A program made the position numbers and the translations under genes. Under the pieces are notes generated by a model. The model did no database searches. It had not been told where the DNA came from and was given only the letters and a program-made list of their open reading frames with translations. 64,000 bases of DNA, from the IMG/VR virus record IMGVR_UViG_3300009034_000001, positions 62,001 through 126,000 of that record. The stretch is one strand, 5' to 3'. The stretch's first letter is position 1; the number at the start of each line of letters is the position of its first letter. Below are positions 1 to 64,000 of the stretch, one piece after another. This stretch comes from a virus.

Positions 1-1904
1 TGTACTTTATCAAAGTTCTTCTGTAATTGCGTTGTCTTAACTCTAACCTTGAGATTGGAATTGCCTCGTTCCGTACCAGTCACATTTAGAGTACCCCAAC
101 GAGTATATGGTTTATCCGCTTTAAATTCAACGGTCCAAGTACCGGTATTGAAGTTACCTTCTTCAGTAATTGGCTGATAGTTTGCACCTAAGCCGTAATG
201 CCATCCGCCAAAGCTTAAACCAGCGCCCTGAATCCCAGCACCAGCTAGTTGGTATCTAGATACATTTAAGTCGCCAATGTACAACCACGAAGTACCATCA
301 AATTCCTCCGTCCAATAATGATACTTCGCAAGATATTCATATCCTCCGAAAGCTAGACCTGCATTTTGAGTGCCACAACCGGCTAAGTACGCACGAGCAG
401 CAATTAAATTACCTCCAGCCGACCAAGAAGTTCCGTCATACGTCTCCGTAGTATTCAAAATTTGAATAGCGATGTCGTCCCAACCACCAAAGCTTAAGCC
501 TGCATTCTGAGTTCCGCAACCAGCTAGCCCATATCGAAATTTATTAAGGTTGTTGCTAGCAGTCCATACCGCACCATCATATTCTTCAGTGAAACCAACA
601 CGTGCGGATACATAACCACCAAAGCTCAAACCTGCATTTTGTACACCGCAACCCGCGAGGGTCCAACGAGCTGTATTAAGATTGCCCCCTAAAGACCAAT
701 TTGTACCATCATATTCTTCTGCGGGCTGGGCCGGCGCACCAATAGAATATCCGCCAAAAGCCAAGCCTGCATTCTGAGTTCCGCAACCAGCACAAGCTTC
801 CCGAGCAACGTTTAAATTCCCGCCAGGCAACCAACCTGTTCCGTCATACTCTTCAGTTGTTACGGAACGACCAGTACTTTCGACGCCACCAAAACTCAAA
901 CCTGCATTTTGTAGGCCACAGCCAGCAAGGCCTCGACGAGCTGTATTAAGGTTGCCTCCTAAAGTCCAAACGTGCATTCCTCTTAAACTACCTGCTAAAA
1001 TTGGTTCCAGACCGGTATGAGGAGCATATTCTTCAGTTGTTCCTAAAATATTCAGTGTCGCATCATCGTGACCACCAAAGGATAAACCAGCTTGTGTGGT
1101 ACCGCACCCGGCTAAAGATGAACGTGCAACATTGAGATTGACCGAGCTGGTCCAACTTGCGCCGTCATATTCCTCCGTGGTTCCCATCGGGCCATAACCA
1201 CCAAAGGAGAGACCGGCATTTTGTGTGCCACAGCCAGCTAATCTGTTTCGAGCAGTATTCAAACTTCCACCAAGAGACCAGGTTGCGCCATCGTATTCTT
1301 CCGTTGTTGCCAACCATGATCCACCAAAACTAAGCCCCGCGTTCTGACTACCGCAACCGGCTAATGAGTCACGTGGTTGATTTAGGCTGCCACCAACGGT
1401 CCAAGTTGCGCCGTTATATTCCTCCGTGGCTCCCGACAAAGTGGCGCCATCCCAACCGCCAAAGGAAAGACCTGCACTTTGAGTTCCAGCTCCAGCTAGA
1501 TATCCACGGCCAGTATTGAGATTACCACCTAGTGACCATACTGAGCCGTCGTATTCCTCGGATAATGGGGAAATGCCGTTTGTATATCCGCCAAAGGAAA
1601 GACCAGCGACTTGGGTGCCACAACCGGCTAGAAACCTTTTTTTGTTGTTTAAGTTACCGCCTACAGCCCAAGAAGCTCCATTATATTCTTCCGTGTCCTT
1701 CACAAGAGTATATGCTGGGTATTCTCCACCAAAGGAGAGACCGGCATTTTGTGTGCCACATCCTGCGAGCCACTTACGCGCTTTATTCAAATTGCCACCA
1801 AGTGTCCAACCACCAACTATGTAACCAGTAGCTTTAAAATCAAGGTTATTTAAAACACCCTCATTAAAGTCTTCAATTTCTGTCCAAGTTTTTGTTTGAA
1901 TCAT
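1..1904 (-). CDS. Kelch-repeat phage adhesin / tail-associated protein (3' end outside window)
   Basis: The gene starts at ATG 1904 after a strong GGAGGTGA ribosome site and stays open to the left edge, so at least 634 residues are visible and the C-terminus is missing. The N-terminus (TKTWTEIEDF) resembles the MATKTWT start of the adhesins at 10418 and 33573. Twelve Kelch-like repeats of about 44 residues follow, each with a core like LAGCGTQNAGLSFGG and then a TEEYNGxSW segment. After the last repeat the chain enters a beta-rich scaffold (GTWTVEFKADKPYTRWGTL) equivalent to the scaffold parts of those relatives. Kelch repeats of this style are common in metagenomic phage structural proteins and probably form beta-propellers that bind receptor glycans. 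The receptor-binding role is inferred from family and context. Confidence 0.8.
   Translation of the reverse strand, partial: MIQTKTWTEIEDFNEGVLNNLDFKATGYIVGGWTLGGNLNKARKWLAGCGTQNAGLSFGGEYPAYTLVKDTEEYNGASWAVGGNLNNKKRFLAGCGTQVAGLSFGGYTNGISPLSEEYDGSVWSLGGNLNTGRGYLAGAGTQSAGLSFGGWDGATLSGATEEYNGATWTVGGSLNQPRDSLAGCGSQNAGLSFGGSWLATTEEYDGATWSLGGSLNTARNRLAGCGTQNAGLSFGGYGPMGTTEEYDGASWTSSVNLNVARSSLAGCGTTQAGLSFGGHDDATLNILGTTEEYAPHTGLEPILAGSLRGMHVWTLGGNLNTARRGLAGCGLQNAGLSFGGVESTGRSVTTEEYDGTGWLPGGNLNVAREACAGCGTQNAGLAFGGYSIGAPAQPAEEYDGTNWSLGGNLNTARWTLAGCGVQNAGLSFGGYVSARVGFTEEYDGAVWTASNNLNKFRYGLAGCGTQNAGLSFGGWDDIAIQILNTTETYDGTSWSAGGNLIAARAYLAGCGTQNAGLAFGGYEYLAKYHYWTEEFDGTSWLYIGDLNVSRYQLAGAGIQGAGLSFGGWHYGLGANYQPITEEGNFNTGTWTVEFKADKPYTRWGTLNVTGTERGNSNLKVRVKTTQLQKNFDKV
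190..1800 (-). repeat. Coding Kelch repeat array, 12 units
   Basis: Twelve imperfect direct repeats of about 130-140 bp sit inside the partial adhesin gene. The most conserved stretch encodes CGxQxAGLSFGG. Units have diverged in DNA sequence more than those of the array at 10.5-12.2 kb. The third base varies often while the protein core is kept, which indicates selection on the protein. Confidence 0.8.
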
Positions 1905-2053
1905 ATCTTAAATCACCTCCTTTTCAAAACGATTTATGCAAATTATAAGTTTCTTGACGTTTTAACCGCAGTCATATGCGTTGGCATCTTAATGAACATA
2001 CCTTTCAATGTTTTCATCGTGTTTAACAAATTGTCAATTAAACCTTTTATCAA

Positions 2054-2470
2054 TTAAGTTGGATCAACAACCTCTTCCGAAGGAAAACGGCTATCCACAC
2101 CAATATGATCTGTAATACTGAACACCGGTACAGTTACTGGGTCGCCAGTTTCAGGATCCGTTCCTTCATGTTCGGGCATTAATGCCTTACCAAGTGTGTC
2201 AGCATCAGCTTGTGAGATATGAGTTACATAACCGGCTCCTTCATTCTTCACCCAGTAAGCCAAATCGACTTCATCACCAGCAATTAAACAAACCGTCCTT
2301 AAATCGGCTCCGTCCCCATAAGTTTCAACCAAGTCGTACTTATGAGCAATAAACGCGAAGTCAATATCGGGATAGTGCATATTGGGCCATTTTGTGTATG
2401 GCCTGTAACCACGTAATATATCCGTTTCAATTACCGGAACAATCTGTAAACACTTTACTATTCGTGCCAT
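2054..2470 (-). CDS. Hypothetical phage protein, possibly virion-associated
   Basis: This encodes 138 residues from ATG 2470, preceded by GGAGGAGGTG at good spacing. I do not recognise the family. The protein is acidic, has no membrane segment or signal peptide, and has a mixed pattern of short strands and a proline-rich C-terminus (TDPETGDPVTVPVF). It lies between the sulfoquinovose synthase gene and the Kelch adhesin, so it may belong to the tail or adhesin set, but that rests only on position. A gap of about 150 bp follows with no convincing gene. Confidence 0.65.
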   Translation of the reverse strand: MARIVKCLQIVPVIETDILRGYRPYTKWPNMHYPDIDFAFIAHKYDLVETYGDGADLRTVCLIAGDEVDLAYWVKNEGAGYVTHISQADADTLGKALMPEHEGTDPETGDPVTVPVFSITDHIGVDSRFPSEEVVDPT

Positions 2471-2566
2471 CTTAACACCTCCTCCTATTATGCGTAGTAT
2501 ACATTCAATTATATTTTAGAATTGAACCCTTAACTTTACAAATATTAAAATCCCAAAGGAACGTAC

Positions 2567-3751
2567 TTATTTCAAACGTTTACACTTTTCCCTTTGTCCA
2601 GACCAACGAATATCTGGAACAAGTACATACCTCTTTTCTTCGATCCGATCTTTATATTTAATTAAATCCTTAAACATTCTTTTTAATTCATTTCTTATAT
2701 CATGACTTGGCTTATAACCAAGGTCAAGTAAATGTTGATGATCGGGATTATAATAATGTTCTTCAAGTTCAATTCTTGGATTTTCAATATTCCAAATCTT
2801 ACAATCTAAATCAAACTTGTTACCAACTTCTTTAACAATTTCAGCCAGTTGGTAAATTGAATATAATTCCTCAAATTGATTAAATGTTCTATATTCGCCC
2901 TTCTTTGGAGGATTTTCAAGCGCAAGGGTTAAACATTGCATTGAATCACGTAGAGGTAAGAAGCCACGCGTCTGATGACCTTTGCCATAAGGTGTTAATT
3001 CATGCCCGATCACGGCCTGGGCAACAAATCTATTAATAGCTGTTCCGAAGCATTGGTCCACGTCAAATCGTGTTAGTAGCCGTTCATCATCTCCCATTTC
3101 ATCAATTCGTGTTCCATATACTACACCTTGCATAATATCTGTAGATCGTAGATTCCAAAATTTACAAGCCATTATGATATTGTGGGTATCATGAACTTTA
3201 GTCTGATGGTACCAACTCCCAGCTTGTCTCGGAAAGATAAGTGTATCTTTACGTCCTCTATACTCTATGTCAAAGAAGCCTTCCGGGATGTCCACACACG
3301 GAGTGCCGTACTCGCCCATCGAACCGAGTTTAATAAGCGAGGCTCCAGGGCATGCCTCTTTCATCGCATACAGTATATTTAACGTGCCCATCAAATTATT
3401 CGTTTGAGTAAAAACACAATGGTCAACATCCAACATGGAATAAGGAGCGCTTGGCATCTCGCCAAGATGTACAATTGCATCAGGTTTAAATGATCTTAGA
3501 AGATTCCAAACAAAGTTATAGTTCGTTAGATCTCCTTTAATAAATTGTAAACTCTTGCCATACCTCTGTCTAAATGCGTGTAGTCGCTCGGTCATTCGGT
3601 AAATTGGCGTCACGGAATGTGATCCCATTTCCGCTACCCATTCGCGTCTAAAATAGTTATCACAACCTGAGACTTCGTGTCCACGCGCTACAAGATATTG
3701 TGCTAATGCAAAACCAATATAGCCATCAACGCCGGCAATAAAGACCCTCAC
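2567..3751 (-). CDS. sqdB: UDP-sulfoquinovose synthase (SQD1/SqdB-like)
   Basis: The product (394 residues) matches the SQD1 family along its whole length. This enzyme makes UDP-sulfoquinovose from UDP-glucose and sulfite using bound NAD. A Rossmann glycine motif is at residues 7-12 (GVDGYI). Family signatures include VHLGEMPSAPYSM (95-107), LGSMGEYGTP (142-151), SWYHQTKVHD (179-188), MQGVVYGT, YGKGHQTRGF and RIELEEHYYN. Y181 and K185 form the YxxxK pair, and S144 and E147 occupy the catalytic Thr/Glu region, with Ser in place of the usual Thr. It starts at GTG 3751 after TAGGAGGT. It follows the UDP-sugar dehydrogenase gene closely, consistent with a nucleotide-sugar operon. Other NDP-sugar epimerases lack this combination, so the assignment is firm. 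The end use (glycan or sulfolipid) is not shown. Confidence 0.93.
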   Translation of the reverse strand: MRVFIAGVDGYIGFALAQYLVARGHEVSGCDNYFRREWVAEMGSHSVTPIYRMTERLHAFRQRYGKSLQFIKGDLTNYNFVWNLLRSFKPDAIVHLGEMPSAPYSMLDVDHCVFTQTNNLMGTLNILYAMKEACPGASLIKLGSMGEYGTPCVDIPEGFFDIEYRGRKDTLIFPRQAGSWYHQTKVHDTHNIIMACKFWNLRSTDIMQGVVYGTRIDEMGDDERLLTRFDVDQCFGTAINRFVAQAVIGHELTPYGKGHQTRGFLPLRDSMQCLTLALENPPKKGEYRTFNQFEELYSIYQLAEIVKEVGNKFDLDCKIWNIENPRIELEEHYYNPDHQHLLDLGYKPSHDIRNELKRMFKDLIKYKDRIEEKRYVLVPDIRWSGQREKCKRLK

Positions 3752-3760
3752 GACTACCTC

Positions 3761-4606
3761 CTACCAATTCTTCTTTGTTCTCCAACGTAAATTCGTTCTC
3801 CAAATTTCACTCAGTAAATAGGGGATGTAACCTAACTCTTTGACCCTGTATATCAGTGCACGTAGATCCTTTGGCAAGCAACTTCCACCAAAGCCCAAAT
3901 CTCCATTCGGTCCCGGAACGTCACACTTGCCTGGTCCAAACCGTTTATCAAGAGCTACACATTCTGCAAGTTTATCATAATTAACACCTAGGAGTTGAGC
4001 AATGTTATACATTTCGTTTGCAAAACTCACCTTCAAGGCCAAGAATGCATTATTGAATGACTTAATTAGTTCTGCAGTTGTTAAATCGACATATATGATT
4101 GTGCAGGTAAAATCCGCTATAAGAAACACACGCTCAACCAATTCAAAAACCGCTTTTTCTTCTGTGCCAATAATAATTCTATCCGCGTTTCTCAAATCCT
4201 CAACTGCATGTTTCTCACGAAGGAACTCCGGGTTCATTGCAAAACTAATTGTTGGATATTGTGACTTTGGATAATGAAACAGATTTGAGTACTTTGTTTC
4301 TAAGCCTTTCGTAAAACCGGCAGGCATAGTTGAACGAATTACAATAATCAATCGTCTTTTTAATTTGAGCTCTTTTGCACGTTCCACTAGATTGTCTACC
4401 GCTTCCTTGACAATACTAACATCGCACTCGCCGGATTTCTTCATAGGTGTAGGCACGCAAACAAAAATTACCTCAGCTTCCCTTACCATTTCATAAATTG
4501 ATCCAACGTCCTTATACTTATCATATAAGTATATTTCATGATACGGTTTTAATACCTCATGGGTTGCTCCCCCAACAAATCCAACTCCACAAATTCCAAT
4601 TTTCAT
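3761..4606 (-). CDS. UDP-glucose/GDP-mannose 6-dehydrogenase family, short form
   Basis: The protein (281 residues) has the N-terminal NAD domain (GICGVGFVGGATHE, residues 4-17; FVCVPTPM near 48-55) and the central helical domain. The active-site motif GFGGSCLPKDL carries the catalytic cysteine at 243. Family members oxidise a UDP-sugar or GDP-sugar twice to the uronate. It ends soon after the catalytic loop, so the usual C-terminal UDP-binding domain (full length about 430) is missing. UDP-glucose is the most likely substrate because a UDP-glucuronate decarboxylase is encoded at 12376. Activity of the short form is uncertain. The start is ATG 4606, with a purine-rich AGGGGG site somewhat far upstream. 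Confidence 0.87.
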   Translation of the reverse strand: MKIGICGVGFVGGATHEVLKPYHEIYLYDKYKDVGSIYEMVREAEVIFVCVPTPMKKSGECDVSIVKEAVDNLVERAKELKLKRRLIIVIRSTMPAGFTKGLETKYSNLFHYPKSQYPTISFAMNPEFLREKHAVEDLRNADRIIIGTEEKAVFELVERVFLIADFTCTIIYVDLTTAELIKSFNNAFLALKVSFANEMYNIAQLLGVNYDKLAECVALDKRFGPGKCDVPGPNGDLGFGGSCLPKDLRALIYRVKELGYIPYLLSEIWRTNLRWRTKKNW

Positions 4607-4621
4607 AAAGTTTGTAACCCC

Positions 4622-5212
4622 CTACTTATTCATTGTATGTGTCCAATTACCTTCAGAATCGCCAGGCTTTATCTTTCGTATACTCCACACTGATCTTGCG
4701 ACTAACCAAGGCATATAACGCTTTGGAGTTGTCTCTAACAATACGGTCCCGATAGCTGGATAAACGCCAACAGCATGAAAATCGTGACCGACCAGAAAGC
4801 CGCCCGTCTTCAGATGTGGATCCCAAGCCAGAATATCCGCACGGACGCCTTCAAATGAATGGTCGCCATCAAGAAAGATCAAATCCGCCTTCTTCCCAAA
4901 CGTTTCGGCAACCTTAGTGCTTTCATTATTTATTATTGTAATATAGTTTGAATAATGTTTCAAGTTTTCTTTAATTGCTTCAAAGAGTTCTTCCTCCGAA
5001 CATTTCCAATTGAAAGCATAGGAACCACATTCAATCGTGTAAATATGTCGATGTGTGGTTACACAACACTCGGCCATAACCTTTGTAAATGTTGCATCTC
5101 TTCCGGTACCAACTTCTACAATTATTGCATCGTCGGGTAAACCGCGTATAATAGCTCTGACTAACTCTTGTTCAACTATCCCCTGTGCTTTGTCAAAGAT
5201 ATTGAAATCCAT
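4622..5212 (-). CDS. Class I SAM-dependent methyltransferase (Methyltransf_24/CmcI-like)
   Basis: The protein has 196 residues. The SAM-binding motif I is IIVEVGTGRDATF (near residues 30-42), and the acidic motif DLIFLDGDHSFEGVRAD (about 110-126) is typical of the Methyltransf_24/CmcI type. GGFLVGHDF follows as the post-motif strand. Methyltransferases of this type modify sugars or small metabolites and often lie in polysaccharide clusters. Here it sits between a second methyltransferase gene and the UDP-sugar dehydrogenase, so glycan O-methylation is a reasonable inference. AAAGGAGG lies about 13 bases upstream of the ATG, a rather long spacing. Confidence 0.8.
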   Translation of the reverse strand: MDFNIFDKAQGIVEQELVRAIIRGLPDDAIIVEVGTGRDATFTKVMAECCVTTHRHIYTIECGSYAFNWKCSEEELFEAIKENLKHYSNYITIINNESTKVAETFGKKADLIFLDGDHSFEGVRADILAWDPHLKTGGFLVGHDFHAVGVYPAIGTVLLETTPKRYMPWLVARSVWSIRKIKPGDSEGNWTHTMNK

Positions 5213-5217
5213 AAAGG

Positions 5218-6225
5218 CTATATAACCTCCTTTACCTTACCTGCAAATACTTCAAGGTCCCTTGGGCAACCAAGTTCAAACTGATCAAGTGGAGGAAGCC
5301 TTAAAAATCGCGCGGCATCTTTTACAACTTTCACTTCATGGAACGGACTTTCCCTTTTATTAAAATAATGCACAATTCCACAAATCAAATCAATACGCAA
5401 ACCATCCCTAAACTGGATCTTTTCCAATATATTCCTGACCTTTTCAAGATCAAGCTCGTTCAACAATAACGCTGCGGTCACAACAACGTCCTGATCGCCA
5501 CCATATTTTTCCGCAACTTTAGCCGCGAGAATAGCCACCCGTTTAACCCATTTTTTATCACTAATGCTAATACCATGTTCTTCCAACTGTCGTATTCGAG
5601 TGTCAAGGTCAAGTCCAATGCATTGACCTGTCCAATCCGTTGTAATTCGTGACTTCAAAGAATCCTTCCATACAAAGGAAATTTCCCATATGTCTGGGTT
5701 CTTAATTGTTGTTAATTCAAATACCAAAGGGTCTTTCTCTTTTAATACATGTAGCCATTTCCCATCCTTTGTTGTAAATCGTTCTTGTTTCAAAAAATAC
5801 CGATTTGACGTGAAGATTAACTCGTCACCAATATAATAACAAACCCACCGGTGGTAACTAAAACCAATTAGTATCTCTAAATAACAAGACGGTAAACTGA
5901 CATACCCAGCCTTACCAACTCTACACAGTTCGTCGCACATTTTAACTGGATCTTCAACGTGTTCCAACACATGTCGACAGAAAACGAAGTCCAATGCCTT
6001 ATTTTTAAATGGCAAGTCTTGACCATCACCAACAATAAAGGGTCTATGGTCTATCTTGGAGAACCACCTACCTAATTTTTCCCATCCTTTACGTCCCCCA
6101 ATGGGTTTGTCAGGACCATGTAAGTCCAAACAAACATCGGTACGTTCAAACGGATTCTGACCGGAACCGACTTCAAGGACTACATCGTTTTCTTTAATTT
6201 CGTAATCGTGAATGAAATATGACAT
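5218..6225 (-). CDS. Methyltransferase fused to a degenerate HD-like domain
   Basis: I place the start at ATG 6225 (335 residues) because GGGAG lies 8 bases upstream; an in-frame TTG at 6240 is poorer. The N-terminal half is a Methyltransf_11-type domain with VVLEVGSGQNPF (motif I), DFVFCRHVLEHVEDP (motif IV/V) and AGYVSLPS. The C-terminal third resembles a small HD phosphohydrolase fold, with AALLLNELD where AALLHDIG is expected, then ICGIVHYF and VKVVKDAARF where a VxDADRL motif is expected. The metal-binding His-Asp pair is therefore replaced by Asn-Glu and the final Asp by Ala, which suggests a non-catalytic HD-like domain. The HD reading is mine and less certain than the methyltransferase. 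Confidence 0.75.
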   Translation of the reverse strand: MSYFIHDYEIKENDVVLEVGSGQNPFERTDVCLDLHGPDKPIGGRKGWEKLGRWFSKIDHRPFIVGDGQDLPFKNKALDFVFCRHVLEHVEDPVKMCDELCRVGKAGYVSLPSCYLEILIGFSYHRWVCYYIGDELIFTSNRYFLKQERFTTKDGKWLHVLKEKDPLVFELTTIKNPDIWEISFVWKDSLKSRITTDWTGQCIGLDLDTRIRQLEEHGISISDKKWVKRVAILAAKVAEKYGGDQDVVVTAALLLNELDLEKVRNILEKIQFRDGLRIDLICGIVHYFNKRESPFHEVKVVKDAARFLRLPPLDQFELGCPRDLEVFAGKVKEVI

Positions 6226-6227
6226 CT

Positions 6228-7130
6228 TTAGAACTCCCAACTTTCATCATACGGAAATGGCTTCTCATCCCACTTCCATTGACTGAAGGGGTGATCCATC
6301 ATAACCTCGGGATGTGGCCCATGATATTCCCTTATAAACACGCCATTAACCCAATCGAAATCCAATGTAAATGGTAACTGATGACGAACCCACTCTTCCT
6401 TCGTCCACTTGCGGCCATCCAACTCCTTATGTGGTGTATCGTGAGAGCCCGCCAGCCTTTCCCAACCGTTCCAAATAAGCCACCTCATTTTATAAGCAAT
6501 CCACTGCGGCCTCCGGACGTAACTATAATGATAAAAACTTTCCCATAACTGAACGGCACCACCGGTAGACTTGCCTCCAAAGAAGTTCATTGCAAGATCC
6601 GGTCCAGCACAATGTACTCCATCGCCCTCGGGAACTTTTTGAAACTTTAAATGCGACTGATGCCAACATCCTCTAGTGTCAGAATAAATTACATGTTTAA
6701 AGTCACCCCAAAAGTTCAACTTATATATCCCTATCTTTCCAGGTGATGGCCGACGACACTGTACAAGTGTACGTACCCGTTCAAATAGTTTTGCTGAATA
6801 GATCTCATCTGCATCTGTCCAAAGTATCCAGTCGCCAGGTTCAAAATGTTGCATGAAGATTTTACCAAGTTCAAGATCGGTTTTCTGCTCTTTAAGTAGT
6901 CCATACTGAATAAATTTAATCTTTCCTAACGGATCTGGAAAGTTCTTTACAATTTCCGCCGTGTTGTCAACTGAAAGTCCGTCTTCAGTGACCCACTTTG
7001 GGTTTGCCATTTTGTTCCAGCGATCAGCACATTCAATAATTACAATTTTGTCTACTTGATGGTACAGGGAATACAAAGTATACCATATATAATCCTGTTC
7101 ATTAAGTACCTTTAACGCAGCAATTAACAT
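6228..7130 (-). CDS. GT-A fold glycosyltransferase-like protein
   Basis: The product has 300 residues from ATG 7130, chosen over the upstream TTG because GAGGAGGAGAGG precedes it. It begins IAALKVLNEQDYIWYTL, like GT2-type transferases, and has a DxD motif in WILWTDADEIY that would bind the metal and the nucleotide-sugar. It shares segments with the next gene downstream: KVLNExDY, VTEDGLSxD, EIxKNFPDPxGKI and DWVNGV. The two are therefore paralogs. The C-terminal half (about 170-300) is specific to this pair. The product probably transfers a sugar in the phage glycan pathway; donor and acceptor are unknown. Confidence 0.8.
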   Translation of the reverse strand: MLIAALKVLNEQDYIWYTLYSLYHQVDKIVIIECADRWNKMANPKWVTEDGLSVDNTAEIVKNFPDPLGKIKFIQYGLLKEQKTDLELGKIFMQHFEPGDWILWTDADEIYSAKLFERVRTLVQCRRPSPGKIGIYKLNFWGDFKHVIYSDTRGCWHQSHLKFQKVPEGDGVHCAGPDLAMNFFGGKSTGGAVQLWESFYHYSYVRRPQWIAYKMRWLIWNGWERLAGSHDTPHKELDGRKWTKEEWVRHQLPFTLDFDWVNGVFIREYHGPHPEVMMDHPFSQWKWDEKPFPYDESWEF

Positions 7131-7154
7131 AAGCCTCTCCTCCTCAACGTTCAA

Positions 7155-8324
7155 TCAAAAGATTGAAAACTTCTTATAACTATACTCCCCGGACTTGAAC
7201 TTTTCCATCTGCTCTTGATAATGGCTTTCAACATCCTTCATATTCAATGGCTTCCCATCCCAACACAACGCATGAAAGTATGGATGGAGATAAGGAAAAA
7301 TTAGAGTTTCTGGATAATTAAAAATCTCCTTCTCGTAAAATGGTGCTATTTTTATATTATCGATATTTTTGCATGTAACACCGTTCACCCAATCCCAATT
7401 ATTCTTAAAGAATACCTGATGATTGACCCATTCCTGCTCGGTATACTTCTTACCATCAAGTTCGCGAATATTTTTTATACAATTAGTCACAAGACACCGA
7501 TCCCACCCCACGCTTACAAGATACTTCAATTTGGCGTAGATCCTCCAATCTGGCCGCGCGTATGCCATGTGACAGTAACACGGTATACGCATTCCAACTC
7601 CACCGCCACCCGGATTAGTACATTGGATTCGCACGTTGGAAGGATTTGAATTCTCACATAGTGGATGCTTCATTTCCCTAAAGATAGTAATATCTCCATG
7701 CCATAATCCCATTGTATCCTCTAAAATAACATGTTGCAAATCGTGCCAAAACTGATACGCCATAACAGTCATCACGGTGGTCTTTGGACGTCGATACAGA
7801 AAGATTTCTTTAATTCTTCTTAACGACCAATCGTACCAAACTTCATCACCATCTATGTGAAAGAAGATATCGCCATCGTCGATATAGGGAAACCAATAAT
7901 GACCTAACTGATTTAACGTTTCCCCAAAGAAGCCTGCTTGGATATATACAATTTTACCTTCCGGGTCCGGAAAGTTTTTTATAATCTCAGATGTGCCATC
8001 AATAGAAAGTCCATCTTCTGTAACCATTTCTGGCGCAACGCGTTTAAAGTGATTAGTGCAGCCTTCAACAATGACAATTCGATGCGCATGCGGATAAATA
8101 CTCCGTAACGAAGGCTCCAAGTAGTCTGCTTCATTAAGAACTTTATAACAAGGCACAAGACGCACTTCATCGCGTTGGGTATCGTGACTGGAAGTACGTA
8201 ACGGAACCCTATTACTTTCAGCTTCTTCTCGGAAGGTTTCCTGTTTAATAATTTCATCCTCTTCTAACCAAACTACACCTTCATGTTCTTTTACAACCGC
8301 CTTTGGTGATTTACTCGTTCCCAA
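7155..8324 (-). CDS. GT-A fold glycosyltransferase-like protein, paralog of the preceding gene
   Basis: I place the start at TTG 8324 because a clear GGAGGA site lies 6 bases upstream and just after the stop of the preceding gene. The longer in-frame version overlaps that gene and begins with an unrelated hydrophobic stretch. The protein has 389 residues. It matches the product of 6228-7130 over KVLNEADYLEPSL, VTEDGLSIDGT, EIIKNFPDPEGKI, ELDGKKYTEQEWVNHQ and DWVNGV. The metal site is FFHIDGDEVWYD (DGD). About 70 extra N-terminal residues are polar and lack a recognised domain. A tandem duplication followed by divergence is the simplest explanation. Confidence 0.8.
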   Translation of the reverse strand: MGTSKSPKAVVKEHEGVVWLEEDEIIKQETFREEAESNRVPLRTSSHDTQRDEVRLVPCYKVLNEADYLEPSLRSIYPHAHRIVIVEGCTNHFKRVAPEMVTEDGLSIDGTSEIIKNFPDPEGKIVYIQAGFFGETLNQLGHYWFPYIDDGDIFFHIDGDEVWYDWSLRRIKEIFLYRRPKTTVMTVMAYQFWHDLQHVILEDTMGLWHGDITIFREMKHPLCENSNPSNVRIQCTNPGGGGVGMRIPCYCHMAYARPDWRIYAKLKYLVSVGWDRCLVTNCIKNIRELDGKKYTEQEWVNHQVFFKNNWDWVNGVTCKNIDNIKIAPFYEKEIFNYPETLIFPYLHPYFHALCWDGKPLNMKDVESHYQEQMEKFKSGEYSYKKFSIF

Positions 8325-8337
8325 TGTATCTCCTCCA

Positions 8338-9303
8338 CTAACATATTTTTGAAATTTCACTTTCTTCCTCTGGATGATAAAATTTAAAGTACAGCTCATA
8401 AAATGCACGATAAATATCAGTTGGACGTTCAATATTATCCGTAGACGGAATCCAAGTACGTTTATCCTTGTTCTTTATAATCCAGCTCTTAAACTCAGCT
8501 GAGATACTACCACCCTTCATTCGGCTAACAATTTGTTGGGAATCCACTATCCCATCCCTCTTCGTGATTTCTACCAACTCCTTTGCATCTTCTGGATCAA
8601 TTCCACAACACTCGGGTCTTTCCAATGCAGTCAAGTACAATACCCACATTGCCGATTCCCACAGTGACTGTAACGTTTTCATCACAAACACAGGATAAGG
8701 AGCCCATAAATGTTTGTCCACGCCACTTAGTCCGCAGTGTGGACCCGTACACTGCCAAAATAACTCAGGACATTTCTTCCATAGCCAATATCTGGTATAC
8801 CATTTAAGGGGTGGGCCACTTAGATGTTCCTTAATGACGAAGCCTTTGTCCATCGGTAGATATCGAAATGGACGTTCAGGGATGCCATCCTGAATCTTAA
8901 TTCCCGGTAACTGAACAACAACAATATTTTCTTTCTCGCAACGCTCAATAATTAAATCCAAATTCTCAAGTAGGGTTCGACTGGGAATTTCGTCATCCTC
9001 AAGAAATAACACCCAATCTCCCTCATTGTTCAATGATGTTAAATAATTAATAGCGCCTTCAAAGTCATTATTCCACTCGCATTGAAACAGTTCAATATTT
9101 TTAAACCGATTTGCGCCCTTGATATCCGGAGGCTCTAAATATCCAACGCCACGTTTTGATGCATAATCTCTTATCCACTCAACTGTACCATCTGTGGAGC
9201 CGGTATCTAGAACGATTATTTTATCAACATATTCCATTACTTTTCCACAAATTAGCTTTACGTTAAACAAATGATTCCTTGTCAAAATATTTACTACTTT
9301 CAT
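8338..9303 (-). CDS. Family 2 glycosyltransferase
   Basis: This encodes 321 residues from ATG 9303, with GAGGTG 9 bases upstream. It is a standard GT2 type: an N-terminal strand VVNILTRNH, then IVLDTGSTDGTVEWI (near residues 29-43), a nucleotide-binding signature. The DxD equivalent is WVLFLEDDEIPS. The C-terminal half includes WQCTGPHCG and predicted helices. Related proteins transfer sugars from UDP- or GDP-donors to glycans or proteins. It is the first of three consecutive GT-A genes that end in the methyltransferase and nucleotide-sugar genes. Confidence 0.87.
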   Translation of the reverse strand: MKVVNILTRNHLFNVKLICGKVMEYVDKIIVLDTGSTDGTVEWIRDYASKRGVGYLEPPDIKGANRFKNIELFQCEWNNDFEGAINYLTSLNNEGDWVLFLEDDEIPSRTLLENLDLIIERCEKENIVVVQLPGIKIQDGIPERPFRYLPMDKGFVIKEHLSGPPLKWYTRYWLWKKCPELFWQCTGPHCGLSGVDKHLWAPYPVFVMKTLQSLWESAMWVLYLTALERPECCGIDPEDAKELVEITKRDGIVDSQQIVSRMKGGSISAEFKSWIIKNKDKRTWIPSTDNIERPTDIYRAFYELYFKFYHPEEESEISKIC

Positions 9304-9370
9304 AGTCTAACACCTCATGCCGTCGACCATTTATACCCTTTAGGCGACACAATGCCTCCATCAATCATAT

Positions 9371-10033
9371 TTAACATCCTGGGCCATAGTTCAAAGAAAC
9401 ATCAGTTACAACAGGTGTTGCAGAAATTTTTACTTGACAAAGTAACGTGCCAACTGCTGCACCCTCGGTCTCGTCCCAGACTCGGAACTCGTACCAATTA
9501 CCCTCAATGGCATCACTACAGCTTATTGCGTATTGGTGTTCTTCATGATAAACACCCTGCACGACCCCCCAAAGTACTGCATTACTACCCTCGTGTTCTT
9601 GACCGTCTTCGTGATTTGCCGGATTAGTTGCAGTAACGCCTTCCTCACCATGAGTTACAGCATTTCCATCTACTAAATCCGTATTACTTCCGTACTTTAA
9701 CTCACCACTACTGCTTAGTGCAGCAAAACTGCCGCCGGTTGACACATTACGCCATTCTAATCTTAAAGTACTACTGGCATCCTTATGTTCGCCACTTTCA
9801 CACATCGCGGCGACAATAAATTCAGCATCCTTAAAAACATGTACATCGACGTCTTGACCTACTTGCCACACCCTTGTAGCATTTGCTATCCTACCACCTT
9901 TGAAATCAAAGTCTGAGCCTGCACCTATCAAGTAAGGTGGAATAGGAAGGTCTAACTTCTTGAAGACATGACAAAGGTGAATTGGCTTCCAATTCTTTAA
10001 TCTTGTGTGTAGTCGGCTAAGCTTCCTTTTCAT
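9371..10033 (-). CDS. Putative virion structural protein ending in NYGPGC
   Basis: The protein has 220 residues and is largely beta-rich. It contains FDFKGGRIANATRVWQVGQD, FIVAAMCESGEH and RLEWRNVSTGGSFAAL, then NWYEFRVWDE, a pattern seen in many uncharacterised phage structural proteins. It ends in VVTDVSLNYGPGC, nearly the same tail as the 33573-34040 protein (VQDVSQNYGPGC). An adhesin or capsid-decoration role fits its place beside the Kelch gene, but no function is proven. The start ATG 10033 has AGAGGT just upstream. Confidence 0.7.
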   Translation of the reverse strand: MKRKLSRLHTRLKNWKPIHLCHVFKKLDLPIPPYLIGAGSDFDFKGGRIANATRVWQVGQDVDVHVFKDAEFIVAAMCESGEHKDASSTLRLEWRNVSTGGSFAALSSSGELKYGSNTDLVDGNAVTHGEEGVTATNPANHEDGQEHEGSNAVLWGVVQGVYHEEHQYAISCSDAIEGNWYEFRVWDETEGAAVGTLLCQVKISATPVVTDVSLNYGPGC

Positions 10034-10037
10034 ACCT

Positions 10038-10376
10038 CTAACCTTCCTTTTGATATCTAATTACACAATCCTCATTTGGTTGTTGATTTGGACTATCACT
10101 ACAACAAGAGAACGACGCTTTATTACCACCTTCACAAAACCACATATTCCCGACTTTATTTACATATTTACAATATGTCTTCCCATCAATCTCCTTAGTT
10201 CCTAAATACCAATTATCGAGAACTTCACAACACTTACCACAAAGGTTACAACGCGAAGTTTTTTTGTATAGAGACCCATCAGGTTCACTAATCATAAATG
10301 ACTCCCTACCTAAAAATATATATACTCTTCTATCTGTTGCCCAGTCTGGCACTTCAACCAAAAACTTTCTTCCCAT
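10038..10376 (-). CDS. Cysteine-rich CxxCxxCC-type metal-binding protein
   Basis: I place the start at ATG 10376 (112 residues), because GGAGGTG lies 6 bases upstream; the ATG at 10391 overlaps that site. The central motif CNLCGKCCEVL resembles the YkgJ-type putative zinc- or iron-chelating domain. Further cysteines lie at TYCKYV, WFCEGG and FSCCSD, giving a possible two-site metal protein. It sits between the Kelch adhesin and the NYGPGC protein. Its biochemical role is unknown. Confidence 0.65.
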   Translation of the reverse strand: MGRKFLVEVPDWATDRRVYIFLGRESFMISEPDGSLYKKTSRCNLCGKCCEVLDNWYLGTKEIDGKTYCKYVNKVGNMWFCEGGNKASFSCCSDSPNQQPNEDCVIRYQKEG

Positions 10377-10417
10377 TGGATTCACCTCCATACCTTACGT
10401 TCTTTAACAAGTTAGGG

Positions 10418-12373
10418 TTAAGTTGGAATTGCAACGAGCACCAACTGTAACCTACACCATCGATTGTCTGGTACTTCAATATCTTGAGGTTGTGACTTAT
10501 AATAGTTAGTGGCGATGGGATACCATACTATGCCACTACTACTATACTCTTCAGTTGTTGCAACATATGTAGTTGTATAACCACCGAAGGAGAGTCCTGC
10601 ACTTTGACTACCGCATCCAGCTAAACGGCTTCTTGCTGTATTGAGGTCACCACTAGAAAACCAACTTGTACCATTATATTCTTCAGTTGTTGGAATGTGT
10701 ATAATTGTACCGCCGAAGGATAGTCCTTCGGTCTGGCTACCGCATCCAGCTAAATAACATCTTGATATATTAAGGTCACCTCCAGCGGCCCAACTTGTAC
10801 CGTTATATTCTTCAGTTGTTGGAACTGAGATTTCTTCTATATAACCACCGAAGGAGAGTCCTGCACTCGGGCTACCGCATCCAGCTAAATTGTTTCTTGC
10901 TGTACTTAGGTCACCTCCAGCCGCCCAACTTGTGCCATTATATTCTTCAGTTGTTGCAACATATGTACCCGTATCACCACCGAAGGAGAGTCCTGCGGTC
11001 TGACTACCGCATCCAGCTAAGACTTCTCTGGCTGTATTCAGGCCACCTCCAGCCGCCCAACTTGTACCATTATATTCTTCAGTTGTTGCAACAACTACAG
11101 TTGTATAACCACCAAAGGAGAGTCCTGCACTCTGGCTACCGCATCCAGCTAAACTTCTTCTTGCTGTATTAAGGCCACCTCCAGCGGCCCAACTTGTACC
11201 ATTATATTCTTCAGTTGTTACAACATTGGAACCTGTATCACCACCGAAGGAGAGTCCCGCGGTCTGGCTACCACATCCAGCTAAACTGCTTCTTGCTATA
11301 CTAAGGTCACCTCCAGCGGACCAAACCGGGTCTGCAAGTTCTGACTGAGTTGGAGCCGATTTACATTTGGCATATACTTTCTTACTCTGCGTTTCGGTCC
11401 AACTTAAGAAGCCCCAACCGCAAGAGGCTATACCAGAGTCAAAGTCAACAATCCAAGTACCTAATTCAAAGTATTCTTCTGTAGTAGCAGCGTTTGTAGC
11501 TGAATAACCCATCCAATAACCTCCACCGAAGGAGAGTCCTGTACTCTGGCTACCACATCCAGCTAAGCCGTATCTGGCTGTATTCAGGTCAATCCCAGCC
11601 GTCCAACTTGTGCCAATATATTCTTCAGTTGTTGGAATGGTTCTAGTTGTTTCTCCACCAAAGGAAAGTCCTGCGGTCTGGGTGCCACATCCAGCTAAGG
11701 CGTATCTTACTGTATTTAAGTTGTTGCAGCCGGACCAACTTGTACCGTTATATTCTTCAGTTGTTCCAATAAATACATCCGTATAACCACCGAAGGAGAG
11801 TCCTGCGGTCTGGCTACCGCATCCAGCTAAATGCCATCTGGCTGTATTAAGGCCACCTCCAGCGGACCAACTTGTACCATTATATTCTTCAGTTGTTGCA
11901 ACAAATGTACTCACCCAACCACCGAAGGAGAGTCCTGCGGTCTGGCTACCACATCCAGCTAACTGACGTCTTGCTGTATTCAGGCCGCCTCCAGCCGTCC
12001 AAATTGTGCCATTATATTCTTCAGTTGTTCCAACAACTACAGTTGTATAACCACCGAAGGAGAGTCCTGCGGTCTGGCTACCGCATCCAGCTAAGACTTC
12101 TCTTGCTGTATTTAGATCACCGCCAGCCGCCCAACTTGTACCGTTGTACTCTTCAGTTGTTACAACATATGTAGTAGTATAACCACCGAAGGAGAGTCCT
12201 GCGGACTGACTACCGCATCCAGCTAAGCCGAATCTGGCTGTATTCAAGTTTGCGCCATCAATCCAACGACCAACTTCTGTGCCGTCTAACGCAAGTTTGT
12301 CGTCAGCACCGGTAACGTCGTCGTATGTTCCCCCATCAAAATCACTAGTTGTGGTCCAAGTTTTAGTTGCCAT
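10418..12373 (-). CDS. Kelch-repeat adhesin with repeats inserted in a beta scaffold
   Basis: The product has 651 residues. The start MATKTWTTTSDFDGG resembles the small protein of 33573-34040 (MATKTWTENPDF). Six Kelch-like repeats (core LAGCGSQTAGLSFGG and TTEEYNGTSW) are followed by a scaffold segment, TWIVDFDSGIASCGWG, then six more repeats, then a terminal segment with VPDNRWCRLQLVLVAIPT. Both scaffold pieces align with the small protein (RTNFDSGIVSCGWG; VDNRWLQLEVVLVEG). The gene looks like that scaffold with two six-unit Kelch cassettes inserted, which would give two six-bladed propellers. It is probably a tail or surface adhesin. The repeats are almost identical in DNA, so copy number may vary. 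Confidence 0.85.
   Translation of the reverse strand: MATKTWTTTSDFDGGTYDDVTGADDKLALDGTEVGRWIDGANLNTARFGLAGCGSQSAGLSFGGYTTTYVVTTEEYNGTSWAAGGDLNTAREVLAGCGSQTAGLSFGGYTTVVVGTTEEYNGTIWTAGGGLNTARRQLAGCGSQTAGLSFGGWVSTFVATTEEYNGTSWSAGGGLNTARWHLAGCGSQTAGLSFGGYTDVFIGTTEEYNGTSWSGCNNLNTVRYALAGCGTQTAGLSFGGETTRTIPTTEEYIGTSWTAGIDLNTARYGLAGCGSQSTGLSFGGGYWMGYSATNAATTEEYFELGTWIVDFDSGIASCGWGFLSWTETQSKKVYAKCKSAPTQSELADPVWSAGGDLSIARSSLAGCGSQTAGLSFGGDTGSNVVTTEEYNGTSWAAGGGLNTARRSLAGCGSQSAGLSFGGYTTVVVATTEEYNGTSWAAGGGLNTAREVLAGCGSQTAGLSFGGDTGTYVATTEEYNGTSWAAGGDLSTARNNLAGCGSPSAGLSFGGYIEEISVPTTEEYNGTSWAAGGDLNISRCYLAGCGSQTEGLSFGGTIIHIPTTEEYNGTSWFSSGDLNTARSRLAGCGSQSAGLSFGGYTTTYVATTEEYSSSGIVWYPIATNYYKSQPQDIEVPDNRWCRLQLVLVAIPT
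10545..12245 (-). repeat. Near-identical Kelch coding repeats, 6 + 6 units
   Basis: Twelve direct repeats of about 132 bp lie in two blocks of six, split by a non-repeat segment near 11330-11500. A block of roughly 44 bp containing gaaggagagtcctgc and ggctaccgcatccagctaa recurs with few changes. The variable part of each unit (such as YTTTYVV, DTGTYVA, WVSTFVA) lies between the conserved cores. The high DNA identity points to recent unequal recombination. Confidence 0.85.
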
Positions 12374-12375
12374 CT

Positions 12376-13335
12376 TTAGTCTTCCAAGTTTCTCCTGATA
12401 TATTCCAAAGTACTCTGTAAACCTAAGTCTAAGGAAATTAGGGGTTCCCAGTTGAACAAACTTTGTGCCAATTTAATTGACGGTTGACGTTTGATTTGTT
12501 CATCTAAGTTACCCGGTTTAAAAACGATTTTCGAACTTGAGCCAGTTAATTGCTTTACCTTAACTGCTAAGTCGTAAATTGAAATATGTTCCTTTGGATT
12601 GCCAAGATTAACAGGTTCACAACAAGCCTCAAGTTGACAACGGGATAACCCTAACAAGCCTTCAACCATGTCTGACACAAAACAGAAAGAACGTGTTTGA
12701 CTGCCAGAATCATATATAACAATGTCCTCATCCTTTAATGCCCACGACATAAATTTAGGAATCACAAGTCCGTCTGTTATTTTCATGTTTGGTCCATAAG
12801 TATTGAATATCCTAGCAATTTTTACGTCAAGTCCATAGAGTTTATGAAATAACAATGCCGCAGTTTCTCCAAACCTCTTTGACTCGGTATATGGACAACG
12901 ACTACTTGCGAAATGTGTTGTACAATTATCCGATTCACATTGGGGAACGTCTATACCTCCATAAACCTCTGAAGAGCTAGTAAAAAAGAATTGTGCATCC
13001 CTTTCCCTCGCAAACTCCAACAACTTTAACGTGCCAACCGAATTGACCAACAAGGTATTCAAAACGTCGGTTTCACAACTAAATTTTGGAATTGCAGGGG
13101 AAGCCAAATGGAAAATTACATCTACTTCCGGCATTTCATCTAAACCCTTATCTGGGAAATGCAAAACATCATGCTTGTAAAACATAAAATTTTTGTGATC
13201 GAGCAGTGGTTGAATATTCCGTTTATTACCGGTGTAAAAGTAATCAACACAATAAACAGTATGTCCTTCATTAAGGAGTCGTTTACACAAGTTTGATCCA
13301 ATAAAGCCAGCTCCTCCGGTAACAAAATACTTCAC
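12376..13335 (-). CDS. UDP-glucuronate decarboxylase-like (UDP-xylose synthase, UXS)
   Basis: This is a 319-residue short-chain dehydrogenase/epimerase of the UXS type, which converts UDP-glucuronate to UDP-xylose with bound NAD. The nucleotide motif is TGGAGFIGSNL (6-16). UXS features are HLASPAIPKF (76-85), TSSSEVYGG (119-127), the YxxxK pair Y149/K153 in CPYTESKRFGET, IARIFNTYGPNM, YDSGSQTRSFCFVSDMVEG and VNLGNPKEH. It starts at GTG 13335 after GGGAGGA. With the dehydrogenase at 3761 it would give the two-step route UDP-glucose to UDP-glucuronate to UDP-xylose. A different UDP-sugar product cannot be excluded. Confidence 0.88.
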   Translation of the reverse strand: MKYFVTGGAGFIGSNLCKRLLNEGHTVYCVDYFYTGNKRNIQPLLDHKNFMFYKHDVLHFPDKGLDEMPEVDVIFHLASPAIPKFSCETDVLNTLLVNSVGTLKLLEFARERDAQFFFTSSSEVYGGIDVPQCESDNCTTHFASSRCPYTESKRFGETAALLFHKLYGLDVKIARIFNTYGPNMKITDGLVIPKFMSWALKDEDIVIYDSGSQTRSFCFVSDMVEGLLGLSRCQLEACCEPVNLGNPKEHISIYDLAVKVKQLTGSSSKIVFKPGNLDEQIKRQPSIKLAQSLFNWEPLISLDLGLQSTLEYIRRNLED

Positions 13336-13338
13336 AGC

Positions 13339-14373
13339 TTAATCCTCCCAACTAATCAGGTCACCAGGAATCAGTTTCGCAAGTTTTAATTCATTCATAT
13401 ATTCCAAGGCCTTATGATAAACTCTAAGTGGCTTTAATGCTCTCATACAACGAACTACCTGATTAATACAAACATTTCGATGCCTCTTTTCGCCCGCTTG
13501 CCATTCCCAACACGGGACGCAAGGAACTTCCTCTGCAACAATTGCACGGCAACGATTGTAATTTTTGATTCTAATCTCCGGAGGTAATGAACCAAATAGT
13601 GCAAGTGTAGGTATATCAAATCCGGCCGTTAGATGTAAAAACAATGTATCTACGGTTACAAAAAAGTCACACCGTTTTGTCAAAGCAATCGATTGTTCTA
13701 ATGTCAATAATCCACATGTGTTGATCAAACCAGAGGACTCAAATCCTCTATCGGAGTCATCACCTAAGAGTATAAGACGATAGAAGGTTTTGTCAAATAG
13801 AGAAACAAACTCCCTTGCGTAAATCTCAAACCAACTTCGTAATCTAAATCTCGCAAAGGGTGAAAAGCCAATAGTTACAACTTCCGGTGACAGCTTTTGT
13901 TTACAGAATTCCTCTGCCCATTTCTCAGCTTGACGATCTTTTGGAATAATTAACCGATAGTCAGATATTGTAATATCGCACAACTTTGCAATGGCATCAA
14001 TCCTTGGAATTCGGTTTACTTCATCTACATATTGTTCAAGCTTGCCTTCAAGATTAAAAAAGAGATCAAACTTATCAACATCGACAGGATCCGTTCTATA
14101 ATCGGGCCAACCTGGCCCGTGATACTGACTTTCGATATTAGCCAAATGATCAATATACTTATTTCCCTTCAGAAGAGGAAAGTTCTCAGTCTTCGTGAAG
14201 TAGGTAAGGTCACAGCCTTTATACTTTCCCTTTAACGCTCTGATAATCGGCGTCGACATAAGTATATCACCAGCGCCTCCTGAACGAAGAAAGCCAATAG
14301 ATGAAATCCGTCCAGACCGTTTGGACTGGATAACTTTATTTCTGGAAGTGAAATCAGCGCGCCCGATCTTCAT
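13339..14373 (-). CDS. GT9 family heptosyltransferase-like glycosyltransferase
   Basis: The protein (344 residues) follows the GT-B architecture of ADP-heptose:LPS heptosyltransferases. The N-terminal acceptor domain has RSGGAGDILMSTPIIRALK, and the C-terminal donor domain has VTIGFSPFARFRLRSW, LTLEQSIALTKRCDFFVTVDTLFLHLTA and PTLALFGSLPPE. A Cys-containing segment, VPCVPCWEWQ, is shared with the second GT9 gene at 18520. Whether the donor is heptose is unknown. A GmhA-like isomerase at 51220 makes heptose plausible. The start has GGGAGGA 9-10 bases upstream. Confidence 0.85.
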   Translation of the reverse strand: MKIGRADFTSRNKVIQSKRSGRISSIGFLRSGGAGDILMSTPIIRALKGKYKGCDLTYFTKTENFPLLKGNKYIDHLANIESQYHGPGWPDYRTDPVDVDKFDLFFNLEGKLEQYVDEVNRIPRIDAIAKLCDITISDYRLIIPKDRQAEKWAEEFCKQKLSPEVVTIGFSPFARFRLRSWFEIYAREFVSLFDKTFYRLILLGDDSDRGFESSGLINTCGLLTLEQSIALTKRCDFFVTVDTLFLHLTAGFDIPTLALFGSLPPEIRIKNYNRCRAIVAEEVPCVPCWEWQAGEKRHRNVCINQVVRCMRALKPLRVYHKALEYMNELKLAKLIPGDLISWED

Positions 14374-14395
14374 TTATCATGTCCTCCCGAAAAAA

Positions 14396-15538
14396 CTATT
14401 TCCTCCCAAAGTTTCCAGGGTGAATTGCACCCGGCGTGGCAACAATGTATATTGGATGAGCATCAAGTGTCACTTTTCCCGTGGCGACGTTAATACGTTG
14501 ACCGTACATATCATATATCGGGAAATCAAATTGGTATTCTCGAACTAATTCAGCACCACCCGACAACCAAATTACATGTATTTCACTACCATCTTCAAAC
14601 ACATGCCAATTAAATTTGTCCGTAAGCCAACGTTCCTGAACAGTGGTACTTGGAAGTGCTTTAAATTGTTTCACATACTCAGCTCCTTTAAGAAGGAAAC
14701 CTAAGCCCTTAAACGCTTTATAACTTAATCGAGGCTTGCCACTTTCGTCCAACAAACCCCAACCGTTATACTTTAAGGCAAACCAAATCGCATAGTCAAT
14801 TCCCATCGAATTGAAAAGAATGTGTTGTTCAACCAACGAGATAGCCTGGCGTTCCTCCGTCTGGATAATGTGATAAAACCTTGGATCCCCGGCACACGGT
14901 ACGCCACATTCAGAAACAACAACCGGTTTGTCAATACCATATCTAGCGAGAATTTCGGAAACTTTTAAACATCCCACATAAATATTCTTCGTACCGCCAT
15001 AACCATATAAATAAAAGTTCAAAGAAATAAAGTCAAGATAGTCTCCAATACCGAGTTCACAACAACTTTTGAAGAATTCACTACGATCTTCGTTACCAAA
15101 GTATCCGTTAAACGTAGGAGTCAACCAGCCACAACCACCAATGATATTGTCAGGATTAATAGACTTTCCAATTTCGTAGTAGCCCTTTGTTAACTTAACA
15201 AACTCTTCTGGAGTACCATCAAATCTACAACCTTGTTGCCAAGGTCGAATTTCGGGTTCGCCGCCAAAATCGTAAATCTTTATTACATCTTTAAACCGAC
15301 GGAACGAGTCTTCGACAAACTTGACGGGTAACCCCTTTTGGTTCATTGGAAGAATGAACTTTGCAATCAACTGGGTGTCCTTATCCGTAACCGCTTTACA
15401 AGCATCTATTGACGGAAAACCAAGATGCATCTGGAGTTGCACCAAGTCTGGGTCCAATTTATTAATTGCTTCAACGTGATGATCAAGTTTTGATGTCACT
15501 GCTACACCTAGTTGTTCGAATTTAAAGTTCAGTTTCAT
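14396..15538 (-). CDS. Clan GH-A glycoside hydrolase-like protein
   Basis: The start is ATG 15538 (380 residues), with AGGAGG 5 bases upstream. The sequence fits a (beta/alpha)8 barrel with the two clan GH-A glutamates: E95 in IYDFGGEPEIRP as acid/base and E211 in PVVVSECGVP as nucleophile. Barrel segments such as DYLDFISLNFYLYG and DYAIWFALKYNGWG lie between or after these. About 80 residues at the C-terminus (IHVIWLSGG, YDMYGQRI) look like a small beta-sandwich. It could trim host surface polysaccharide or the phage's own glycan. The exact GH family is not determined. There is no signal peptide, so action is cytoplasmic, after lysis or on the virion. Confidence 0.75.
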   Translation of the reverse strand: MKLNFKFEQLGVAVTSKLDHHVEAINKLDPDLVQLQMHLGFPSIDACKAVTDKDTQLIAKFILPMNQKGLPVKFVEDSFRRFKDVIKIYDFGGEPEIRPWQQGCRFDGTPEEFVKLTKGYYEIGKSINPDNIIGGCGWLTPTFNGYFGNEDRSEFFKSCCELGIGDYLDFISLNFYLYGYGGTKNIYVGCLKVSEILARYGIDKPVVVSECGVPCAGDPRFYHIIQTEERQAISLVEQHILFNSMGIDYAIWFALKYNGWGLLDESGKPRLSYKAFKGLGFLLKGAEYVKQFKALPSTTVQERWLTDKFNWHVFEDGSEIHVIWLSGGAELVREYQFDFPIYDMYGQRINVATGKVTLDAHPIYIVATPGAIHPGNFGRK

Positions 15539-15548
15539 CACTGCCTCC

Positions 15549-16259
15549 TTAGTGTAATGACTTGTTTTGTTTATCGCGGGCCTTTGGTAATCGAATCATA
15601 TACCCATATTTACCGATGTGTACTAACTTAATTGACGTATCGGCATAAAGTTCAAAGCCGGATTGAATTGCGCGTTCACAAAAAGCCCAATCCTCCGACA
15701 AATATTCCTTTTTTCCAGAACGGTGGGCCCACCCACAGTCCAGTGGCCACGCATGAATGAAAGGTTGATATAAAGCGTACGTGATGTCATTGACTGAGAA
15801 ATCCCAATATTCCAAATCCCCATAGTCCTTAATCATCTTCAGTACTACTGTACGCTTAATTAGCATACAACCGCTACTCAAACGGTGCATCTTAATCAAC
15901 CGGCCGTCCATTACACATGGCTCTTTCGGATCCATTGGTATCGACGTTATCTCATCCTTTCCCTTCATAGGATACAAACCACCTACAATATCTAAATTTC
16001 GACTAATCATTTTATCAAGAGGATTAAAACTAAAATCTAACACTCCAATATCAGCATCCCAAGACAACAAATAGTCATACCCCCCACGAATGAAGTCACC
16101 CAAGTGTGAATTCCTACCACGAGACACAAGGGACTCTTGCGCAATGTAATTCCGGTCAACGGTATGTTTTGATGATCGTTCGATATGCTCCCACGTAATT
16201 GCAGCGCTTAATTCCGGCCGACCTTCAAGTACTAACAAACTCATAAATACTCTAGCCAT
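15549..16259 (-). CDS. GT-A fold glycosyltransferase-like phage protein
   Basis: The protein has 236 residues from ATG 16259, with AGGAGG upstream. The DxD metal motif is in YDYLLSWDADIGV (near residues 62-74). Other supporting segments are DIVGGLYPMKG, LSSGCMLIKR and EDWAFCERAIQSGFELYAD, typical of small phage-encoded glycosyltransferases. It has no close sequence likeness to the GT2 genes further downstream, but resembles the C-terminal half of the two-domain protein at 34116, which has SGLGACLIS and GEDSYFFQECQRLGI. The donor sugar is unknown. Confidence 0.78.
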   Translation of the reverse strand: MARVFMSLLVLEGRPELSAAITWEHIERSSKHTVDRNYIAQESLVSRGRNSHLGDFIRGGYDYLLSWDADIGVLDFSFNPLDKMISRNLDIVGGLYPMKGKDEITSIPMDPKEPCVMDGRLIKMHRLSSGCMLIKRTVVLKMIKDYGDLEYWDFSVNDITYALYQPFIHAWPLDCGWAHRSGKKEYLSEDWAFCERAIQSGFELYADTSIKLVHIGKYGYMIRLPKARDKQNKSLH

Positions 16260-16298
16260 TTTGTTTACCTCCTAAGGCGTATTTGGTTTCATGAACCT

Positions 16299-17174
16299 TT
16301 ATCTAATGTTAACTCTACCAGGTTGTTTTTCACCTGTGTCTTGTTCATCAGGCGCAGGTAACTCATCCTTAACCGGTTTATCTGTAAGTTCGGGGAAGAG
16401 GTTGCCTTGTGTAAGTTGTTTTCGTAGTCCAACGTTTTCAGGATGATTAGCAGCCATAACGTACTGACCTAATAAGTTTCGCGCTTCCGCTGGACCTACT
16501 TTAGCACCCGCAACTTTACAAGCCTCAATTTCCCTATGGAACCGTAACAAACTACTTCGTGGTTGATGATGTTCATATGACTCAATTCCGAACTCCATGT
16601 TAGGTATAAGCTCCCGTTTTATAGTTTCGTGAGTTTTAATTTCCCGAATTCTATCTTTCGCCACACGCATCATATTCTTTGCAACAAATATGTTCTGCTC
16701 CAAGTCTATTTTCTTCTTCTTTACTCGATATTCCGATCGTACCTTTTCCAATGTATCGGGTGAATCAATTTGAACACATTTCCGTTCAAGTTCTGCCAAT
16801 TCATACTCTTGAAGTTTCATCTTTTCCCGTAACTTACGAAACTCAAAGGATAACATAACCAATTCGTGGAAGTGTACGTCTTGTTCGCGTACCATTTGCC
16901 AATACTTTGCATCGGGACCGGGAAACCTTACATCATTAAGTACACTATTGCGTAGTTCGTACTCTGACCGAAAGACTTGATTCTTCCTAAAGGTATCCTC
17001 TAACGCTGGCTTGAGTTCCACCAACAGATTAAGGTCTTCCTTTGATAAAATGTTGGTACCCTTAATTACGTCCAACGAGATTTCACTGTAGGGTACACTA
17101 CAACTCGTCAGTTTACCCGAGCCTTCGTCAACCTTAATCTCTTCCTTTTCATGGACTTCTTTAACCTCTTTCAT
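16299..17174 (-). CDS. Coiled-coil hypothetical protein
   Basis: The product has 291 residues from ATG 17174, preceded by AGGAGGC. The middle (about 60-190) is strongly charged and helical, with KLREKMKLQEYELAELERK and EQNIFVAKNMMRVAKDRIRE, indicating a long coiled coil. Both ends are hydrophilic and probably disordered; the C-terminus is rich in Pro, Glu and Asp. No enzyme motif is visible. It lies between the Glu-Q-RS-like gene and a glycosyltransferase gene. A structural or scaffold-like role is possible but is only a guess. Confidence 0.65.
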   Translation of the reverse strand: MKEVKEVHEKEEIKVDEGSGKLTSCSVPYSEISLDVIKGTNILSKEDLNLLVELKPALEDTFRKNQVFRSEYELRNSVLNDVRFPGPDAKYWQMVREQDVHFHELVMLSFEFRKLREKMKLQEYELAELERKCVQIDSPDTLEKVRSEYRVKKKKIDLEQNIFVAKNMMRVAKDRIREIKTHETIKRELIPNMEFGIESYEHHQPRSSLLRFHREIEACKVAGAKVGPAEARNLLGQYVMAANHPENVGLRKQLTQGNLFPELTDKPVKDELPAPDEQDTGEKQPGRVNIR

Positions 17175-17200
17175 TTTTTCGAGCCTCCTGTTTTTTTTAA

Positions 17201-18520
17201 CTACGTTTTCAACTGTTTTGTAAAATCTTTCTCGTCAATACAAATATGTTCCGTTGGTATCCTACTTGGGTTGAACTTTGATATCAAATCCTCTATACTA
17301 GATATTTTTGGACTGTCAATTAAATTAGCCCTGAATGCTAACTCACCTAACACAACTTCAGGACGAGAAAAACTTAAAAAGTGTTCAACCGGTAGCGACC
17401 TTACCGTTTTTGATAATTTATAACCGTTTTCGTTTATAATCAAACCGTGATACATATTATTAGCCTTGTAGTCAATTAGTTGTCCTGCTTCACGTTCCAG
17501 AGTGTCCCCGAACGACTCAATATCAGAACCACGAATTGAATGTGACACGCCAAATTCCTTATCGTCAATGGCAGACGTTAAAGCAAGATCCGGCAAGCCG
17601 CCAAAGTAAATACCTACATCTAGCTGATAACACCTTTTCCTCACAACCGTTTTTGGGTCGGAAAGGTCTAAATTTAATTTCCTTCCTCTACAATAGTCAT
17701 CATAATAATACTCAAGTCGAACTTGACGATAGAAGTCATCAAAATGCATCGATAAACTAGATGTATTCACCGGAGAAAAGATAAAACTCTCGGTTTGATG
17801 TCTCCGTATCCATTCAGGTCGTTTTTCCTGAAAACAATAACGACCCGATTTCTCAATTCTAAGTAAAAGTTCATTGTCATTCCAAAAAGAGAACACTCGT
17901 AGCGGTTCCTCAAACCAAACAATCTTAATAGCTTGAATATAACTTTTCTTATCAAAGTGAAAACTCAAACCAGCTTTGCGTTCCAACATATAATGTAACG
18001 CGTAAGGCATAAAGGTTGTAAGGTCTTCCTTTAGTACATTGTCCGGTTCAAAACCTTGTACAACCGGCGTGAACGAAGTCACCTTTGGTACAATCTCTTC
18101 ACCCTCAGGACTGAAAAACTTTATACTTTGAATTGAACATGGCGGTGGATACTTATCATCACGCGCCAATCTAGGATGACCTTTCTTATTGCATCTAAGA
18201 GCAATTTCCTGTTCAGTACAGTTACAAAAGTAAAGTTGATCAGATGTGGTAAGCAACCTCTTTACAGTCTCAAGATAAAGTTTTCTCCGTTCCGATTGAA
18301 ATACAACAAAGTCTGACTTTAAACCAAAACGATCCAAAACACGAATGAAACCTTCTCGCATTTCAATCCGCCAATCAGGCATCTTTTGTCCATCGACGCG
18401 TAAAAAGAACTTTCCATTAAACTTCCTAGCATATAGAAAGTTTAACAAACAATTAAACAGTGACCCTAAATGTGTCTCGCCAGATGCTGTAGGTGCCCAT
18501 CTTGTTACTACATTACTCAT
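17201..18520 (-). CDS. Glutamyl-tRNA/Glu-Q-tRNA(Asp) synthetase-like catalytic protein with insertion
   Basis: The start is ATG 18520, overlapping the upstream stop as TGATG, with AAAGGAG 10 bases before; length 439 (numbering below counts from the preceding TTG, one residue longer). The class I catalytic core is present: RWAPTASGETHLGSL (8-22, the HIGH equivalent, closest to the LHFGSL form of Glu-Q-RS), GVSHSIRGSDIESF, and GYKLSKTVRS (KMSKS equivalent, K369-K372). A zinc pattern C100-x-C102 ... Y125-x3-C129 matches the C-x-C ... Y-x3-C site of Glu-Q-RS (YadB). There is no anticodon-binding domain. About 150 extra residues (140-300) lie between the zinc site and the second half of the core. 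It may glutamylate a tRNA or use activated Glu elsewhere; the substrate is unknown. Confidence 0.8.
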   Translation of the reverse strand: MSNVVTRWAPTASGETHLGSLFNCLLNFLYARKFNGKFFLRVDGQKMPDWRIEMREGFIRVLDRFGLKSDFVVFQSERRKLYLETVKRLLTTSDQLYFCNCTEQEIALRCNKKGHPRLARDDKYPPPCSIQSIKFFSPEGEEIVPKVTSFTPVVQGFEPDNVLKEDLTTFMPYALHYMLERKAGLSFHFDKKSYIQAIKIVWFEEPLRVFSFWNDNELLLRIEKSGRYCFQEKRPEWIRRHQTESFIFSPVNTSSLSMHFDDFYRQVRLEYYYDDYCRGRKLNLDLSDPKTVVRKRCYQLDVGIYFGGLPDLALTSAIDDKEFGVSHSIRGSDIESFGDTLEREAGQLIDYKANNMYHGLIINENGYKLSKTVRSLPVEHFLSFSRPEVVLGELAFRANLIDSPKISSIEDLISKFNPSRIPTEHICIDEKDFTKQLKT

Positions 18521-19473
18521 CAATGCACATCTCCTTTCTGAAGTAATTTCATAACATCTTTAAAGACCATTTCTTCTGTTATTTTATTTAAACACTCTTT
18601 GTATCTGGGTGTATTGAAACATTTACTGAAATCATAACACGGGACACACGGCAACTCCGCAAGACAAATCGTACGGTACTGGTTGTAATATCGACAACGG
18701 AAGTCTGGTTTAACTGTGCCAAACAAACCAACGAATGGCACGTTCAAGAAACCAGCGATATGTAAAATACCACTGTCAACACAAACAACGGCATCTAACT
18801 CATTCAAAACGGCGCACAACTCCGTTAAATTGAGCGTACCGGACAAATTTAAAAAGTCAGGTCGCGCAACAGTTTGAACAACCTTGTTATGTAACAATAC
18901 AACTCCAAAACCTTTTTCATTTAACTTATCAACAAGGTGAGTCCAATTATTCCATGTTCTTACCTTCGCAAACGCGAAGGGCGCAATTCCAATCTTACGT
19001 TTGCCAACTAGATTTTCCAACCGTTGCTTTGCACGATGTTTCTCTAAATCACTTACAACTATCCTATATGCAGTATCAACATGGTTGAAGTCAATGCCAA
19101 TGTAATCCGCAATTAAATTAAGCCTATGACCCAAAGTACAAACCGGTTTGTAATCAATAACGCCCTGTAAATTTAGGTAGCACTGACCAGGTTCTTTAGA
19201 ACCATCTAAATATACGTTGTCTACCAAATTTAAACCTTTAATAAACTCAACATACTTCTTACCTGTTATTAAATTCAATTGTGGATTCAACTTCTTTAAC
19301 TGTAACTTACATGCCTTAGCAACAAGTGAAACAAACAAAACGTCGCCAAGGCCTCCAACCCTCCTTAGCCAAATTTCTAAGTTACCCTTCGAAGTTTCGA
19401 TTAATGTATCAAAACAGCTTCGAAAAATCTTAAAGTCAACATTTACTTCGATCTTGCTTCCAAATTTTGGCAT
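18520..19473 (-). CDS. GT9 family heptosyltransferase-like glycosyltransferase
   Basis: I choose ATG 19473 (317 residues), just after the stop of the preceding gene; a longer reading to 19551 would overlap that gene by 67 bases. There is no strong ribosome site. The GT-B fold is indicated by IWLRRVGGLGDVLFVSLVAKA, IGIAPFAFAKVRTWNNW, LTELCAVLNELDAVVCVDSGILHIAGF and PFVGLFGTVKPDFR. The ELPCVPCYDF segment is shared with the GT9 protein at 13339. It ends in TGATG with the synthetase-like gene, so the two are probably co-translated. Confidence 0.83.
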   Translation of the reverse strand: MPKFGSKIEVNVDFKIFRSCFDTLIETSKGNLEIWLRRVGGLGDVLFVSLVAKACKLQLKKLNPQLNLITGKKYVEFIKGLNLVDNVYLDGSKEPGQCYLNLQGVIDYKPVCTLGHRLNLIADYIGIDFNHVDTAYRIVVSDLEKHRAKQRLENLVGKRKIGIAPFAFAKVRTWNNWTHLVDKLNEKGFGVVLLHNKVVQTVARPDFLNLSGTLNLTELCAVLNELDAVVCVDSGILHIAGFLNVPFVGLFGTVKPDFRCRYYNQYRTICLAELPCVPCYDFSKCFNTPRYKECLNKITEEMVFKDVMKLLQKGDVH

Positions 19474-19484
19474 AAAAAGTCCGT

Positions 19485-19925
19485 TTAAGCTGTAATAAAC
19501 AAAGTCCAATCCACTTCCATACCTTCGTATGTATCGCCAACACCTATCCAAATCTTATCCATCTCAAGATCTCCAATAGCAAGTGAGTACGACCTGCCAA
19601 CAATATCTGAATCAAGAACAAGGTGATCGTTGGTTAGGAGGTTAAATATCAATTTAATTTTCTTTGCGCCACTCCAAATAATAACGCCTGAAACACCGGG
19701 GACTCTGGGAGTGCACAAACCTAACACGGCTTCCATCTTTTGACGTAACTCTTCTCCAACATCCAACTCTGTTAAAACGCCGGTATCCGGCGCAGTACCG
19801 GTGTATACTTTATATACTATACAATCACCTGGTAACGTTCTAGACCGAGCTAACTTATCAAACTTTTTCATCTCCGCATCATCTCTAGTTATGTTCGGGT
19901 CTTTGTGTCTAACCTTGTCAAACAT
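19485..19925 (-). CDS. Hypothetical protein, tandem paralog of the preceding gene
   Basis: The 146-residue product is closely related to that of 19956-20387. Both start MFDxVRHxDPNI and share RDDAEMKKFDKLARSRTLPG, CIVYKVYT, LCTPRVPGV and SLAIGDLEMDKIWI. The rest is beta-rich and ends VDWTLFITA. No known domain is recognised. The proteins may be small virion components or adhesin accessories. AAAGGAGAGG precedes ATG 19925. Confidence 0.7.
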   Translation of the reverse strand: MFDKVRHKDPNITRDDAEMKKFDKLARSRTLPGDCIVYKVYTGTAPDTGVLTELDVGEELRQKMEAVLGLCTPRVPGVSGVIIWSGAKKIKLIFNLLTNDHLVLDSDIVGRSYSLAIGDLEMDKIWIGVGDTYEGMEVDWTLFITA

Positions 19926-19955
19926 GGTCTTCCCTCTCCTTTTGTTTTATAGTAT

Positions 19956-20387
19956 TTAAGTTGTAACAAATAATGTAAAATCAACATCAACACCACTGTC
20001 GGACGCAATCCAAATCTTATCCATCTGAAGATCTCCAATAGCAAGCGAAAATACTCTACCAATCAAATCCGAGTCAAGTATAAGTTCATCCTCAGACACA
20101 TCATTAAACTTTAATTTAATTTTCTTGCCTCCAGACCACATAACTACGCCAGTAACACCCGGTACTCTGGGAGTACACTTGCCTAACTCGGCCTCCATTA
20201 ACACACGTAAATCTTCTCCAGTATCTAACGCTATCCACGTGCCAGCCGCTAGTGCAGTATCGGTATATACTTTATACACTATACAAGCGCCTGGTAGTGT
20301 TCTGGACCGAGCTAACTTATCGAACTTCTTCATCTCCGCATCATCTCTAGCAATGTTCGGATCTCTGTGTCTAACCTCGTCAAACAT
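19956..20387 (-). CDS. Hypothetical protein, tandem paralog of the following gene
   Basis: The 143-residue product starts at ATG 20387 after AAGGAGGA and follows the large metallopeptidase-ASCH gene directly. It is about two-thirds identical to the product of 19485-19925, with high DNA identity near the 5' ends. It shares the RTLPGACIVYKVYTDT core and the IGDLQMDKIWIA strand. It has no cysteine pair that would suggest metal binding and no membrane segment. Function is unknown; the duplicate pair suggests dosage or assembly of a hetero-oligomer. Confidence 0.7.
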   Translation of the reverse strand: MFDEVRHRDPNIARDDAEMKKFDKLARSRTLPGACIVYKVYTDTALAAGTWIALDTGEDLRVLMEAELGKCTPRVPGVTGVVMWSGGKKIKLKFNDVSEDELILDSDLIGRVFSLAIGDLQMDKIWIASDSGVDVDFTLFVTT

Positions 20388-20390
20388 AAT

Positions 20391-21959
20391 CTATTCCTCC
20401 TTATTTAATCTTTTAACAAACTTAACTTCTTTCCACCAAACCTGAATACCGTGTGGCTTTACAACTTCTTTTGGCGGATCAAACGTTGCAACCAATTCAA
20501 AGGTGTAAACATAACATTCCTTAACTTTTGGCCACCATTTCTTCCAGTCTTCAGGTAAAATTTTATGTTGTTTAAACAACTTTTCCTTCACATCTCCAAT
20601 AGGAACAGGTCCTTCCACGGTTAGTAGTTTCAAAATGCCATATACATGATTTTCCTCTAAGAAGTATACCTCTTGACCAAGATACTTTTCAAACTTCTTC
20701 GACTTAACAATTAACGTCTTCGTTCCGTCAGCAATCATACTTGCATGAGGCTTAACGAGGTATACACCAGGGAGTTTACGAAGTCGTGCTAATTCTTCGT
20801 CACGCCAAATTGGTTCAACCTCAACTTCTACAACTTTAGGTTCCTCTATCGGTTTAATTGGCTTTAGTAAATCCCAAGCACTTCTAACCATTTCCCCATT
20901 ACGAATCTCCTTTATAACCCTTACATAAGCGTCATTCTCATTGTCAACAACATTGTGGGTCTTGTTTAGTAACACTTCCACAATTCTACTATCCTGCCGA
21001 ACAAGTTCCATATCAAATTCAGTTACTTCTCTAATCAAACCCGCTTCATCCCACAAAGCTTTAAAAGACTCAACTAACTCGGGATTCCAGATCTTATTCC
21101 TTTCCCAATCCAGCCTATAATCACCTCGATTTCTTAACCTATATATGGCACTCAACTCAGCAAAACTTTCCTTTGCATATTCTTCAGCAGCATCTCGTGG
21201 GAAACCGCCAACTATCTTTTTCTTAAAACTTTCGGCATATTCATTCACTGGCGTTTTTGCAAGCTTCAAGTTCTTTCTGAATTCCATTTTCAAACGTAAA
21301 GCTTTACGATTTTTCGAAAACTTCCAGAACATGTGTGCAGATTCATGAGTCATAGCATAATTAAACAGGCCAAACTTTTTCATACGATATGTGGATAACC
21401 TTATGGTTCTTGTGATATAGTCAGCCTCACCAACAAGATCACGAGCCTTAGGAAATATTGTTGATTTAATTTTTGGTTGCAATTCAATTGCTTTAACATA
21501 CCTTGTGAAACCTATCGGTAGAGTATTAAAAATGAAGGCAGTTTGATCTTTAAATGAAGCCGGCACACCTTTACCAAGTGTAATTAATCCAGAAACTCGA
21601 TCTTTAATGAAAATCCGTTGTCCGGACTTTGTGGTAATCCAATGGCCCATCATTTTCAACACTTTATTAAATACAATTTTAAACAAGCGGGATACTTCAT
21701 CAGCAGAATGTTCATCTAATGCAAATGAATCTTCAACAAACCAATCCTCATCCCACATCCTCCAAATTGGTTCAACCTCAACTTCAATGATAGATTTAGA
21801 TTCAGGTTTTGGCAACTGTAAAACGTTCCATGTTGACTCAATTAGTTCATCTTCCTCATTATACTTGGATACTAACTCCCAGAAGGCATTCTTCGAGCCC
21901 TCGGGAACGTAGTTGAAATCCTTATCAAGAAACGTTTTAATTTCGTCAATCTTGCTCAT
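20391..21959 (-). CDS. Metallopeptidase-like (HExxH) protein with C-terminal ASCH/PUA-like domain
   Basis: This is a 522-residue multidomain protein. Residues 1-68 form the short leader domain that recurs in this locus (FLDKDFNYVPE ... EVEVEPIWR). Residues 104-120 carry MGHWITTKSGQRIFIKD. The metallopeptidase core has H205-E-S-A-H209 in MTHESAHMFWKF and E264 in ESFAELSAIYRLR as a likely third zinc ligand, so the site looks intact. A second leader copy ends near residue 380. The last 130 residues (KPHASMIADGTKTLIVKSK, WWPKVKECYVYTF, GIQVWW) resemble the ASCH/PUA-like fold. The 5' end overlaps the upstream gene by ATGA. It may be a virion-injected effector or maturation protein; this is inferred. 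Confidence 0.78.
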   Translation of the reverse strand: MSKIDEIKTFLDKDFNYVPEGSKNAFWELVSKYNEEDELIESTWNVLQLPKPESKSIIEVEVEPIWRMWDEDWFVEDSFALDEHSADEVSRLFKIVFNKVLKMMGHWITTKSGQRIFIKDRVSGLITLGKGVPASFKDQTAFIFNTLPIGFTRYVKAIELQPKIKSTIFPKARDLVGEADYITRTIRLSTYRMKKFGLFNYAMTHESAHMFWKFSKNRKALRLKMEFRKNLKLAKTPVNEYAESFKKKIVGGFPRDAAEEYAKESFAELSAIYRLRNRGDYRLDWERNKIWNPELVESFKALWDEAGLIREVTEFDMELVRQDSRIVEVLLNKTHNVVDNENDAYVRVIKEIRNGEMVRSAWDLLKPIKPIEEPKVVEVEVEPIWRDEELARLRKLPGVYLVKPHASMIADGTKTLIVKSKKFEKYLGQEVYFLEENHVYGILKLLTVEGPVPIGDVKEKLFKQHKILPEDWKKWWPKVKECYVYTFELVATFDPPKEVVKPHGIQVWWKEVKFVKRLNKEE

Positions 21960-24439
21960 TTAACCTTCTCCCACCATGGTCTACCAGGTTCAAAAATCTT
22001 AGCTCGTCCCCATATGTCTTTAAACGCTTTAATGGTTAATGGATTTCTAGACTCCATCTGCTGCCACTGACTGGAATAGTGTTTTCTAACACGATAAAGT
22101 CCAGATAACTCAGCAAACGTCTCCGATGCGATACGTTTATGTCCCATTTTGCCAAAGTTGTCTGCAATTCGTTTAGTCAGAAACGGTTCCTTGTGCACGG
22201 CCATAGAAAAATTGTGTCTAAACGGCATCCAGTGCTTCGTAGTCAAGACATTTCTCCAAGTGTGGTGACCGCAGATATGTCCCACAACTCTTGAAGGCCT
22301 TCGTCCACCCGCGGAAAAGGCGCCTGTATATATCCTCATCACGCCGGGGCCAGAAAAATATTCAGAAAATACAGCCTTCTGCGGGGCAAGTTTAATAGCG
22401 GGTTTCAGCCACCCCGGCGTCTTAAACAGTTCTATTCGTTTCAAATTATGTGTAAAGGCCGCCGGCATTGTGTTAAATAAGAACGCAAACTGGCCATGGG
22501 TCTGTTTTGTCACTCCACGGCCAACTTTTATCAAATTAGACACTTTATCAGGTATAAAAAACTTCTGACCAGTCTTTGTAGTAATCCAATGACCCAATTC
22601 GCCAGTTACTTTATTCTTTATAAGTGCAAATAAACGTGAAATTATATTATATGAACTTTCACGCCAAATAGGTTCAACTTCAACTTCCTCCACTTTCGGT
22701 ATCATTTCTTCAGGTTTTGTAACTTTCATTGGGATCCAAGCGTTATTAACCAACTTGCCATCTAAATAGGTCTTTACAACCTTCAACAATGCACGTTCCG
22801 GGTCTTCAACGGGAGCAAAACTCTTGTCTAGAAACACCTCCAACGTATCGACTGCAACATCAACTTTTTCCTCAACTTGTCGTTGTAAACGAGTGGCTTC
22901 CAACATCTCTTTAAACGCTTTCACAGTACCAGGACCCTCAGTCTGTAGTTGATTCCATAACCTTTTGTAACCCGACTTTCTGCGGTGTGCATGTAAAACT
23001 GCAATTTCCGCAAAGCTTTCATCCACCCAAGTTTCAGGCCTACTTTGTCGCATCCAATTTGCATAGGGTGAAATAAAAGGACCTTCATCACGTAATGCAG
23101 CCGCAAATTTAATATTCATCGGTTCTAGCCGTGGATTTTCAAAGACAAGATGTCCACAATCATGAGTAATAGCATGTCGTAATCTCCCGCTCATTCTCTT
23201 AAATACAACATCATGATAAATTGTAACTTTGCCAGTTCTATAATCAGCTAACGCAGCAGGTATCGCTTTGTAAACGTCAACAACTTTTGTTCCCGGCCAC
23301 TTTTTTATTTCAATTTCTTTAATATAGCGAGTCAAGTGTGTAGGCAATGTGTTAAACAGAAACGAGTACCTATCCTTAATTCCTCCGGGAAGACCAAGGT
23401 CAACTTTAATTAGCTTTGACACTTTATCCTCAATAAAAAACCGTTGTCCAGACTTTGTAGTAATCCAATGGCCAAGTTTACCTGTTAATTTATTAATAAC
23501 CAGTTTCCAAAACGCGCGTGAAATATTATGCTCATCATCGCGCCAAATTGGTTCAACCAGTACATCAACAACCTTTGGCACAATTTCCTTTTCCAATTTA
23601 ACTGTTTTTAACGCAATCCATCTACTACTAATTAGTTCATCATCAATATATTCTTTCTCAACACGATACCACGCCTTTTCGAAACTATCTACAACGTTAA
23701 AGTCGTTATCAAGTAATATAGTAAGCCGTTTCGGAACTTCACGCGCCAATTCATCACCAAGTACTTCCGGCATACTTCTTACCAATTTTGCATCATTCCA
23801 TAACTCCTTGAACGCGGCAACCGTTCCGGGCGCACGTTTCTCCATGGTAATCCACTTTGGCTTAACTTTAGGATTCCTCCTTAGTCGATATATACTTGAA
23901 AGATCTGCAAAACTTTCACGATGCCATGGTTTCGTCAAACCCATCTTCCTAAAAAGTTTGGCATATGTGGTCGGTGAAACCTTTTCCTTATTTAATGCAC
24001 TCGCAAATGCCTGTTTCGCTTTCATAGCGCGAGTCGACCGCGAAAACCGCCAGTAGAAATGTGCACCTTCATGGGTCAAAACCCAGCTTGCTGTCCAGTC
24101 AGGTCTAGTTCTCGTGAAATTGGCCGGGAATAATTTTATTGTTCTTGCCTTATAAACTGCTTGTCCTATGTCCCCAGACACTATACCAGGAAAAATTTCA
24201 GACGGCCGTTCAAGTCGAATTGTTTTGAGATATCGCGTGAACCCAGAAGGTAAGGTATTGAAGATAAAACTCATCCTACCCACCTGAGTTGACCGAACAC
24301 CCTCGCCAAGCGAAAATAAACCGGAAACTTTATCCTCAATGAAGAACCGTTGTCCGGACTTTGTGGTAATCCAATGGCCAAGTTTACCAGTTAATTTATT
24401 AGTAACCAATTTCCAGAAAGCTCTTAACATGGTATCCAT
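21956..24439 (-). CDS. Protein with three tandem metallopeptidase-like units, two with altered active sites
   Basis: The 827-residue protein has three repeats of one architecture: GHWITTKSGQ segment, FNTLPxxxTRY segment, zinc motif, ESFAELS-type helix, then the leader for the next unit. Unit 1 has H123-E-G-A-H127 with E175 and looks catalytic. Unit 2 has H426-D-C-G-H430 with E474. Unit 3 has H721-I-C-G-H725 with E773. In units 2 and 3 the catalytic Glu is Asp or Ile while the metal ligands remain, so they may bind zinc without hydrolysis. The 5' parts of units 1 and 2 are also very similar in DNA (near 23430-23515 and 24335-24425). ATG 24439 follows AAGGAGATAA. Confidence 0.8.
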   Translation of the reverse strand: MDTMLRAFWKLVTNKLTGKLGHWITTKSGQRFFIEDKVSGLFSLGEGVRSTQVGRMSFIFNTLPSGFTRYLKTIRLERPSEIFPGIVSGDIGQAVYKARTIKLFPANFTRTRPDWTASWVLTHEGAHFYWRFSRSTRAMKAKQAFASALNKEKVSPTTYAKLFRKMGLTKPWHRESFADLSSIYRLRRNPKVKPKWITMEKRAPGTVAAFKELWNDAKLVRSMPEVLGDELAREVPKRLTILLDNDFNVVDSFEKAWYRVEKEYIDDELISSRWIALKTVKLEKEIVPKVVDVLVEPIWRDDEHNISRAFWKLVINKLTGKLGHWITTKSGQRFFIEDKVSKLIKVDLGLPGGIKDRYSFLFNTLPTHLTRYIKEIEIKKWPGTKVVDVYKAIPAALADYRTGKVTIYHDVVFKRMSGRLRHAITHDCGHLVFENPRLEPMNIKFAAALRDEGPFISPYANWMRQSRPETWVDESFAEIAVLHAHRRKSGYKRLWNQLQTEGPGTVKAFKEMLEATRLQRQVEEKVDVAVDTLEVFLDKSFAPVEDPERALLKVVKTYLDGKLVNNAWIPMKVTKPEEMIPKVEEVEVEPIWRESSYNIISRLFALIKNKVTGELGHWITTKTGQKFFIPDKVSNLIKVGRGVTKQTHGQFAFLFNTMPAAFTHNLKRIELFKTPGWLKPAIKLAPQKAVFSEYFSGPGVMRIYTGAFSAGGRRPSRVVGHICGHHTWRNVLTTKHWMPFRHNFSMAVHKEPFLTKRIADNFGKMGHKRIASETFAELSGLYRVRKHYSSQWQQMESRNPLTIKAFKDIWGRAKIFEPGRPWWEKVK

Positions 24440-24452
24440 TCAGTTATCTCCT

Positions 24453-24683
24453 TCATGTATCCCTTTCGGGCATCGGAACCTTTACAGGAATTTCTTTTTC
24501 TTCCGTTGGACCTTCCTTAGGAATGGGCTTCTCCGAAGGTAGTTCGCCAACCAAAAGAAACTCCTCACTTTCAACTTGTCCATTTTCATCCAACAAGTGT
24601 CTGACAACAAATGTAGCTTGAACTTCATCCTCAACCGGGACCATGTTTTCATCAAAGTATGTTACAATTTGATACTCTTTCAT
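24453..24683 (-). CDS. Small free-standing copy of the leader domain
   Basis: The 76-residue acidic protein starts at ATG 24683, overlapping the upstream stop as ATGA. It reads YFDENMVPVEDEVQATFVV followed by EEKEIPVKVPMPERD, matching the short leader domains inside the neighbouring large proteins (such as LLDNDFNVVDSFEKAWYRV followed by EIVPKVVDVLVEPIW). The next gene begins 14 bases later at the point where the internal repeats continue (MLRAFWKLVTNKLTGKLGHW). The pair looks like one repeat unit split into two cistrons, though each has proper start signals. Confidence 0.7.
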   Translation of the reverse strand: MKEYQIVTYFDENMVPVEDEVQATFVVRHLLDENGQVESEEFLLVGELPSEKPIPKEGPTEEKEIPVKVPMPERDT

Positions 24684-26377
24684 TTCCCTGCCCCTTTGTA
24701 AATTTCTTCAAAGATACTTGTAATCCCAGGACTCGACTTTTGTAACTTCGACCACTGACTTTTGTACCGACTACGCCGATATCTATACACTACTGACATT
24801 TCCGCAAAATTCTCGGTAGTAAACAAATCTCTAAACCGTTTCGAACCCTCTTGGCCTTTCGTACTTTTCCACAACCGTTCGTAGCGTTTAGCATATGGGG
24901 TAGCGCCCCCTTCACTTTCTGAAGCCGAAGCAAACTTTTTTAACAAGTTGCGTTCACTGCTGCTCCGTTTACCATACCAATAAGAATGGCCAGTCTCATG
25001 TGTAATAGTATCCGCAAGTCTTCGTTTTAACCTTTTCTGTTGTCCAACGTTTATAAGCATTCTTTGTTGTTGCGGATAAAACACACCGAAAGGATGAATA
25101 TCCTTTTTGCCAAGTAAAAATTGTTTCCATTTTGGCACACTTTCGGGAACCTTAACAATATGAATCTGTTTAAGGTCTCCCGTAAACCTTTGAGGTAAAA
25201 CGTTAAAAGAAGTCACAACATTACCAAGATCAGTTTTGGTCAACTTGGAATCAACAAGCATACGGTTCGAAACATGGTCCATTATACAAATACGCCTTCC
25301 ATCAGGTAAGGTCACCCAATGGCCTTTCTTACCAGTTGGACATTTTATCAACTTAAATTTTGTCCCTGGATCCTCAAACTTAGGATTCGTAGCCAATCTA
25401 TAACCTTCTCGTAAAGCAGCCCATGACCCAAGTGCACCCGCGCCTGCGGCTACTGGATGTGCCTTCAACACCGTCCAAACCTTACTTGCCACAGCAACAA
25501 TCCTCTCAACGCATGCCTCTTCATTCTCTAACGTTTCACATTCCAATATCTGAGCACCAGTCTTTGGGACTGTTGTCTTTTCTAAGACCCAAACATCTGT
25601 GCCTTCCTCACGACTAGCTATCCAATACCCTTTTAAGCCGCCGGACTTACACCAAAACGTCTTAACGGTTGGAGAATCCTGAATTATCGTTGCAACGCCC
25701 TTCGTCACTCGTTCCATCCAACCCGGAGTGTCTTTTGTGGGATTACAGAACCCTCCTGGCTCACAGTAACCATCATAACAGAAAGCTTTTCGTTTCTTGC
25801 AGCGTGAAAAATTACAAAGCGTTTTCTTTTCTTCCAACGGATTACGGAAACAAGTTAAATGAAAATGATTTTTTGAATTGTCCAAAATTCTCAAATCCCA
25901 ATGGAAAAAACTAGGACCGCGTCTTGTAACTCTCCTCTTCCTAAAGTAATGATATTGGAAACAGTATGGAACCTCCGCTCGTAGTATATCAGTCACGCCC
26001 AATATATCAGTTAAAACTTGTACGTCCCCTGGTAACGAGTATAAAAAATCAACTCCATGCGGATAATCAACCAAAATAAAAGCACATTCAAACTTGTTCT
26101 CGCCTTTATGGATTGTCTTCTTTTCAATCGGCGTTAATCTTAGTTGGTCGCAAATTTTATCAACATCAGCCTCTTTAACTTCATCACCAAACTTAGAAAC
26201 TCGAATGCACCAACCGGTATGATATCCGTCCTTAACAAAGAAGTACTGATCTGGCCAAATATGCACTCTCAATTGACCAACAAGCCAAGTATTAGTACCC
26301 TCCCGTTCCCAATATTCAGGGATACGCGCAAGGAAGAATATAAACTCTTCAGCCACCAATCTTGTCAAATCTAGCAC
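24680..26377 (-). CDS. Multidomain protein: LigD-PE-like region plus HExxH metallopeptidase-like domain
   Basis: I place the start at GTG 26377 (565 residues), 4 bases after AAGGAGGA; an upstream GTG at 26401 overlaps the preceding gene. The N-terminal 200 residues contain VPYCFQYHYF and FFHWDLRILDN, the HxDxR pattern of LigD 3'-phosphoesterase-like domains, though with a longer loop than usual. A Cys-rich segment follows (LCNFSRCKKRKAFCYDGYC). A possible hydrophobic helix lies at VAAGAGALGSWAAL. The C-terminal domain has GHWVTLPDGRRICI, then H460-E-T-G-H464 in THETGHSYWYG and E522 in TENFAEMSVVYRYR, an intact zinc site. A virion or DNA-associated role is inferred from its neighbours. Confidence 0.75.
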   Translation of the reverse strand: MLDLTRLVAEEFIFFLARIPEYWEREGTNTWLVGQLRVHIWPDQYFFVKDGYHTGWCIRVSKFGDEVKEADVDKICDQLRLTPIEKKTIHKGENKFECAFILVDYPHGVDFLYSLPGDVQVLTDILGVTDILRAEVPYCFQYHYFRKRRVTRRGPSFFHWDLRILDNSKNHFHLTCFRNPLEEKKTLCNFSRCKKRKAFCYDGYCEPGGFCNPTKDTPGWMERVTKGVATIIQDSPTVKTFWCKSGGLKGYWIASREEGTDVWVLEKTTVPKTGAQILECETLENEEACVERIVAVASKVWTVLKAHPVAAGAGALGSWAALREGYRLATNPKFEDPGTKFKLIKCPTGKKGHWVTLPDGRRICIMDHVSNRMLVDSKLTKTDLGNVVTSFNVLPQRFTGDLKQIHIVKVPESVPKWKQFLLGKKDIHPFGVFYPQQQRMLINVGQQKRLKRRLADTITHETGHSYWYGKRSSSERNLLKKFASASESEGGATPYAKRYERLWKSTKGQEGSKRFRDLFTTENFAEMSVVYRYRRSRYKSQWSKLQKSSPGITSIFEEIYKGAGK

Positions 26378-26391
26378 GGGTCCTCCTTCAA

Positions 26392-26589
26392 CTAAAACCA
26401 CCCTTTTTCGGCCTTTCGTTGACGGTTACAAACTTTGTTACATACGACGGTAGTTCCTTTCCAGGTTGTAAAAGCACCGCCGAAACATTTACATCGTCTA
26501 CACTCGTCAAGAGATATGTTACCTTTTTTACACTTTACTTTGCCATCAACTACCGGAATATGTAAATACTTACGAAGTTTAAAAATCAT
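26392..26589 (-). CDS. Small zinc-ribbon-like protein
   Basis: The 65-residue protein starts at ATG 26589, overlapping the upstream stop as ATGA. It has cysteines in KCKKGNISLDECRRCKCFGG and VVCNKVCNRQ, enough for one zinc site. It is basic and has no other domain. Its tight coupling to the phosphoesterase-like gene upstream suggests that they act together. Confidence 0.65.
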   Translation of the reverse strand: MIFKLRKYLHIPVVDGKVKCKKGNISLDECRRCKCFGGAFTTWKGTTVVCNKVCNRQRKAEKGWF

Positions 26590-27608
26590 GCCCTTGTCTC
26601 TTTTCGACGCCCTAAAGCATTTAATACCCGCTGTATAAAATCTTCATCCATTCCATGAATCTCAAAGTACTCCCAAATATCTTCAACACTAAGAAATTCA
26701 TCCTCATCATACTCTAACAAGTTTTCGGAATTTGATATACGAATTACGTCTTCCTTAAGGAAGAACGAGCGTAAACCCTTCCTACGATCCAACGCTTGAT
26801 CTCCCGTTACTTCCCAAAACTTCAAATCATCAGGAACTTGATCACGTAACTCCCGTGGCATGGCCGAAACACCTTTTGGAGGTAACCATCTCTTCAGAAT
26901 TGCCCTACGTGACAATACATACGGACTTTGATCAACCGCTTGTATAATCCACCAGGAAATTGTGCCTGGTTGGATCTCAGGTGGCATTGCAGGAGGAAGT
27001 TTTGCACCTGGTTTCAACTTTAAAGGCTTTGGTGTTTCTTGCAACTTCTTAACATCCTTTGGGGTTAGCTTCCTCGCAAGTCGTACAACGTACCTCCCAG
27101 GTTTTAATACTTTATTATGATGCAGCCAATATTCATGGAAATATACTTTTTGGGCCCCGAATTCAATTTGTCCAGAATCAACTTGTTTCATAAAGCCATC
27201 CAACGTAGGAGTTGCGCCAACTGTGCCCTTTTTAAACTTCGCTTCCTTAATTTCCATCCAAGCTTTCGGCTCGGGCGCTTTACTCGTGCCAAGCAGGTAG
27301 GTTTGAACAACCTTACCGCCCCTTCGTTGTCGGAGTTTAAACTTACCTGTGTCTAAATCAATCTTATAACACGCCGGCTTCTTCCAAATTAAATCTTTAA
27401 ACTCCTGTAAAGTTGTCGGACGTTTCCACCTGCATTCTTTCCAAATGAACCATGTCCAGCCAAGCACGAGATCCGGGTCACCGAATTCGGCTCTAAAATC
27501 AACATGTACAACGGTATGCAAGTGAAACTGAATCGACCAGTTATAAATTTTATCTTCAGACGGATTAGTCATATATGGATTGATCCTTACAATTTCGTCG
27601 TTACTCAC
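26586..27608 (-). CDS. LigD 3'-phosphoesterase (PE)-like protein
   Basis: The 340-residue product starts at GTG 27608 and overlaps the ligase-like gene by 8 bases. The N-terminus carries H29, H35, D37 and R39 in FHLHTVVHVDFRAEFG. This is the spacing of the active-site H42, H48, D50 and R52 of the Pseudomonas LigD phosphoesterase domain, which heals 3' DNA ends. A later block, WMEIKEAKFKKGTVGA then IEFGAQK, corresponds to the FEGxIPxGxYGAG region of PE domains. The C-terminal part (SPYVLSRRAILKRWLPP, DLKFWEVTGDQALDRR) looks like a domain I associate with uncultivated phage proteins of this kind. It sits next to ligase-like and nucleotidyltransferase-like genes. End-healing is the best reading, but activity is not shown. 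Confidence 0.75.
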   Translation of the reverse strand: MSNDEIVRINPYMTNPSEDKIYNWSIQFHLHTVVHVDFRAEFGDPDLVLGWTWFIWKECRWKRPTTLQEFKDLIWKKPACYKIDLDTGKFKLRQRRGGKVVQTYLLGTSKAPEPKAWMEIKEAKFKKGTVGATPTLDGFMKQVDSGQIEFGAQKVYFHEYWLHHNKVLKPGRYVVRLARKLTPKDVKKLQETPKPLKLKPGAKLPPAMPPEIQPGTISWWIIQAVDQSPYVLSRRAILKRWLPPKGVSAMPRELRDQVPDDLKFWEVTGDQALDRRKGLRSFFLKEDVIRISNSENLLEYDEDEFLSVEDIWEYFEIHGMDEDFIQRVLNALGRRKETRA

Positions 27609-28557
27609 TGCCTTCCTCCTCTTTACCCTTTACAGCTAAAAGATGTGCACGTTTTGCAACTTCAATTACTTCTTTAAAGCTATTTGGTAATTTTGCTTCT
27701 TCAAGGATTTCATCCACCGCCGTTTCATAAAGTCGCAATCGATTGCCTTTCTTCTCTTTATATAGGTTTGCGGTATGGAACCTGATAACCAAGATATCGC
27801 CGGGCTTGGCAAAGAGCTTGGTGTTGAAAGTACGTCCGCTAGCGGTTATTTTTCTACCGGCTATAGTCTTAATTGTGTTGGATTGAACGCCGTCATCAGT
27901 ATCAAATCGTACGCCAAAGTCGTAATTATAGACGCCGTGTGTTTTAGTTCGAACACGTCGCCAAACCATTACGAGAATCTGTATATATTTCTTCAACTTA
28001 AATACATTACGCGTCCTTCCAGTTAGTTCATAAGGAGTATCCAATTTTATCATGGCCCCTTCCAGTTGAGGAACACTAAAGAAGTCTTGAATTGCTTGAT
28101 CCAACGCCACTTTAGTTTCAGCAACTTTCGTAACACACTTATTAAAATGCGAAAGTTCTGGGTCCAAATCAGCGACTCGATGTTGTTTAAACTTGATCTT
28201 ATCGAGATATGCCAAACGTTCACTCAGGGGTAACTTATGGATATCCTTGCCAAACCAAATACAATCAAACACATTAAGAACAATCCATTTATCCTCAGGA
28301 GTGCCGATCTCAAATAAACTACCGCTTGTCACCTCCCTCGGCTGATGTTTCCCTTCCCTCCACATTTCACATTCACTCAGCAGAATGCATTCACCAGGGG
28401 TACCCGGTAAATGAACTAGTTCTTCAACACAGGACGGCAAACGGACCGTCACATCTTGTCCATCGTCCGTAAGGATTTGTACCTTATTGCCACGTTTGTA
28501 CACAATCAACATTATACCGTCGTACTTTCCCTGAGCAAACAATTTCAATTTAGCCAC
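27601..28557 (-). CDS. ATP-dependent DNA ligase-like nucleotidyltransferase
   Basis: The 318-residue product starts at GTG 28557 (GGGGG site upstream). Ligase motifs are in order: motif I K11-Y-D-G in QGKYDGIML, acidic E62-x-E64 in LLSECEMW (III), WIVLNVFDCIWF followed by LPLSERLAYL (IIIa), E166-GAMI-K171 (IV), and VFKLKKY ending at 191 (V). An OB-fold-like C-terminus follows (VRFDTDDG, KPGDILVIRFHTANL). Motif I has Met where KxDGxR normally has Arg, so activity may be altered. There is no N-terminal DNA-binding domain. It lies between nucleotidyltransferase-like and phosphoesterase-like genes, an arrangement that recalls the parts of bacterial LigD. Confidence 0.8.
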   Translation of the reverse strand: MAKLKLFAQGKYDGIMLIVYKRGNKVQILTDDGQDVTVRLPSCVEELVHLPGTPGECILLSECEMWREGKHQPREVTSGSLFEIGTPEDKWIVLNVFDCIWFGKDIHKLPLSERLAYLDKIKFKQHRVADLDPELSHFNKCVTKVAETKVALDQAIQDFFSVPQLEGAMIKLDTPYELTGRTRNVFKLKKYIQILVMVWRRVRTKTHGVYNYDFGVRFDTDDGVQSNTIKTIAGRKITASGRTFNTKLFAKPGDILVIRFHTANLYKEKKGNRLRLYETAVDEILEEAKLPNSFKEVIEVAKRAHLLAVKGKEEEGSE

Positions 28558-28574
28558 TTACGTAATACCCCCTC

Positions 28575-29756
28575 TTAACTCCACTCCAAACCTTTCTTTT
28601 TTGCAAACTCGTCTAAAAAGTTCCAGAAGTCTTCGCTTGACCATTTTCTGCTCTTCTGCACGCCAATAAACGCTAATTCGGAGTGACGCCGGTAAAAGAA
28701 CCAAAATAATCTCAACTTATCGTTTGTCTTACACCACTCAGCCTGTTTAACCTGCTCTTTCGTAGTCACCGTACGCGAAAGATCAAATTCTGTAACGTTG
28801 GCTGACATTTGAATAACATGATTCTCTTTGTTTACACGTTCCAGGTAAAATTGAAAAATTAGCTTCGCGCCCTCGGGTGGCTCAGCACACACAACCTGTA
28901 CCCTCGGCCAAAGATGATGTGGAAGTTGTCGGTAAATTCTAAATTTAAACGGCGTAATGAAATGAACCGTAACAGTCTCAAGTGGCACATAAACCTTCAA
29001 AATGTTTAAATTGTCGCGGTTACTTTCCACATTTGCATAAGCAAAGATGTTTAAATCAACATTTTCATCGCCAACCGTTTCAATAAAATCAGGCAACGTT
29101 ATCCTCTCTTTAGGTACAACAGTTGACGGAAAGACTGGTGCAAGTTCACCTCTACAAGGCTCGCATTTCTTGGGTCCACTACTAACACGTTTAACGTTTA
29201 AATTATACAATGGAAGAAAACAAGTAAATGGACCAAGAAAGTTATCTCCGAAGAAGTGTGTAGGAATATCACTCCAACGCTTTGATAATGCATCTGTTAC
29301 AATATCATAAAAGTTGACTCCTTCTATATCCTTAATCAACACGTCAACATCGCCCTCAGATGTGCCCCAATTACAAACGCCTCCTACTGCGCGAACATAA
29401 AGGAACTTCAACCTAAAACCTTGCAGTTTGTCAATGAAAAATGTAAACTCATTGAACGTCCTTAAGGATTCAGGCAACGTCTTCCCTAGTGGTTTATCCG
29501 TATTGACTTCGTAGTTGAGTTCATGCATCTTCTTGATAATTTGTTTATACAAATGCACTATATGCTTCTTCGTCATTTCATCGCCCTTCTTAACTTTAAA
29601 TGAATTCAGAATTATATCTTTCCTCCATCTTAGTTTCTTACCGGCGGCAAGCTTCTTATATAAAGCATGCAAAATGGCGTGTGTGTTAAGCAGTTGTTTC
29701 TTAAGCAACGATGTATAATCCTTAGCAGGCGTAGTAAGTTCCTTCTGAATTGGCAT
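28575..29756 (-). CDS. Pol-beta superfamily (MNT-type) nucleotidyltransferase-like protein
   Basis: The protein has 393 residues. The signature is VRAVGGVCNWGTSEGDVDVLI (residues 121-141), which matches the G-G/S ... GTSxxDxD active site of the nucleotidyltransferase fold, with D136 and D138 as likely metal ligands. Upstream, residues 1-110 are helical and basic. The C-terminal 130 residues (LIFQFYLERVNKENHVIQM, EWCKTNDKLRLFWFFY) belong to no domain I recognise. It is the first gene of the ligase/phosphoesterase-like block. It could add nucleotides to DNA or RNA ends, but another nucleotide transfer is equally possible. Confidence 0.68.
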   Translation of the reverse strand: MPIQKELTTPAKDYTSLLKKQLLNTHAILHALYKKLAAGKKLRWRKDIILNSFKVKKGDEMTKKHIVHLYKQIIKKMHELNYEVNTDKPLGKTLPESLRTFNEFTFFIDKLQGFRLKFLYVRAVGGVCNWGTSEGDVDVLIKDIEGVNFYDIVTDALSKRWSDIPTHFFGDNFLGPFTCFLPLYNLNVKRVSSGPKKCEPCRGELAPVFPSTVVPKERITLPDFIETVGDENVDLNIFAYANVESNRDNLNILKVYVPLETVTVHFITPFKFRIYRQLPHHLWPRVQVVCAEPPEGAKLIFQFYLERVNKENHVIQMSANVTEFDLSRTVTTKEQVKQAEWCKTNDKLRLFWFFYRRHSELAFIGVQKSRKWSSEDFWNFLDEFAKKKGLEWS

Positions 29757-29774
29757 TTTTGTAACACCCCAAAT

Positions 29775-30101
29775 TTATTTTACTAACAGTACCAGTTCTT
29801 CTTCGGTGAGATTGAGTGCAGTTTTCAGTTTGTTTCGTAAGGCAGCTATTTTTTGTTGTTTAATTTTGTTCTCAGCTATGTAAGGAGCTTCTTTGAGGCT
29901 CCTTATTCCAATAGGGTTATCACTTTCATCAAGCTCAAATTCGTTAAAAATCTCGTCGCCTGCTTCCAACCTCTTAATTATAGGTTCATTTTCATCTAGT
30001 AAGAAATACTTACAATTCTCTTTGGTAACTAACCCGCCCCCATTTGCCATTCCGTGATAGTTATTATCTTTATCGTAAAAAATTTGAATCTTTCCTTTCA
30101 T
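29775..30101 (-). CDS. Small protein downstream of the propeller gene
   Basis: I place the start at ATG 30101 (108 residues), after GGGGGA; a longer reading would overlap the propeller gene. It is hydrophilic and acidic (FLLDENEPIIKRLEAGDEIF) with a helical C-terminus KIKQQKIAALRNKLKTALNL ending in a leucine-rich tail. A decayed copy of this C-terminus lies after the sister propeller gene at 31982-32071. Position suggests a chaperone or anchor for the propeller adhesin, by analogy with tail-fibre assembly genes, but no similarity is evident. Confidence 0.65.
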   Translation of the reverse strand: MKGKIQIFYDKDNNYHGMANGGGLVTKENCKYFLLDENEPIIKRLEAGDEIFNEFELDESDNPIGIRSLKEAPYIAENKIKQQKIAALRNKLKTALNLTEEELVLLVK

Positions 30102-30114
30102 GTTTTTCCCCCAA

Positions 30115-31965
30115 TTAATTTGTTGCTTCCCAATAAACGGTTCCGCCACTAGCATAGTTCGCTATGGTAACTGTAAAGCCATCGTTATCCATGCTAGTAT
30201 AGGTCGCTCGAAAGCGTATTGTCCCATCACCATCTGAAAGAGCAAAGCAATTAGAGTTTCCAGAGAAACTCCTAATATCACCATCCACGCCTGTCTGGTG
30301 TGCCCAACAAATTACACGTTGAGTACCGTCATCTACCATACTGCCAACACCGAAAACTATAGCAGTCTGAGTACCTGTAGCATAAGTAACCAGGAAAGAT
30401 ACCTTTTTGGGTTTGAAGTTAAGTCCAGATACGGCAATAGCTCCGTCCCCCGAAACAACGAAACTACCACTAGTTACTTTATGTTCACTGCGACCGACCC
30501 AACCTTTCGTTTGCATTCCAGCAAATCTAACAAATGTGTCAGAATGAAAAGGCACAAAGTAGATGTATCTACCATCAAAAGCTGCACCCGCATAAGCGTG
30601 GTCTAAAGCTGCACTACCTTGGGCAGTGGACATGGACATTATCTGCCAGTCGGATAAGTTTGTGAAAGCACCTTGAGTATCGAATCTAACAAATGTATCC
30701 GAATTATCAGGTACAAAGTAGACATATCTTCCATCGAAGGTTGCACCCAAGTATGCTTCATTTAATGCCACACTACCTTGTACGGTGGACATGGACATTT
30801 GTTGCCAGTCTAATACATTTGTGAAAGTTCCTTGAGTATCGAATCTAACAAATGTGGCAGAATTCTTGGGTACAAAGTAGATGTATCTACCATCAAAGGT
30901 TGTATACTTATAAGAACCCGAAGCCACACCACCTTGCACAGTGGTCTTGGACATTTGTTGCCAGTCAGATGCATTTGTGAAAGTTCCTTGAGTATCGAAT
31001 CTAACAAATGAACCAGCATACTCAGGTACAAAGTAGACATACCTGCCATCAAAGGATGCACCGTAGTATGCTTCATCACCGGTCGCGCCTCCTTGTGCGG
31101 TGGACATGGACATTTGTTGCCAGTCGGAGGAATTTGTGAAAGTTCCTTGAGTATCAAATCTAACAAATGTGTTAGCAGAATAAGGCACAAAGTAGATGTA
31201 TCTACCATCAAAGGATGCGCCAATGTAAGCATGATCTAAAGCTGCGCCGCCTTGCGCAGTGGACATGGACATTCGTTGCCAGTCAGATTCGGTTGTGAAA
31301 GTTCCTTGAGTATCGAATCTAACAAATGTGTCAGACCGATAAGGTACAAAGTAGACATATCTTCCATCAAAGGTTGTGCCAGTGTATGGAGGATTAGTAC
31401 CCGGAGCCGCTCCTTGGGCGGTGGATATGGACATTTGTTGCCAGTCGGATGCGTTTGTGAAAGTTCCTTGAGTATCGAATCTAACAAACGTGTCCGAATT
31501 CTTAGGTGCAAAGTAGATGTATCTACCATCAAAGGTTGCATCCAAGTATGCATAGTCTATTGGTGCACTACCTTGTGCAGTTGACATGGCCATTCTAGTC
31601 CAGTTAGCTTCTTTCGTTAAATCTGTAATTGTGTGGATTAAACTCTTTGCTAATTCAAACGACTCAGTTTCAAAGCCAAAGTTCTTTGCTGCTTTCATAA
31701 TTTCAAGTATATCTAAGTGGTCATGGAATGGTTCTGAAACGGGCATAACAGAAGACCACTCCACTGAAGTCAAATTAGCTGTTAACGCGTCAGAAGTTGG
31801 TTTTAGTGTTACAGTAGTATCTGCTGAGTATGATGAACTATAAATAGTTCCATACTTATAACCGTCAACTCCACAGTTGCACTTAACTTTCCGATTGGCG
31901 ACGAATATGCTCGTCTGATCACCGCTTACAGTAAAAGATGTTGATGAGACGTAAGATGCATTCAA
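30115..31965 (-). CDS. Seven-bladed beta-propeller adhesin / tail fibre protein, full-length copy
   Basis: The product has 616 residues and starts at TTG 31965, 9 bases after GGAGGG. The N-terminal 110 residues (SSTSFTVSGDQTSIFVANRK, HDHLDILEIMKAAKNFGFE) resemble the virion-attachment end of tail proteins. Seven repeats follow, each about 53 residues with core FDGRYIYFVPxxSDTFVRF and DTQGTFTNxSDWQxMSMST. The C-terminal 130 residues (KVTSGSFVVSGDGAIAVSGL to GGTVYWEATN) form a separate beta-domain. Seven units suggest one closed propeller. Host-receptor binding is a plausible role. Confidence 0.82.
   Translation of the reverse strand: MNASYVSSTSFTVSGDQTSIFVANRKVKCNCGVDGYKYGTIYSSSYSADTTVTLKPTSDALTANLTSVEWSSVMPVSEPFHDHLDILEIMKAAKNFGFETESFELAKSLIHTITDLTKEANWTRMAMSTAQGSAPIDYAYLDATFDGRYIYFAPKNSDTFVRFDTQGTFTNASDWQQMSISTAQGAAPGTNPPYTGTTFDGRYVYFVPYRSDTFVRFDTQGTFTTESDWQRMSMSTAQGGAALDHAYIGASFDGRYIYFVPYSANTFVRFDTQGTFTNSSDWQQMSMSTAQGGATGDEAYYGASFDGRYVYFVPEYAGSFVRFDTQGTFTNASDWQQMSKTTVQGGVASGSYKYTTFDGRYIYFVPKNSATFVRFDTQGTFTNVLDWQQMSMSTVQGSVALNEAYLGATFDGRYVYFVPDNSDTFVRFDTQGAFTNLSDWQIMSMSTAQGSAALDHAYAGAAFDGRYIYFVPFHSDTFVRFAGMQTKGWVGRSEHKVTSGSFVVSGDGAIAVSGLNFKPKKVSFLVTYATGTQTAIVFGVGSMVDDGTQRVICWAHQTGVDGDIRSFSGNSNCFALSDGDGTIRFRATYTSMDNDGFTVTIANYASGGTVYWEATN
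30510..31600 (-). repeat. Propeller coding repeats, 7 units
   Basis: Seven direct repeats of about 160 bp in the full-length propeller gene share the stretch encoding FVRFDTQGTFTN. The units are also very similar to those of 32090-33180, so the two genes could exchange blades by recombination. Confidence 0.8.
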
Positions 31966-31981
31966 TCTAATTTACCCTCCA

Positions 31982-32071
31982 TTAAATTAATTTCACTAAA
32001 AGTTCCAATACTTTTTCAGTAAGATTGAGTTCAACTTTTAGTTTGTTTCGTAAGCACATTATTTTTTGCTC
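31982..32071 (-). pseudogene. Remnant of the small propeller-companion gene
   Basis: Directly after the stop of the shorter propeller gene, the frame from 32071 to 31982 reads EQKIMCLRNKLKVELNLTEK and then a leucine-rich tail. It aligns with the C-terminus of the 29775-30101 product (QQKIAALRNKLKTALNLTEE). The first 80 residues of that gene are absent. The remnant looks like what was left when a deletion joined the propeller repeats to the tail of the companion gene. An internal ATG with GGGAG upstream could still yield a 25-residue peptide. Confidence 0.65.
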
Positions 32072-32073
32072 CC

Positions 32074-33546
32074 TTACCACCCTCTTGTTTGCATTCCAGC
32101 AAATCTAACAAATGTGTCAGCATTCATAGGTACAAAGTAGATATATCTGCCATCAAAGGTTGCGTCAATGTACGCACTATTTAAAGTTGTACCGCCTTGG
32201 GCAGTGGACATGGACATTTGCTGCCAGTCGGATGCGTTTGTGAAAGTTCCTTGAGTATCAAATTTAACAAATGTATCCGAACTCTTAGGTGTAAAGTAGA
32301 CATATCTGCCATCAAAGGTCATACCATCATATGCATCACCTAAAGCCGTACCGCCTTGGGCAGTGGACATGGACATTTGTTGCCAGTCGGAAGAGTTGGT
32401 AAAAGTGCCTTGAGTATCAAATCTAACGAATGTGGCAGCCGCGTAAGGTGCAAAGTAGACATATCTACCATCGAAGGCTGCACTTCGGCATACTTCTTCC
32501 TCAACCATACCACCATGGGCAGTGGACGTGGACATTCTCTGCCAATCGGATACGTTTGTGAAAGTTCCTTGAGTATCAAATCTAACAAATGTGATAGAAA
32601 TAAAAGGCACAAAGTAGACATATCTGCCATCAAAAACTGCGTTTTGGTATCCATCTTGTAAACGCGCACTTCCTTGTGCAGTGGACACAGACATTCCCTG
32701 CCAGTCGGACGAGTTTGTGAAAGTTCCTTGAGTATCAAATCTAACAAATGACAACGAATCATTAGGAACAAAGTAGACATATCTGCCATCAAAGGTTGCG
32801 CCAAAGTATGCACTGTTAAAAGTTGCACTGCCTTGTGCAGTGGACATGGACATTTGTTGCCAGTCGGAAGAGTTGGTAAAAGTGCCTTGCGTATCGAATC
32901 TAACGAATGTATCAGAATTATAAGGTACAAAATAGACATACCTGCCATCAAAGGTTGTGCCTGCGTACGCAACGTCTAAAGTTGCGCCACCTTGGGCCGT
33001 GGACATGGACATTTTCTGCCAATCGGATGAGTTTGTGAAAGTTCCTTGAGTATCAAATCTAATGAAAGTGTCAGAACTATAAGGTACAAAGTAGATGTAT
33101 CTACCATCAAAGGTTGCACCTTGATATGCATTGTCTAAAGTTGCACCACCTTGTGCAGTGGACATGGACATTCTAGTCCAGTTAGCTTCTTTCGCTAAAT
33201 TCGTAATCGTATGAATTGCTTTCTTTACAAGTGTGAATGACTCGGTTTCAAAGCCAAAATTCTTTGCTGCTTTCATAATTTCAAGTATGTCTAAGTGGTC
33301 ATGAAATGGACATGAAGCGGGCATGACGGAAGACCACTCTACAGCAGTCAAATTAGACGTTAACGCGTCAGAAGTTGGTTTCAGCGTTACTGTAGTATTT
33401 GGAGCTCCATAAGATGAACTATAAATAGTTCCATACTTATAATCATCAACTCCACAGTCGCACTTAACTTTGCGATTGACGACGAATATACTCGTCTGAT
33501 CACCGCTTACAGTAAAAGATGTTGCTGAGACGAAAACTGCATTCAA
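32074..33546 (-). CDS. Seven-bladed beta-propeller adhesin, copy lacking the C-terminal domain
   Basis: The product has 490 residues and starts at TTG 33546 after GGGGGTAAATTAAA, the same start style as its sister at 30115. The N-terminal 110 residues are almost identical to the sister (TSFTVSGDQTSIFVVNRKVK; HDHLDILEIMKAAKNFGFE). Seven FDGRYxYF repeats follow. It stops at FVRFAGMQTRGW, exactly where the sister continues into its C-terminal beta-domain (AGMQTKGWVGRSEHKV). That domain and most of a companion gene appear to be deleted. The propeller itself is intact, so the protein may be functional. Confidence 0.82.
   Translation of the reverse strand: MNAVFVSATSFTVSGDQTSIFVVNRKVKCDCGVDDYKYGTIYSSSYGAPNTTVTLKPTSDALTSNLTAVEWSSVMPASCPFHDHLDILEIMKAAKNFGFETESFTLVKKAIHTITNLAKEANWTRMSMSTAQGGATLDNAYQGATFDGRYIYFVPYSSDTFIRFDTQGTFTNSSDWQKMSMSTAQGGATLDVAYAGTTFDGRYVYFVPYNSDTFVRFDTQGTFTNSSDWQQMSMSTAQGSATFNSAYFGATFDGRYVYFVPNDSLSFVRFDTQGTFTNSSDWQGMSVSTAQGSARLQDGYQNAVFDGRYVYFVPFISITFVRFDTQGTFTNVSDWQRMSTSTAHGGMVEEEVCRSAAFDGRYVYFAPYAAATFVRFDTQGTFTNSSDWQQMSMSTAQGGTALGDAYDGMTFDGRYVYFTPKSSDTFVKFDTQGTFTNASDWQQMSMSTAQGGTTLNSAYIDATFDGRYIYFVPMNADTFVRFAGMQTRGW
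32090..33180 (-). repeat. Propeller coding repeats, 7 units (second gene)
   Basis: Seven direct repeats of about 160 bp encode the blades of the shorter propeller protein. The variable part of each unit lies between STAQGG and TFDGRYVYF. Conserved parts are close to identical to the units of 30510-31600. Confidence 0.8.
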
Positions 33547-33572
33547 TTTAATTTACCCCCATTTGAATTAAT

Positions 33573-34040
33573 TTAACACCCCGGGCCGTAGTTCTGGGAA
33601 ACATCCTGAACGGTCGGAGTGGAACCTTCTACTAAAACCACCTCCAGTTGTAACCATCTATTATCGACAGCTTCGTTATCAACTGGAGAAGACTCATAAT
33701 AACTGGTATACGTAGCTCCAGCAAGTCCGCCTTCATCCGAAGCCGACCGAGCCCGTAACTTTACGTTGGAAGAGGCGGGTTCAGTTGCATTCCAACTGAG
33801 ATTCCCCCACCCACAGCTTACGATTCCTGAGTCAAAATTGGTACGCCAATAACCGCGTTGGACATATTCTGTCTCGTCACCAATCCACTCTTCAACCTCA
33901 TCGGTTTCGCCGAGCCACGTCTTCGACTGCCATGGTTTCCTTAAATGTAGCAATAACTCGTCGTTTTGCCACTTAACACCATCAAAGTCGCCATGGGTTT
34001 CAGCAAAGTCTGGATTTTCTGTCCATGTCTTTGTTGCCAT
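33573..34040 (-). CDS. Small beta-rich virion protein, the scaffold also found in the Kelch adhesins
   Basis: The 155-residue protein starts at ATG 34040 after AAGGAGG. It begins MATKTWTENPDF and contains YWRTNFDSGIVSCGWGNLSW, SNVKLRARSASDEGG and AVDNRWLQLEVVLVEG, ending VQDVSQNYGPGC. All but the last segment align with the parts of the 651-residue adhesin that lie outside its Kelch repeats. It therefore looks like the ancestral scaffold without insertions. The terminal NYGPGC is shared with the 9371-10033 protein. It is probably a structural protein of the tail or adhesion apparatus. Confidence 0.72.
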   Translation of the reverse strand: MATKTWTENPDFAETHGDFDGVKWQNDELLLHLRKPWQSKTWLGETDEVEEWIGDETEYVQRGYWRTNFDSGIVSCGWGNLSWNATEPASSNVKLRARSASDEGGLAGATYTSYYESSPVDNEAVDNRWLQLEVVLVEGSTPTVQDVSQNYGPGC

Positions 34041-34115
34041 TTAACCTCCTTACAAAGTTCAAAACTTATTGTATACTTATACAGTTCTCCTTCTCCTTAA
34101 TGCCTTCTAGTCTAT

Positions 34116-35828
34116 TTACAGTACCAACGAGGGTACGATTTTTTGTATGTGCTCCTCCTTCCCATAGAATCTCCCATCCCCAGCATGGATAACAGGAATA
34201 TCTAACGCTAACCAAATCCGAATTCCTAAACGTTGACATTCCTGAAAGAAGTATGAGTCTTCACCTAAATGCTTCGGCTGAACTGATTGTGTCCTAAAGA
34301 ACGGTCTCCCAATCTTCTGCAACGCATACGTAGAAATTAAACAAGCGCCTAATCCGGACATAACAAATCGATACTTATCGGAATTAACTTGAGTTTCAGA
34401 AAAAGAGCTAATATCCATAGCACGATTATCACTCTTACGAGCAACTCGCGCTACCGGAACTAGCATATCGTTATCTTTATAATAATAGTTTGCAACAACA
34501 ACGTCGACATCGTTTTTAAGTGCGCGTTCCATCATCTCATTTAAGAACGTTCGGTACACATAAATATCATCATCGATTAACAACAGCCAATCCGCTTTCT
34601 TATAAACAGTTAAACTACCAGCAACATTACGAGCTTGATCAATTGGCATTCCAACAACTTCCTCAACTTGCATATCATATGGTGCATACCACCTTATGTT
34701 GCTAAAGTTACGTTTAGAATTTCCTCTAAGTGAACAACACACGCCCAAGATCTTTTGGTTATAACCTTCTAATTCCTCATACTCCAGTAGTCGTCCAATC
34801 ATGCGGTCAGCCAAACGTTCATAATCCCAAGCTGAATATGAACCTCTATTTATGTTATTCATACGGTCTAACGTTCCAGATCTTGTCGATTCAACTACCG
34901 ACCGAATATACATATCCTGAAACTGACTTGACGCTGGATCACCGGGTATAATTATCCCGTTCTCGCCATTACAAATCTTCTCCACTAAAGCGCCTAACTG
35001 AGAAGTAACAGGTGAAGTTCCGGCATGGAGACAACAGTTTAATATGTGACAAGAAGTCTCAATAAATGTAGAAGGATACAGTAAAGCTTTACACTTCTCA
35101 ATTTCTCGAACCAATTCAGAATGATTCAAGCCGCCTAACCATTCAACGCCCTCTATATTCTGATCATAAAGTTCCTTGCCAACAGATAAAAGTTCCTCCC
35201 TTTGTTCATTTACAGCTTCTTCGTTTCCACCAACATTGTACATCTTTACAGAGCCAGCAACTTTTAATTTATACTCAGGAAGTTGAGTATGTATTTGTGG
35301 CCACATCTTCAAAAGTATATCCAACCCTCTATTTGGTGCTGAAGCATATATGAAAGCGTTCTCTTTCTGAATAGACTTATCAAACAGTTTTAAATCAATT
35401 CCATTCTCAAGCATCAATGACTGCCGTTCAGGAGATAATGTTGGTAGTTGTTTGATAAACTCGCCTTTCTGGAAATGTGAAAGAAAGATAAGTCTATCAA
35501 TCTTACCCTGTTGTATCAACACCTGTAAAGTTCCAATGGCAAACTCGTTTGGTAAATCCTGAAAGAATACAGCATTTATTTTACCTCTAACCTGAAAAAG
35601 TGGCGCCGGCGACCTGTAAGCTAATACAAGATCATACGACTTACCGGAAACGAATTCTTTGAAGTCTCCGCTATCTCTAAAGAAAACATCAAGTTCGCAA
35701 TCCGATCTCTTTTTAAGTGCACGTATCATAAACAAGAGTGCTGTTTCAGACCCGCCTAAAGGTTTTGTCAATGCTTCTTCATCAAAATAGTTGTTATTTG
35801 GTTCTACCAATAAAATTTTGTGCATCAT
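34116..35828 (-). CDS. Two-domain glycosyltransferase (GT-B/GT4-like plus GT-A-like)
   Basis: I place the start at ATG 35828 (570 residues) after GGGGGCAC; a longer frame overlaps the upstream gene. Residues 1-360 look like a GT4 GT-B enzyme: LGGSETALLFMIRAL, RLIFLSHFQKGEF, NAFIYASAPNRGLDILLKMW, EWLGGLNHSELVREIEKCKA, LYPSTFIETSCHI and NGENGIIIPGDP. Residues 370-570 form a GT-A domain with WLLLIDDDIYVYR (DDD motif), FVMSGLGACLISTYAL and GEDSYFFQECQRLGIRIWLA. One polypeptide could therefore add two sugars in sequence. It lies just before the propeller genes, so glycosylation of adhesins is an attractive but unproven idea. Confidence 0.82.
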   Translation of the reverse strand: MMHKILLVEPNNNYFDEEALTKPLGGSETALLFMIRALKKRSDCELDVFFRDSGDFKEFVSGKSYDLVLAYRSPAPLFQVRGKINAVFFQDLPNEFAIGTLQVLIQQGKIDRLIFLSHFQKGEFIKQLPTLSPERQSLMLENGIDLKLFDKSIQKENAFIYASAPNRGLDILLKMWPQIHTQLPEYKLKVAGSVKMYNVGGNEEAVNEQREELLSVGKELYDQNIEGVEWLGGLNHSELVREIEKCKALLYPSTFIETSCHILNCCLHAGTSPVTSQLGALVEKICNGENGIIIPGDPASSQFQDMYIRSVVESTRSGTLDRMNNINRGSYSAWDYERLADRMIGRLLEYEELEGYNQKILGVCCSLRGNSKRNFSNIRWYAPYDMQVEEVVGMPIDQARNVAGSLTVYKKADWLLLIDDDIYVYRTFLNEMMERALKNDVDVVVANYYYKDNDMLVPVARVARKSDNRAMDISSFSETQVNSDKYRFVMSGLGACLISTYALQKIGRPFFRTQSVQPKHLGEDSYFFQECQRLGIRIWLALDIPVIHAGDGRFYGKEEHIQKIVPSLVL

Positions 35829-35874
35829 GTGCCCCCTATTTTTTTTTAAAAAAATATTTCTCAAACTTGATCTC

Positions 35875-36594
35875 CTATTTTCCGGATTTCCTGAAATCGG
35901 TTTGAGCAAAAGCTTCCATATACCACGTCGGTAGCATACTGAACCCTTTGTCAAGTAAGTGCCAACATAAATCTTGAGACGATGCATTTGCCAATTTAAT
36001 TTCATGTCTACTTAAAAAGCCTGATGTGACACGCCGCGTTTTCTCAATAGCACGTTTATATATCCGCCACGCATATAAGCCGTTCTTTCTAATGTTATCC
36101 AACTCCTTCTGCAATTTTCGGCTAACAATATTTTCAAATTTCCATTCGCCATCTTGCGTCGACCAAGTTCCCACAACAGTACGACGAGGATCAAGAAAGT
36201 AGCCTGATAAATCAGCCCACGGCTCAAGTGGGAAAGGACTTATGGTATCTGGTTTCGCTATCATTGTAGGCTCTTCAACAAGCCGGACTTCTTCGCGATT
36301 CGCCTTCGACACTATGGTATAACCAATATTAATCAACGCTTTCCGTAATTCGTACAGGGGACAGTCGGCCAAACCGTACCGAAACAGGATTGTCGTGCCA
36401 TCCGTAAGGTCGACATCCCAAAGTGCAGAACCAGGTACGCCGTCTTTCCTCCAACGCGTCATAGTATTGTAAAGGTCTGGCGCAAGTTGTTCGTAAACAT
36501 CAAACAACAAATTGCCTGCTACATACCTAAAAATGCCAACCGTCATTCTGTCCGTCAAACGAACGAAGTATCCACTTGAGCCGCCTGGAATCAT
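35875..36594 (-). CDS. Hypothetical phage protein
   Basis: The 239-residue protein starts at ATG 36594 with a run of G (GGGGGGG) upstream. It begins IPGGSSGYFVRLTDRMTVGI and later has GSALWDVDLTDGTTILFRYG, both beta-like, then a helical, basic C-terminal half (RKLQKELDNIRKNGLYAWRI). I do not recognise it. It is close to the portal and HNH genes, so a virion role is possible. Confidence 0.6.
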   Translation of the reverse strand: MIPGGSSGYFVRLTDRMTVGIFRYVAGNLLFDVYEQLAPDLYNTMTRWRKDGVPGSALWDVDLTDGTTILFRYGLADCPLYELRKALINIGYTIVSKANREEVRLVEEPTMIAKPDTISPFPLEPWADLSGYFLDPRRTVVGTWSTQDGEWKFENIVSRKLQKELDNIRKNGLYAWRIYKRAIEKTRRVTSGFLSRHEIKLANASSQDLCWHLLDKGFSMLPTWYMEAFAQTDFRKSGK

Positions 36595-36597
36595 GAT

Positions 36598-37203
36598 TTA
36601 AACCCCCCCAATTATAATTGCGTTGTAAAACGCAGTATGCCATTCACGATCGAAGTTTGCTTTAGAGTTACATGACTTACACAGTGTTATTAAATTGCTA
36701 GGATCGCAGTTCTTTTTGTTATAGTCAATATGATGTCTAGTCAAAGCACGCGACTTTCCGTTGCACATGGGATTCTGGCAATGGTAACCGTCGCGTTCTT
36801 TTATCATCTCTTTAAACTCTTTAAAGTTCCAATCGAAACAATATGGTTCTGCTGAAATACCGCCTTTCCAGTTCCAACTGTTTGGACCACAAAACTTACC
36901 TTTAAGTGATTCAGACCTTTTACGATTTGACTCTGGAGTATGTTGTTTACCATACCAAGGATGATCGGGACCACACATTCCATACATTGGATGATCTGGA
37001 CCACACCTTCCGAACATTGGATTATTGGGACCTTTCTGTGAAATAAATATTTTGGAACGATGTAAGTTGCAATTACATGCTTTGTCCCTTATACTCGACC
37101 AAGACCGACCTGGGAGAACTGCTAACAGCTTTTCCTTTGTCCAATCGTAGTATCCCCTCTCCAAAATTTCTAACTCAATTTTATTCCAACGTTTTCCCTT
37201 CAT
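36598..37203 (-). CDS. HNH homing endonuclease with NUMOD3-like repeats
   Basis: The start ATG 37203 shares one base with the portal stop (TAATG), giving 201 residues. An N-terminal DNA-binding region (KIELEILERGYYDWTKEKL, SWSSIRDKA) is followed by NUMOD3-like segments (NPMFGRCGPDHPMYG, GPDHPWYGKQHTPESN, GPNSWNWKGG). The C-terminal HNH domain has ERDGYHCQNPMC, LTRHHIDYNKKNC and LITLCKSCNSKAN, with the catalytic HH and zinc cysteines. Such free-standing endonucleases spread by cutting alleles that lack them. Its insertion directly behind the portal gene is typical of a mobile intruder in a conserved phage region. Confidence 0.9.
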   Translation of the reverse strand: MKGKRWNKIELEILERGYYDWTKEKLLAVLPGRSWSSIRDKACNCNLHRSKIFISQKGPNNPMFGRCGPDHPMYGMCGPDHPWYGKQHTPESNRKRSESLKGKFCGPNSWNWKGGISAEPYCFDWNFKEFKEMIKERDGYHCQNPMCNGKSRALTRHHIDYNKKNCDPSNLITLCKSCNSKANFDREWHTAFYNAIIIGGV

Positions 37204-40200
37204 TACATCTCGCCCATCTCCTTTAGTGCTGTCTCCCATGCGTCGATCAACTCAATCGTTAGAGGATCTGTACCTAATTTTGGATCTTTCTTTATGATTC
37301 GTCTCAATTCCAACAACAATCTCTTTTTCATTTCTGGATCTAAAATCTCCTCCGACCTCAACAATTTTTCTATCATCGCTTTTCTTAATGCTAAAAGTTT
37401 GGTAACGGTCGTCTTCGGGAGTGTTTCCTTCAACACGAATTGACGTACAATAGCTTCAATTTCATCTACCACTTGTACAGCACTTCCGCGAGCAACTACA
37501 GGAGATGTTACTGACAAAGCAAATGCATTAGCAAAAATATCTGATGGATCCGCTAAACAATATGATCTTAAACTCAATGGATATCCAGACTTCATCCCAT
37601 CCATCATACTTGAAAGCTTTGTTGAGTCAATAAAGTGCCACGGGTCCTTTAGTACCTTAACGTACTCTCTCTCCAACCACCTAACATTTTTCGGTGTTAA
37701 CTTGTAAACCTTTGCGTTAATAATTAATGAACTAAGGAGCCACCTTCTTAATTCAAGCACGCGAGCCCTGGCTTCAGGATTTGGAGCAATATAAATCTTC
37801 CAAATATGGTGTCCCATTTCATGTGCCGTTGGATACACCTCTGGAACCGTAAATATTGAATATTTCGACTTAACACCAAAGTTTCTTAATAGAGTGGGAT
37901 CGACCACGGTAGTCTCAGAATATTTGCACAGTGCAAAGTTATCATGCACAACTAAAGCTCGTAAGTCCTTAAAAAACTCCTTCCGTCGTAAACCTGGATA
38001 CCGGGTTAACATTTCCTCAAGCCACGTAAGACCCTCTCTTCGTTGTGCTGCGGTCATCGTCTTTGTAAAAGCAGGCGTGACCAATTTTAAAATGTCCGGA
38101 ATCTTATGGTCCGCCCTCCAAGGTACACGAGCCGCCTTTCTGACTAATCGAATATACTCCCTGGGATGGATCTTATTAACATGAGTCCAAAGAAATTCTT
38201 GAAATACTGGTGCCCACGGTAACCTTCTGAAGCCTTCATAGTCAGTAATAAACCAAGAAAAGTTCTTTTTCATAAATTCGTCAATATTAAAAAACGACTT
38301 GGGATCCATCCACCAATCAATATCAAGTTTATGCTTTCTAAAGAACGAAGGTAATTTTGGATTACGTCCAGCAATTACAATGTTACGAAATTCCTTTTCA
38401 ACAAATGCATAACGTTCTGGCCCAACCAGTTTTACTGGAACCTTTACCTTTAATGTCCTCGCAGCATCGTCTAACATGTTTGTCGTAATCTTCTTGGCCT
38501 CCCTTAAATACACTCTATAATACTCATCTCGTATGTCAAACATTATTTTACCAAATACTGAATTCACCAAATCAGGAATCTGGGCTTCAGCTCGTTTCCA
38601 CGGTTGTAAAGCTTCAACAAACTGAGTTACATGTGAATCCTTAAATGGCTTCGGTACCATTATAGTGCGTATTCCATCCTTCATGCTAGATCTAACTGTC
38701 CTTAAACCGGGCACATCCTTAACAACGACTCCAGCCCAATATTCCTTGCGCATAGCACCCGGAATACGATTCCACAAAAGTTGTGCAGTTGCTGTATTCG
38801 AAAGTTTAAATTGAGGTATAAAGCTTTCCCATTTAAAAGTTGGATCGCCCTTCAGCCAACGCTTAACATTAAACAGTCGTCCAACAAATTTACTCTCTTG
38901 AGCATACTCTCTCAAGACTGGAATTAAAATACACCTGCAATTCGTGCAACAAGGCAAATCAGCACTTTTCGGCCTCATTGGCAACTCATAAGCAGAAAAT
39001 TCAATTCCAGCTAATTGTGCGCATACTTTACAGGAATTACCGTCGCCCATGCCAACCCAAAGGAACCTTCTGTATTCCCGAGGCACAGAAATGGCTTTTA
39101 AACCTTCAATCAACGGGATATTAGCAACATCCCCCAAAACAGACGCATACAATGCTACCTGCCATACCCAACCAGTAAGTGTGGTATTAATCTTATTTAA
39201 TAAATCTGTACGTTCCTCAGGCGAAGCATCAGATAATTGTCTGACGGAAGGATACAAATGTCTCTCCGCATAAGATCTCGGCCAGTCAAGTTTCTCCTCC
39301 GTTAGTTCTCGTTTTTGAGTACTTAAATCTACACTACCCCAGTTAACACCGCCTACCGGTTTGTAATAATGATCTGAATTCCATTTTCCTAAATCGGTAG
39401 CCTTATTAAAGTAGTCATCTACAATAGGTGACCACTCATCAATCATATTATTTAATTGGGTTTCGGCATCATCGGCTACGGCTCTTGTAATTAAACCACG
39501 TTGGACAACCAAGCCTTCTACCGATTTTTTAAACTTAAAGTATGAGGTGTACAGTTTACCACGATATTCGTGAATTAATTTACGTCTCTTCTCAATAAAT
39601 TCTTGTTCGTGTGGTCCGTAAACTCGACTTCCAGTTAAAGCACTAATCCGGTAGTTCTTAGCGCGTGCTTCAACAGGTTCTTTCTTTGCCTGTCGTTCGA
39701 GTGGAATTGGTTCTTGCTCTTCCTCTACTTCCTCTACTTCAACAGCTCTCAGTTCTTCGACTTTTCCTTCGCCTAATTCTTTTGGAGTTGTTAATCCTGT
39801 AGGTGACTTTACATATAGTATATCGCCGCCCTTCACAGGAGCCAAACTCCAAACCTTACGACCTGCATTTAATGTAATTAAACCAGAGGTCACCAATCCT
39901 TGGACTTCTTCAGGCCTTATTCGTTTTGTAAGTACAAACTTTGCTTTCATGCCGGCCAACAAGAATGTGTTTAACTTTTCCTCAAGATGTTCCGAAAGTA
40001 AATCTACCAAGGACGAAGTTTTATCAAGACCGTCAAAGAAGCCAAAACCCTTCTCAATAACCTTATCACAATAGTCAATAATTGGTTTTACACTTAACTC
40101 ACGGAAGTTATTATCAAAAGGAACCCATCCCAATTTTTCAACGCCGTCAATGATACGCATTGCATCATCGGTTTGTAATGCGGTACCAAAAGACTTTTCG

Positions 40201-40904
40201 GCTCTATCTCGAGCTTCTTTACCAATTTCAGACATATGCAAAACGCCAAAAGGATTCTTTCGTTTCGAACCCTGCTTCGACCAGGAACTTAACCAATTGA
40301 GTACTCCAGAAATCTCACTTGCAATTGAACAAATAATTGGCTCTCCTCGCTTAGTGTATGTCTTTGGAAAACCTTTCACAAATACAATTTCATCAATGGA
40401 AAAGTCGATCTCTTTCTTCTGTCCATTCACGGTTGCAATTTGTTTATAACCTGTGATAGTTCCAAACGTATCCATCTTCTCTTTGAAAGTTGAAGCATCG
40501 CGGCAAAAAACTTCTACCACACTATTAGCATTAGAAAGTACTTTCTGTAGTACGCCTTTATCAAGAACTAGGATGTCGGATAAGAATTGCCAAAGAACAT
40601 CAAAGAATGTTTCGCGTCCCGAATTTGCAACGTCATTTAAAAGAAATCCTTCCTTCTTTCCAACAAAACCCCAATTCTGATCAAGGAGTGTCTGTTTACA
40701 AACTTGGTCAATACATCTTCGTACTGCAGGCATCCTGAAATAACAATTTCTTAACACTTCAGGCGACCACTCTCCTTCTACAGCTTGAACAAACTCCCAC
40801 AACATCGTCCAAGCGGTATGTGCTCCTTTCTTTTCTTCGCGGATAATCTCGTTTGGTTTCTCAAACGGTTTCTTCAAATTCCTGAAAAAATATCCCCAAT
40901 CCAT
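37203..40904 (-). CDS. Portal-MuF fusion with C-terminal metallopeptidase-like domain
   Basis: This is a 1233-residue fusion. Residues 30-400 are a phage portal domain (LVLDKGVLQKVLSNANSVVE, IDEIVFVKGFP, SIASEISGVLNWLSSWSKQG). An acidic linker (385-400, EVEEVEEEQEP) leads to a MuF/head-morphogenesis region at about 430-665, with the paired cysteine motif C625-x2-C628 ... C652-C-x2-C656-x-C658. The C-terminal 570 residues include H1028-E-M-G-H1032 in YPTAHEMGHHIWKI and DIFANAFALS (D1122), the same zinc pattern as in the 20-26 kb proteins. Portals line the DNA channel and MuF proteins are often injected. The peptidase domain could thus be delivered into the host or act in head maturation. The start has GAGGTG upstream. 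Confidence 0.88.
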   Translation of the reverse strand: MDWGYFFRNLKKPFEKPNEIIREEKKGAHTAWTMLWEFVQAVEGEWSPEVLRNCYFRMPAVRRCIDQVCKQTLLDQNWGFVGKKEGFLLNDVANSGRETFFDVLWQFLSDILVLDKGVLQKVLSNANSVVEVFCRDASTFKEKMDTFGTITGYKQIATVNGQKKEIDFSIDEIVFVKGFPKTYTKRGEPIICSIASEISGVLNWLSSWSKQGSKRKNPFGVLHMSEIGKEARDRAEKSFGTALQTDDAMRIIDGVEKLGWVPFDNNFRELSVKPIIDYCDKVIEKGFGFFDGLDKTSSLVDLLSEHLEEKLNTFLLAGMKAKFVLTKRIRPEEVQGLVTSGLITLNAGRKVWSLAPVKGGDILYVKSPTGLTTPKELGEGKVEELRAVEVEEVEEEQEPIPLERQAKKEPVEARAKNYRISALTGSRVYGPHEQEFIEKRRKLIHEYRGKLYTSYFKFKKSVEGLVVQRGLITRAVADDAETQLNNMIDEWSPIVDDYFNKATDLGKWNSDHYYKPVGGVNWGSVDLSTQKRELTEEKLDWPRSYAERHLYPSVRQLSDASPEERTDLLNKINTTLTGWVWQVALYASVLGDVANIPLIEGLKAISVPREYRRFLWVGMGDGNSCKVCAQLAGIEFSAYELPMRPKSADLPCCTNCRCILIPVLREYAQESKFVGRLFNVKRWLKGDPTFKWESFIPQFKLSNTATAQLLWNRIPGAMRKEYWAGVVVKDVPGLRTVRSSMKDGIRTIMVPKPFKDSHVTQFVEALQPWKRAEAQIPDLVNSVFGKIMFDIRDEYYRVYLREAKKITTNMLDDAARTLKVKVPVKLVGPERYAFVEKEFRNIVIAGRNPKLPSFFRKHKLDIDWWMDPKSFFNIDEFMKKNFSWFITDYEGFRRLPWAPVFQEFLWTHVNKIHPREYIRLVRKAARVPWRADHKIPDILKLVTPAFTKTMTAAQRREGLTWLEEMLTRYPGLRRKEFFKDLRALVVHDNFALCKYSETTVVDPTLLRNFGVKSKYSIFTVPEVYPTAHEMGHHIWKIYIAPNPEARARVLELRRWLLSSLIINAKVYKLTPKNVRWLEREYVKVLKDPWHFIDSTKLSSMMDGMKSGYPLSLRSYCLADPSDIFANAFALSVTSPVVARGSAVQVVDEIEAIVRQFVLKETLPKTTVTKLLALRKAMIEKLLRSEEILDPEMKKRLLLELRRIIKKDPKLGTDPLTIELIDAWETALKEMGEM

Positions 40905-40917
40905 ATTTCACCTCACA

Positions 40918-42339
40918 TTAAATTGCCCATACTGATATACGTCCACGTTCGGCAAGTGAATCTAACGAACGTACCGCCTCTCTTGCAAAAAAACTCGCAA
41001 GTACGCAGTCTTTATACTTCGTATTTGGCCAATATAACACTTCATTCATAAAGCCGCACCAACCACACTGACATTCAACCGAGTGTTTAAATTTTGGAAC
41101 TCGCCACATGCGATTTGCCATTTCCATAAACATCGAAGCAAGTCCCAACTGTGGATCCCATTTCGATTTACCCGTTGTGAAATAAGCCTTAAGCGGCAAC
41201 TTCTTCATCTCAGAAGTCCATTCCAATAAGGCCTTTTGATATGTATTACTTTCAACCAATATTATTTCAGATTTGAACTGTTCATAAGTGTCAATTATTA
41301 CCCGACCCTGATTAGGCGAACCTTGTCGTAAACGTTTAATATCTATAGGAATTCTAATTCCATTCTCATCTACCGCAATTGTAAACACAACAGTCCAAGC
41401 CTTATCCCTCGAGATTGCCGGATCAACCCCTGTATACTTAGGGAAATCCTTGGTAAAGTCCACGACGTTTGAAATTGTTAATGGATCAAATTCATCCATT
41501 AACATATCCTTCGTTACAGTAGATTGAGGCTCACCATAAGGTATTAATCTGTATGCCCTATTGGCCGATTCCTCATCTTCCTCAAATTCTGCAATCAATG
41601 CCTCACGAGGCCAAATTTCCGGCCACAGCGGTGTAAAGTCTTCATCAATTATATATACAAACTTCTTGAAACGTTTACTTTCCCTCCAAATGTGCATGGT
41701 CAGATCATCTTCAAACCATGGAGTTCCAATATAAATAACTTTATTCCACCGAGGATCCGTCATCTTCATCCATGTATCGTCCCAGCTCCGCCTAATCGAC
41801 TTACGTAATCCAGCCGTACAGCTGTTTCGACGGTCTACAACATCATCAGCAATGAGAACATCACAACGACCACCAGTTACAGAAGAAGTAATTCCATTAA
41901 CCTCAAGAGTTGCATCCTTCAAAAATTGATCTCTCTGTACAGTTAACTTGTTACTTGTCCAAGGATCCCCAGGCCTAATATTGGGGAAAATCTTGTGATA
42001 CTTCTCATTCTGTTCAAAATTGGTAAGGTGCCACTGACCAATCTCACTCCCCTTGTCCGAACTACATGTGGCTACCTTAACCCTCAAATCAGGATTATTG
42101 CCAATCTTCCAAGAAACCCAATGTAAAGTTATAACGCTACTCTTACCATGCCCGCGTGGAGCAGCAATAAATATAAAATCGTTTTCCTCTATTGCTTGGA
42201 GCCACTCCAGATGCATAGGACACAATGGCATGCCAAATGCATATGATTGAAAAGCCGCAGGATCAGTCCGACAAGTTTCAACAAGTTCGGTCTCTAGCTC
42301 CCGTTTCCTCTTTATTAACTTTCGATTATCGGAGCCCAT
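40918..42339 (-). CDS. terL: Terminase large subunit
   Basis: The 473-residue DNA-packaging motor has Walker A at A60-PRGHGKS-S68, Walker B LIADD at 162-166, and the nuclease acidic motif TGVDPAISRD (D306) with a second acidic strand IILVESNTY. A coupling motif, VIYIGTPW, lies at about 201-208. The start overlaps the small subunit stop by one base (TAATG). The portal fusion follows directly. Length and motif order are normal for the family. Confidence 0.96.
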   Translation of the reverse strand: MGSDNRKLIKRKRELETELVETCRTDPAAFQSYAFGMPLCPMHLEWLQAIEENDFIFIAAPRGHGKSSVITLHWVSWKIGNNPDLRVKVATCSSDKGSEIGQWHLTNFEQNEKYHKIFPNIRPGDPWTSNKLTVQRDQFLKDATLEVNGITSSVTGGRCDVLIADDVVDRRNSCTAGLRKSIRRSWDDTWMKMTDPRWNKVIYIGTPWFEDDLTMHIWRESKRFKKFVYIIDEDFTPLWPEIWPREALIAEFEEDEESANRAYRLIPYGEPQSTVTKDMLMDEFDPLTISNVVDFTKDFPKYTGVDPAISRDKAWTVVFTIAVDENGIRIPIDIKRLRQGSPNQGRVIIDTYEQFKSEIILVESNTYQKALLEWTSEMKKLPLKAYFTTGKSKWDPQLGLASMFMEMANRMWRVPKFKHSVECQCGWCGFMNEVLYWPNTKYKDCVLASFFAREAVRSLDSLAERGRISVWAI

Positions 42340-42821
42340 TACTCCGTATCAACCCCCGAACCCTCTTCTTTAAAAGACTTAAGTTGGACTTCTTGTATCC
42401 TTTTCATCTCTTCCTCTAACCTTTTTACTTGTTCTTCAAGGGTTTCACTTTCGTCTGGCTTCCTGCCTTTTGTCATTTCTCGTATAAACTTAAATGTGCT
42501 CATAACATCCGACCAATTCTTAGGCTTAATAATACCTTGAATGACCGGAAGAAGTGCTTTTGTAAATAACAAATGGCACATCAAATGTTCATGTCGATAT
42601 AGGTTTAGTATGCGTTCCCTCATTTCTGGAGGAAACAACTCACAAACTGTTGATGCAGCTTCTTTCCTTAGTTCAAGAGCTCGATCATCCCAATTTTCCT
42701 CCTGCCTCCATTTATGAAGAGTGGAATTTGGAATACTCGTTAACTTTTCAACAGCAGCAATTTCACCGTGTTGACAATATAACTCAAATGCCTTAGCTCT
42801 TTCTTTCGCGGTATGTGCCAT
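42339..42821 (-). CDS. terS: Terminase small subunit-like DNA-binding protein
   Basis: The 160-residue product has an N-terminal helix-turn-helix (AKAFELYCQHGEIAAVEKLT, IPNSTLHKWRQEENW) typical of terminase small subunits that recognise the packaging site. A helical middle and an acidic coiled C-terminus (ETLEEQVKRLEEEMKRIQE) follow. It ends in TAATG with terL. No clear ribosome site precedes ATG 42821, so this start is less certain. Confidence 0.82.
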   Translation of the reverse strand: MAHTAKERAKAFELYCQHGEIAAVEKLTSIPNSTLHKWRQEENWDDRALELRKEAASTVCELFPPEMRERILNLYRHEHLMCHLLFTKALLPVIQGIIKPKNWSDVMSTFKFIREMTKGRKPDESETLEEQVKRLEEEMKRIQEVQLKSFKEEGSGVDTE

Positions 42822-42870
42822 TTAAGTTGACATTTTCTACCAAGATTAAGCTTTTTTGTTTGAACCTTCA

Positions 42871-42899
42871 AAAAAGTCAAAAAGCCTAGCGTCTTTTTG
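42871..42899 (-). terminator. Candidate rho-independent terminator before the packaging genes
   Basis: Read on the minus strand, a 7-bp stem (CAAAAAG / CTTTTTG, 42899-42893 with 42884-42878) with an 8-base loop is followed two bases later by a T6 run. It lies in the 130-bp gap between the recA region and terS, the main module boundary of the window. The stem is AT-rich and would be weak. A second imperfect palindrome (TTTTTTGAAGGTTCAAACAAAA) follows immediately. Confidence 0.4.
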
Positions 42900-42952
42900 G
42901 CAGAAAACCTCCAATATTTTAATTTTAATAGAAAATTGTCTCAGGTTCAAGT

Positions 42953-43210
42953 CTAAACGTAAAGCAAAACGTCAAATAATGGCGCCACTTTCAGATTTTT
43001 CCATGCAAACTGAGGAATTTCGTCAGAAAGATTATTTAATGTACAAACTGACATCACAGGATAATTGGATTTGGAATAACAAAAGAGTGGGATATAGTCT
43101 TGCGGACAGTTTTGGACTACTTCATAAAATCTCTGAAAGGGTTTAAAACTACTAGGACGAACGATAAAATCCTTTATAGGAAACCAACAGGCATCAAACT
43201 CAATGTACAC
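42953..43210 (-). CDS. Possible small protein after recA, start unclear
   Basis: The open frame after the recA stop encodes about 85 residues with protein-like composition (YIEFDACWFPIKDFIVRPS, FQRFYEVVQNCPQDYIPLF, FAWKNLKVAPLFDVLLYV). No good start lies in this frame; GTG 43210 is the nearest and its AAAGGA site is too far. That site is ideally placed for an ATG at 43222 in another frame, which stops after 15 codons. The gene may be frameshifted, may start at a rare codon, or may be spurious. Confidence 0.4.
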   Translation of the reverse strand: MYIEFDACWFPIKDFIVRPSSFKPFQRFYEVVQNCPQDYIPLFCYSKSNYPVMSVCTLNNLSDEIPQFAWKNLKVAPLFDVLLYV

Positions 43211-43220
43211 CGCTGGACCA

Positions 43221-44348
43221 TCAAGTTCCTTTAGTATCGTTACGAACTGTACCAGCGCTTTTAAATTGTGACTGCTTGGTAGTTGATCCCCCAGTATCAG
43301 CTTTTGGCGCCACTGTTTCCACATCTTCAGAAACCTCTTCAGCGGGTACTCCTTCGCAAGTTCGGAAAAATTGCCTATATCCAGCATAATCAACCTCCGG
43401 GAACACTGACTTAACAACTTGTTCGACAACCGTATTAACGGCCTCCTCCTGCCGGACCCCTTTGTTTTTTCCGGGGAGAGGTTCACCATCCGGACCGTAG
43501 TAAAAGCCGGAACGTTTGGTTAACAGTTTAGCGTCAACTGCCAACTGCATAATACATTTAGTATCGTCAAAGCCGGTTTCCCAATTCAAATCCACCGTAG
43601 TTTCCTTAAATGGGAAAGACACCTTATTCTTAACACATTTCAATTTTACCAAAATTCCGTCTGGTTCAGCGTGTTGTCTGTTCATCTCCAACTGAATTGC
43701 AGCGTGATAATCCACAGCATATCCACCTAACTTACCAACGGCCCTGCCCCAAGCCATAGGTTTGCTCTTCAACTGTGAAACAACAACTAAACTAATCTTA
43801 CTGTCGTAAAGTTGTTTACCAATGGCTCTGAACGATTTCGAAAGGATCCTTGCATGTTGTCCTAACGCTTTATCCGACATATCCTCTTCGACCTCTTCCT
43901 CAGTTGCAATTGACAGTGAATCAATACATAAAATCACAGGTTTGTCAAAATTTGACTCCCTAATATGCTTAATGGTAAATGGTATTTGTTCCCGGACCAT
44001 TTGTTGAAGATGATCTGGCTGTACTATCACGATGGGTTTAAGTTCAAATACAGCAGCAAATTCCTTTGTGTACGACTGTTCCGTATCCCAAAGAACCACC
44101 TCTCCGCCAAGTTTTTGAAAACTCGACATCATTCGCATGCATAGGGCAGACTTACCGGAACTTGGCCAACCGGCTATTTCAATAATCCTACCTAGAGGCA
44201 ATCCAGGACGGCCAATTATATAATCTACGGAAAAGACACCTGTCGGAATAAAGGTATTTCGCCTTTCCATCAAATCGGGATCGTCAAGATATGTTACAGC
44301 AGAACCATACTTCTTTTGTAACTTCTTAACCCAATCGGTTCCCTTCAT
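43221..44348 (-). CDS. recA: RecA-like recombinase
   Basis: The start is ATG 44348 (375 residues), 6 bases after GGAGGTGA and inside the end of the preceding gene. It has the RecA core: FIPTGVFSVDYIIGRPGLPL, Walker A G60-WPSSGKS-67, VVLWDTEQSYTKEFA, Walker B VILCIDSLS, and SLVVVSQLKSKP, the L1/L2 region. The C-terminal 70 residues are low in complexity and acidic (SEDVETVAPKADTGGST). Phage RecA proteins of this type drive strand exchange for recombination-dependent replication with the SSB encoded nearby. Length is typical. Confidence 0.93.
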   Translation of the reverse strand: MKGTDWVKKLQKKYGSAVTYLDDPDLMERRNTFIPTGVFSVDYIIGRPGLPLGRIIEIAGWPSSGKSALCMRMMSSFQKLGGEVVLWDTEQSYTKEFAAVFELKPIVIVQPDHLQQMVREQIPFTIKHIRESNFDKPVILCIDSLSIATEEEVEEDMSDKALGQHARILSKSFRAIGKQLYDSKISLVVVSQLKSKPMAWGRAVGKLGGYAVDYHAAIQLEMNRQHAEPDGILVKLKCVKNKVSFPFKETTVDLNWETGFDDTKCIMQLAVDAKLLTKRSGFYYGPDGEPLPGKNKGVRQEEAVNTVVEQVVKSVFPEVDYAGYRQFFRTCEGVPAEEVSEDVETVAPKADTGGSTTKQSQFKSAGTVRNDTKGT

Positions 44349-44790
44349 CAAGTATCACCTCCATTTTGATCACATAATCAATAACTTTCACAAGCTCATC
44401 ATAGCTTTCCCCATTGTAATAAATGTTGTCACATGACGACTCGCCCATCATAAGATTGATATGTGTATCCTTTTCGATCAATCTAAAATCGGTTCTAAGC
44501 GTAATAACCGTTTTGCCAATACCAAATCCAAAGCCATGTTCCCAACACGTGCCAGAATCAGCGTCAGGACCATCCATCACGGCAAATACAACATCACTCG
44601 TACCGAGACCGTCAATATCGCTATGGAATACAGCTTGATTACATTCCTTACGCTTATTTGCCTCAGATTCCTGTGGAAGAAACACCTCATAACCAAGTTG
44701 ACGAAGTCTGGTAACAACTTCTTTGTTCCACAATCTTTCAGCCATTGAAAAAAGCGGCGCAGCGAAGTAAATCCTTATCGGTTTATTCAT
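44326..44790 (-). CDS. Nucleoside 2-deoxyribosyltransferase-like protein
   Basis: The 154-residue protein has the family pattern: IYFAAPLFSMAERLWNKEVV at the N-terminus, GYEVFLPQE, then SDVVFAVMDGPDADSGTCWE with the catalytic Glu region (GTCWEHGFGFG). Family members swap bases on deoxyribonucleosides. Together with the hypoxanthine phosphoribosyltransferase, dUTPase and MazG genes it points to nucleotide-pool control. Its end overlaps the start of recA by 23 bases. Confidence 0.83.
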   Translation of the reverse strand: MNKPIRIYFAAPLFSMAERLWNKEVVTRLRQLGYEVFLPQESEANKRKECNQAVFHSDIDGLGTSDVVFAVMDGPDADSGTCWEHGFGFGIGKTVITLRTDFRLIEKDTHINLMMGESSCDNIYYNGESYDELVKVIDYVIKMEVILDEGNRLG

Positions 44791-44832
44791 AGTTAACCCC
44801 CCATATTCGGTTTGGAGGTACAGTTAATCAGC

Positions 44833-45711
44833 TTAAAATGCTATTTCCCCAAACACTTCCTTTAGGTCCTTCTCCAACTGTTCATCAACTTGAGGATCCA
44901 CCACGGGCGTTTCCGTGTCCTTTATCTGAGTAGGAACAGGTTCAACCTTTGCAGGCTCTGTTTTAACCTCAGGTTTTGTTTCAGTCGTGGAAGTCGGCCC
45001 TGGCAATTGAGCGGCTGAATTGTCTCCAAATTCACCTATCACGTCCTTTCCAACCAACAGATGTTCAGACTCAGGATTCCCTATTGGGTTCTGAATTGTC
45101 TTTGTAGTTAAAGCCTTCTTTATGGCTTCGTTTGTAGGACAGGTAAACATATCATCCAACTGTACAAGCTGATCCAACCAAGTCATATCTTGCAATGCCG
45201 TATGATCTGGATCTGGACGAAACTGAAACTCAGAATCAAGGCCTTTACCCGTTCTGCCAATAGTACAATTCCGACCTGTTTGTGGATGAGTAAGATTACC
45301 CCAACGTGGATCTCGAATGTAACCCAAAATGGTGCTTATCATTCTAGAACCACAACTCCAAACCTGAACGCCACTTTTTATGTCTTTCAAGTCAATGATG
45401 TTTAAGTAGAAACGTTTCTTCGCCAGAAACAGTTTTGCACGTTCCGGTTGTTTCGGAAGAAACTTTCTGTAAAGTGCACACAGTAAGCATGGCTTGCTCC
45501 ACATTGTCTCTCTACATGGAAATGCCTTTTCTGTTGGACCGATGTTCCAATGCATAAAAGCCACAAAGAAAAACCTACCAAGCTCGTTCCACGGTGGTAA
45601 CATCCGAATGTAGTTATCGGGAACTGCTTTAGGCGTCCAGATTGTCATTCTCTTCAGATCACTTTCCGTTTGATCTAAAAAGTTAGCATCTAAATCCCAA
45701 TTGTTAACCAT
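44833..45711 (-). CDS. gp32-like single-stranded DNA-binding protein
   Basis: The 292-residue product has the features of T4 gp32-type proteins: an early NYIRMLPPWNELGRFFFVAF strand set, a cysteine cluster CRETMWSKPCLLCALY for zinc, and an aromatic core (FYLNIIDLKD, VQVWSCGSRM). A Pro/Glu/Thr-rich linker leads to the acidic tail QVDEQLEKDLKEVFGEIAF used for protein contacts. It lies near recA and the polymerase gene. The start has GGGGGTT upstream. Confidence 0.82.
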   Translation of the reverse strand: MVNNWDLDANFLDQTESDLKRMTIWTPKAVPDNYIRMLPPWNELGRFFFVAFMHWNIGPTEKAFPCRETMWSKPCLLCALYRKFLPKQPERAKLFLAKKRFYLNIIDLKDIKSGVQVWSCGSRMISTILGYIRDPRWGNLTHPQTGRNCTIGRTGKGLDSEFQFRPDPDHTALQDMTWLDQLVQLDDMFTCPTNEAIKKALTTKTIQNPIGNPESEHLLVGKDVIGEFGDNSAAQLPGPTSTTETKPEVKTEPAKVEPVPTQIKDTETPVVDPQVDEQLEKDLKEVFGEIAF

Positions 45712-45797
45712 CGATTTAACCCCCTTGTTTATTTATGTTTCCTTACACAACTAAAAATGGCACGTACTACAATGGCTCGTATCACCTCCCTTTATAC

Positions 45798-46010
45798 TTA
45801 TAAAAATCCAAGTGGTCCTATGGGACGCAATCCATCATAAGAATCACTTCCAAAATCAGTTTCCTTAGGTTTCGGCGTAAAATTTGGACAATCCCATACA
45901 CCTACCACCAAGTCATAAGCCTTACACAGAGCATCTATTATAATAACAACAGGACAATCCTCATCTTTTTTATGCTTTTTACAGTTGTCACATAATACCC
46001 GATTGGACAT
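45798..46010 (-). CDS. Small zinc-binding hypothetical protein
   Basis: The 70-residue protein has CDNCKKHKKDEDCP at the N-terminus and VWDCPNF later, four to five cysteines that could bind one zinc. Its ATG overlaps the upstream stop (TAATG), indicating co-translation with the membrane protein gene. Function is unknown. Confidence 0.65.
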   Translation of the reverse strand: MSNRVLCDNCKKHKKDEDCPVVIIIDALCKAYDLVVGVWDCPNFTPKPKETDFGSDSYDGLRPIGPLGFL

Positions 46011-46306
46011 TATCTACCTCTTTCTTCCAATCTAATCTGTCTTTCTCTTAAATCTTGTAACTCTTTATTCTGCTCGCGAATCTGGTCAAAATACTTTTCA
46101 TTAACTTTGTGTTGCTGTTTTAGCATCTGTTGTATTACGTCATAATCAGCTTTTTGTTCATGTAAACCATTAACATTCCCTTGTATTAATTCGATCTGTC
46201 TGTCTTGTCGTTCATTGTTTGCAGCTTGGACATCAACAAAAATGTAACCTCCAATGGCCAGTACCAAAGCGAGAACGAATGTCAGTATAACCCGTGTATT
46301 GTTCAT
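46010..46306 (-). CDS. Membrane-anchored coiled-coil protein, possible i-spanin-like
   Basis: The start is ATG 46306 (98 residues) after AAAGGAGGTG. One N-terminal transmembrane helix (VILTFVLALVLAIGGYIFV, about residues 6-24) is followed by an external coiled coil rich in Glu, Gln and Lys to the end. This is the topology of Rz-type inner-membrane spanins, but no holin or endolysin gene is recognisable next to it. Another membrane tether cannot be excluded. Confidence 0.65.
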   Translation of the reverse strand: MNNTRVILTFVLALVLAIGGYIFVDVQAANNERQDRQIELIQGNVNGLHEQKADYDVIQQMLKQQHKVNEKYFDQIREQNKELQDLRERQIRLEERGR

Positions 46307-46325
46307 TGTAACACCTCCTTTAATG

Positions 46326-46793
46326 TTAATCGATACTAAAATCAGGGTCACTTTTAGGATTCAAACCAGCAATAGCAGCATCGCACTCTAACTTTTTCAA
46401 CCTCAACAAGTTGCCAATTTGGTCATTTTTCTTAACAAAACTGTCTCGTAAGGCTCGTACAAGAGCTAAGTTGTATTCAGCATCAATAACTTGTTGTTTC
46501 AACGCAACCCAAGCAGGGTCAAGTAGACACGCTCGTTCAATATCATATCTATATATCGTCTTCTTCTTTGATTCCTTCTTGTCGTCTACACTCGGAGTTA
46601 TAGCAGAACTTTTCAATTTCCTGCCCACATCAGCTTCATAGCGTGACAGTTGAAATTCAAGCAAATTCAACCTCTTTTGAGCAAGGCATACTGCTGTTGC
46701 GTAGTAAGCAAAGTATCCACCAAGCGTCTTTATTTCATTATCTAAATTAGATTCATCTACTTCAAACGTCTTAATATACTTCTTATCCGCCAC
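46326..46793 (-). CDS. Helical phage protein of the replication region
   Basis: The 155-residue protein starts at GTG 46793 after GGAGGA. It is nearly all helical: residues 20-60 and 95-145 form two heptad-rich segments (YYATAVCLAQKRLNLLEFQL; YNLALVRALRDSFVKKNDQI). The pattern is common in uncharacterised phage proteins close to ssDNA-binding or recombination genes. A recombination accessory role is a guess from context. Confidence 0.65.
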   Translation of the reverse strand: MADKKYIKTFEVDESNLDNEIKTLGGYFAYYATAVCLAQKRLNLLEFQLSRYEADVGRKLKSSAITPSVDDKKESKKKTIYRYDIERACLLDPAWVALKQQVIDAEYNLALVRALRDSFVKKNDQIGNLLRLKKLECDAAIAGLNPKSDPDFSID

Positions 46794-46808
46794 CTGTTTC
46801 CTCCTTTG

Positions 46809-47168
46809 TTAAGATTTTGGTCCTGAACCATACGGAGGTATAATTGTTGAAGGTGGCACAGTTAAACCTGTGACACTTTCAATAAATTTTGAACGCAAAG
46901 TTGGCTCAGCATCAGACATTACTACATTACGAGGATAATAAATTTCCACTTTATCAGCGCCACCAAAGACAGGTACTAACGCAAGGCCAGTCTCACCTTG
47001 TGGAGTTTTAACTGGGACCGCTTGTCTAACGGGCTTAATTATCATTAAAAGTGGAGATATATCTTTTATGCACCCAACCAACATACTCCCCTGGACAACG
47101 AACAATTTCACATTCATCATTTTGTTTTCCTTTTCGACCGTTCCGCCGGTAATTATGGAATCTTTCAT
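46809..47168 (-). CDS. Conserved-looking small beta protein
   Basis: The 119-residue protein starts at ATG 47168 with AAAGGAGG upstream. The core (MNVKLFVVQGSMLVGCIKDI, LLMIIKPVRQAVPVKTPQG, ADKVEIYYPRNVVMSD) could form a small barrel of the Sm or SH3 kind, but I cannot assign it. The proline-rich tail is probably disordered. Confidence 0.6.
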   Translation of the reverse strand: MKDSIITGGTVEKENKMMNVKLFVVQGSMLVGCIKDISPLLMIIKPVRQAVPVKTPQGETGLALVPVFGGADKVEIYYPRNVVMSDAEPTLRSKFIESVTGLTVPPSTIIPPYGSGPKS

Positions 47169-47179
47169 TACAACCTCCT

Positions 47180-47638
47180 TTAATCTAATTCTTTTTTAAT
47201 CAAGTTAATAAATTTAATATCCTCTGTTGATAAGTTAAACCGATCGGTATTGATTTTTAAACTTCGCTCAAACTTTCCGTTTTTATGATACTTAGTAGCA
47301 GCCACCCAATCACAAGCCATTTCAATTAAGTCGATAATGGACATCCTACTAATGTCGCCCTGGTAGTACTCAGGATGATGACTGTTCTTAGCCCAATGGC
47401 GCTTTAAAACTGGAAAAATTGAACAGCCTAACTTTTTATATTCTTTACTACCATATTCGATATCCGAAAAGTTTTCCGCAACCTTTATGAAACCTTTCAT
47501 CTCTGTAAGTGTGAACTTTGACCAATCATGTTTAATACCAGCCCAAATTAGTTTGAATGCGATCAAAAACATGTACCAACCCACAAGCCATTTATGTTTC
47601 GCGGTCCTGCAAAAGTGAGACAATATTCCACAGTACAT
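47180..47638 (-). CDS. DUF5662-like phage protein
   Basis: I place the start at ATG 47638 (152 residues), just after the polymerase stop; a start at 47665 would overlap it. Hallmarks are HKWLVGWYM, WAGIKHDWSKFTLTE, HWAKNSHHPEYYQGD and IIDLIEMACDWVAATKY, the pattern I know as DUF5662 in phages. Conserved His and Asp residues suggest a helical metal-binding, HD-like enzyme. The reaction is not known. Confidence 0.75.
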   Translation of the reverse strand: MYCGILSHFCRTAKHKWLVGWYMFLIAFKLIWAGIKHDWSKFTLTEMKGFIKVAENFSDIEYGSKEYKKLGCSIFPVLKRHWAKNSHHPEYYQGDISRMSIIDLIEMACDWVAATKYHKNGKFERSLKINTDRFNLSTEDIKFINLIKKELD

Positions 47639-47646
47639 ATTCTTCT

Positions 47647-49962
47647 TTACTCCTTGTCTAGCCAATAGTCAGATACTTCAAAATCAATCGGAAGCACACA
47701 ATTAATAACCGGAATTGGTTTCTCCATTTCTTCATGCAAAATTTGATGTACTACTTGTTCTTCTTCCATTTTTCTATAAAGGAGAAGTTCATCATGCACT
47801 TGACTGACAACCCTTGATGCAAGACCTAACTCCAAAAACCTTGGCACGATGCCTCTAATCGCTCTATTCATAGCGCATGCCACTGTAGACTGACAATGAA
47901 AGTTTACCGCTTGCCGTAACCACTGATGTTGAACTTCACAAAATTTAGGCCACGCTCGACGAAGGCCATAGACATTTCGAATTGTTCGTTTGGTATATAC
48001 ATCATCAAAAACATTCTTTCTCCAATCGGCAACCTCTTCGTAAAGCTGAAAGAACTTACTAATCCACTGTTTTGCTTCATCCTCGGTAATGCCAATTTGT
48101 TCCGAAATACTTGCAGCGCCTCGGCCATAAATTAAGCCAAACACAACCCCCTTTGCAATCACTCGTTGTAACTTCGTGACTTGTTCAGGCGGAATTCCAA
48201 ACAGCTCACTTGCAATCTGTTTATGTACGTCCTCGTAGGACAATTGTTTAATTAACTTTTTACAACGTGACAGATATGCAAGTACTCTTAATTCGGCTTG
48301 AGAATAGTCAACAGATAGAAACTTAAAGCCGGGAGGTGCAATAAAGAACGACCTAATTCCGCCAGTACGTGGAATGTTTTGAAGGTTAGGCCTCCTACTG
48401 GCCCACCTTGCCGTTGGCGTGGTATCCAAGTTAAATTCGGAAAACACGAGTCCATCCTGGTTAATCCAACGAAACATACCAGCTTCGCCCGATCTCCCAT
48501 CCAAATAAGTTGTCTTCAATTTTTCGAGCTTCCTAATCTTTAAAAGTACATCTGGAACATTATGAAACTTTGTAAGTCGTTTGAGCACTTTCTTGTCAGT
48601 CTTCGGTGTTGGTTTTTTACTATCAGTCAATCCTTGGATGGGGAGATTCAAATCCTCAAACAACACTTTTACCAACTGTGGATGTGATCGATAGTTGAAG
48701 ACGTGACCAACCTGTTCAAATAGTGAATTTTGTAACTTTTCGGTTTTAATTTGATTTTCCTTAGCAACTTCCTTAAGTTGTTCCTTGGAAGCTAACATCC
48801 CTTCGCGTTCTATATGACTTGCACAAGGAATAAGTGGTTTCACTTCGTTAATATAATAATTCCACAGGTCTGCCTTCTTAAGTCGATCAGTAATTGCTAA
48901 CTTGCACATCCATGTGACATTGACGTCCCATGCAACCCTTCGGTAGTAAACATCCAATGGAGCCAATTTTTTCTTTTTGAAGTAGTTTGTAAGCTCCGAC
49001 TTCCACTCCGGAACAGAACAATAAAACGAGCCAAGACATCCTAAACCCTTCGGTAAATCTTCATAAAGCAAATGATGTGCATGTGCTGTATCCATAAAGA
49101 AATTTTTTACATCAATATTAGAACTGTGCATCATCTGAATATCAAATCTGGTATGTGAAGACTTTTCTACCGAGGAAGTAAAAATTTTGTTCAAACAAGC
49201 CATCACTATAGATTCTGGAAGCAACCATTGACCTTCATATTGTAATGGAATTATACATGCAACTCTATCTTGCCAAGATGGATAAAAGCCAATACAAATC
49301 ATGGAATCCTTCCGACAATCTGTTCCAGTTGATTCGATATCCCAACACCACTCATGTTCACATAACCATCTTGTTGCCGCCAATAACTTCTCTTCGGTAT
49401 CAGCAACAGCATACCCAACCTTGTTAACCGTTTCTAATTGTCCACGAAATAGATTACCAAACTTAACTAAATCCGAGAAGAAAAGTGGAGATGACTCTGG
49501 TGAACGATGTGGCAAAATCATTGCTGGATGAACAGTAGGCAAGTACGTCTTGTTGTCTTTCTCATGGATATAGCCTCTCATTTTCATAATACCTGAATGG
49601 CCTAGAGCTGAAGACAAAGCTGCATCACCTAACAATAATACATACTTTTCCGGATAGTATTCAAGTTCCGCTTTCAACCTATCAGCACAATAATCCGGAG
49701 GCACAACATTGTAGCACAAACAAGCGTTGGTAATTCTTTGAAGACTTCGCGGTAGTTGTATTGCCTTTGTAGTACTCTGAAGTATTTGACCAGTTTCTCC
49801 AACAAATGGTTCCTTTTGTTCCCACTCATTCCGCCCAGGACACTCGCCAACTACAATGAATCCTCCAGGCTGAAGAGGCTCTAAAGGAGGAACTATTCGT
49901 TCCTTATAAGGACAATTAGCACAAATCTCAGCAGCTTTTGGAGGTAGTCTATCTAAAAACAT
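47647..49962 (-). CDS. polA: Family A DNA polymerase with N-terminal uracil-DNA glycosylase-like domain
   Basis: The 771-residue replicative polymerase begins with a family 4/5 UDG-like domain (1-175): C14-x2-C17, FIVVGECPGRNEWEQ, PFVGETGQILQ, C83 and C92 as possible Fe-S ligands, and LPTVHPAMIL. A 3'-5' exonuclease follows (CWDIESTGTDC as Exo I, about 195-205). The polymerase part has motif A (LSVDYSQAELRVLAYL), motif B (RVIAKGVVFGLIYGRG) and motif C (SQVHDELLLY). It starts directly after the MazG gene stop. The fusion couples uracil recognition to synthesis and fits the dUTPase encoded nearby. Confidence 0.95.
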   Translation of the reverse strand: MFLDRLPPKAAEICANCPYKERIVPPLEPLQPGGFIVVGECPGRNEWEQKEPFVGETGQILQSTTKAIQLPRSLQRITNACLCYNVVPPDYCADRLKAELEYYPEKYVLLLGDAALSSALGHSGIMKMRGYIHEKDNKTYLPTVHPAMILPHRSPESSPLFFSDLVKFGNLFRGQLETVNKVGYAVADTEEKLLAATRWLCEHEWCWDIESTGTDCRKDSMICIGFYPSWQDRVACIIPLQYEGQWLLPESIVMACLNKIFTSSVEKSSHTRFDIQMMHSSNIDVKNFFMDTAHAHHLLYEDLPKGLGCLGSFYCSVPEWKSELTNYFKKKKLAPLDVYYRRVAWDVNVTWMCKLAITDRLKKADLWNYYINEVKPLIPCASHIEREGMLASKEQLKEVAKENQIKTEKLQNSLFEQVGHVFNYRSHPQLVKVLFEDLNLPIQGLTDSKKPTPKTDKKVLKRLTKFHNVPDVLLKIRKLEKLKTTYLDGRSGEAGMFRWINQDGLVFSEFNLDTTPTARWASRRPNLQNIPRTGGIRSFFIAPPGFKFLSVDYSQAELRVLAYLSRCKKLIKQLSYEDVHKQIASELFGIPPEQVTKLQRVIAKGVVFGLIYGRGAASISEQIGITEDEAKQWISKFFQLYEEVADWRKNVFDDVYTKRTIRNVYGLRRAWPKFCEVQHQWLRQAVNFHCQSTVACAMNRAIRGIVPRFLELGLASRVVSQVHDELLLYRKMEEEQVVHQILHEEMEKPIPVINCVLPIDFEVSDYWLDKE

Positions 49963-50241
49963 TTAACGATCCTTCCTCGAATTACGGCGTTCCAATTCTT
50001 TCAGTTTCTTGTGTACTATTTGAGATAAATCCATGTTTAAATGTTTGGCTATAATTACTGTGGAAATAAATACATCGGCTAGTTCATCTGCAATTTGTTC
50101 AGTTAAATCATTCCCATCACGCCACATCTTCTTAAAGACATTAGCCAACTCGCCAGCTTCACCCACCAAACCAATAATCCAGTAAGGAGTAGGTTTATTT
50201 CCTTCCGGCTTTATCTTTGAATACAGGTCATCTAAAGTCAT
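49963..50241 (-). CDS. MazG-like nucleotide pyrophosphohydrolase
   Basis: The 92-residue all-alpha NTP-pyrophosphatase has the metal motif GEAGELANVFKKMW (ExxE near residues 27-40) and the second site IADELADVFISTVI (ExxD). These enzymes hydrolyse NTPs, remove aberrant nucleotides or lower (p)ppGpp in infected cells. The start overlaps the preceding gene by ATGA, and the polymerase gene follows immediately. Confidence 0.88.
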   Translation of the reverse strand: MTLDDLYSKIKPEGNKPTPYWIIGLVGEAGELANVFKKMWRDGNDLTEQIADELADVFISTVIIAKHLNMDLSQIVHKKLKELERRNSRKDR

Positions 50242-50597
50242 GACTTATCCTCTTCTAAGGCGTTATAGCCAATTCTTTTAAACATACTAAAATCGCAATG
50301 AGTTCTCCACCTATGCCGGCCATGCTCATCATAATACGAAACCATAACGCCATGATTAGGCTGAAACGGAATTAACACAATTCTCTCTTTAGTCCGTTCT
50401 TCAACAATATGGATTCGGCCATCTTTAAAATATACACTGACAAATTTACCTTTGCCGAGAGCCGGCCACATCTCGTCATAAAAGTTAACGTTGCATGCCT
50501 TGCAGATTAATTTATGGTACTTCCTAAACCAAGTATGAGATTTCCGAAATTGTACACTCCACCACCACAATGAATATTTTAAATTCCACAACAGCAT
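50238..50597 (-). CDS. Hypothetical protein, aromatic and basic
   Basis: The 119-residue protein starts at ATG 50597 after AGGAGG. The N-terminus is unusually rich in Trp and basic residues (LKYSLWWWSVQFRKSHTW), followed by LICKACNVNFYDEMW with one CxxC pair and a beta-rich C-terminus (KFVSVYFKDGRIHIVEE). I do not recognise a domain. It lies between the dUTPase and MazG genes. Confidence 0.6.
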   Translation of the reverse strand: MLLWNLKYSLWWWSVQFRKSHTWFRKYHKLICKACNVNFYDEMWPALGKGKFVSVYFKDGRIHIVEERTKERIVLIPFQPNHGVMVSYYDEHGRHRWRTHCDFSMFKRIGYNALEEDKS

Positions 50598-50606
50598 ATG
50601 TACCTC

Positions 50607-51011
50607 CTATACAACGCCCGTCGAACCTTTACCGGACTCTCCTCTTTCGGTTGGCTCAAAGGATTCAACTTTACGTAGAATGTTATGTTCCTTTGGAATT
50701 AAAATTATTTGACAAAAACGTTCGCCGGTCCGTATTGACACATGTGAATTACTTGTGTTTGTAACAAACGGGTCTAACGGCCCTTGATAGCCTGTGTCAA
50801 TGATACTTTGTATGACCAATCCTTTCCGACGCATTGAAGACCGAGGAACTATCAATACAAAACAATTCTTAGGTATGTTAATACGAGTGCTGACTTTCAC
50901 TTCAACAGTTTCATGCGGCCAAATAAGGACGGTTTCAGCACAATACAAATCAAAACCGGCGTCATCATCATATTTCCGATATGGTTTTTCCCCTACATAT
51001 TCCAAAATCAC
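50607..51011 (-). CDS. dut: dUTP diphosphatase (trimeric dUTPase)
   Basis: The 134-residue enzyme starts at GTG 51011 after GGAGGTAG. All trimeric dUTPase motifs are present: DDAGFDLYCAE (I), PRSSMRRKGL (II), QSIIDTGYQGPLDP (III), GERFCQIILIP (IV) and the C-terminal P-loop-like RGESGKGSTG (V). It hydrolyses dUTP to dUMP, limits uracil in DNA and supplies dTMP synthesis. Length is normal. Confidence 0.95.
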   Translation of the reverse strand: MILEYVGEKPYRKYDDDAGFDLYCAETVLIWPHETVEVKVSTRINIPKNCFVLIVPRSSMRRKGLVIQSIIDTGYQGPLDPFVTNTSNSHVSIRTGERFCQIILIPKEHNILRKVESFEPTERGESGKGSTGVV

Positions 51012-51031
51012 AAGCTACCTCCAGTTCAATG

Positions 51032-51265
51032 TCAGCCAAATGCTTTTCGTATCTTCTTCATTCCAAACAAATAGTTAGGCTGAACAGTATTAACTTGTTC
51101 GTAAATTTTTGGGTCTAGTCCATTCTTTAGAAACTTCTTTAATAACTTCGTACCCGGTGGATTCACACAATGATGAGCACCCTTCTGTGTCTTCTTCTTG
51201 CCAAATGGGTAGTTTGGGGTTACTTCTGGCTTTTTGTTTTTTTGTTCGTCATGCGACTTTTGCAT
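51032..51265 (-). CDS. Small basic hypothetical protein
   Basis: I place the start at ATG 51265 (77 residues), 6 bases after GGGGAGGT and inside the end of the SIS gene (46-base overlap). It has two similar segments, TPNYPFGKKKTQK and QPNYLFGMKKIRK, an internal duplication. The protein is very basic (Lys-rich). It may bind nucleic acid, but this is a guess. Confidence 0.55.
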   Translation of the reverse strand: MQKSHDEQKNKKPEVTPNYPFGKKKTQKGAHHCVNPPGTKLLKKFLKNGLDPKIYEQVNTVQPNYLFGMKKIRKAFG

Positions 51266-51987
51266 AAATCTACCTCCCCTGAATAATGCCAATCAACTAA
51301 TGCACAAATTGTATGACCTATCGTTATGTGGACTTCTTGAATTCTCGGAGTATCAGTAGAACGAACCCATAAATATACATCAGCCAATCCAGGAAAATGA
51401 GGTTGAGAAACCTCCATCATTCCGCCCCCAAACAAAATTGTAGTTAAGCCAAATTCCTTTGCAGCGACCAACCCATTAATAATACTTGGAGACTTACCGC
51501 TTGTGGTTATTCCAATTGCAACATCTCCCTTACATCCGAGTGCACTAATCTGCTTTGCAAAAACAATATCATATGAACGATCATTACTAATACTCGTAAG
51601 CACCGAACCATCCGTGGTTAATGCAATAGCTGGCAACGCTCGTCTTTCTAACTTAAAACGATTTACAAACTCCGCGGCTAGATGTTGTGCATCCGAAGCA
51701 CTACCACCATTACCAAACAATAATAATTTATTTCCACGTTCAAAAGCACACACAATCTCGCGTGAAGCTTCAAGTATGTACTTTGCGCCATTGGAAACCT
51801 TTAAGAAAGCGTGTTTATGCTTAATGCTACGGGAGAAACAATTCGCAATTACATCAAACGCTTCGCCTTCAAAGGTTGTACCATCACCCGCGCCTCGCTC
51901 GAGCCATTTAATGTCATCTGAAGGCTTGTAAATCCAATCTGGTTGTTTCTCTTCACAAGATATAGTTGGTTCAAATAGTTTCTTCAT
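51220..51987 (-). CDS. gmhA: SIS-domain phosphosugar isomerase, GmhA-like
   Basis: The product has 255 residues, of which about 75-245 form the SIS domain. GmhA (sedoheptulose-7-phosphate isomerase) features are LLFGNGGSASDAQHLAAEFV, RRALPAIALTTDGSVLTSIS, VAIGITTSGKSPSIINGL, ILFGGGMMEVS, and TPRIQEVHITIGHTICALVD with the catalytic Glu and His. The first 75 residues extend beyond the usual enzyme. It would make heptose-7-phosphate for ADP- or GDP-heptose. Two GT9 heptosyltransferase-like genes lie at 13339 and 18520, but no HddA or HldE kinase gene is in the window. Confidence 0.85.
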   Translation of the reverse strand: MKKLFEPTISCEEKQPDWIYKPSDDIKWLERGAGDGTTFEGEAFDVIANCFSRSIKHKHAFLKVSNGAKYILEASREIVCAFERGNKLLLFGNGGSASDAQHLAAEFVNRFKLERRALPAIALTTDGSVLTSISNDRSYDIVFAKQISALGCKGDVAIGITTSGKSPSIINGLVAAKEFGLTTILFGGGMMEVSQPHFPGLADVYLWVRSTDTPRIQEVHITIGHTICALVDWHYSGEVDLCKSRMTNKKTKSQK

Positions 51988-52000
51988 GTGGTTGGCCTCC

Positions 52001-52804
52001 TTAAGCCATCAAAAGTTTCAAGTGCCAATTACCATCAGAACAAACAGCACTAAATTGGTGAATACTCTCTTCAGACTCAACATAAATGCACTTATCGAGT
52101 ACATAGGGACTAAGGCCATTCAGAGTTGTACGTGCAATCCTTGCCACATCTTCAACAAAGGTAGGAAGTTTTTCACATTTAAGTGCAATCTGTAATTCGC
52201 CATCACGCTTTAGTAACAACTTTGGAGTTACAAATTGTTTCCGTAAGGTATCAATTATATGAGGAACATTTCCAAACAATGGAACTTCACATGTAACCGT
52301 CAAAAATGCACGTTGCATATGTGGCACCCCTTTACCAACATGTTTACAAAGTTCCAATGAACACGGACACGTTGAAATAAGCTGTATCGTAAATGTACAA
52401 ACCTTCTTGGGCACTTGAAGGCCATTTGTGGACAAAGAAACAGCTAATGGCACGGTTGTACCATCCTTACAAAAGTATAAACCAGATACTGTTACGTAAC
52501 CGTCCTGAGCATGTTGTTTATCGGCCACATTTCGCAAAAATATGTCAAGCTGCGTATCCTTGGCAGAACTTAGATGTTTTATACATTCAATAAACCGAGA
52601 CATATGTACACCACGAGTTTTCTTCAAATCTACCAATGCAGAAATTTTACATGTTTGAGTGTTGCCAAAGAACTCAAGCGAATGTTGCACGCCTTTCACG
52701 CCGACCTTATTAAGTGGGTCGCTTACAGGCGTCCTTTGTAAATCAGGCAAATCCTTGTTGTTTTTATTAAATACCGCGGCATAACCATCTGTTATATTAA
52801 CCAT
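52001..52804 (-). CDS. folE2: GTP cyclohydrolase IB (FolE2/MptA-like)
   Basis: The 267-residue protein matches FolE2: GVQHSLEFFGNTQTCKISAL, then TRGVHMSRFIE (64-73), C146-P-C148 in STCPCSLELC, and PHMQRAF with the H162-x-QR motif. FolE2 turns GTP into dihydroneopterin triphosphate, the first step to folate and to 7-deazaguanines (queuosine, preQ0, archaeosine). No QueD, QueE, QueC or DpdA is visible in the window. The gene starts at ATG 52804, overlapping the primase gene, after GGAGGAT. Confidence 0.88.
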   Translation of the reverse strand: MVNITDGYAAVFNKNNKDLPDLQRTPVSDPLNKVGVKGVQHSLEFFGNTQTCKISALVDLKKTRGVHMSRFIECIKHLSSAKDTQLDIFLRNVADKQHAQDGYVTVSGLYFCKDGTTVPLAVSLSTNGLQVPKKVCTFTIQLISTCPCSLELCKHVGKGVPHMQRAFLTVTCEVPLFGNVPHIIDTLRKQFVTPKLLLKRDGELQIALKCEKLPTFVEDVARIARTTLNGLSPYVLDKCIYVESEESIHQFSAVCSDGNWHLKLLMA

Positions 52805-53603
52805 TTAACATCCTCCTATCGGTACAAACTTCCCTTAACTTACCAAGTTCAATGTCAAACACATCAAACACAGGCTGTTCAAATAGTTCCTCATGGGAAT
52901 ACCAAGACGGTGAGTTGTACTTTGTTAATTTCACAGCAAACCCGCTAATGCCATCAAAGATTAACTTTTTTAATTCCTTGCGTGACATTTGAAAAGCATC
53001 GACATCAAAAGCAATAAATACTTGGCTGAACTTTTTTAACAAACTAATTTGTACCCGAGTAAGTGAGGTGCCTAACGTGCCAACGCCAATGTCTTTATGC
53101 TTTAAACAATCCAATGGACCTTCCATAAGTAAAACACTCCTTGTTTTTACAAAATCGTAATTATATAAATACTTTGACTTGCTGAAGTTCTTAGCCGTAT
53201 AGTAAAACTTGTTGTCAATATACCTCTTTTGCCAACCCACTAATTCGCCGGCAAAAAAGATTGGAAAGACTGGATTTTCATCTTCCATATCCACCCAAGC
53301 AAATCCACCGGGCACAATTTTACGCTCTTCAAAAAAGTCTGAAACTTTCTTACAAAGTTTCAAATTGTTCAATTTTACAACTGTATCTGGTAATGCTTCA
53401 ACTTCTCCCTTGGGCTCTACGGAAGGAAAATACCTAGCTCCGCCTTCCAGCCTCCCTCCGGCGGAACATCTCCAACAATTCCAAAGCCCTTTCTGTTCAT
53501 TAATCTGAAGGTTACCTGTTTCATCAACGCTGCCAATTCTCTCCGGACACCAAGGACAGTAAAAGAGCAACTCATCCCCAACCTGCTTAAGAAACCTAGT
53601 CAT
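52797..53603 (-). CDS. DNA primase (zinc finger plus TOPRIM)
   Basis: From ATG 53603 the protein has 268 residues, but the frame is open to 53663. A strong GGAGGT at 53653-53658 is followed at 4 bases by ATT 53648, so a rare AUU start with 15 extra residues is possible. The zinc finger is LFYCPWCPERIG and LWNCWRCSAGG. The TOPRIM fold has VLLMEGPLDCLKHK and VFIAFDVDAFQMSRKE with the acidic catalytic residues. It would make primers for the helicase and polymerase encoded nearby. There is no helicase domain in the same chain. Confidence 0.87.
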   Translation of the reverse strand: MTRFLKQVGDELLFYCPWCPERIGSVDETGNLQINEQKGLWNCWRCSAGGRLEGGARYFPSVEPKGEVEALPDTVVKLNNLKLCKKVSDFFEERKIVPGGFAWVDMEDENPVFPIFFAGELVGWQKRYIDNKFYYTAKNFSKSKYLYNYDFVKTRSVLLMEGPLDCLKHKDIGVGTLGTSLTRVQISLLKKFSQVFIAFDVDAFQMSRKELKKLIFDGISGFAVKLTKYNSPSWYSHEELFEQPVFDVFDIELGKLREVCTDRRMLNG

Positions 53604-53692
53604 CTTTAATCTTCTTAACTCGGCTTCTTTTAAAATTGAACCAGAAATACTTACCTCCAACAAACAAAAAGGTAGATAGACAAAGGATTAAT

Positions 53693-54043
53693 TTAAGTTA
53701 AATTGTCTATCGTCTTACCATGATCATTCATTATAAACACTCGGCCTTCGCCAAGAATTACCAAATGTTTACCGTGTTCCTCTAGACCTTCGGCGTCTCC
53801 TGTAATCCTCCACAGTGTTACATGAAGGAACTCAAAACTCCCCTTTTCAGGGACAGAGCCTTCACAAAGCACTTCATGCCATTTTTCCAGATATGCATCA
53901 AACTCAGCTTCGTTTTTCACACATACCTTTTTAAAGCCAACACTTTCGCATTCGTATAAATAACACACCTTTGGTAAAACCGTGTCCCTTCCGTGTGTTA
54001 CGCCTTCTTCTTCCGTTAAAACTCTAACTACCTTCACGTACAT
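53693..54043 (-). CDS. Hypothetical protein
   Basis: The 116-residue acidic protein starts at ATG 54043 after GGAAGATAG and overlaps the preceding gene by 20 bases. It is a mix of strands and helices (KVVRVLTEEEGVTHGRDTVL, SFEFLHVTLWRITGDAEGL, KHLVILGEGRVFIMND). No motif is recognised. It sits between the helicase and primase genes, so a replication accessory role is possible. Confidence 0.6.
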   Translation of the reverse strand: MYVKVVRVLTEEEGVTHGRDTVLPKVCYLYECESVGFKKVCVKNEAEFDAYLEKWHEVLCEGSVPEKGSFEFLHVTLWRITGDAEGLEEHGKHLVILGEGRVFIMNDHGKTIDNLT

Positions 54044-54419
54044 AGCTATCTTCCTCCCTTTCTTTACTTCCTTCCTGTCTATCTACCTTCAAACTGTTAA
54101 CGACATCAATTACTTGGTCAAATGAAACTCTTCGTGGAATACCATAATACTTTATGATAGGCGTTTCATGTTGTAGAAATATGTACAAATCTGGCTCAAC
54201 ATAGTACGCATCTCTAATTGCCATTGCTACCGATAAATAATCGCAATAAAGAAAGCCGACCCAACCTACCTTTGGCTTGTTCCCATACTTTGCAGGATAT
54301 TTTTTCCATGCGTTTAAAACTTGTAGCAGTTTCTTCTTGTTCCTGCACACAATACAAAGTTTCCAAGGCCGATTCTTTGAAGTTATTGCCATTCGTAACC
54401 ACGTCCAATTCTGTACCAT
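54024..54419 (-). CDS. Hypothetical protein of the helicase-primase region
   Basis: I choose ATG 54419 (131 residues), two bases after the helicase stop with GGTGG upstream; a start at 54479 would overlap the helicase gene by 59 bases. It has a Rossmann-like look (KLCIVCRNKKKLLQVLNAW, VGWVGFLYCDYLSVAMAI, EPDLYIFLQHE) without a recognisable nucleotide motif. The tail is highly charged. Confidence 0.6.
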   Translation of the reverse strand: MVQNWTWLRMAITSKNRPWKLCIVCRNKKKLLQVLNAWKKYPAKYGNKPKVGWVGFLYCDYLSVAMAIRDAYYVEPDLYIFLQHETPIIKYYGIPRRVSFDQVIDVVNSLKVDRQEGSKEREEDSYVREGS

Positions 54420-54420
54420 A

Positions 54421-55740
54421 TTATCCACCAAGTAATGCTTCACTATTCTCAATAGTTTCTTCAATGCCGACAGTGCCATCCGGCATCATTTTCAACTTTC
54501 CGCGCTCAACTAAGCTTTGCCGTTCGTAATTTATACTGTAGACTAACTCCCTTCCAGAAGGTGTATGTTTTGCGGCATCAAGATAAATTCGCAACGTGCC
54601 TTCATCCTTTTCCTTCGGAACAAGTTGGTTCAATGTAAAGAAAAAGTCACATGCAAAGATCTTTCCAAATGAGAAAGCAACATGTCTCCGGTCAGCACGT
54701 ATTCTGTTAAAACCAGCTTTACTTAACTGAGTCGCAGTCCAAATCGGCAAGTCCAATACTTTTGACAAGCCAGATAAATGGTTAAACTTCTCAAACAGTT
54801 GGAAGAAGTATTCTTGTTTACTCGCAGCAGACTTGATTAGGTCGCCATAATCAATAACAATTAAGTCAACTTTCCTCCCAGACTTTATTATCTCAGCCAC
54901 TTTTGATTCAATATCGGTTGTTGTCAAGGAATAACTTGGATACGGAATTATTGAAAGTAGTTCATCAATATAAGCATAGTCCCTTGATACGTGTTCTTTG
55001 ATATTATCCCACTCAACTCCCAGATCCTCCCTTGGGACGCCAGTTAAACATGACATAAAACGTTGGACGGTCATATTCTTAGATTCTTCAAGTGGAAAGT
55101 ATACAACGCCGTACTTCTTCTTTAATACATTAACCGCAATATTAATTAAAACGCAGGTCTTGCCTACACTTTTACTTCCGGCCAAAATGCCAAATTCACT
55201 CTTTCCAAGGCCACCAAACATAAGTTTATCGAGTTCGGTGTAACCTGTGGGAATTGTATCCCGGAGAAAGCACATCTCTTGTAAAATCTGATTAAAGGTT
55301 GTAGCCTCTCCCCCGCCGCCAAATTGTGAAGAAAGCAAGTACTGTTCCGCAAGCTTAAGATCGCCATCGCGTGCTTGGATTAACGCCCTACTGAGAAGTT
55401 GTCTTTTCACAATATCTTTAACGGCATCTTTTACATAGTCAATATTGTTGACACTGATACCATCAAAACAACGGTTGGCAATTGTAGTAAATTCCTCTTT
55501 CTCCTCAGGCGTAAACTTACGTTGTTCTACATACTTAAGTAGTTCTCGAAAGAAGACAACCTTTGATGGAGAATCAGTATAAACCCTGTAGTAATCTTGC
55601 AAACATTTCCTACAAATTTCCTTAACGGAAGAAGAAAAGATGGGTACGTCATTCTGTAATAACTGACGGGCAAAGCCTGAATCCGTTAACAGTAACTTGA
55701 GAACTTCAAATTCAAAATGTAAATCAATCGATTCTGTCAA
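54421..55740 (-). CDS. DnaB-like replicative helicase
   Basis: The product has 439 residues and starts at TTG 55740 after GGGAGAT. The RecA-type motor domain starts near 165 (IPTGYTELDKLMFGGLGKSE). Walker A is G188-SKSVGKT-195, then YGVVYFPLEESKNMTVQRF, Walker B KVDLIVIDYGDLIK, and LPIWTATQLSKAGF. The N-terminal 150 residues are helical, as expected of a DnaB or gp41-like N-domain. It unwinds DNA at the replication fork together with the primase. Confidence 0.92.
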   Translation of the reverse strand: MTESIDLHFEFEVLKLLLTDSGFARQLLQNDVPIFSSSVKEICRKCLQDYYRVYTDSPSKVVFFRELLKYVEQRKFTPEEKEEFTTIANRCFDGISVNNIDYVKDAVKDIVKRQLLSRALIQARDGDLKLAEQYLLSSQFGGGGEATTFNQILQEMCFLRDTIPTGYTELDKLMFGGLGKSEFGILAGSKSVGKTCVLINIAVNVLKKKYGVVYFPLEESKNMTVQRFMSCLTGVPREDLGVEWDNIKEHVSRDYAYIDELLSIIPYPSYSLTTTDIESKVAEIIKSGRKVDLIVIDYGDLIKSAASKQEYFFQLFEKFNHLSGLSKVLDLPIWTATQLSKAGFNRIRADRRHVAFSFGKIFACDFFFTLNQLVPKEKDEGTLRIYLDAAKHTPSGRELVYSINYERQSLVERGKLKMMPDGTVGIEETIENSEALLGG

Positions 55741-55744
55741 ATCA

Positions 55745-56035
55745 CTATCTCCCGTCTTGAATAAACTTTATATATCTATTTAAAGCACTCTTCGAAGCTA
55801 GTTGATTCGGGAAGATTACGCCGGAATCGAAATTTGCTCTCATGTAGATATCCAAATAATTAAATATTCCAAGTTCCATCAAAAACTTGCAACATTTACG
55901 GAAGTGTTTCCAATTATTAGACAATTCTGGGTTATTATCCGGAAGTGCTTTATAATAGGGTTGATACGCCCTGCGAAAGCACTCGTACACCGAAGCAACT
56001 TTCATAATGTCAACACTATAACAGTTAAATGGCAT
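55745..56035 (-). CDS. Small helical protein upstream of the helicase gene
   Basis: The 96-residue protein (or 86 if it starts at ATG 56005) lies 4 bases before the helicase gene. It is helical with several Tyr, Phe and Cys residues (VASVYECFRRAYQPYYKALP, WKHFRKCCKFLMELGIFNYL). Helicase loaders are often encoded next to the helicase, but no loader motif is visible. Neither start has a clear ribosome site. Confidence 0.55.
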   Translation of the reverse strand: MPFNCYSVDIMKVASVYECFRRAYQPYYKALPDNNPELSNNWKHFRKCCKFLMELGIFNYLDIYMRANFDSGVIFPNQLASKSALNRYIKFIQDGR

Positions 56036-56052
56036 TTATTTACTTACACAAA

Positions 56053-56121
56053 TTAGGAGTCATTTATTATATCTATTGATACTCTAAGATTTACTTTAAC
56101 ATATTCTATGACCCTAGTCAA
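56053..56121 (-). CDS. Possible 22-residue peptide in the gap before the helicase operon part
   Basis: The gap 56036-56149 has GGAGG (56132-56136) followed 10 bases later by TTG 56121 and a short frame ending at 56053 (about MTRVIEYVKVNLRVSIDI). The same DNA contains TTGACT with a weak TAAAGT 17 bases downstream, so a promoter is another reading. Evidence for either is slight. Confidence 0.2.
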   Translation of the reverse strand: MTRVIEYVKVNLRVSIDIINDS

Positions 56122-56149
56122 GTGTAAGAAACCTCCTCGTACTCAAACC

Positions 56150-56881
56150 TTAAGGATATACGGGAAAAACAGCACAAGCATTATACTTGATCAAGTCGAT
56201 GACAAACGAATCCTTCAAAGCACTTGTGCCAAATCTTTGTGCCAACGTTGCCTTAAACGCGACTAACTCTTTTCCAGGGTTTGTAAAAGTTAAATAAAAC
56301 GAAACTCCAGAATTAACAACCACATCCAGATTGTTCCAAAACAGTTTTGAATTAAATGGCCTCCTTGTATTCTGTAAAAAGTTCTCAGGCGAAGTACCTT
56401 TGATATCTACAGCAAGTAAAACATTCTTGTTGATATATCGGAGATACTCCTTTTTATAGGGCTTTTCAATAAGTAGTAGGTCACTATGAAATACAAACCG
56501 CTCAGGTAATCTCTCCACAATATCAAACCAGTCCTCAACATACAAACCGGGAGCACCTCCCATCAAATGGAAAACCTCCTGACCTGAATTAAGGAATGTT
56601 TTAACTAATTCATTACTATGGTAAATTTTGTAATCTCCCCAGATTCCATCTGGAGTAACATAACAATAGAAACAATCCAGCGGACATCCAAAAAGTTGCA
56701 CTACAAATTGATTATGTAATCTTTTCCCAAACCTACGATCATAGATATAAGGAAACTTATCATAGCCGCTGCCACTTCTGTAAACATCACATTTTCTAAA
56801 ATCGCCATCACATAGAAGATCGTCGCGTCTAATATCTAACTTTTGCCTTTCACAAATAGGTACTACCTTCCAATTTTTCAC
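56150..56881 (-). CDS. Radical SAM protein
   Basis: The product has 243 residues and starts at GTG 56881. The Fe-S/SAM motif is VVQLFGCPLDCFYCYVTPDG (CxxxCxxC, near residues 60-75). VFHLMGGAPGLYVEDWFDIV resembles the GGE region that contacts SAM, and VLLAVDIKGTSPENFLQNTR matches the activase-like subgroup. Extra cysteines lie at LLCDGDFRKCDVYR. It is not a clear QueE or NrdG; a ribonucleotide-reductase-like or modification role is not shown. No partner glycyl-radical enzyme gene is in the window. Confidence 0.8.
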   Translation of the reverse strand: MKNWKVVPICERQKLDIRRDDLLCDGDFRKCDVYRSGSGYDKFPYIYDRRFGKRLHNQFVVQLFGCPLDCFYCYVTPDGIWGDYKIYHSNELVKTFLNSGQEVFHLMGGAPGLYVEDWFDIVERLPERFVFHSDLLLIEKPYKKEYLRYINKNVLLAVDIKGTSPENFLQNTRRPFNSKLFWNNLDVVVNSGVSFYLTFTNPGKELVAFKATLAQRFGTSALKDSFVIDLIKYNACAVFPVYP

Positions 56882-56888
56882 CTTATTG

Positions 56889-57197
56889 TTACGCCTTCTC
56901 CTTTTTCAATTCAATGTTTCTTTTACATTCACTAGAAACAACGGCTTGTTTCACAGGACCAAACTGTTCAACATCTTTATCCGTTAAGCCAGCCTCTTTA
57001 AAAAGTCCAAAGACCTTCTTGAAGAGTCCCCAAAGGTTGTTCTGAGCGGCATGTTCATCAGCAAATGCCAAATGATTAGGCATCCTTAGTATTATGTAGA
57101 GCGCATCCACCAAATATTTCAACTGCTCTTCCGACAAATGAAGTACCATTGTATAATTACCGGTCATGTGTTTCGTAATGCAATCTCCAGGCCACAT
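56889..57197 (-). CDS. Helical hypothetical protein
   Basis: The 102-residue protein starts at ATG 57197 after AAAGGAGGTGG. It is mainly helical (LSEEQLKYLVDALYIILRM, LWGLFKKVFGLFKEAGLTDK) with a Lys/Glu-rich tail. No domain is recognised. It is adjacent to the radical SAM gene. Confidence 0.6.
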   Translation of the reverse strand: MWPGDCITKHMTGNYTMVLHLSEEQLKYLVDALYIILRMPNHLAFADEHAAQNNLWGLFKKVFGLFKEAGLTDKDVEQFGPVKQAVVSSECKRNIELKKEKA

Positions 57198-57243
57198 TAT
57201 TTATCCACCTCCTTTACACTTTCCAATTTGGTTTTATACTGAT

Positions 57244-57549
57244 TTATGAGTCTTCCAAAAGTGGTCTATTAACTGAAACTCTGATCTTTGATTTAAACTT
57301 CTTAACTTCAGGCGGCCGACTGATAACCACCCTTGTGCCATTTACAGCTTGGCCTCCACCCGCAAACGAGTAATGTGCATTGGCAAGAAATGGACCCGGT
57401 TTTTCAAACATCCTGTACGCATTTTTTTCATTAAAATCGGGGTAAAACTCATGGTCTAACTGTAAACTCAAATTTACATGGCTAATTGTAATTTGATAAT
57501 CACCATCGAAAAATATTAAGGTTCCCTTACCGAAAGTAACTTCTGACAT
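57244..57549 (-). CDS. Beta-rich hypothetical protein
   Basis: The 101-residue protein starts at ATG 57549 after AAGGAGGC. It looks like a small beta-sandwich (GTLIFFDGDYQITISHVNL, NAHYSFAGGGQAVNGTRVV, KSKIRVSVNRPLL). No family is recognised. Confidence 0.55.
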   Translation of the reverse strand: MSEVTFGKGTLIFFDGDYQITISHVNLSLQLDHEFYPDFNEKNAYRMFEKPGPFLANAHYSFAGGGQAVNGTRVVISRPPEVKKFKSKIRVSVNRPLLEDS

Positions 57550-57576
57550 TTTAATTGCCTCCTTAGTTAAAAATAT

Positions 57577-58236
57577 TTATGGCGCTATTCCAGAATCGTC
57601 AGGGTCAAAATCAACGCCAAGTAGCTTTGCAATCTCACACAAATACCATTGTTTGTGATGACCCCCATCCGTTCCGATACCTTTTGACACCAACTTTTGT
57701 ACTTCTGTCGTAACACCGGTATGGCCAGCTGGCATACTTGGGTGTTTTAATTCCATTTCGTTGCAGTTCATGCCACACGATGCTGCAATTTTGTTAAAAC
57801 ACCAATCTTTTACCTTTGGATCATCAGATGCCAATCCATGTATTGAGATCGCTTTTATTCCATCAAAATCACTTGGTTCATAAAATAACTTCTTCTCAAT
57901 TTCGGATAACTCATCGTAGTCAAGCTGTAAGCCGTAAGTAAGATCGATATAGTTGTGCATATCTTTGACGGTATCCACAACGCCTTCGTTCTTGGGCTTA
58001 CTTCCTTTTCTAACTAAATTTGCCCATCGATCCAACTTTAAAAGTAGTAAGAAAAACGAATATCGAAACCAAGCCGGAAGTAAATGAAGTTTAAGAATTT
58101 CGAAGGCAAGTCCAACACGTTTAAAGTTGTCCAAAAAGTCTGCATCATCTGCATAATCTGCCCCTTTACGTTCCATAAGTCCTAAACGTTCTTTATTCAA
58201 CGCTTTACAAAGTGTAAAAAATTTCTCTATATTCAT
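57577..58236 (-). CDS. Nucleotide-modification-associated/all-alpha NTPase-like domain protein
   Basis: The 219-residue protein has an N-terminal domain of a type common in phages (LCKALNKERLGLMERKGADY, ADFLDNFKRVG, RWANLVRKGSKPKNEGVVDT, DMHNYIDLTYGLQ). I associate this pattern with the DUF1599/nucleotide-modification group. The C-terminal 100 residues have His and Cys residues (DWCFNKIAASCGMNCNEMEL, GTDGGHHKQWYLCEIA) that may bind metal. It may act on nucleotides, but the substrate is unknown. Confidence 0.68.
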   Translation of the reverse strand: MNIEKFFTLCKALNKERLGLMERKGADYADDADFLDNFKRVGLAFEILKLHLLPAWFRYSFFLLLLKLDRWANLVRKGSKPKNEGVVDTVKDMHNYIDLTYGLQLDYDELSEIEKKLFYEPSDFDGIKAISIHGLASDDPKVKDWCFNKIAASCGMNCNEMELKHPSMPAGHTGVTTEVQKLVSKGIGTDGGHHKQWYLCEIAKLLGVDFDPDDSGIAP

Positions 58237-58245
58237 ACATCCCCC

Positions 58246-58440
58246 TTATTTCTTGCTTTCATACCAAGTAATCCAGCCACATGCACATTGCCAACCTAAT
58301 TCGTATGGCCAGTCAATTTCCTTCATCTTTTTTGTGCATCTAGGACAGAAAACTCTACCCAAAAGTCTATTCCAGAATGAAATATTGCGACCGTCAAAAT
58401 CCGATTTCGGTTCCGGACTATCTTTAATGATTGCTCCCAT
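58246..58440 (-). CDS. Zinc-ribbon protein
   Basis: The 64-residue protein starts at ATG 58440 after AAGGAGGA. A zinc ribbon is formed by VFCPRCTKKMKEI and GWQCACGWITWYE. The N-terminal 30 residues are polar. Such small zinc proteins are frequent in early phage regions; function is unknown. Confidence 0.65.
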   Translation of the reverse strand: MGAIIKDSPEPKSDFDGRNISFWNRLLGRVFCPRCTKKMKEIDWPYELGWQCACGWITWYESKK

Positions 58441-58441
58441 T

Positions 58442-59002
58442 TCAATCCTCCTTATACTTTCCGAGTTTAAGTATGTGAAACGGTTTTCTCACACCGCCTG
58501 AAAACTGTTCAGCCGCTTCAAGTGCCATACGAACTTTCTCCTCCGGGGTTTGCGGTTGTTGTTCAAGCGCGAATAATGCGCCAATAGCGTAGTCTTGGCC
58601 ACAGCCACATGCGTCGTAATTCTTCACAACCTTGCCAACCTGAAAATCGCCTTCAACGCTATATAAATTTCCTTTGTAACCAAGGAGAAATGATCCGCCT
58701 TTCACTTCGTTCTTATCTACCTCAGCAAAACCTTTCTTCTTAAAGCACTCAATCAGCTCATCGATAAACTTTGTACACAGATATTCGTAATCCGAGAGTC
58801 TCTTGGGGTGGTCAGGTGCTTTAAATGAGTATCTTAGTATCTGTCCCATCCGAAATGACGTAGTGAAACCAAAAATCATTTCATCATTAACGAACACCTT
58901 TTCGTCCGCCCTAACTCGTAAATCGTATCGGCCACCAACACCGGCCGAATCACCTCCAATATACACGGCGCCATCTTGAACATAGCCAACTATACAAGTC
59001 AT
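58442..59002 (-). CDS. Proteasome-beta-like Ntn hydrolase
   Basis: I choose ATG 59002 (186 residues), 9 bases after GGGAGGT, because it gives the start MTCIVGYVQDGAVYIGGDSA. Removal of Met would expose Thr1. Counting from it, Asp17 lies in GGDSAG and a Lys at 34 (ADEKVF) is one position from the Lys33 of proteasome beta subunits. IFGFTTSFRMGQILRYSF and CGCGQDYAIGALFAL fit the following strands and helix. HslV and proteasome beta share this fold. It may be a self-compartmental peptidase or an amide hydrolase. No ATPase partner is visible nearby. Confidence 0.78.
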   Translation of the reverse strand: MTCIVGYVQDGAVYIGGDSAGVGGRYDLRVRADEKVFVNDEMIFGFTTSFRMGQILRYSFKAPDHPKRLSDYEYLCTKFIDELIECFKKKGFAEVDKNEVKGGSFLLGYKGNLYSVEGDFQVGKVVKNYDACGCGQDYAIGALFALEQQPQTPEEKVRMALEAAEQFSGGVRKPFHILKLGKYKED

Positions 59003-59028
59003 ACTTTTATACCTCCCACTTATTTGCT

Positions 59029-59265
59029 TTAACCAACTTCGGTTTGGTTGCAAACTTTTACAACAAATTTCAAAAACGAAATTTTTAAATCGTTTTTCTT
59101 TTCTTCGTAGGCCTTAAGTAGTTCGAAGTGCCTATCCCACGTCATGTCACTCGGACAATGACAAGCACCTATTCCATCAAACCATTCACATAGTTTGCAA
59201 CATTTTAAAGGATTATACTTCCAAGGTCCCACATCGCACTTAAATTTACTTAACGGACAATCCAT
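59029..59265 (-). CDS. Small cysteine-rich protein
   Basis: The 78-residue protein starts at ATG 59265 after AGGAGG. It has seven cysteines in its first half (CPLSKFKC, LKCCKLCEWF, ACHCPSD), likely binding zinc or iron, and a charged helical C-terminus. It precedes the Ntn hydrolase gene. Function is unknown. Confidence 0.62.
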   Translation of the reverse strand: MDCPLSKFKCDVGPWKYNPLKCCKLCEWFDGIGACHCPSDMTWDRHFELLKAYEEKKNDLKISFLKFVVKVCNQTEVG

Positions 59266-59276
59266 TCAAATACCTC

Positions 59277-60581
59277 CTAGCCGATAATTTTAGGTTCCCA
59301 CCCAGATTGTTTACACCACTTCATCCTATTCCTTGACCAACGATGAAGTGTGGGTTCATCTTGATCATACACATCAAAAATTAATAATATCTTGCCTTCC
59401 TTAAACCTAAGTCCTCTACCAACCTTTTGCTTCCAAGGGATTGGTCCACTCCCGCCGCCAGCAATAACCAAGACCTCAAAGTCATCAACATCCAAACCCT
59501 CTTCAACAACCTTTGTTCCAAATACAACCTGTTTCGTCCGTGCAAGCCGCAAACGATCATCGGGCTTAACATTCTGGTACAGGAACACCGAACCAGGAAT
59601 TTGTTCCGAAAGGAGCTTACCGTGAGCAACTCTTCTAACAAATACAAGTATTTTCTTTCCACACTTCCTTGACTTTTCCACAATGGACAGGACTTTTCTA
59701 TTACGTGGTTCGTTATATACTATTCCAATTTCTTCAAGTTCGCTCAGATGGTTATATTTGTAACGTCTGGTATGTCTATGCTGAACAAACATTACTTTTG
59801 CTGGAGGAATATGACCATTTTTCTTCATATCCACAAGACCATACTCATAAATAACTGGACCTGTAGCTGCAGTTTGTAACATATCCAATCCGTCTGACCT
59901 TCCTTTAGTGGTGCCAGATAAACCATACCTAAAATAAGCATTTTCCGCAGCCATCGATACATCAAACATCTGTTTTGCCGGGAGGTGATGCGACTCGTCG
60001 AAAAGGAGCAAGCCAAACGATTTAAGATCAAGTTTCTGTGCTGAAGCAAAACAAGCAACAATAATGTTTGCATCAAGTTGTTGCCTCTTTCCTCCTCCAA
60101 TGGTGCCAACTTTACCAAGCCAGCTTCTGAACTTCTTTAAAGTTTGAAACTGTATTGTTGTACTTGGTACAACCAATAAGGTACGCAAACCAAGTATACG
60201 TGACAGTTCAGCCTCTACAAAAGTTTTCCCGCTAGCGGTTCCCATACTCAATGTGCCTCTTCCAACTTCAATTGACCTCTGAACCGCTTCTTCTTGATAA
60301 TCCCTTAATTCATAGAAGCCGGGGCCCCACTTAAATGGTTCCTTTTCCGGCCGAACTCTCTTATCCAAAACTTCAACATCAGGAAAGTACTTTTGAACTC
60401 GAGTAAGTAGTCCCGTCGGAAACGCATTCCTCCATAGCAGGACTTTAGGTCTTGGCCTACGATTTCGCTTTTTTGCTTGGATAAGTTCCCATCTAGGGTA
60501 AAATGATACCAGCTGACGGAAGAATTTCTGGTCAAACTCACCTTCAATTCTAGTTAATGAATTTCCAATTAGGAATTTCAC
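59277..60581 (-). CDS. Superfamily 2 helicase, UvsW-like
   Basis: The product has 434 residues and starts at GTG 60581 after GAGG. After a 95-residue N-domain come the Q-like segment FYELRDYQEEAVQRSI, Walker A G114-TASGKT-120, VVPSTTIQFQT (Ia), FDESHHL with DESH at 195-198, GLSGTTKGR (III), ILVFVRRVAHGKL (IV), FGTKVVEEGLDVDDFEVLV (V) and KQKVGRGLRFKEG (VI). All helicase motifs are present. UvsW-type enzymes remodel branched DNA or replication intermediates. Confidence 0.93.
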   Translation of the reverse strand: MKFLIGNSLTRIEGEFDQKFFRQLVSFYPRWELIQAKKRNRRPRPKVLLWRNAFPTGLLTRVQKYFPDVEVLDKRVRPEKEPFKWGPGFYELRDYQEEAVQRSIEVGRGTLSMGTASGKTFVEAELSRILGLRTLLVVPSTTIQFQTLKKFRSWLGKVGTIGGGKRQQLDANIIVACFASAQKLDLKSFGLLLFDESHHLPAKQMFDVSMAAENAYFRYGLSGTTKGRSDGLDMLQTAATGPVIYEYGLVDMKKNGHIPPAKVMFVQHRHTRRYKYNHLSELEEIGIVYNEPRNRKVLSIVEKSRKCGKKILVFVRRVAHGKLLSEQIPGSVFLYQNVKPDDRLRLARTKQVVFGTKVVEEGLDVDDFEVLVIAGGGSGPIPWKQKVGRGLRFKEGKILLIFDVYDQDEPTLHRWSRNRMKWCKQSGWEPKIIG

Positions 60582-60591
60582 GCTTCAGGCC

Positions 60592-60777
60592 TCACTCCGG
60601 ACATTGCACTAAATGACCAAGTCTTTGTAGCATATCTTTGCACATTAGTGAATAAATGTCGCCTCCAGGAAAAATTACTGCTGGAAGTTCAGACATCAAT
60701 CTTGCTAGATTGTGCTTTAGTGAAATTAAATCCTCGTCACTGATTATCCAGCGCTTCTGACAACATTGTTGTTCCAT
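60592..60777 (-). CDS. Small hypothetical protein
   Basis: The 61-residue protein starts at ATG 60777 with GAGGTG upstream. It is helical with four cysteines (MEQQCCQKRW, SLMCKDML, VQCPE). It lies 10 bases before the helicase gene and is probably in the same transcript. Function is unknown. Confidence 0.6.
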   Translation of the reverse strand: MEQQCCQKRWIISDEDLISLKHNLARLMSELPAVIFPGGDIYSLMCKDMLQRLGHLVQCPE

Positions 60778-60800
60778 TTGTCACCTCGTAGTATAAAAAA

Positions 60801-61034
60801 CTAAGAACCTTTTTGTTCTGTCTTGACTAATTGCTTTTTTAATATATTGAGATATTCCTCTATCTCAGCCGATGGGGTGTGATCATCATAAGTTGCATAT
60901 AAGAGCGGTTGAGGCAAATGTGGATTCTGTTTAGCGTATTCCAGGAATCCCTTCAGGTGATTCGTAACTGCTTCCAGATCTTTAATACCTGAAAACACTA
61001 ACGTGAAACATTTATCTGTACTAATTACATACAT
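60801..61034 (-). CDS. Small hypothetical protein
   Basis: The 77-residue protein starts at ATG 61034 after AGGAGGTATT. The sequence suggests alternating strands and helices (YVISTDKCFTLVFSGIKDL, VTNHLKGFLEYAKQN, EIEEYLNILKKQLVKTEQK). No domain is recognised. It follows the phosphoribosyltransferase gene. Confidence 0.6.
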   Translation of the reverse strand: MYVISTDKCFTLVFSGIKDLEAVTNHLKGFLEYAKQNPHLPQPLLYATYDDHTPSAEIEEYLNILKKQLVKTEQKGS

Positions 61035-61046
61035 TCCTAATACCTC

Positions 61047-61568
61047 CTAGAATATTAAACGATAGATTTGTGGAAGCTCACGGAGATGTCCACGGTAATT
61101 AAGTCCATATCCCACAATAAAACCGTTATCCAATTCAAAACCTACATAATCTACGTTCACTGAAGTCTTTCGACGTTCAGATTTGTCAACTAATACGCAA
61201 ATCTTTATTGATGCAGGGTTTTCCATTTCAACCCTCTTTTTCAAATAATCCAATGTACTCCCGGTATCTATAATATCTTCGACAATGAGTACGTCTGTTC
61301 CCTCAAGAGACAATTCAATATCCTCTACCAATCTTATCTCACCGGGTTGCAAACTAGGACCATAACTTGTTGTCCTAACAAAATCGACCTTAACCGGAAT
61401 GGTCATTTTCCTAACCAAATCGGCCATGAAGATAAACACTCCCGTTAGATTACCCAATAGTACTAGTTCCTTACCCGCGTAGTCATTGGAAATCATTGTG
61501 GCAAGCGATTGGACTCTCTCAGCAATCTGTTCATTGGTAAAAACTAATTCTTTTTTTACAAAAGACAT
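61047..61568 (-). CDS. hpt: Hypoxanthine phosphoribosyltransferase-like enzyme
   Basis: The 173-residue purine salvage enzyme makes IMP or GMP from base and PRPP. The PRPP-binding loop is VLIVEDIIDTGSTL (near residues 95-108). Other supports are ELVLLGNLTGVFIFMADL, VDFVRTTSYGPSL with the flexible loop, and VDYVGFELDNGFIVGYGLNY. Length and motif spacing are typical of bacterial Hpt. It complements the deoxyribosyltransferase gene at 44326 in purine supply. Confidence 0.93.
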   Translation of the reverse strand: MSFVKKELVFTNEQIAERVQSLATMISNDYAGKELVLLGNLTGVFIFMADLVRKMTIPVKVDFVRTTSYGPSLQPGEIRLVEDIELSLEGTDVLIVEDIIDTGSTLDYLKKRVEMENPASIKICVLVDKSERRKTSVNVDYVGFELDNGFIVGYGLNYRGHLRELPQIYRLIF

Positions 61569-61604
61569 AATTATTCACGCCTTGGTTTAACAAGATTCAA
61601 ACAC

Positions 61605-62012
61605 TTAACTTTGGTAACGAACTTTAAGTGAACTATCCAGATATCTAAACAAAGTGGTAACACTACACGCCATCAATGTGCCAGGAACCAGGGACATGCA
61701 ATCTTTTATCTTTTGACCTTTCCAAAAGTCAAGAAAGTAATGTTGAGTCGTCGGAACATGTGTAAAATCTGGAATTTGTAAATTAGTTCCATGGGCCATC
61801 CAGACTTCATAGTTTGGTGATGAACGCTCAAGAAACATCTTTGCACTGAGTACACAATCAAACACAAACAGCTTAGTATTATCAACAGGAAAAACCTCAC
61901 AACCCGGAACGTAAATTAATTCCCATGGTCCTCGTAACGGCACAATGGAAGTGAGTTTACCATCAGGATGATGGTAAAGTACCTTACAACAATTAGGTTT
62001 AAGTATGCTCAT
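61605..62012 (-). CDS. Hypothetical protein
   Basis: I place the start at ATG 62012 (135 residues), just after the exonuclease stop (TGAAATG). It is mainly beta with several cysteines (KPNCCKVLYHHPDGKLTSIV, LIYVPGCEVFPVDNTKLFVF). An enzyme of the exonuclease operon is conceivable, but no motif is seen. There is no clear ribosome site, so it may depend on translation of the upstream gene. Confidence 0.6.
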   Translation of the reverse strand: MSILKPNCCKVLYHHPDGKLTSIVPLRGPWELIYVPGCEVFPVDNTKLFVFDCVLSAKMFLERSSPNYEVWMAHGTNLQIPDFTHVPTTQHYFLDFWKGQKIKDCMSLVPGTLMACSVTTLFRYLDSSLKVRYQS

Positions 62013-62013
62013 T

Positions 62014-62529
62014 TCAAATTTTTGATAAGCCCATACCTTTGGTGATACTTTCAACTAATGACTTATACGTTTGACAAGTATCACGGAAAGCTCGATGTGG
62101 CGGAATTGGCTCTCTAGTTTTTAATACCTCAAATAACAAACTAGTATCCCAGCCACAATAATGAAACGGCCAATCAAGATTGGCGTGTTTCAAAAGTTTC
62201 TGCATAAAAGACCACTCGAAGACAATACAATCAGACATCAAAATGGGTCTCGCCCCCGCGCACTTTTCAACAACCAACTTTGCAACATCTGTGTAAATTT
62301 GAGCTTTTTCGATGTATTCAAGTTTACTTATCCTATGTACAACACTAGCATTCCAATGTTGGTTTTCCCAGTATGTTGCATTAGTCACTTGAGGCCAAAG
62401 AATCAAGGTATCAATAGTGTGTACAATTTCCCAACTTGCATTAAGATATAAGCCGCCAATTTCAATCGGATAGTCTTCATCTGAAACCAGGCCGGTGGTT
62501 TCAAAATCAACTAGGAAGTACTTTATCAT
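62014..62529 (-). CDS. DnaQ-like DEDD 3'-5' exonuclease
   Basis: The 171-residue protein starts at ATG 62529 after GGAGGTGAT. Exo I is FLVDFETTGL (D8, E10), Exo II lies near LMSDCIVFEWSFMQKLL (D and E), and Exo III is HRAFRDTCQTYKSL (His and Asp), as in the DEDDh type. It could be a proofreading or RNase T-like trimming enzyme. Confidence 0.85.
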   Translation of the reverse strand: MIKYFLVDFETTGLVSDEDYPIEIGGLYLNASWEIVHTIDTLILWPQVTNATYWENQHWNASVVHRISKLEYIEKAQIYTDVAKLVVEKCAGARPILMSDCIVFEWSFMQKLLKHANLDWPFHYCGWDTSLLFEVLKTREPIPPHRAFRDTCQTYKSLVESITKGMGLSKI

Positions 62530-62558
62530 ATCATATCACCTCCGAGGGAGCCTAGCTA

Positions 62559-62741
62559 CTAAAGCTCCACTTTAATATCTCTAACAACAGTACGTCCAAA
62601 GTACACGCCGTTCAAACATTTATCCTTAGTAATTTCGATCTTTACTACGTCACAATTGGTATTATCTTCAAAGTTCCGAAGTAACTGCTGAACTTGATGG
62701 ATCAAATCTGTTTTCAATTTTTTAGCATCCATAAGTAGCAT
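62559..62741 (-). CDS. Small hypothetical protein
   Basis: The 60-residue protein starts at ATG 62741, 6 bases after GGAGGT. It is helical then beta (KLKTDLIHQVQQLLRNFED; CDVVKIEITKDKCLNGVYF). It lies between the exonuclease gene and the tRNA. Function is unknown. Confidence 0.58.
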   Translation of the reverse strand: MLLMDAKKLKTDLIHQVQQLLRNFEDNTNCDVVKIEITKDKCLNGVYFGRTVVRDIKVEL

Positions 62742-62765
62742 CTAAAACCTCCATGTGAAATTATT

Positions 62766-62842
62766 TGGTGGAACCGGAGGGATTTGAACCCTCAACTTCC
62801 TGCTTGCAAGGCAGGTGCTCTCCCAAATTGAGCTACGGCCCC
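62766..62842 (-). tRNA. tRNA-Ala (anticodon TGC)
   Basis: The 77-nt cloverleaf is read on the minus strand with the CCA end encoded. The acceptor stem is GGGGCCG/CGGTTCC with G3-U70, the alanine identity pair. The D-arm is GCTC/GAGC, the anticodon arm CCTGC-CTTGCAA-GCAGG (TGC) and the T-arm GAGGG-TTCAAAT-CCCTC. A77 and a normal variable loop complete it. It is the only tRNA I can fold in the window. Confidence 0.97.
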
Positions 62843-62848
62843 ATACTT

Positions 62849-62929
62849 TCAACTCGGTGGCATTGGAACATTCCAAAAGAGATAAACCAAAATTACGCCA
62901 GTAATAGCCAAAACAACAAAACCCGCCAT
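62849..62929 (-). CDS. Short single-pass membrane peptide
   Basis: The 26-residue frame starts at ATG 62929 with a GGGGTAT site about 8 bases upstream. It is one hydrophobic helix, GFVVLAITGVILVYLFW, with a short tail. It follows the VIT1-like gene and ends 7 bases before the tRNA 5' end. A small membrane regulator is possible; coding status is uncertain. Confidence 0.45.
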   Translation of the reverse strand: MAGFVVLAITGVILVYLFWNVPMPPS

Positions 62930-62934
62930 TTTTA

Positions 62935-63417
62935 CTATACCCCTAATAAAAACATACCACTAATCCAGATGCCAAGGAAATAAGTTGAGGTTAAAACACA
63001 AGTAGCAATTCCTACATGTTCTAATATGACTTTCCAAGGCTCAAGATTTTGTGTTCTTGCAATATAGAAACTGAATACTGCAAGTAACACCATACCAAAC
63101 ATAATATTAACTATGATAGCAACTTGCAATGAAAAGAGTAAACACGGTATAATAAACAATAAAGTAAACAAGAACTTTGATAAAACAGTCGAAATTGTAG
63201 ATTCCCAAACTGACTTCATACATCTACCCTTTGACTCTTCTGATAGATGAATCCCAAGTGCATCAGAAACGGAATCAGCAACAGCAATCATTAATATAAC
63301 GCCAATAACCGCAAGTTGCAAGTGCGTTCCAGAATACATACCGACCATTAATCCTAACGTTGTTATTACGCTAGAGGTCAATCCAAAACCAAAGCCTGTT
63401 TTTACGGAACGTTTCAT
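62935..63417 (-). CDS. VIT1/CCC1-like membrane protein (possible Fe/Mn transporter)
   Basis: I choose ATG 63417 (160 residues). No strong ribosome site is seen, and an in-frame TTG at 63426 is an alternative. The protein has 4-5 hydrophobic helices: SSVITTLGLMVGMYSG, AVIGVILMIAVADSVSDAL, FLFTLLFIIPCLLFSLQVA, MFGMVLLAVFSFYIA and ATCVLTSTYFLGIWISGM. The stretch DSVSDALGIHLSEESKG resembles the metal-site region of VIT/CCC1 iron or manganese transporters. It lacks the cytosolic metal-binding domain of longer members. It would act in the host membrane. Transport direction is not inferable. Confidence 0.7.
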   Translation of the reverse strand: MKRSVKTGFGFGLTSSVITTLGLMVGMYSGTHLQLAVIGVILMIAVADSVSDALGIHLSEESKGRCMKSVWESTISTVLSKFLFTLLFIIPCLLFSLQVAIIVNIMFGMVLLAVFSFYIARTQNLEPWKVILEHVGIATCVLTSTYFLGIWISGMFLLGV

Positions 63418-63451
63418 AATAACCAAACGTGTTATTCGAAAACGGATGCTT

Positions 63452-63538
63452 TCATAACTTCGAGGAATAGTTTTTTAATAAGCTTTCCCCTATTCTTTTA
63501 AGTGTTGGTTCAAATGCCATTAAGTGGATTTTCAACAA
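63452..63538 (-). CDS. Possible 28-residue peptide behind a hairpin
   Basis: The frame TTG 63538 to stop 63452 encodes about MLKIHLMAFEPTLKRIGESL and a short basic tail. An AGGAG site lies 8 bases before TTG, and its first bases form the 3' arm of the hairpin at 63549-63573. The amphipathic sequence looks protein-like. No family is known to me. Confidence 0.35.
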   Translation of the reverse strand: MLKIHLMAFEPTLKRIGESLLKNYSSKL

Positions 63539-63548
63539 ATCATTTTCT

Positions 63549-63573
63549 CCTATCGTGCTCTTGGAACGATAGG
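63549..63573 (-). promoter_or_regulatory. Stem-loop covering a ribosome binding site
   Basis: On the minus strand, CCTATCGT pairs with ACGATAGG around a 9-base loop (8-bp stem). The 3' arm overlaps the AGGAG site of the possible 28-residue peptide. No T-run follows, so it is not a standard terminator. Hairpins of this form can regulate translation or protect a 5' end after processing. Confidence 0.4.
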
Positions 63574-63652
63574 GTGCATTTTAATTATCAGATATACTAA
63601 ATGGCACTACTTCTGCCAATATAATCAAACTCTTTAACAATTCCTTGAAGAA

Positions 63653-63910
63653 TTACCGGGAGACTGTATCGCCAAAACATTGTTGTAAATTAACTTCCTT
63701 CAATTTTTCAGTTCTTCCAGCGTACAAATCACAACTGCTACAACGGAAATGAATACAGTGTTGAAACTCATGCATTACAAGGTGGCCAATACACTCTGGA
63801 TGCTGTGGACACCAAATGGTAGTGGCCAATAACCTAATTGGCTTCTCCCCCATACAGCCATACACAGGATCCACAATGTGATCAAAAGCAGGCTTACACT
63901 TTGACATCAT
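63653..63910 (-). CDS. Small HExxH zinc-protein, possible metallopeptidase
   Basis: The 85-residue protein starts at ATG 63910 (or ATG 63907) after GGAGGC. It has a consensus zinc motif in HLVMHEFQHCIHF (HEFQH, about residues 47-51) and cysteines CPQHPEC and CSSCDLYAG that could bind a second metal. It is short for a peptidase; a third ligand could be E68 or E72. It lies next to a ClpP-like gene. It is not close to the HExxH domains at 20-26 kb. Confidence 0.65.
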   Translation of the reverse strand: MMSKCKPAFDHIVDPVYGCMGEKPIRLLATTIWCPQHPECIGHLVMHEFQHCIHFRCSSCDLYAGRTEKLKEVNLQQCFGDTVSR

Positions 63911-63920
63911 ATGCCTCCGA

Positions 63921-64000
63921 TTAAATTATTTCGTCCAACAAACCAAATTCTTTTGCTTGTTCTGCTGAAAACCACAGGTCTTTCCGTTCCCACTTTTGTT
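63921..64000 (-). CDS. ClpP-like protease, C-terminal fragment (5' end outside window)
   Basis: The frame open at the right edge ends at 63921 and reads QKWERKDLWFSAEQAKEFGL and then a short tail ending in DEII. This matches the C-terminus of ClpP proteins (such as RDxFMSAEEAKEYGLIDxV). Only 26 codons are visible, so the catalytic Ser and His cannot be checked. In other phages ClpP-like proteases may act in head maturation or host proteolysis. Confidence 0.7.
   Translation of the reverse strand, partial: QKWERKDLWFSAEQAKEFGLLDEII

Follow-up and report, generated by a model that had tools for sequence, protein, structure and literature searches.

A Pro-type member of the SQD1 family, predicted to make UDP-sulfoquinovose, in an uncultivated tailed phage

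The stretch of 64,000 nucleotides analysed here (the window) is part of a 241-kb tailed-phage genome in which almost all genes lie on one strand; of the genes given below with window coordinates, those for sugar-modifying enzymes, glycosyltransferases, methyltransferases, portal and terminase are on the minus strand, as is the repeat-protein gene at 10418-12373. At 2567-3751 we find an ORF of 394 aa (its stop codon lies within these coordinates) with a GTG start and an AGGAGGT Shine-Dalgarno sequence just 5' of it, and the sequence-only reading was right to take it as a real gene. NF041015, PDB entry 1qrr and an AlphaFold2 model assign its product to the SQD1/SqdB/Agl3 family as a predicted UDP-sulfoquinovose synthase with proline at position 100 and serine at 144. 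The gene stands at the end of a run of methyltransferase, glycosyltransferase (GT) and UDP-glucose dehydrogenase genes, and Kelch-like repeat proteins flank this run. Only 9 nt upstream lies a gene for a short UDP-glucose/GDP-mannose dehydrogenase (3761-4606; 281 aa; PF03721, PF00984, TIGR03026 at 194 bits), which consists of the N-terminal and central domains without the UDP-binding domain at the C terminus, and which keeps the GFGGSCLPKD motif. Given this gap and the AGGAGGT preceding the ORF, the two genes are probably translated together. Two methyltransferase genes follow (4622-5212, PF13578; 5218-6240, PF08241), then two related genes (6228-7154 and 7155-8432) that have no Pfam match but share, by eye, a VTEDGLS..NFPDP block and a D-x-D motif, and are probable GT-A glycosyltransferases, and then a family 2 glycosyltransferase (8338-9303, PF00535).

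Further along are a second NAD-dependent epimerase/dehydratase from a different SDR branch (12376-13335; PF01370; best NCBIfam match TIGR01181, 110 bits and under its cut-off), a family 9 glycosyltransferase (13339-14373, PF01075) and a two-domain glycosyltransferase, GT4 plus GT2-like (34116-36005; PF00534, PF13692; phrog_2170). Large repeat-rich proteins, with Kelch-like TEEYNGTSW or FDGRYVYFVP repeats, are encoded at 1-1900, 10418-12373 and 30115-33546; that at 10418-12373, with TEEYNGTSW...AGLSFGG units and internal repeats detected by blastn, is a possible virion surface protein. Judged from their sequences, these proteins are possible surface or adhesion proteins of the virion and candidate glycan carriers. 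The portal protein (37203-40904; phrog_12, E 1e-8), the terminase large subunit (40918-42339; phrog_38, 175 bits), PolA and DnaB all lie within the window, and a second IMG/VR contig of 173 kb represents the same virus, since the 11.75 kb surrounding the gene match at 100% identity and the TerL is the same; carriage by a phage is thereby borne out. Two other features were observed in the window: residues 5-110 of the ORF product at 17201-18523, and these only, match PF00749, the first part of the catalytic domain of Glu/Gln tRNA synthetases, and HExxH-like motifs of zinc proteases (THESAHMF, THEGAHFY, THDCGHLV) recur in the repeated domains of large proteins encoded at 20391-24439, near the structural genes.

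Profiles, predicted fold and phylogeny agree that the phage protein is a genuine member of the SQD1/Agl3-like family and not a different epimerase. The NCBIfam model for UDP-sulfoquinovose synthase, NF041015, aligns end to end at 558 bits (E 1e-167), with the next family at 40 bits; GalE, RmlB, UXS and Gmd-type profiles all score 40 bits or less and none is best. Among solved structures, Arabidopsis SQD1 (1qrr, 1i24, 1i2b) leads, with 1qrr at 410 bits, E 1e-121 and 46% identity across almost the entire protein, and the next molecule at 38 bits. The curated cut-off of NF041015 is 575 bits, and among the control genomes only one passed it, presumably Sulfolobus acidocaldarius through Agl3. The 558 bits of the query fall short of it, which probably counts for little, since the SqdB (sqdBD-type) of Sinorhizobium pSymB itself reaches only 332; after this comparison we dropped the shortfall as an argument against membership. 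Other relatives range from 364 to 603, one Pro-type homolog scoring 589. The AlphaFold2 model (mean pLDDT 87, with loop 146-158 uncertain) superposes on 1qrr with a TM score of 0.93, compared with about 0.65-0.7 for GalE types, and Foldseek ranks 1-3 are all SQD1. The query did not fall in another epimerase family, the outcome that the sequence-only reading had named as counting against it. A 66-row tree puts it in a clade of 43 Pro-type sequences that has full support; its nearest relatives there are MAG sequences from Desulfobacterota, Myxococcota-labelled and Planctomycetota genomes. The closest relatives are bacterial, at 71-73% identity, and every cellular sequence found differs from the query by at least 27%. 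To our knowledge, the Pro clade that holds the query has no characterised or assayed member.

The claim that the protein keeps nearly all SQD1 signatures holds with the exception of one position, on which the sequence-only reading had not remarked. Ser144, Glu147, Tyr181 and Lys185 are present in the translation as had been stated, and so are Met145, Tyr148 and His182; the catalytic Tyr/Lys, the Met, the Glu-Tyr pair and the His are shared with Arabidopsis SQD1. The family signature [ST]MG...YxxxK (PMC8987622) and the Glu147-Tyr148 pair are found as S144-M145-G146-E147-Y148, Y181 and K185, and H95 is kept too. Mutagenesis of Agl3, the UDP-sulfoquinovose synthase for the S-layer N-glycan of S. 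acidocaldarius and a member of the same family, found His95, Arg101, Met145, Glu147, Tyr148, Ser180, Tyr182, Thr185 and Lys186 to be important (PMC4388408), and the query keeps all of these except Arg101, which is Pro100. This exception matters because Agl3 R101A is inactive (PMC4388408). Arginine occupies the site in SQD1, Agl3 and rhizobial and roseobacter SqdB, the motif being EQRSAP in Agl3 and EQR[SA]AP in SQD1 and SqdB-type sequences (Sinorhizobium, Marinovum and others), whereas the query has EMPSAP. Proline is found there in 82 of the 92 homologs compared. The arginine has proved essential in a single enzyme, Agl3, which does not establish it as family-defining, and we speak of a Pro-type variant. 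A single clade of Arg-type sequences, which would set the Pro type apart, was rejected (AU p 0.009); the Arg-type sequences require two changes on the 66-row tree, with Arg and Pro types interleaved. The two residues have thus been interchanged within the family, a pattern that fits an unchanged reaction across the two types without proving it.

Ser144, which replaces Thr145 of SQD1, is probably a minor and tolerated change, since Agl3 T144A retains full activity (PMC4388408); the SQD1 T145A crystal 1i2b contains UDP-sulfoquinovose/UDP-glucose according to its entry title. Serine is found at this site in 11 of 80 viral homologs (the best 80 of 114); the cellular sequences closest to the query all lack it, and Thr/Ser changed six times on the tree of viral homologs. 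We had considered the residue as a peculiarity of this phage and rejected that idea in view of the other viral serines and the active Agl3 mutant.

The genomic surroundings of Pro-type relatives bear on what the enzyme makes. The closest sequences, Pro-type homologs of Desulfobacterota, Nitrospirota and Bipolaricaulota (L064 at 73% and L017 at 71% identity), share Pro100 with the query, differ in being cellular and having Thr144, and lie in glycan clusters. In L017, a Bipolaricaulota MAG, the operon consists of an APS/PAPS reductase gene (cysH) and an ATP sulfurylase gene (sat), which overlap, the SQD1-like gene and a GT2; as predicted from sequence, this would place sulfate activation and reduction to sulfite beside a sulfite-using enzyme. 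An APS kinase gene lies near the SQD1-like gene in three Bathyarchaeota, and in three viral contigs, L126, L158 and L188, a PAPS reductase gene adjoins the Pro-type gene or is one small ORF away (spans L126:5351-7104, L158:5063-7188 and L188:6001-7649; the reductase has an ECGIH motif). Two of these three contigs also have TerL or portal, and all three may encode both a sulfite supply and synthesis of the sulfoquinovose donor. Among 28 viral contigs searched whole, only these three have PAPS reductase, and a control set of viral loci centred on a generic epimerase had none (0 of 79); the enrichment by itself, 3 of 64 (non-redundant, from the best 80 of 114) against 0 of 79, is weak. A Pelagovum plasmid also pairs PAPS reductase with an SQD1-like gene, there of the Arg type. 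Linkage of Pro-type genes to cysH-sat in L017, to APS kinase and to viral PAPS reductase provides good, if indirect, evidence for UDP-sulfoquinovose as the product of Pro-type enzymes. Neighbours of cellular homologs included 16 GT2 and 14 epimerases among 109, and bacterial homologs often lie inside polysaccharide or glycan clusters.

An alignment search found relatives in 114 IMG/VR stretches, of which the best 80 were kept, giving 64 sequences non-redundant at 95% identity, the query virus included. GenBank phages, by contrast, had no SQD1-like homolog in 50,697 INPHARED records searched with three different family queries, a search in which the generic epimerase of the query phage does obtain matches; the BFVD held no SQD1-like viral model. 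Homologs in dozens of uncultivated viruses against none in GenBank phage records mark a gap between isolate collections and viromes. One earlier report, on the Cariaco Basin, describes a phage contig with a putative UDP-sulfoquinovose synthase, which it treats under glycosylation (PMC7785012); by its description this is the same type of gene, although that phage is Mu-like and comes from euxinic water at 900 m. We found no further reports in the open-licence literature. The viral copies do not form one group (well-supported branches among the best 80 of 114 force at least five changes), and their scatter on the tree implies several acquisitions. A virus-only clade with an SH-aLRT of 100 in a quick tree without bootstrap comprises 37 of the 64 non-redundant viral sequences, and the query lies outside it. 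The conserved neighbourhood of this clade consists of a PD-(D/E)XK nuclease, an AAA ATPase, dCMP deaminase, the SQD1-like gene, a ParB-methylase, a UDG-DNA polymerase (PolA) fusion and ThyX, with a GT2 also present on 14 of 15 contigs; its loci are among L130-L195 (for example L192:1293-13173). For most related contigs the terminase model PF03354 gave no useful information.

Taking family, predicted fold, catalytic residues, phage context and the linkage of close relatives to sulfate-activating or -reducing and GT genes together, we favour, with moderate confidence, a phage UDP-sulfoquinovose synthase of an Arg-less (Pro100) subfamily, of bacterial origin, that supplies the donor for a virion or cell-surface glycan. 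Its source would have been a Desulfobacterota/Myxococcota-like bacterium, in an acquisition distinct from those behind most of the other viral copies. The enzyme would bind NAD+ and UDP-glucose, oxidise C4, eliminate the C6 hydroxyl and add sulfite to give UDP-sulfoquinovose; neither PAPS reductase nor APS kinase was found in the query contig, so the host would have to supply the sulfite. A glycosyltransferase of the phage would then move the sulfonated sugar to the glycan acceptor. No SqdX/SQD2/SqdD-type transferase was identified among the several GTs of the contig, judged from domain matches and the adjacency of homologs. The best candidate, by association, is a PF13524 glycosyltransferase far from the SQD1-like gene, outside the window (contig 26322-27416), whose homologs in the viral contigs L008 and L009 have a 4-nt overlap with the SQD1-like gene. 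Use of the product in a phage-directed glycan is likely, and Agl3 offers a likely parallel, its product being used in a glycoconjugate rather than a lipid. The earlier proposal of sulfonated sugars on virions or the host surface is a reasonable inference, given the GT and methyltransferase neighbourhood and the cysH-sat-sqd1 operon of a close relative.

The main competitor to a sulfonating enzyme, one that we hold to be unlikely, keeps the family and changes the chemistry: with Pro for Arg, the protein would oxidise and dehydrate UDP-glucose (to the 5,6-ene or another product) or add something other than sulfite as the nucleophile, and its product would go into a phage glycan that is not sulfonated. 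The arginine of the SQD1, Agl3 and SqdB types and the loss of activity in Agl3 R101A speak for it, as does the finding that Agl3 without sulfite yields UDP-glucose-5,6-ene (PMC4388408), and most viral homologs have no linked sulfite gene. Against it, one Pro-type gene belongs to a cysH-sat operon and others have a viral cysH beside them, and the interleaving of Arg and Pro types in the tree means that the reaction need not differ. That a bacterial gene was misjoined to a phage contig during assembly would explain why the closest relatives are bacterial, at 71-73% identity, but we put its probability close to nil, since a second assembly has the gene within identical sequence and with the same TerL, the base composition of the gene (0.39) is that of the contig (0.38-0.42), and every cellular sequence found is well diverged from it.

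Other uses of the same product have been weighed as well. Synthesis of the sulfolipid headgroup is the best-known role of SqdB and SQD1 (PMC4388408), and an auxiliary gene raising host sulfolipid (SQDG) synthesis during infection is conceivable; we consider it very unlikely, as a canonical plasmid sqdB is followed by its GT (glycogenin-like in L104, a glycosyl transferase in L112), whereas the query sits among methyltransferases, a UDP-glucose dehydrogenase and GTs near repeat-rich proteins, and its bacterial homologs are often in polysaccharide clusters. Use on phage DNA or nucleotides, instead of a surface glycan, is suggested by the virus-only clade of 37, where the gene lies between dCMP deaminase and the ParB-methylase, beside UDG-PolA and ThyX, and in L192 shares 4 nt with the deaminase gene; for the query, which lies outside that clade in a GT/methyltransferase run, and with no DNA glycosyltransferase identified, this seems fainter still. 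A broader scenario, which we offer as speculation and think rather improbable, is that UDP-sulfoquinovose-type enzymes are old and widespread in uncultivated tailed phages, the replication and nucleotide module of the virus-only clade and its coupling to dCMP deaminase pointing to an early use, during infection, of sugars that are sulfonated or modified in some other way, perhaps on phage DNA; query-like phages would use the same donor in glycan islands.

Should the favoured activity hold, phages would make sulfonated sugar donors, a chemistry so far characterised in plants, bacteria and archaea, and virions or host surfaces could receive strongly acidic sulfonates. The role of the active-site arginine also becomes directly testable through the Arg-to-Pro subfamily. 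The arginine is missing as well from homologs on haloarchaeal plasmids (L106 and L110, with AAQPSAPYSQ), which are followed by two more epimerase/oxidoreductase genes, and the SqdB annotation of such sequences deserves a check.
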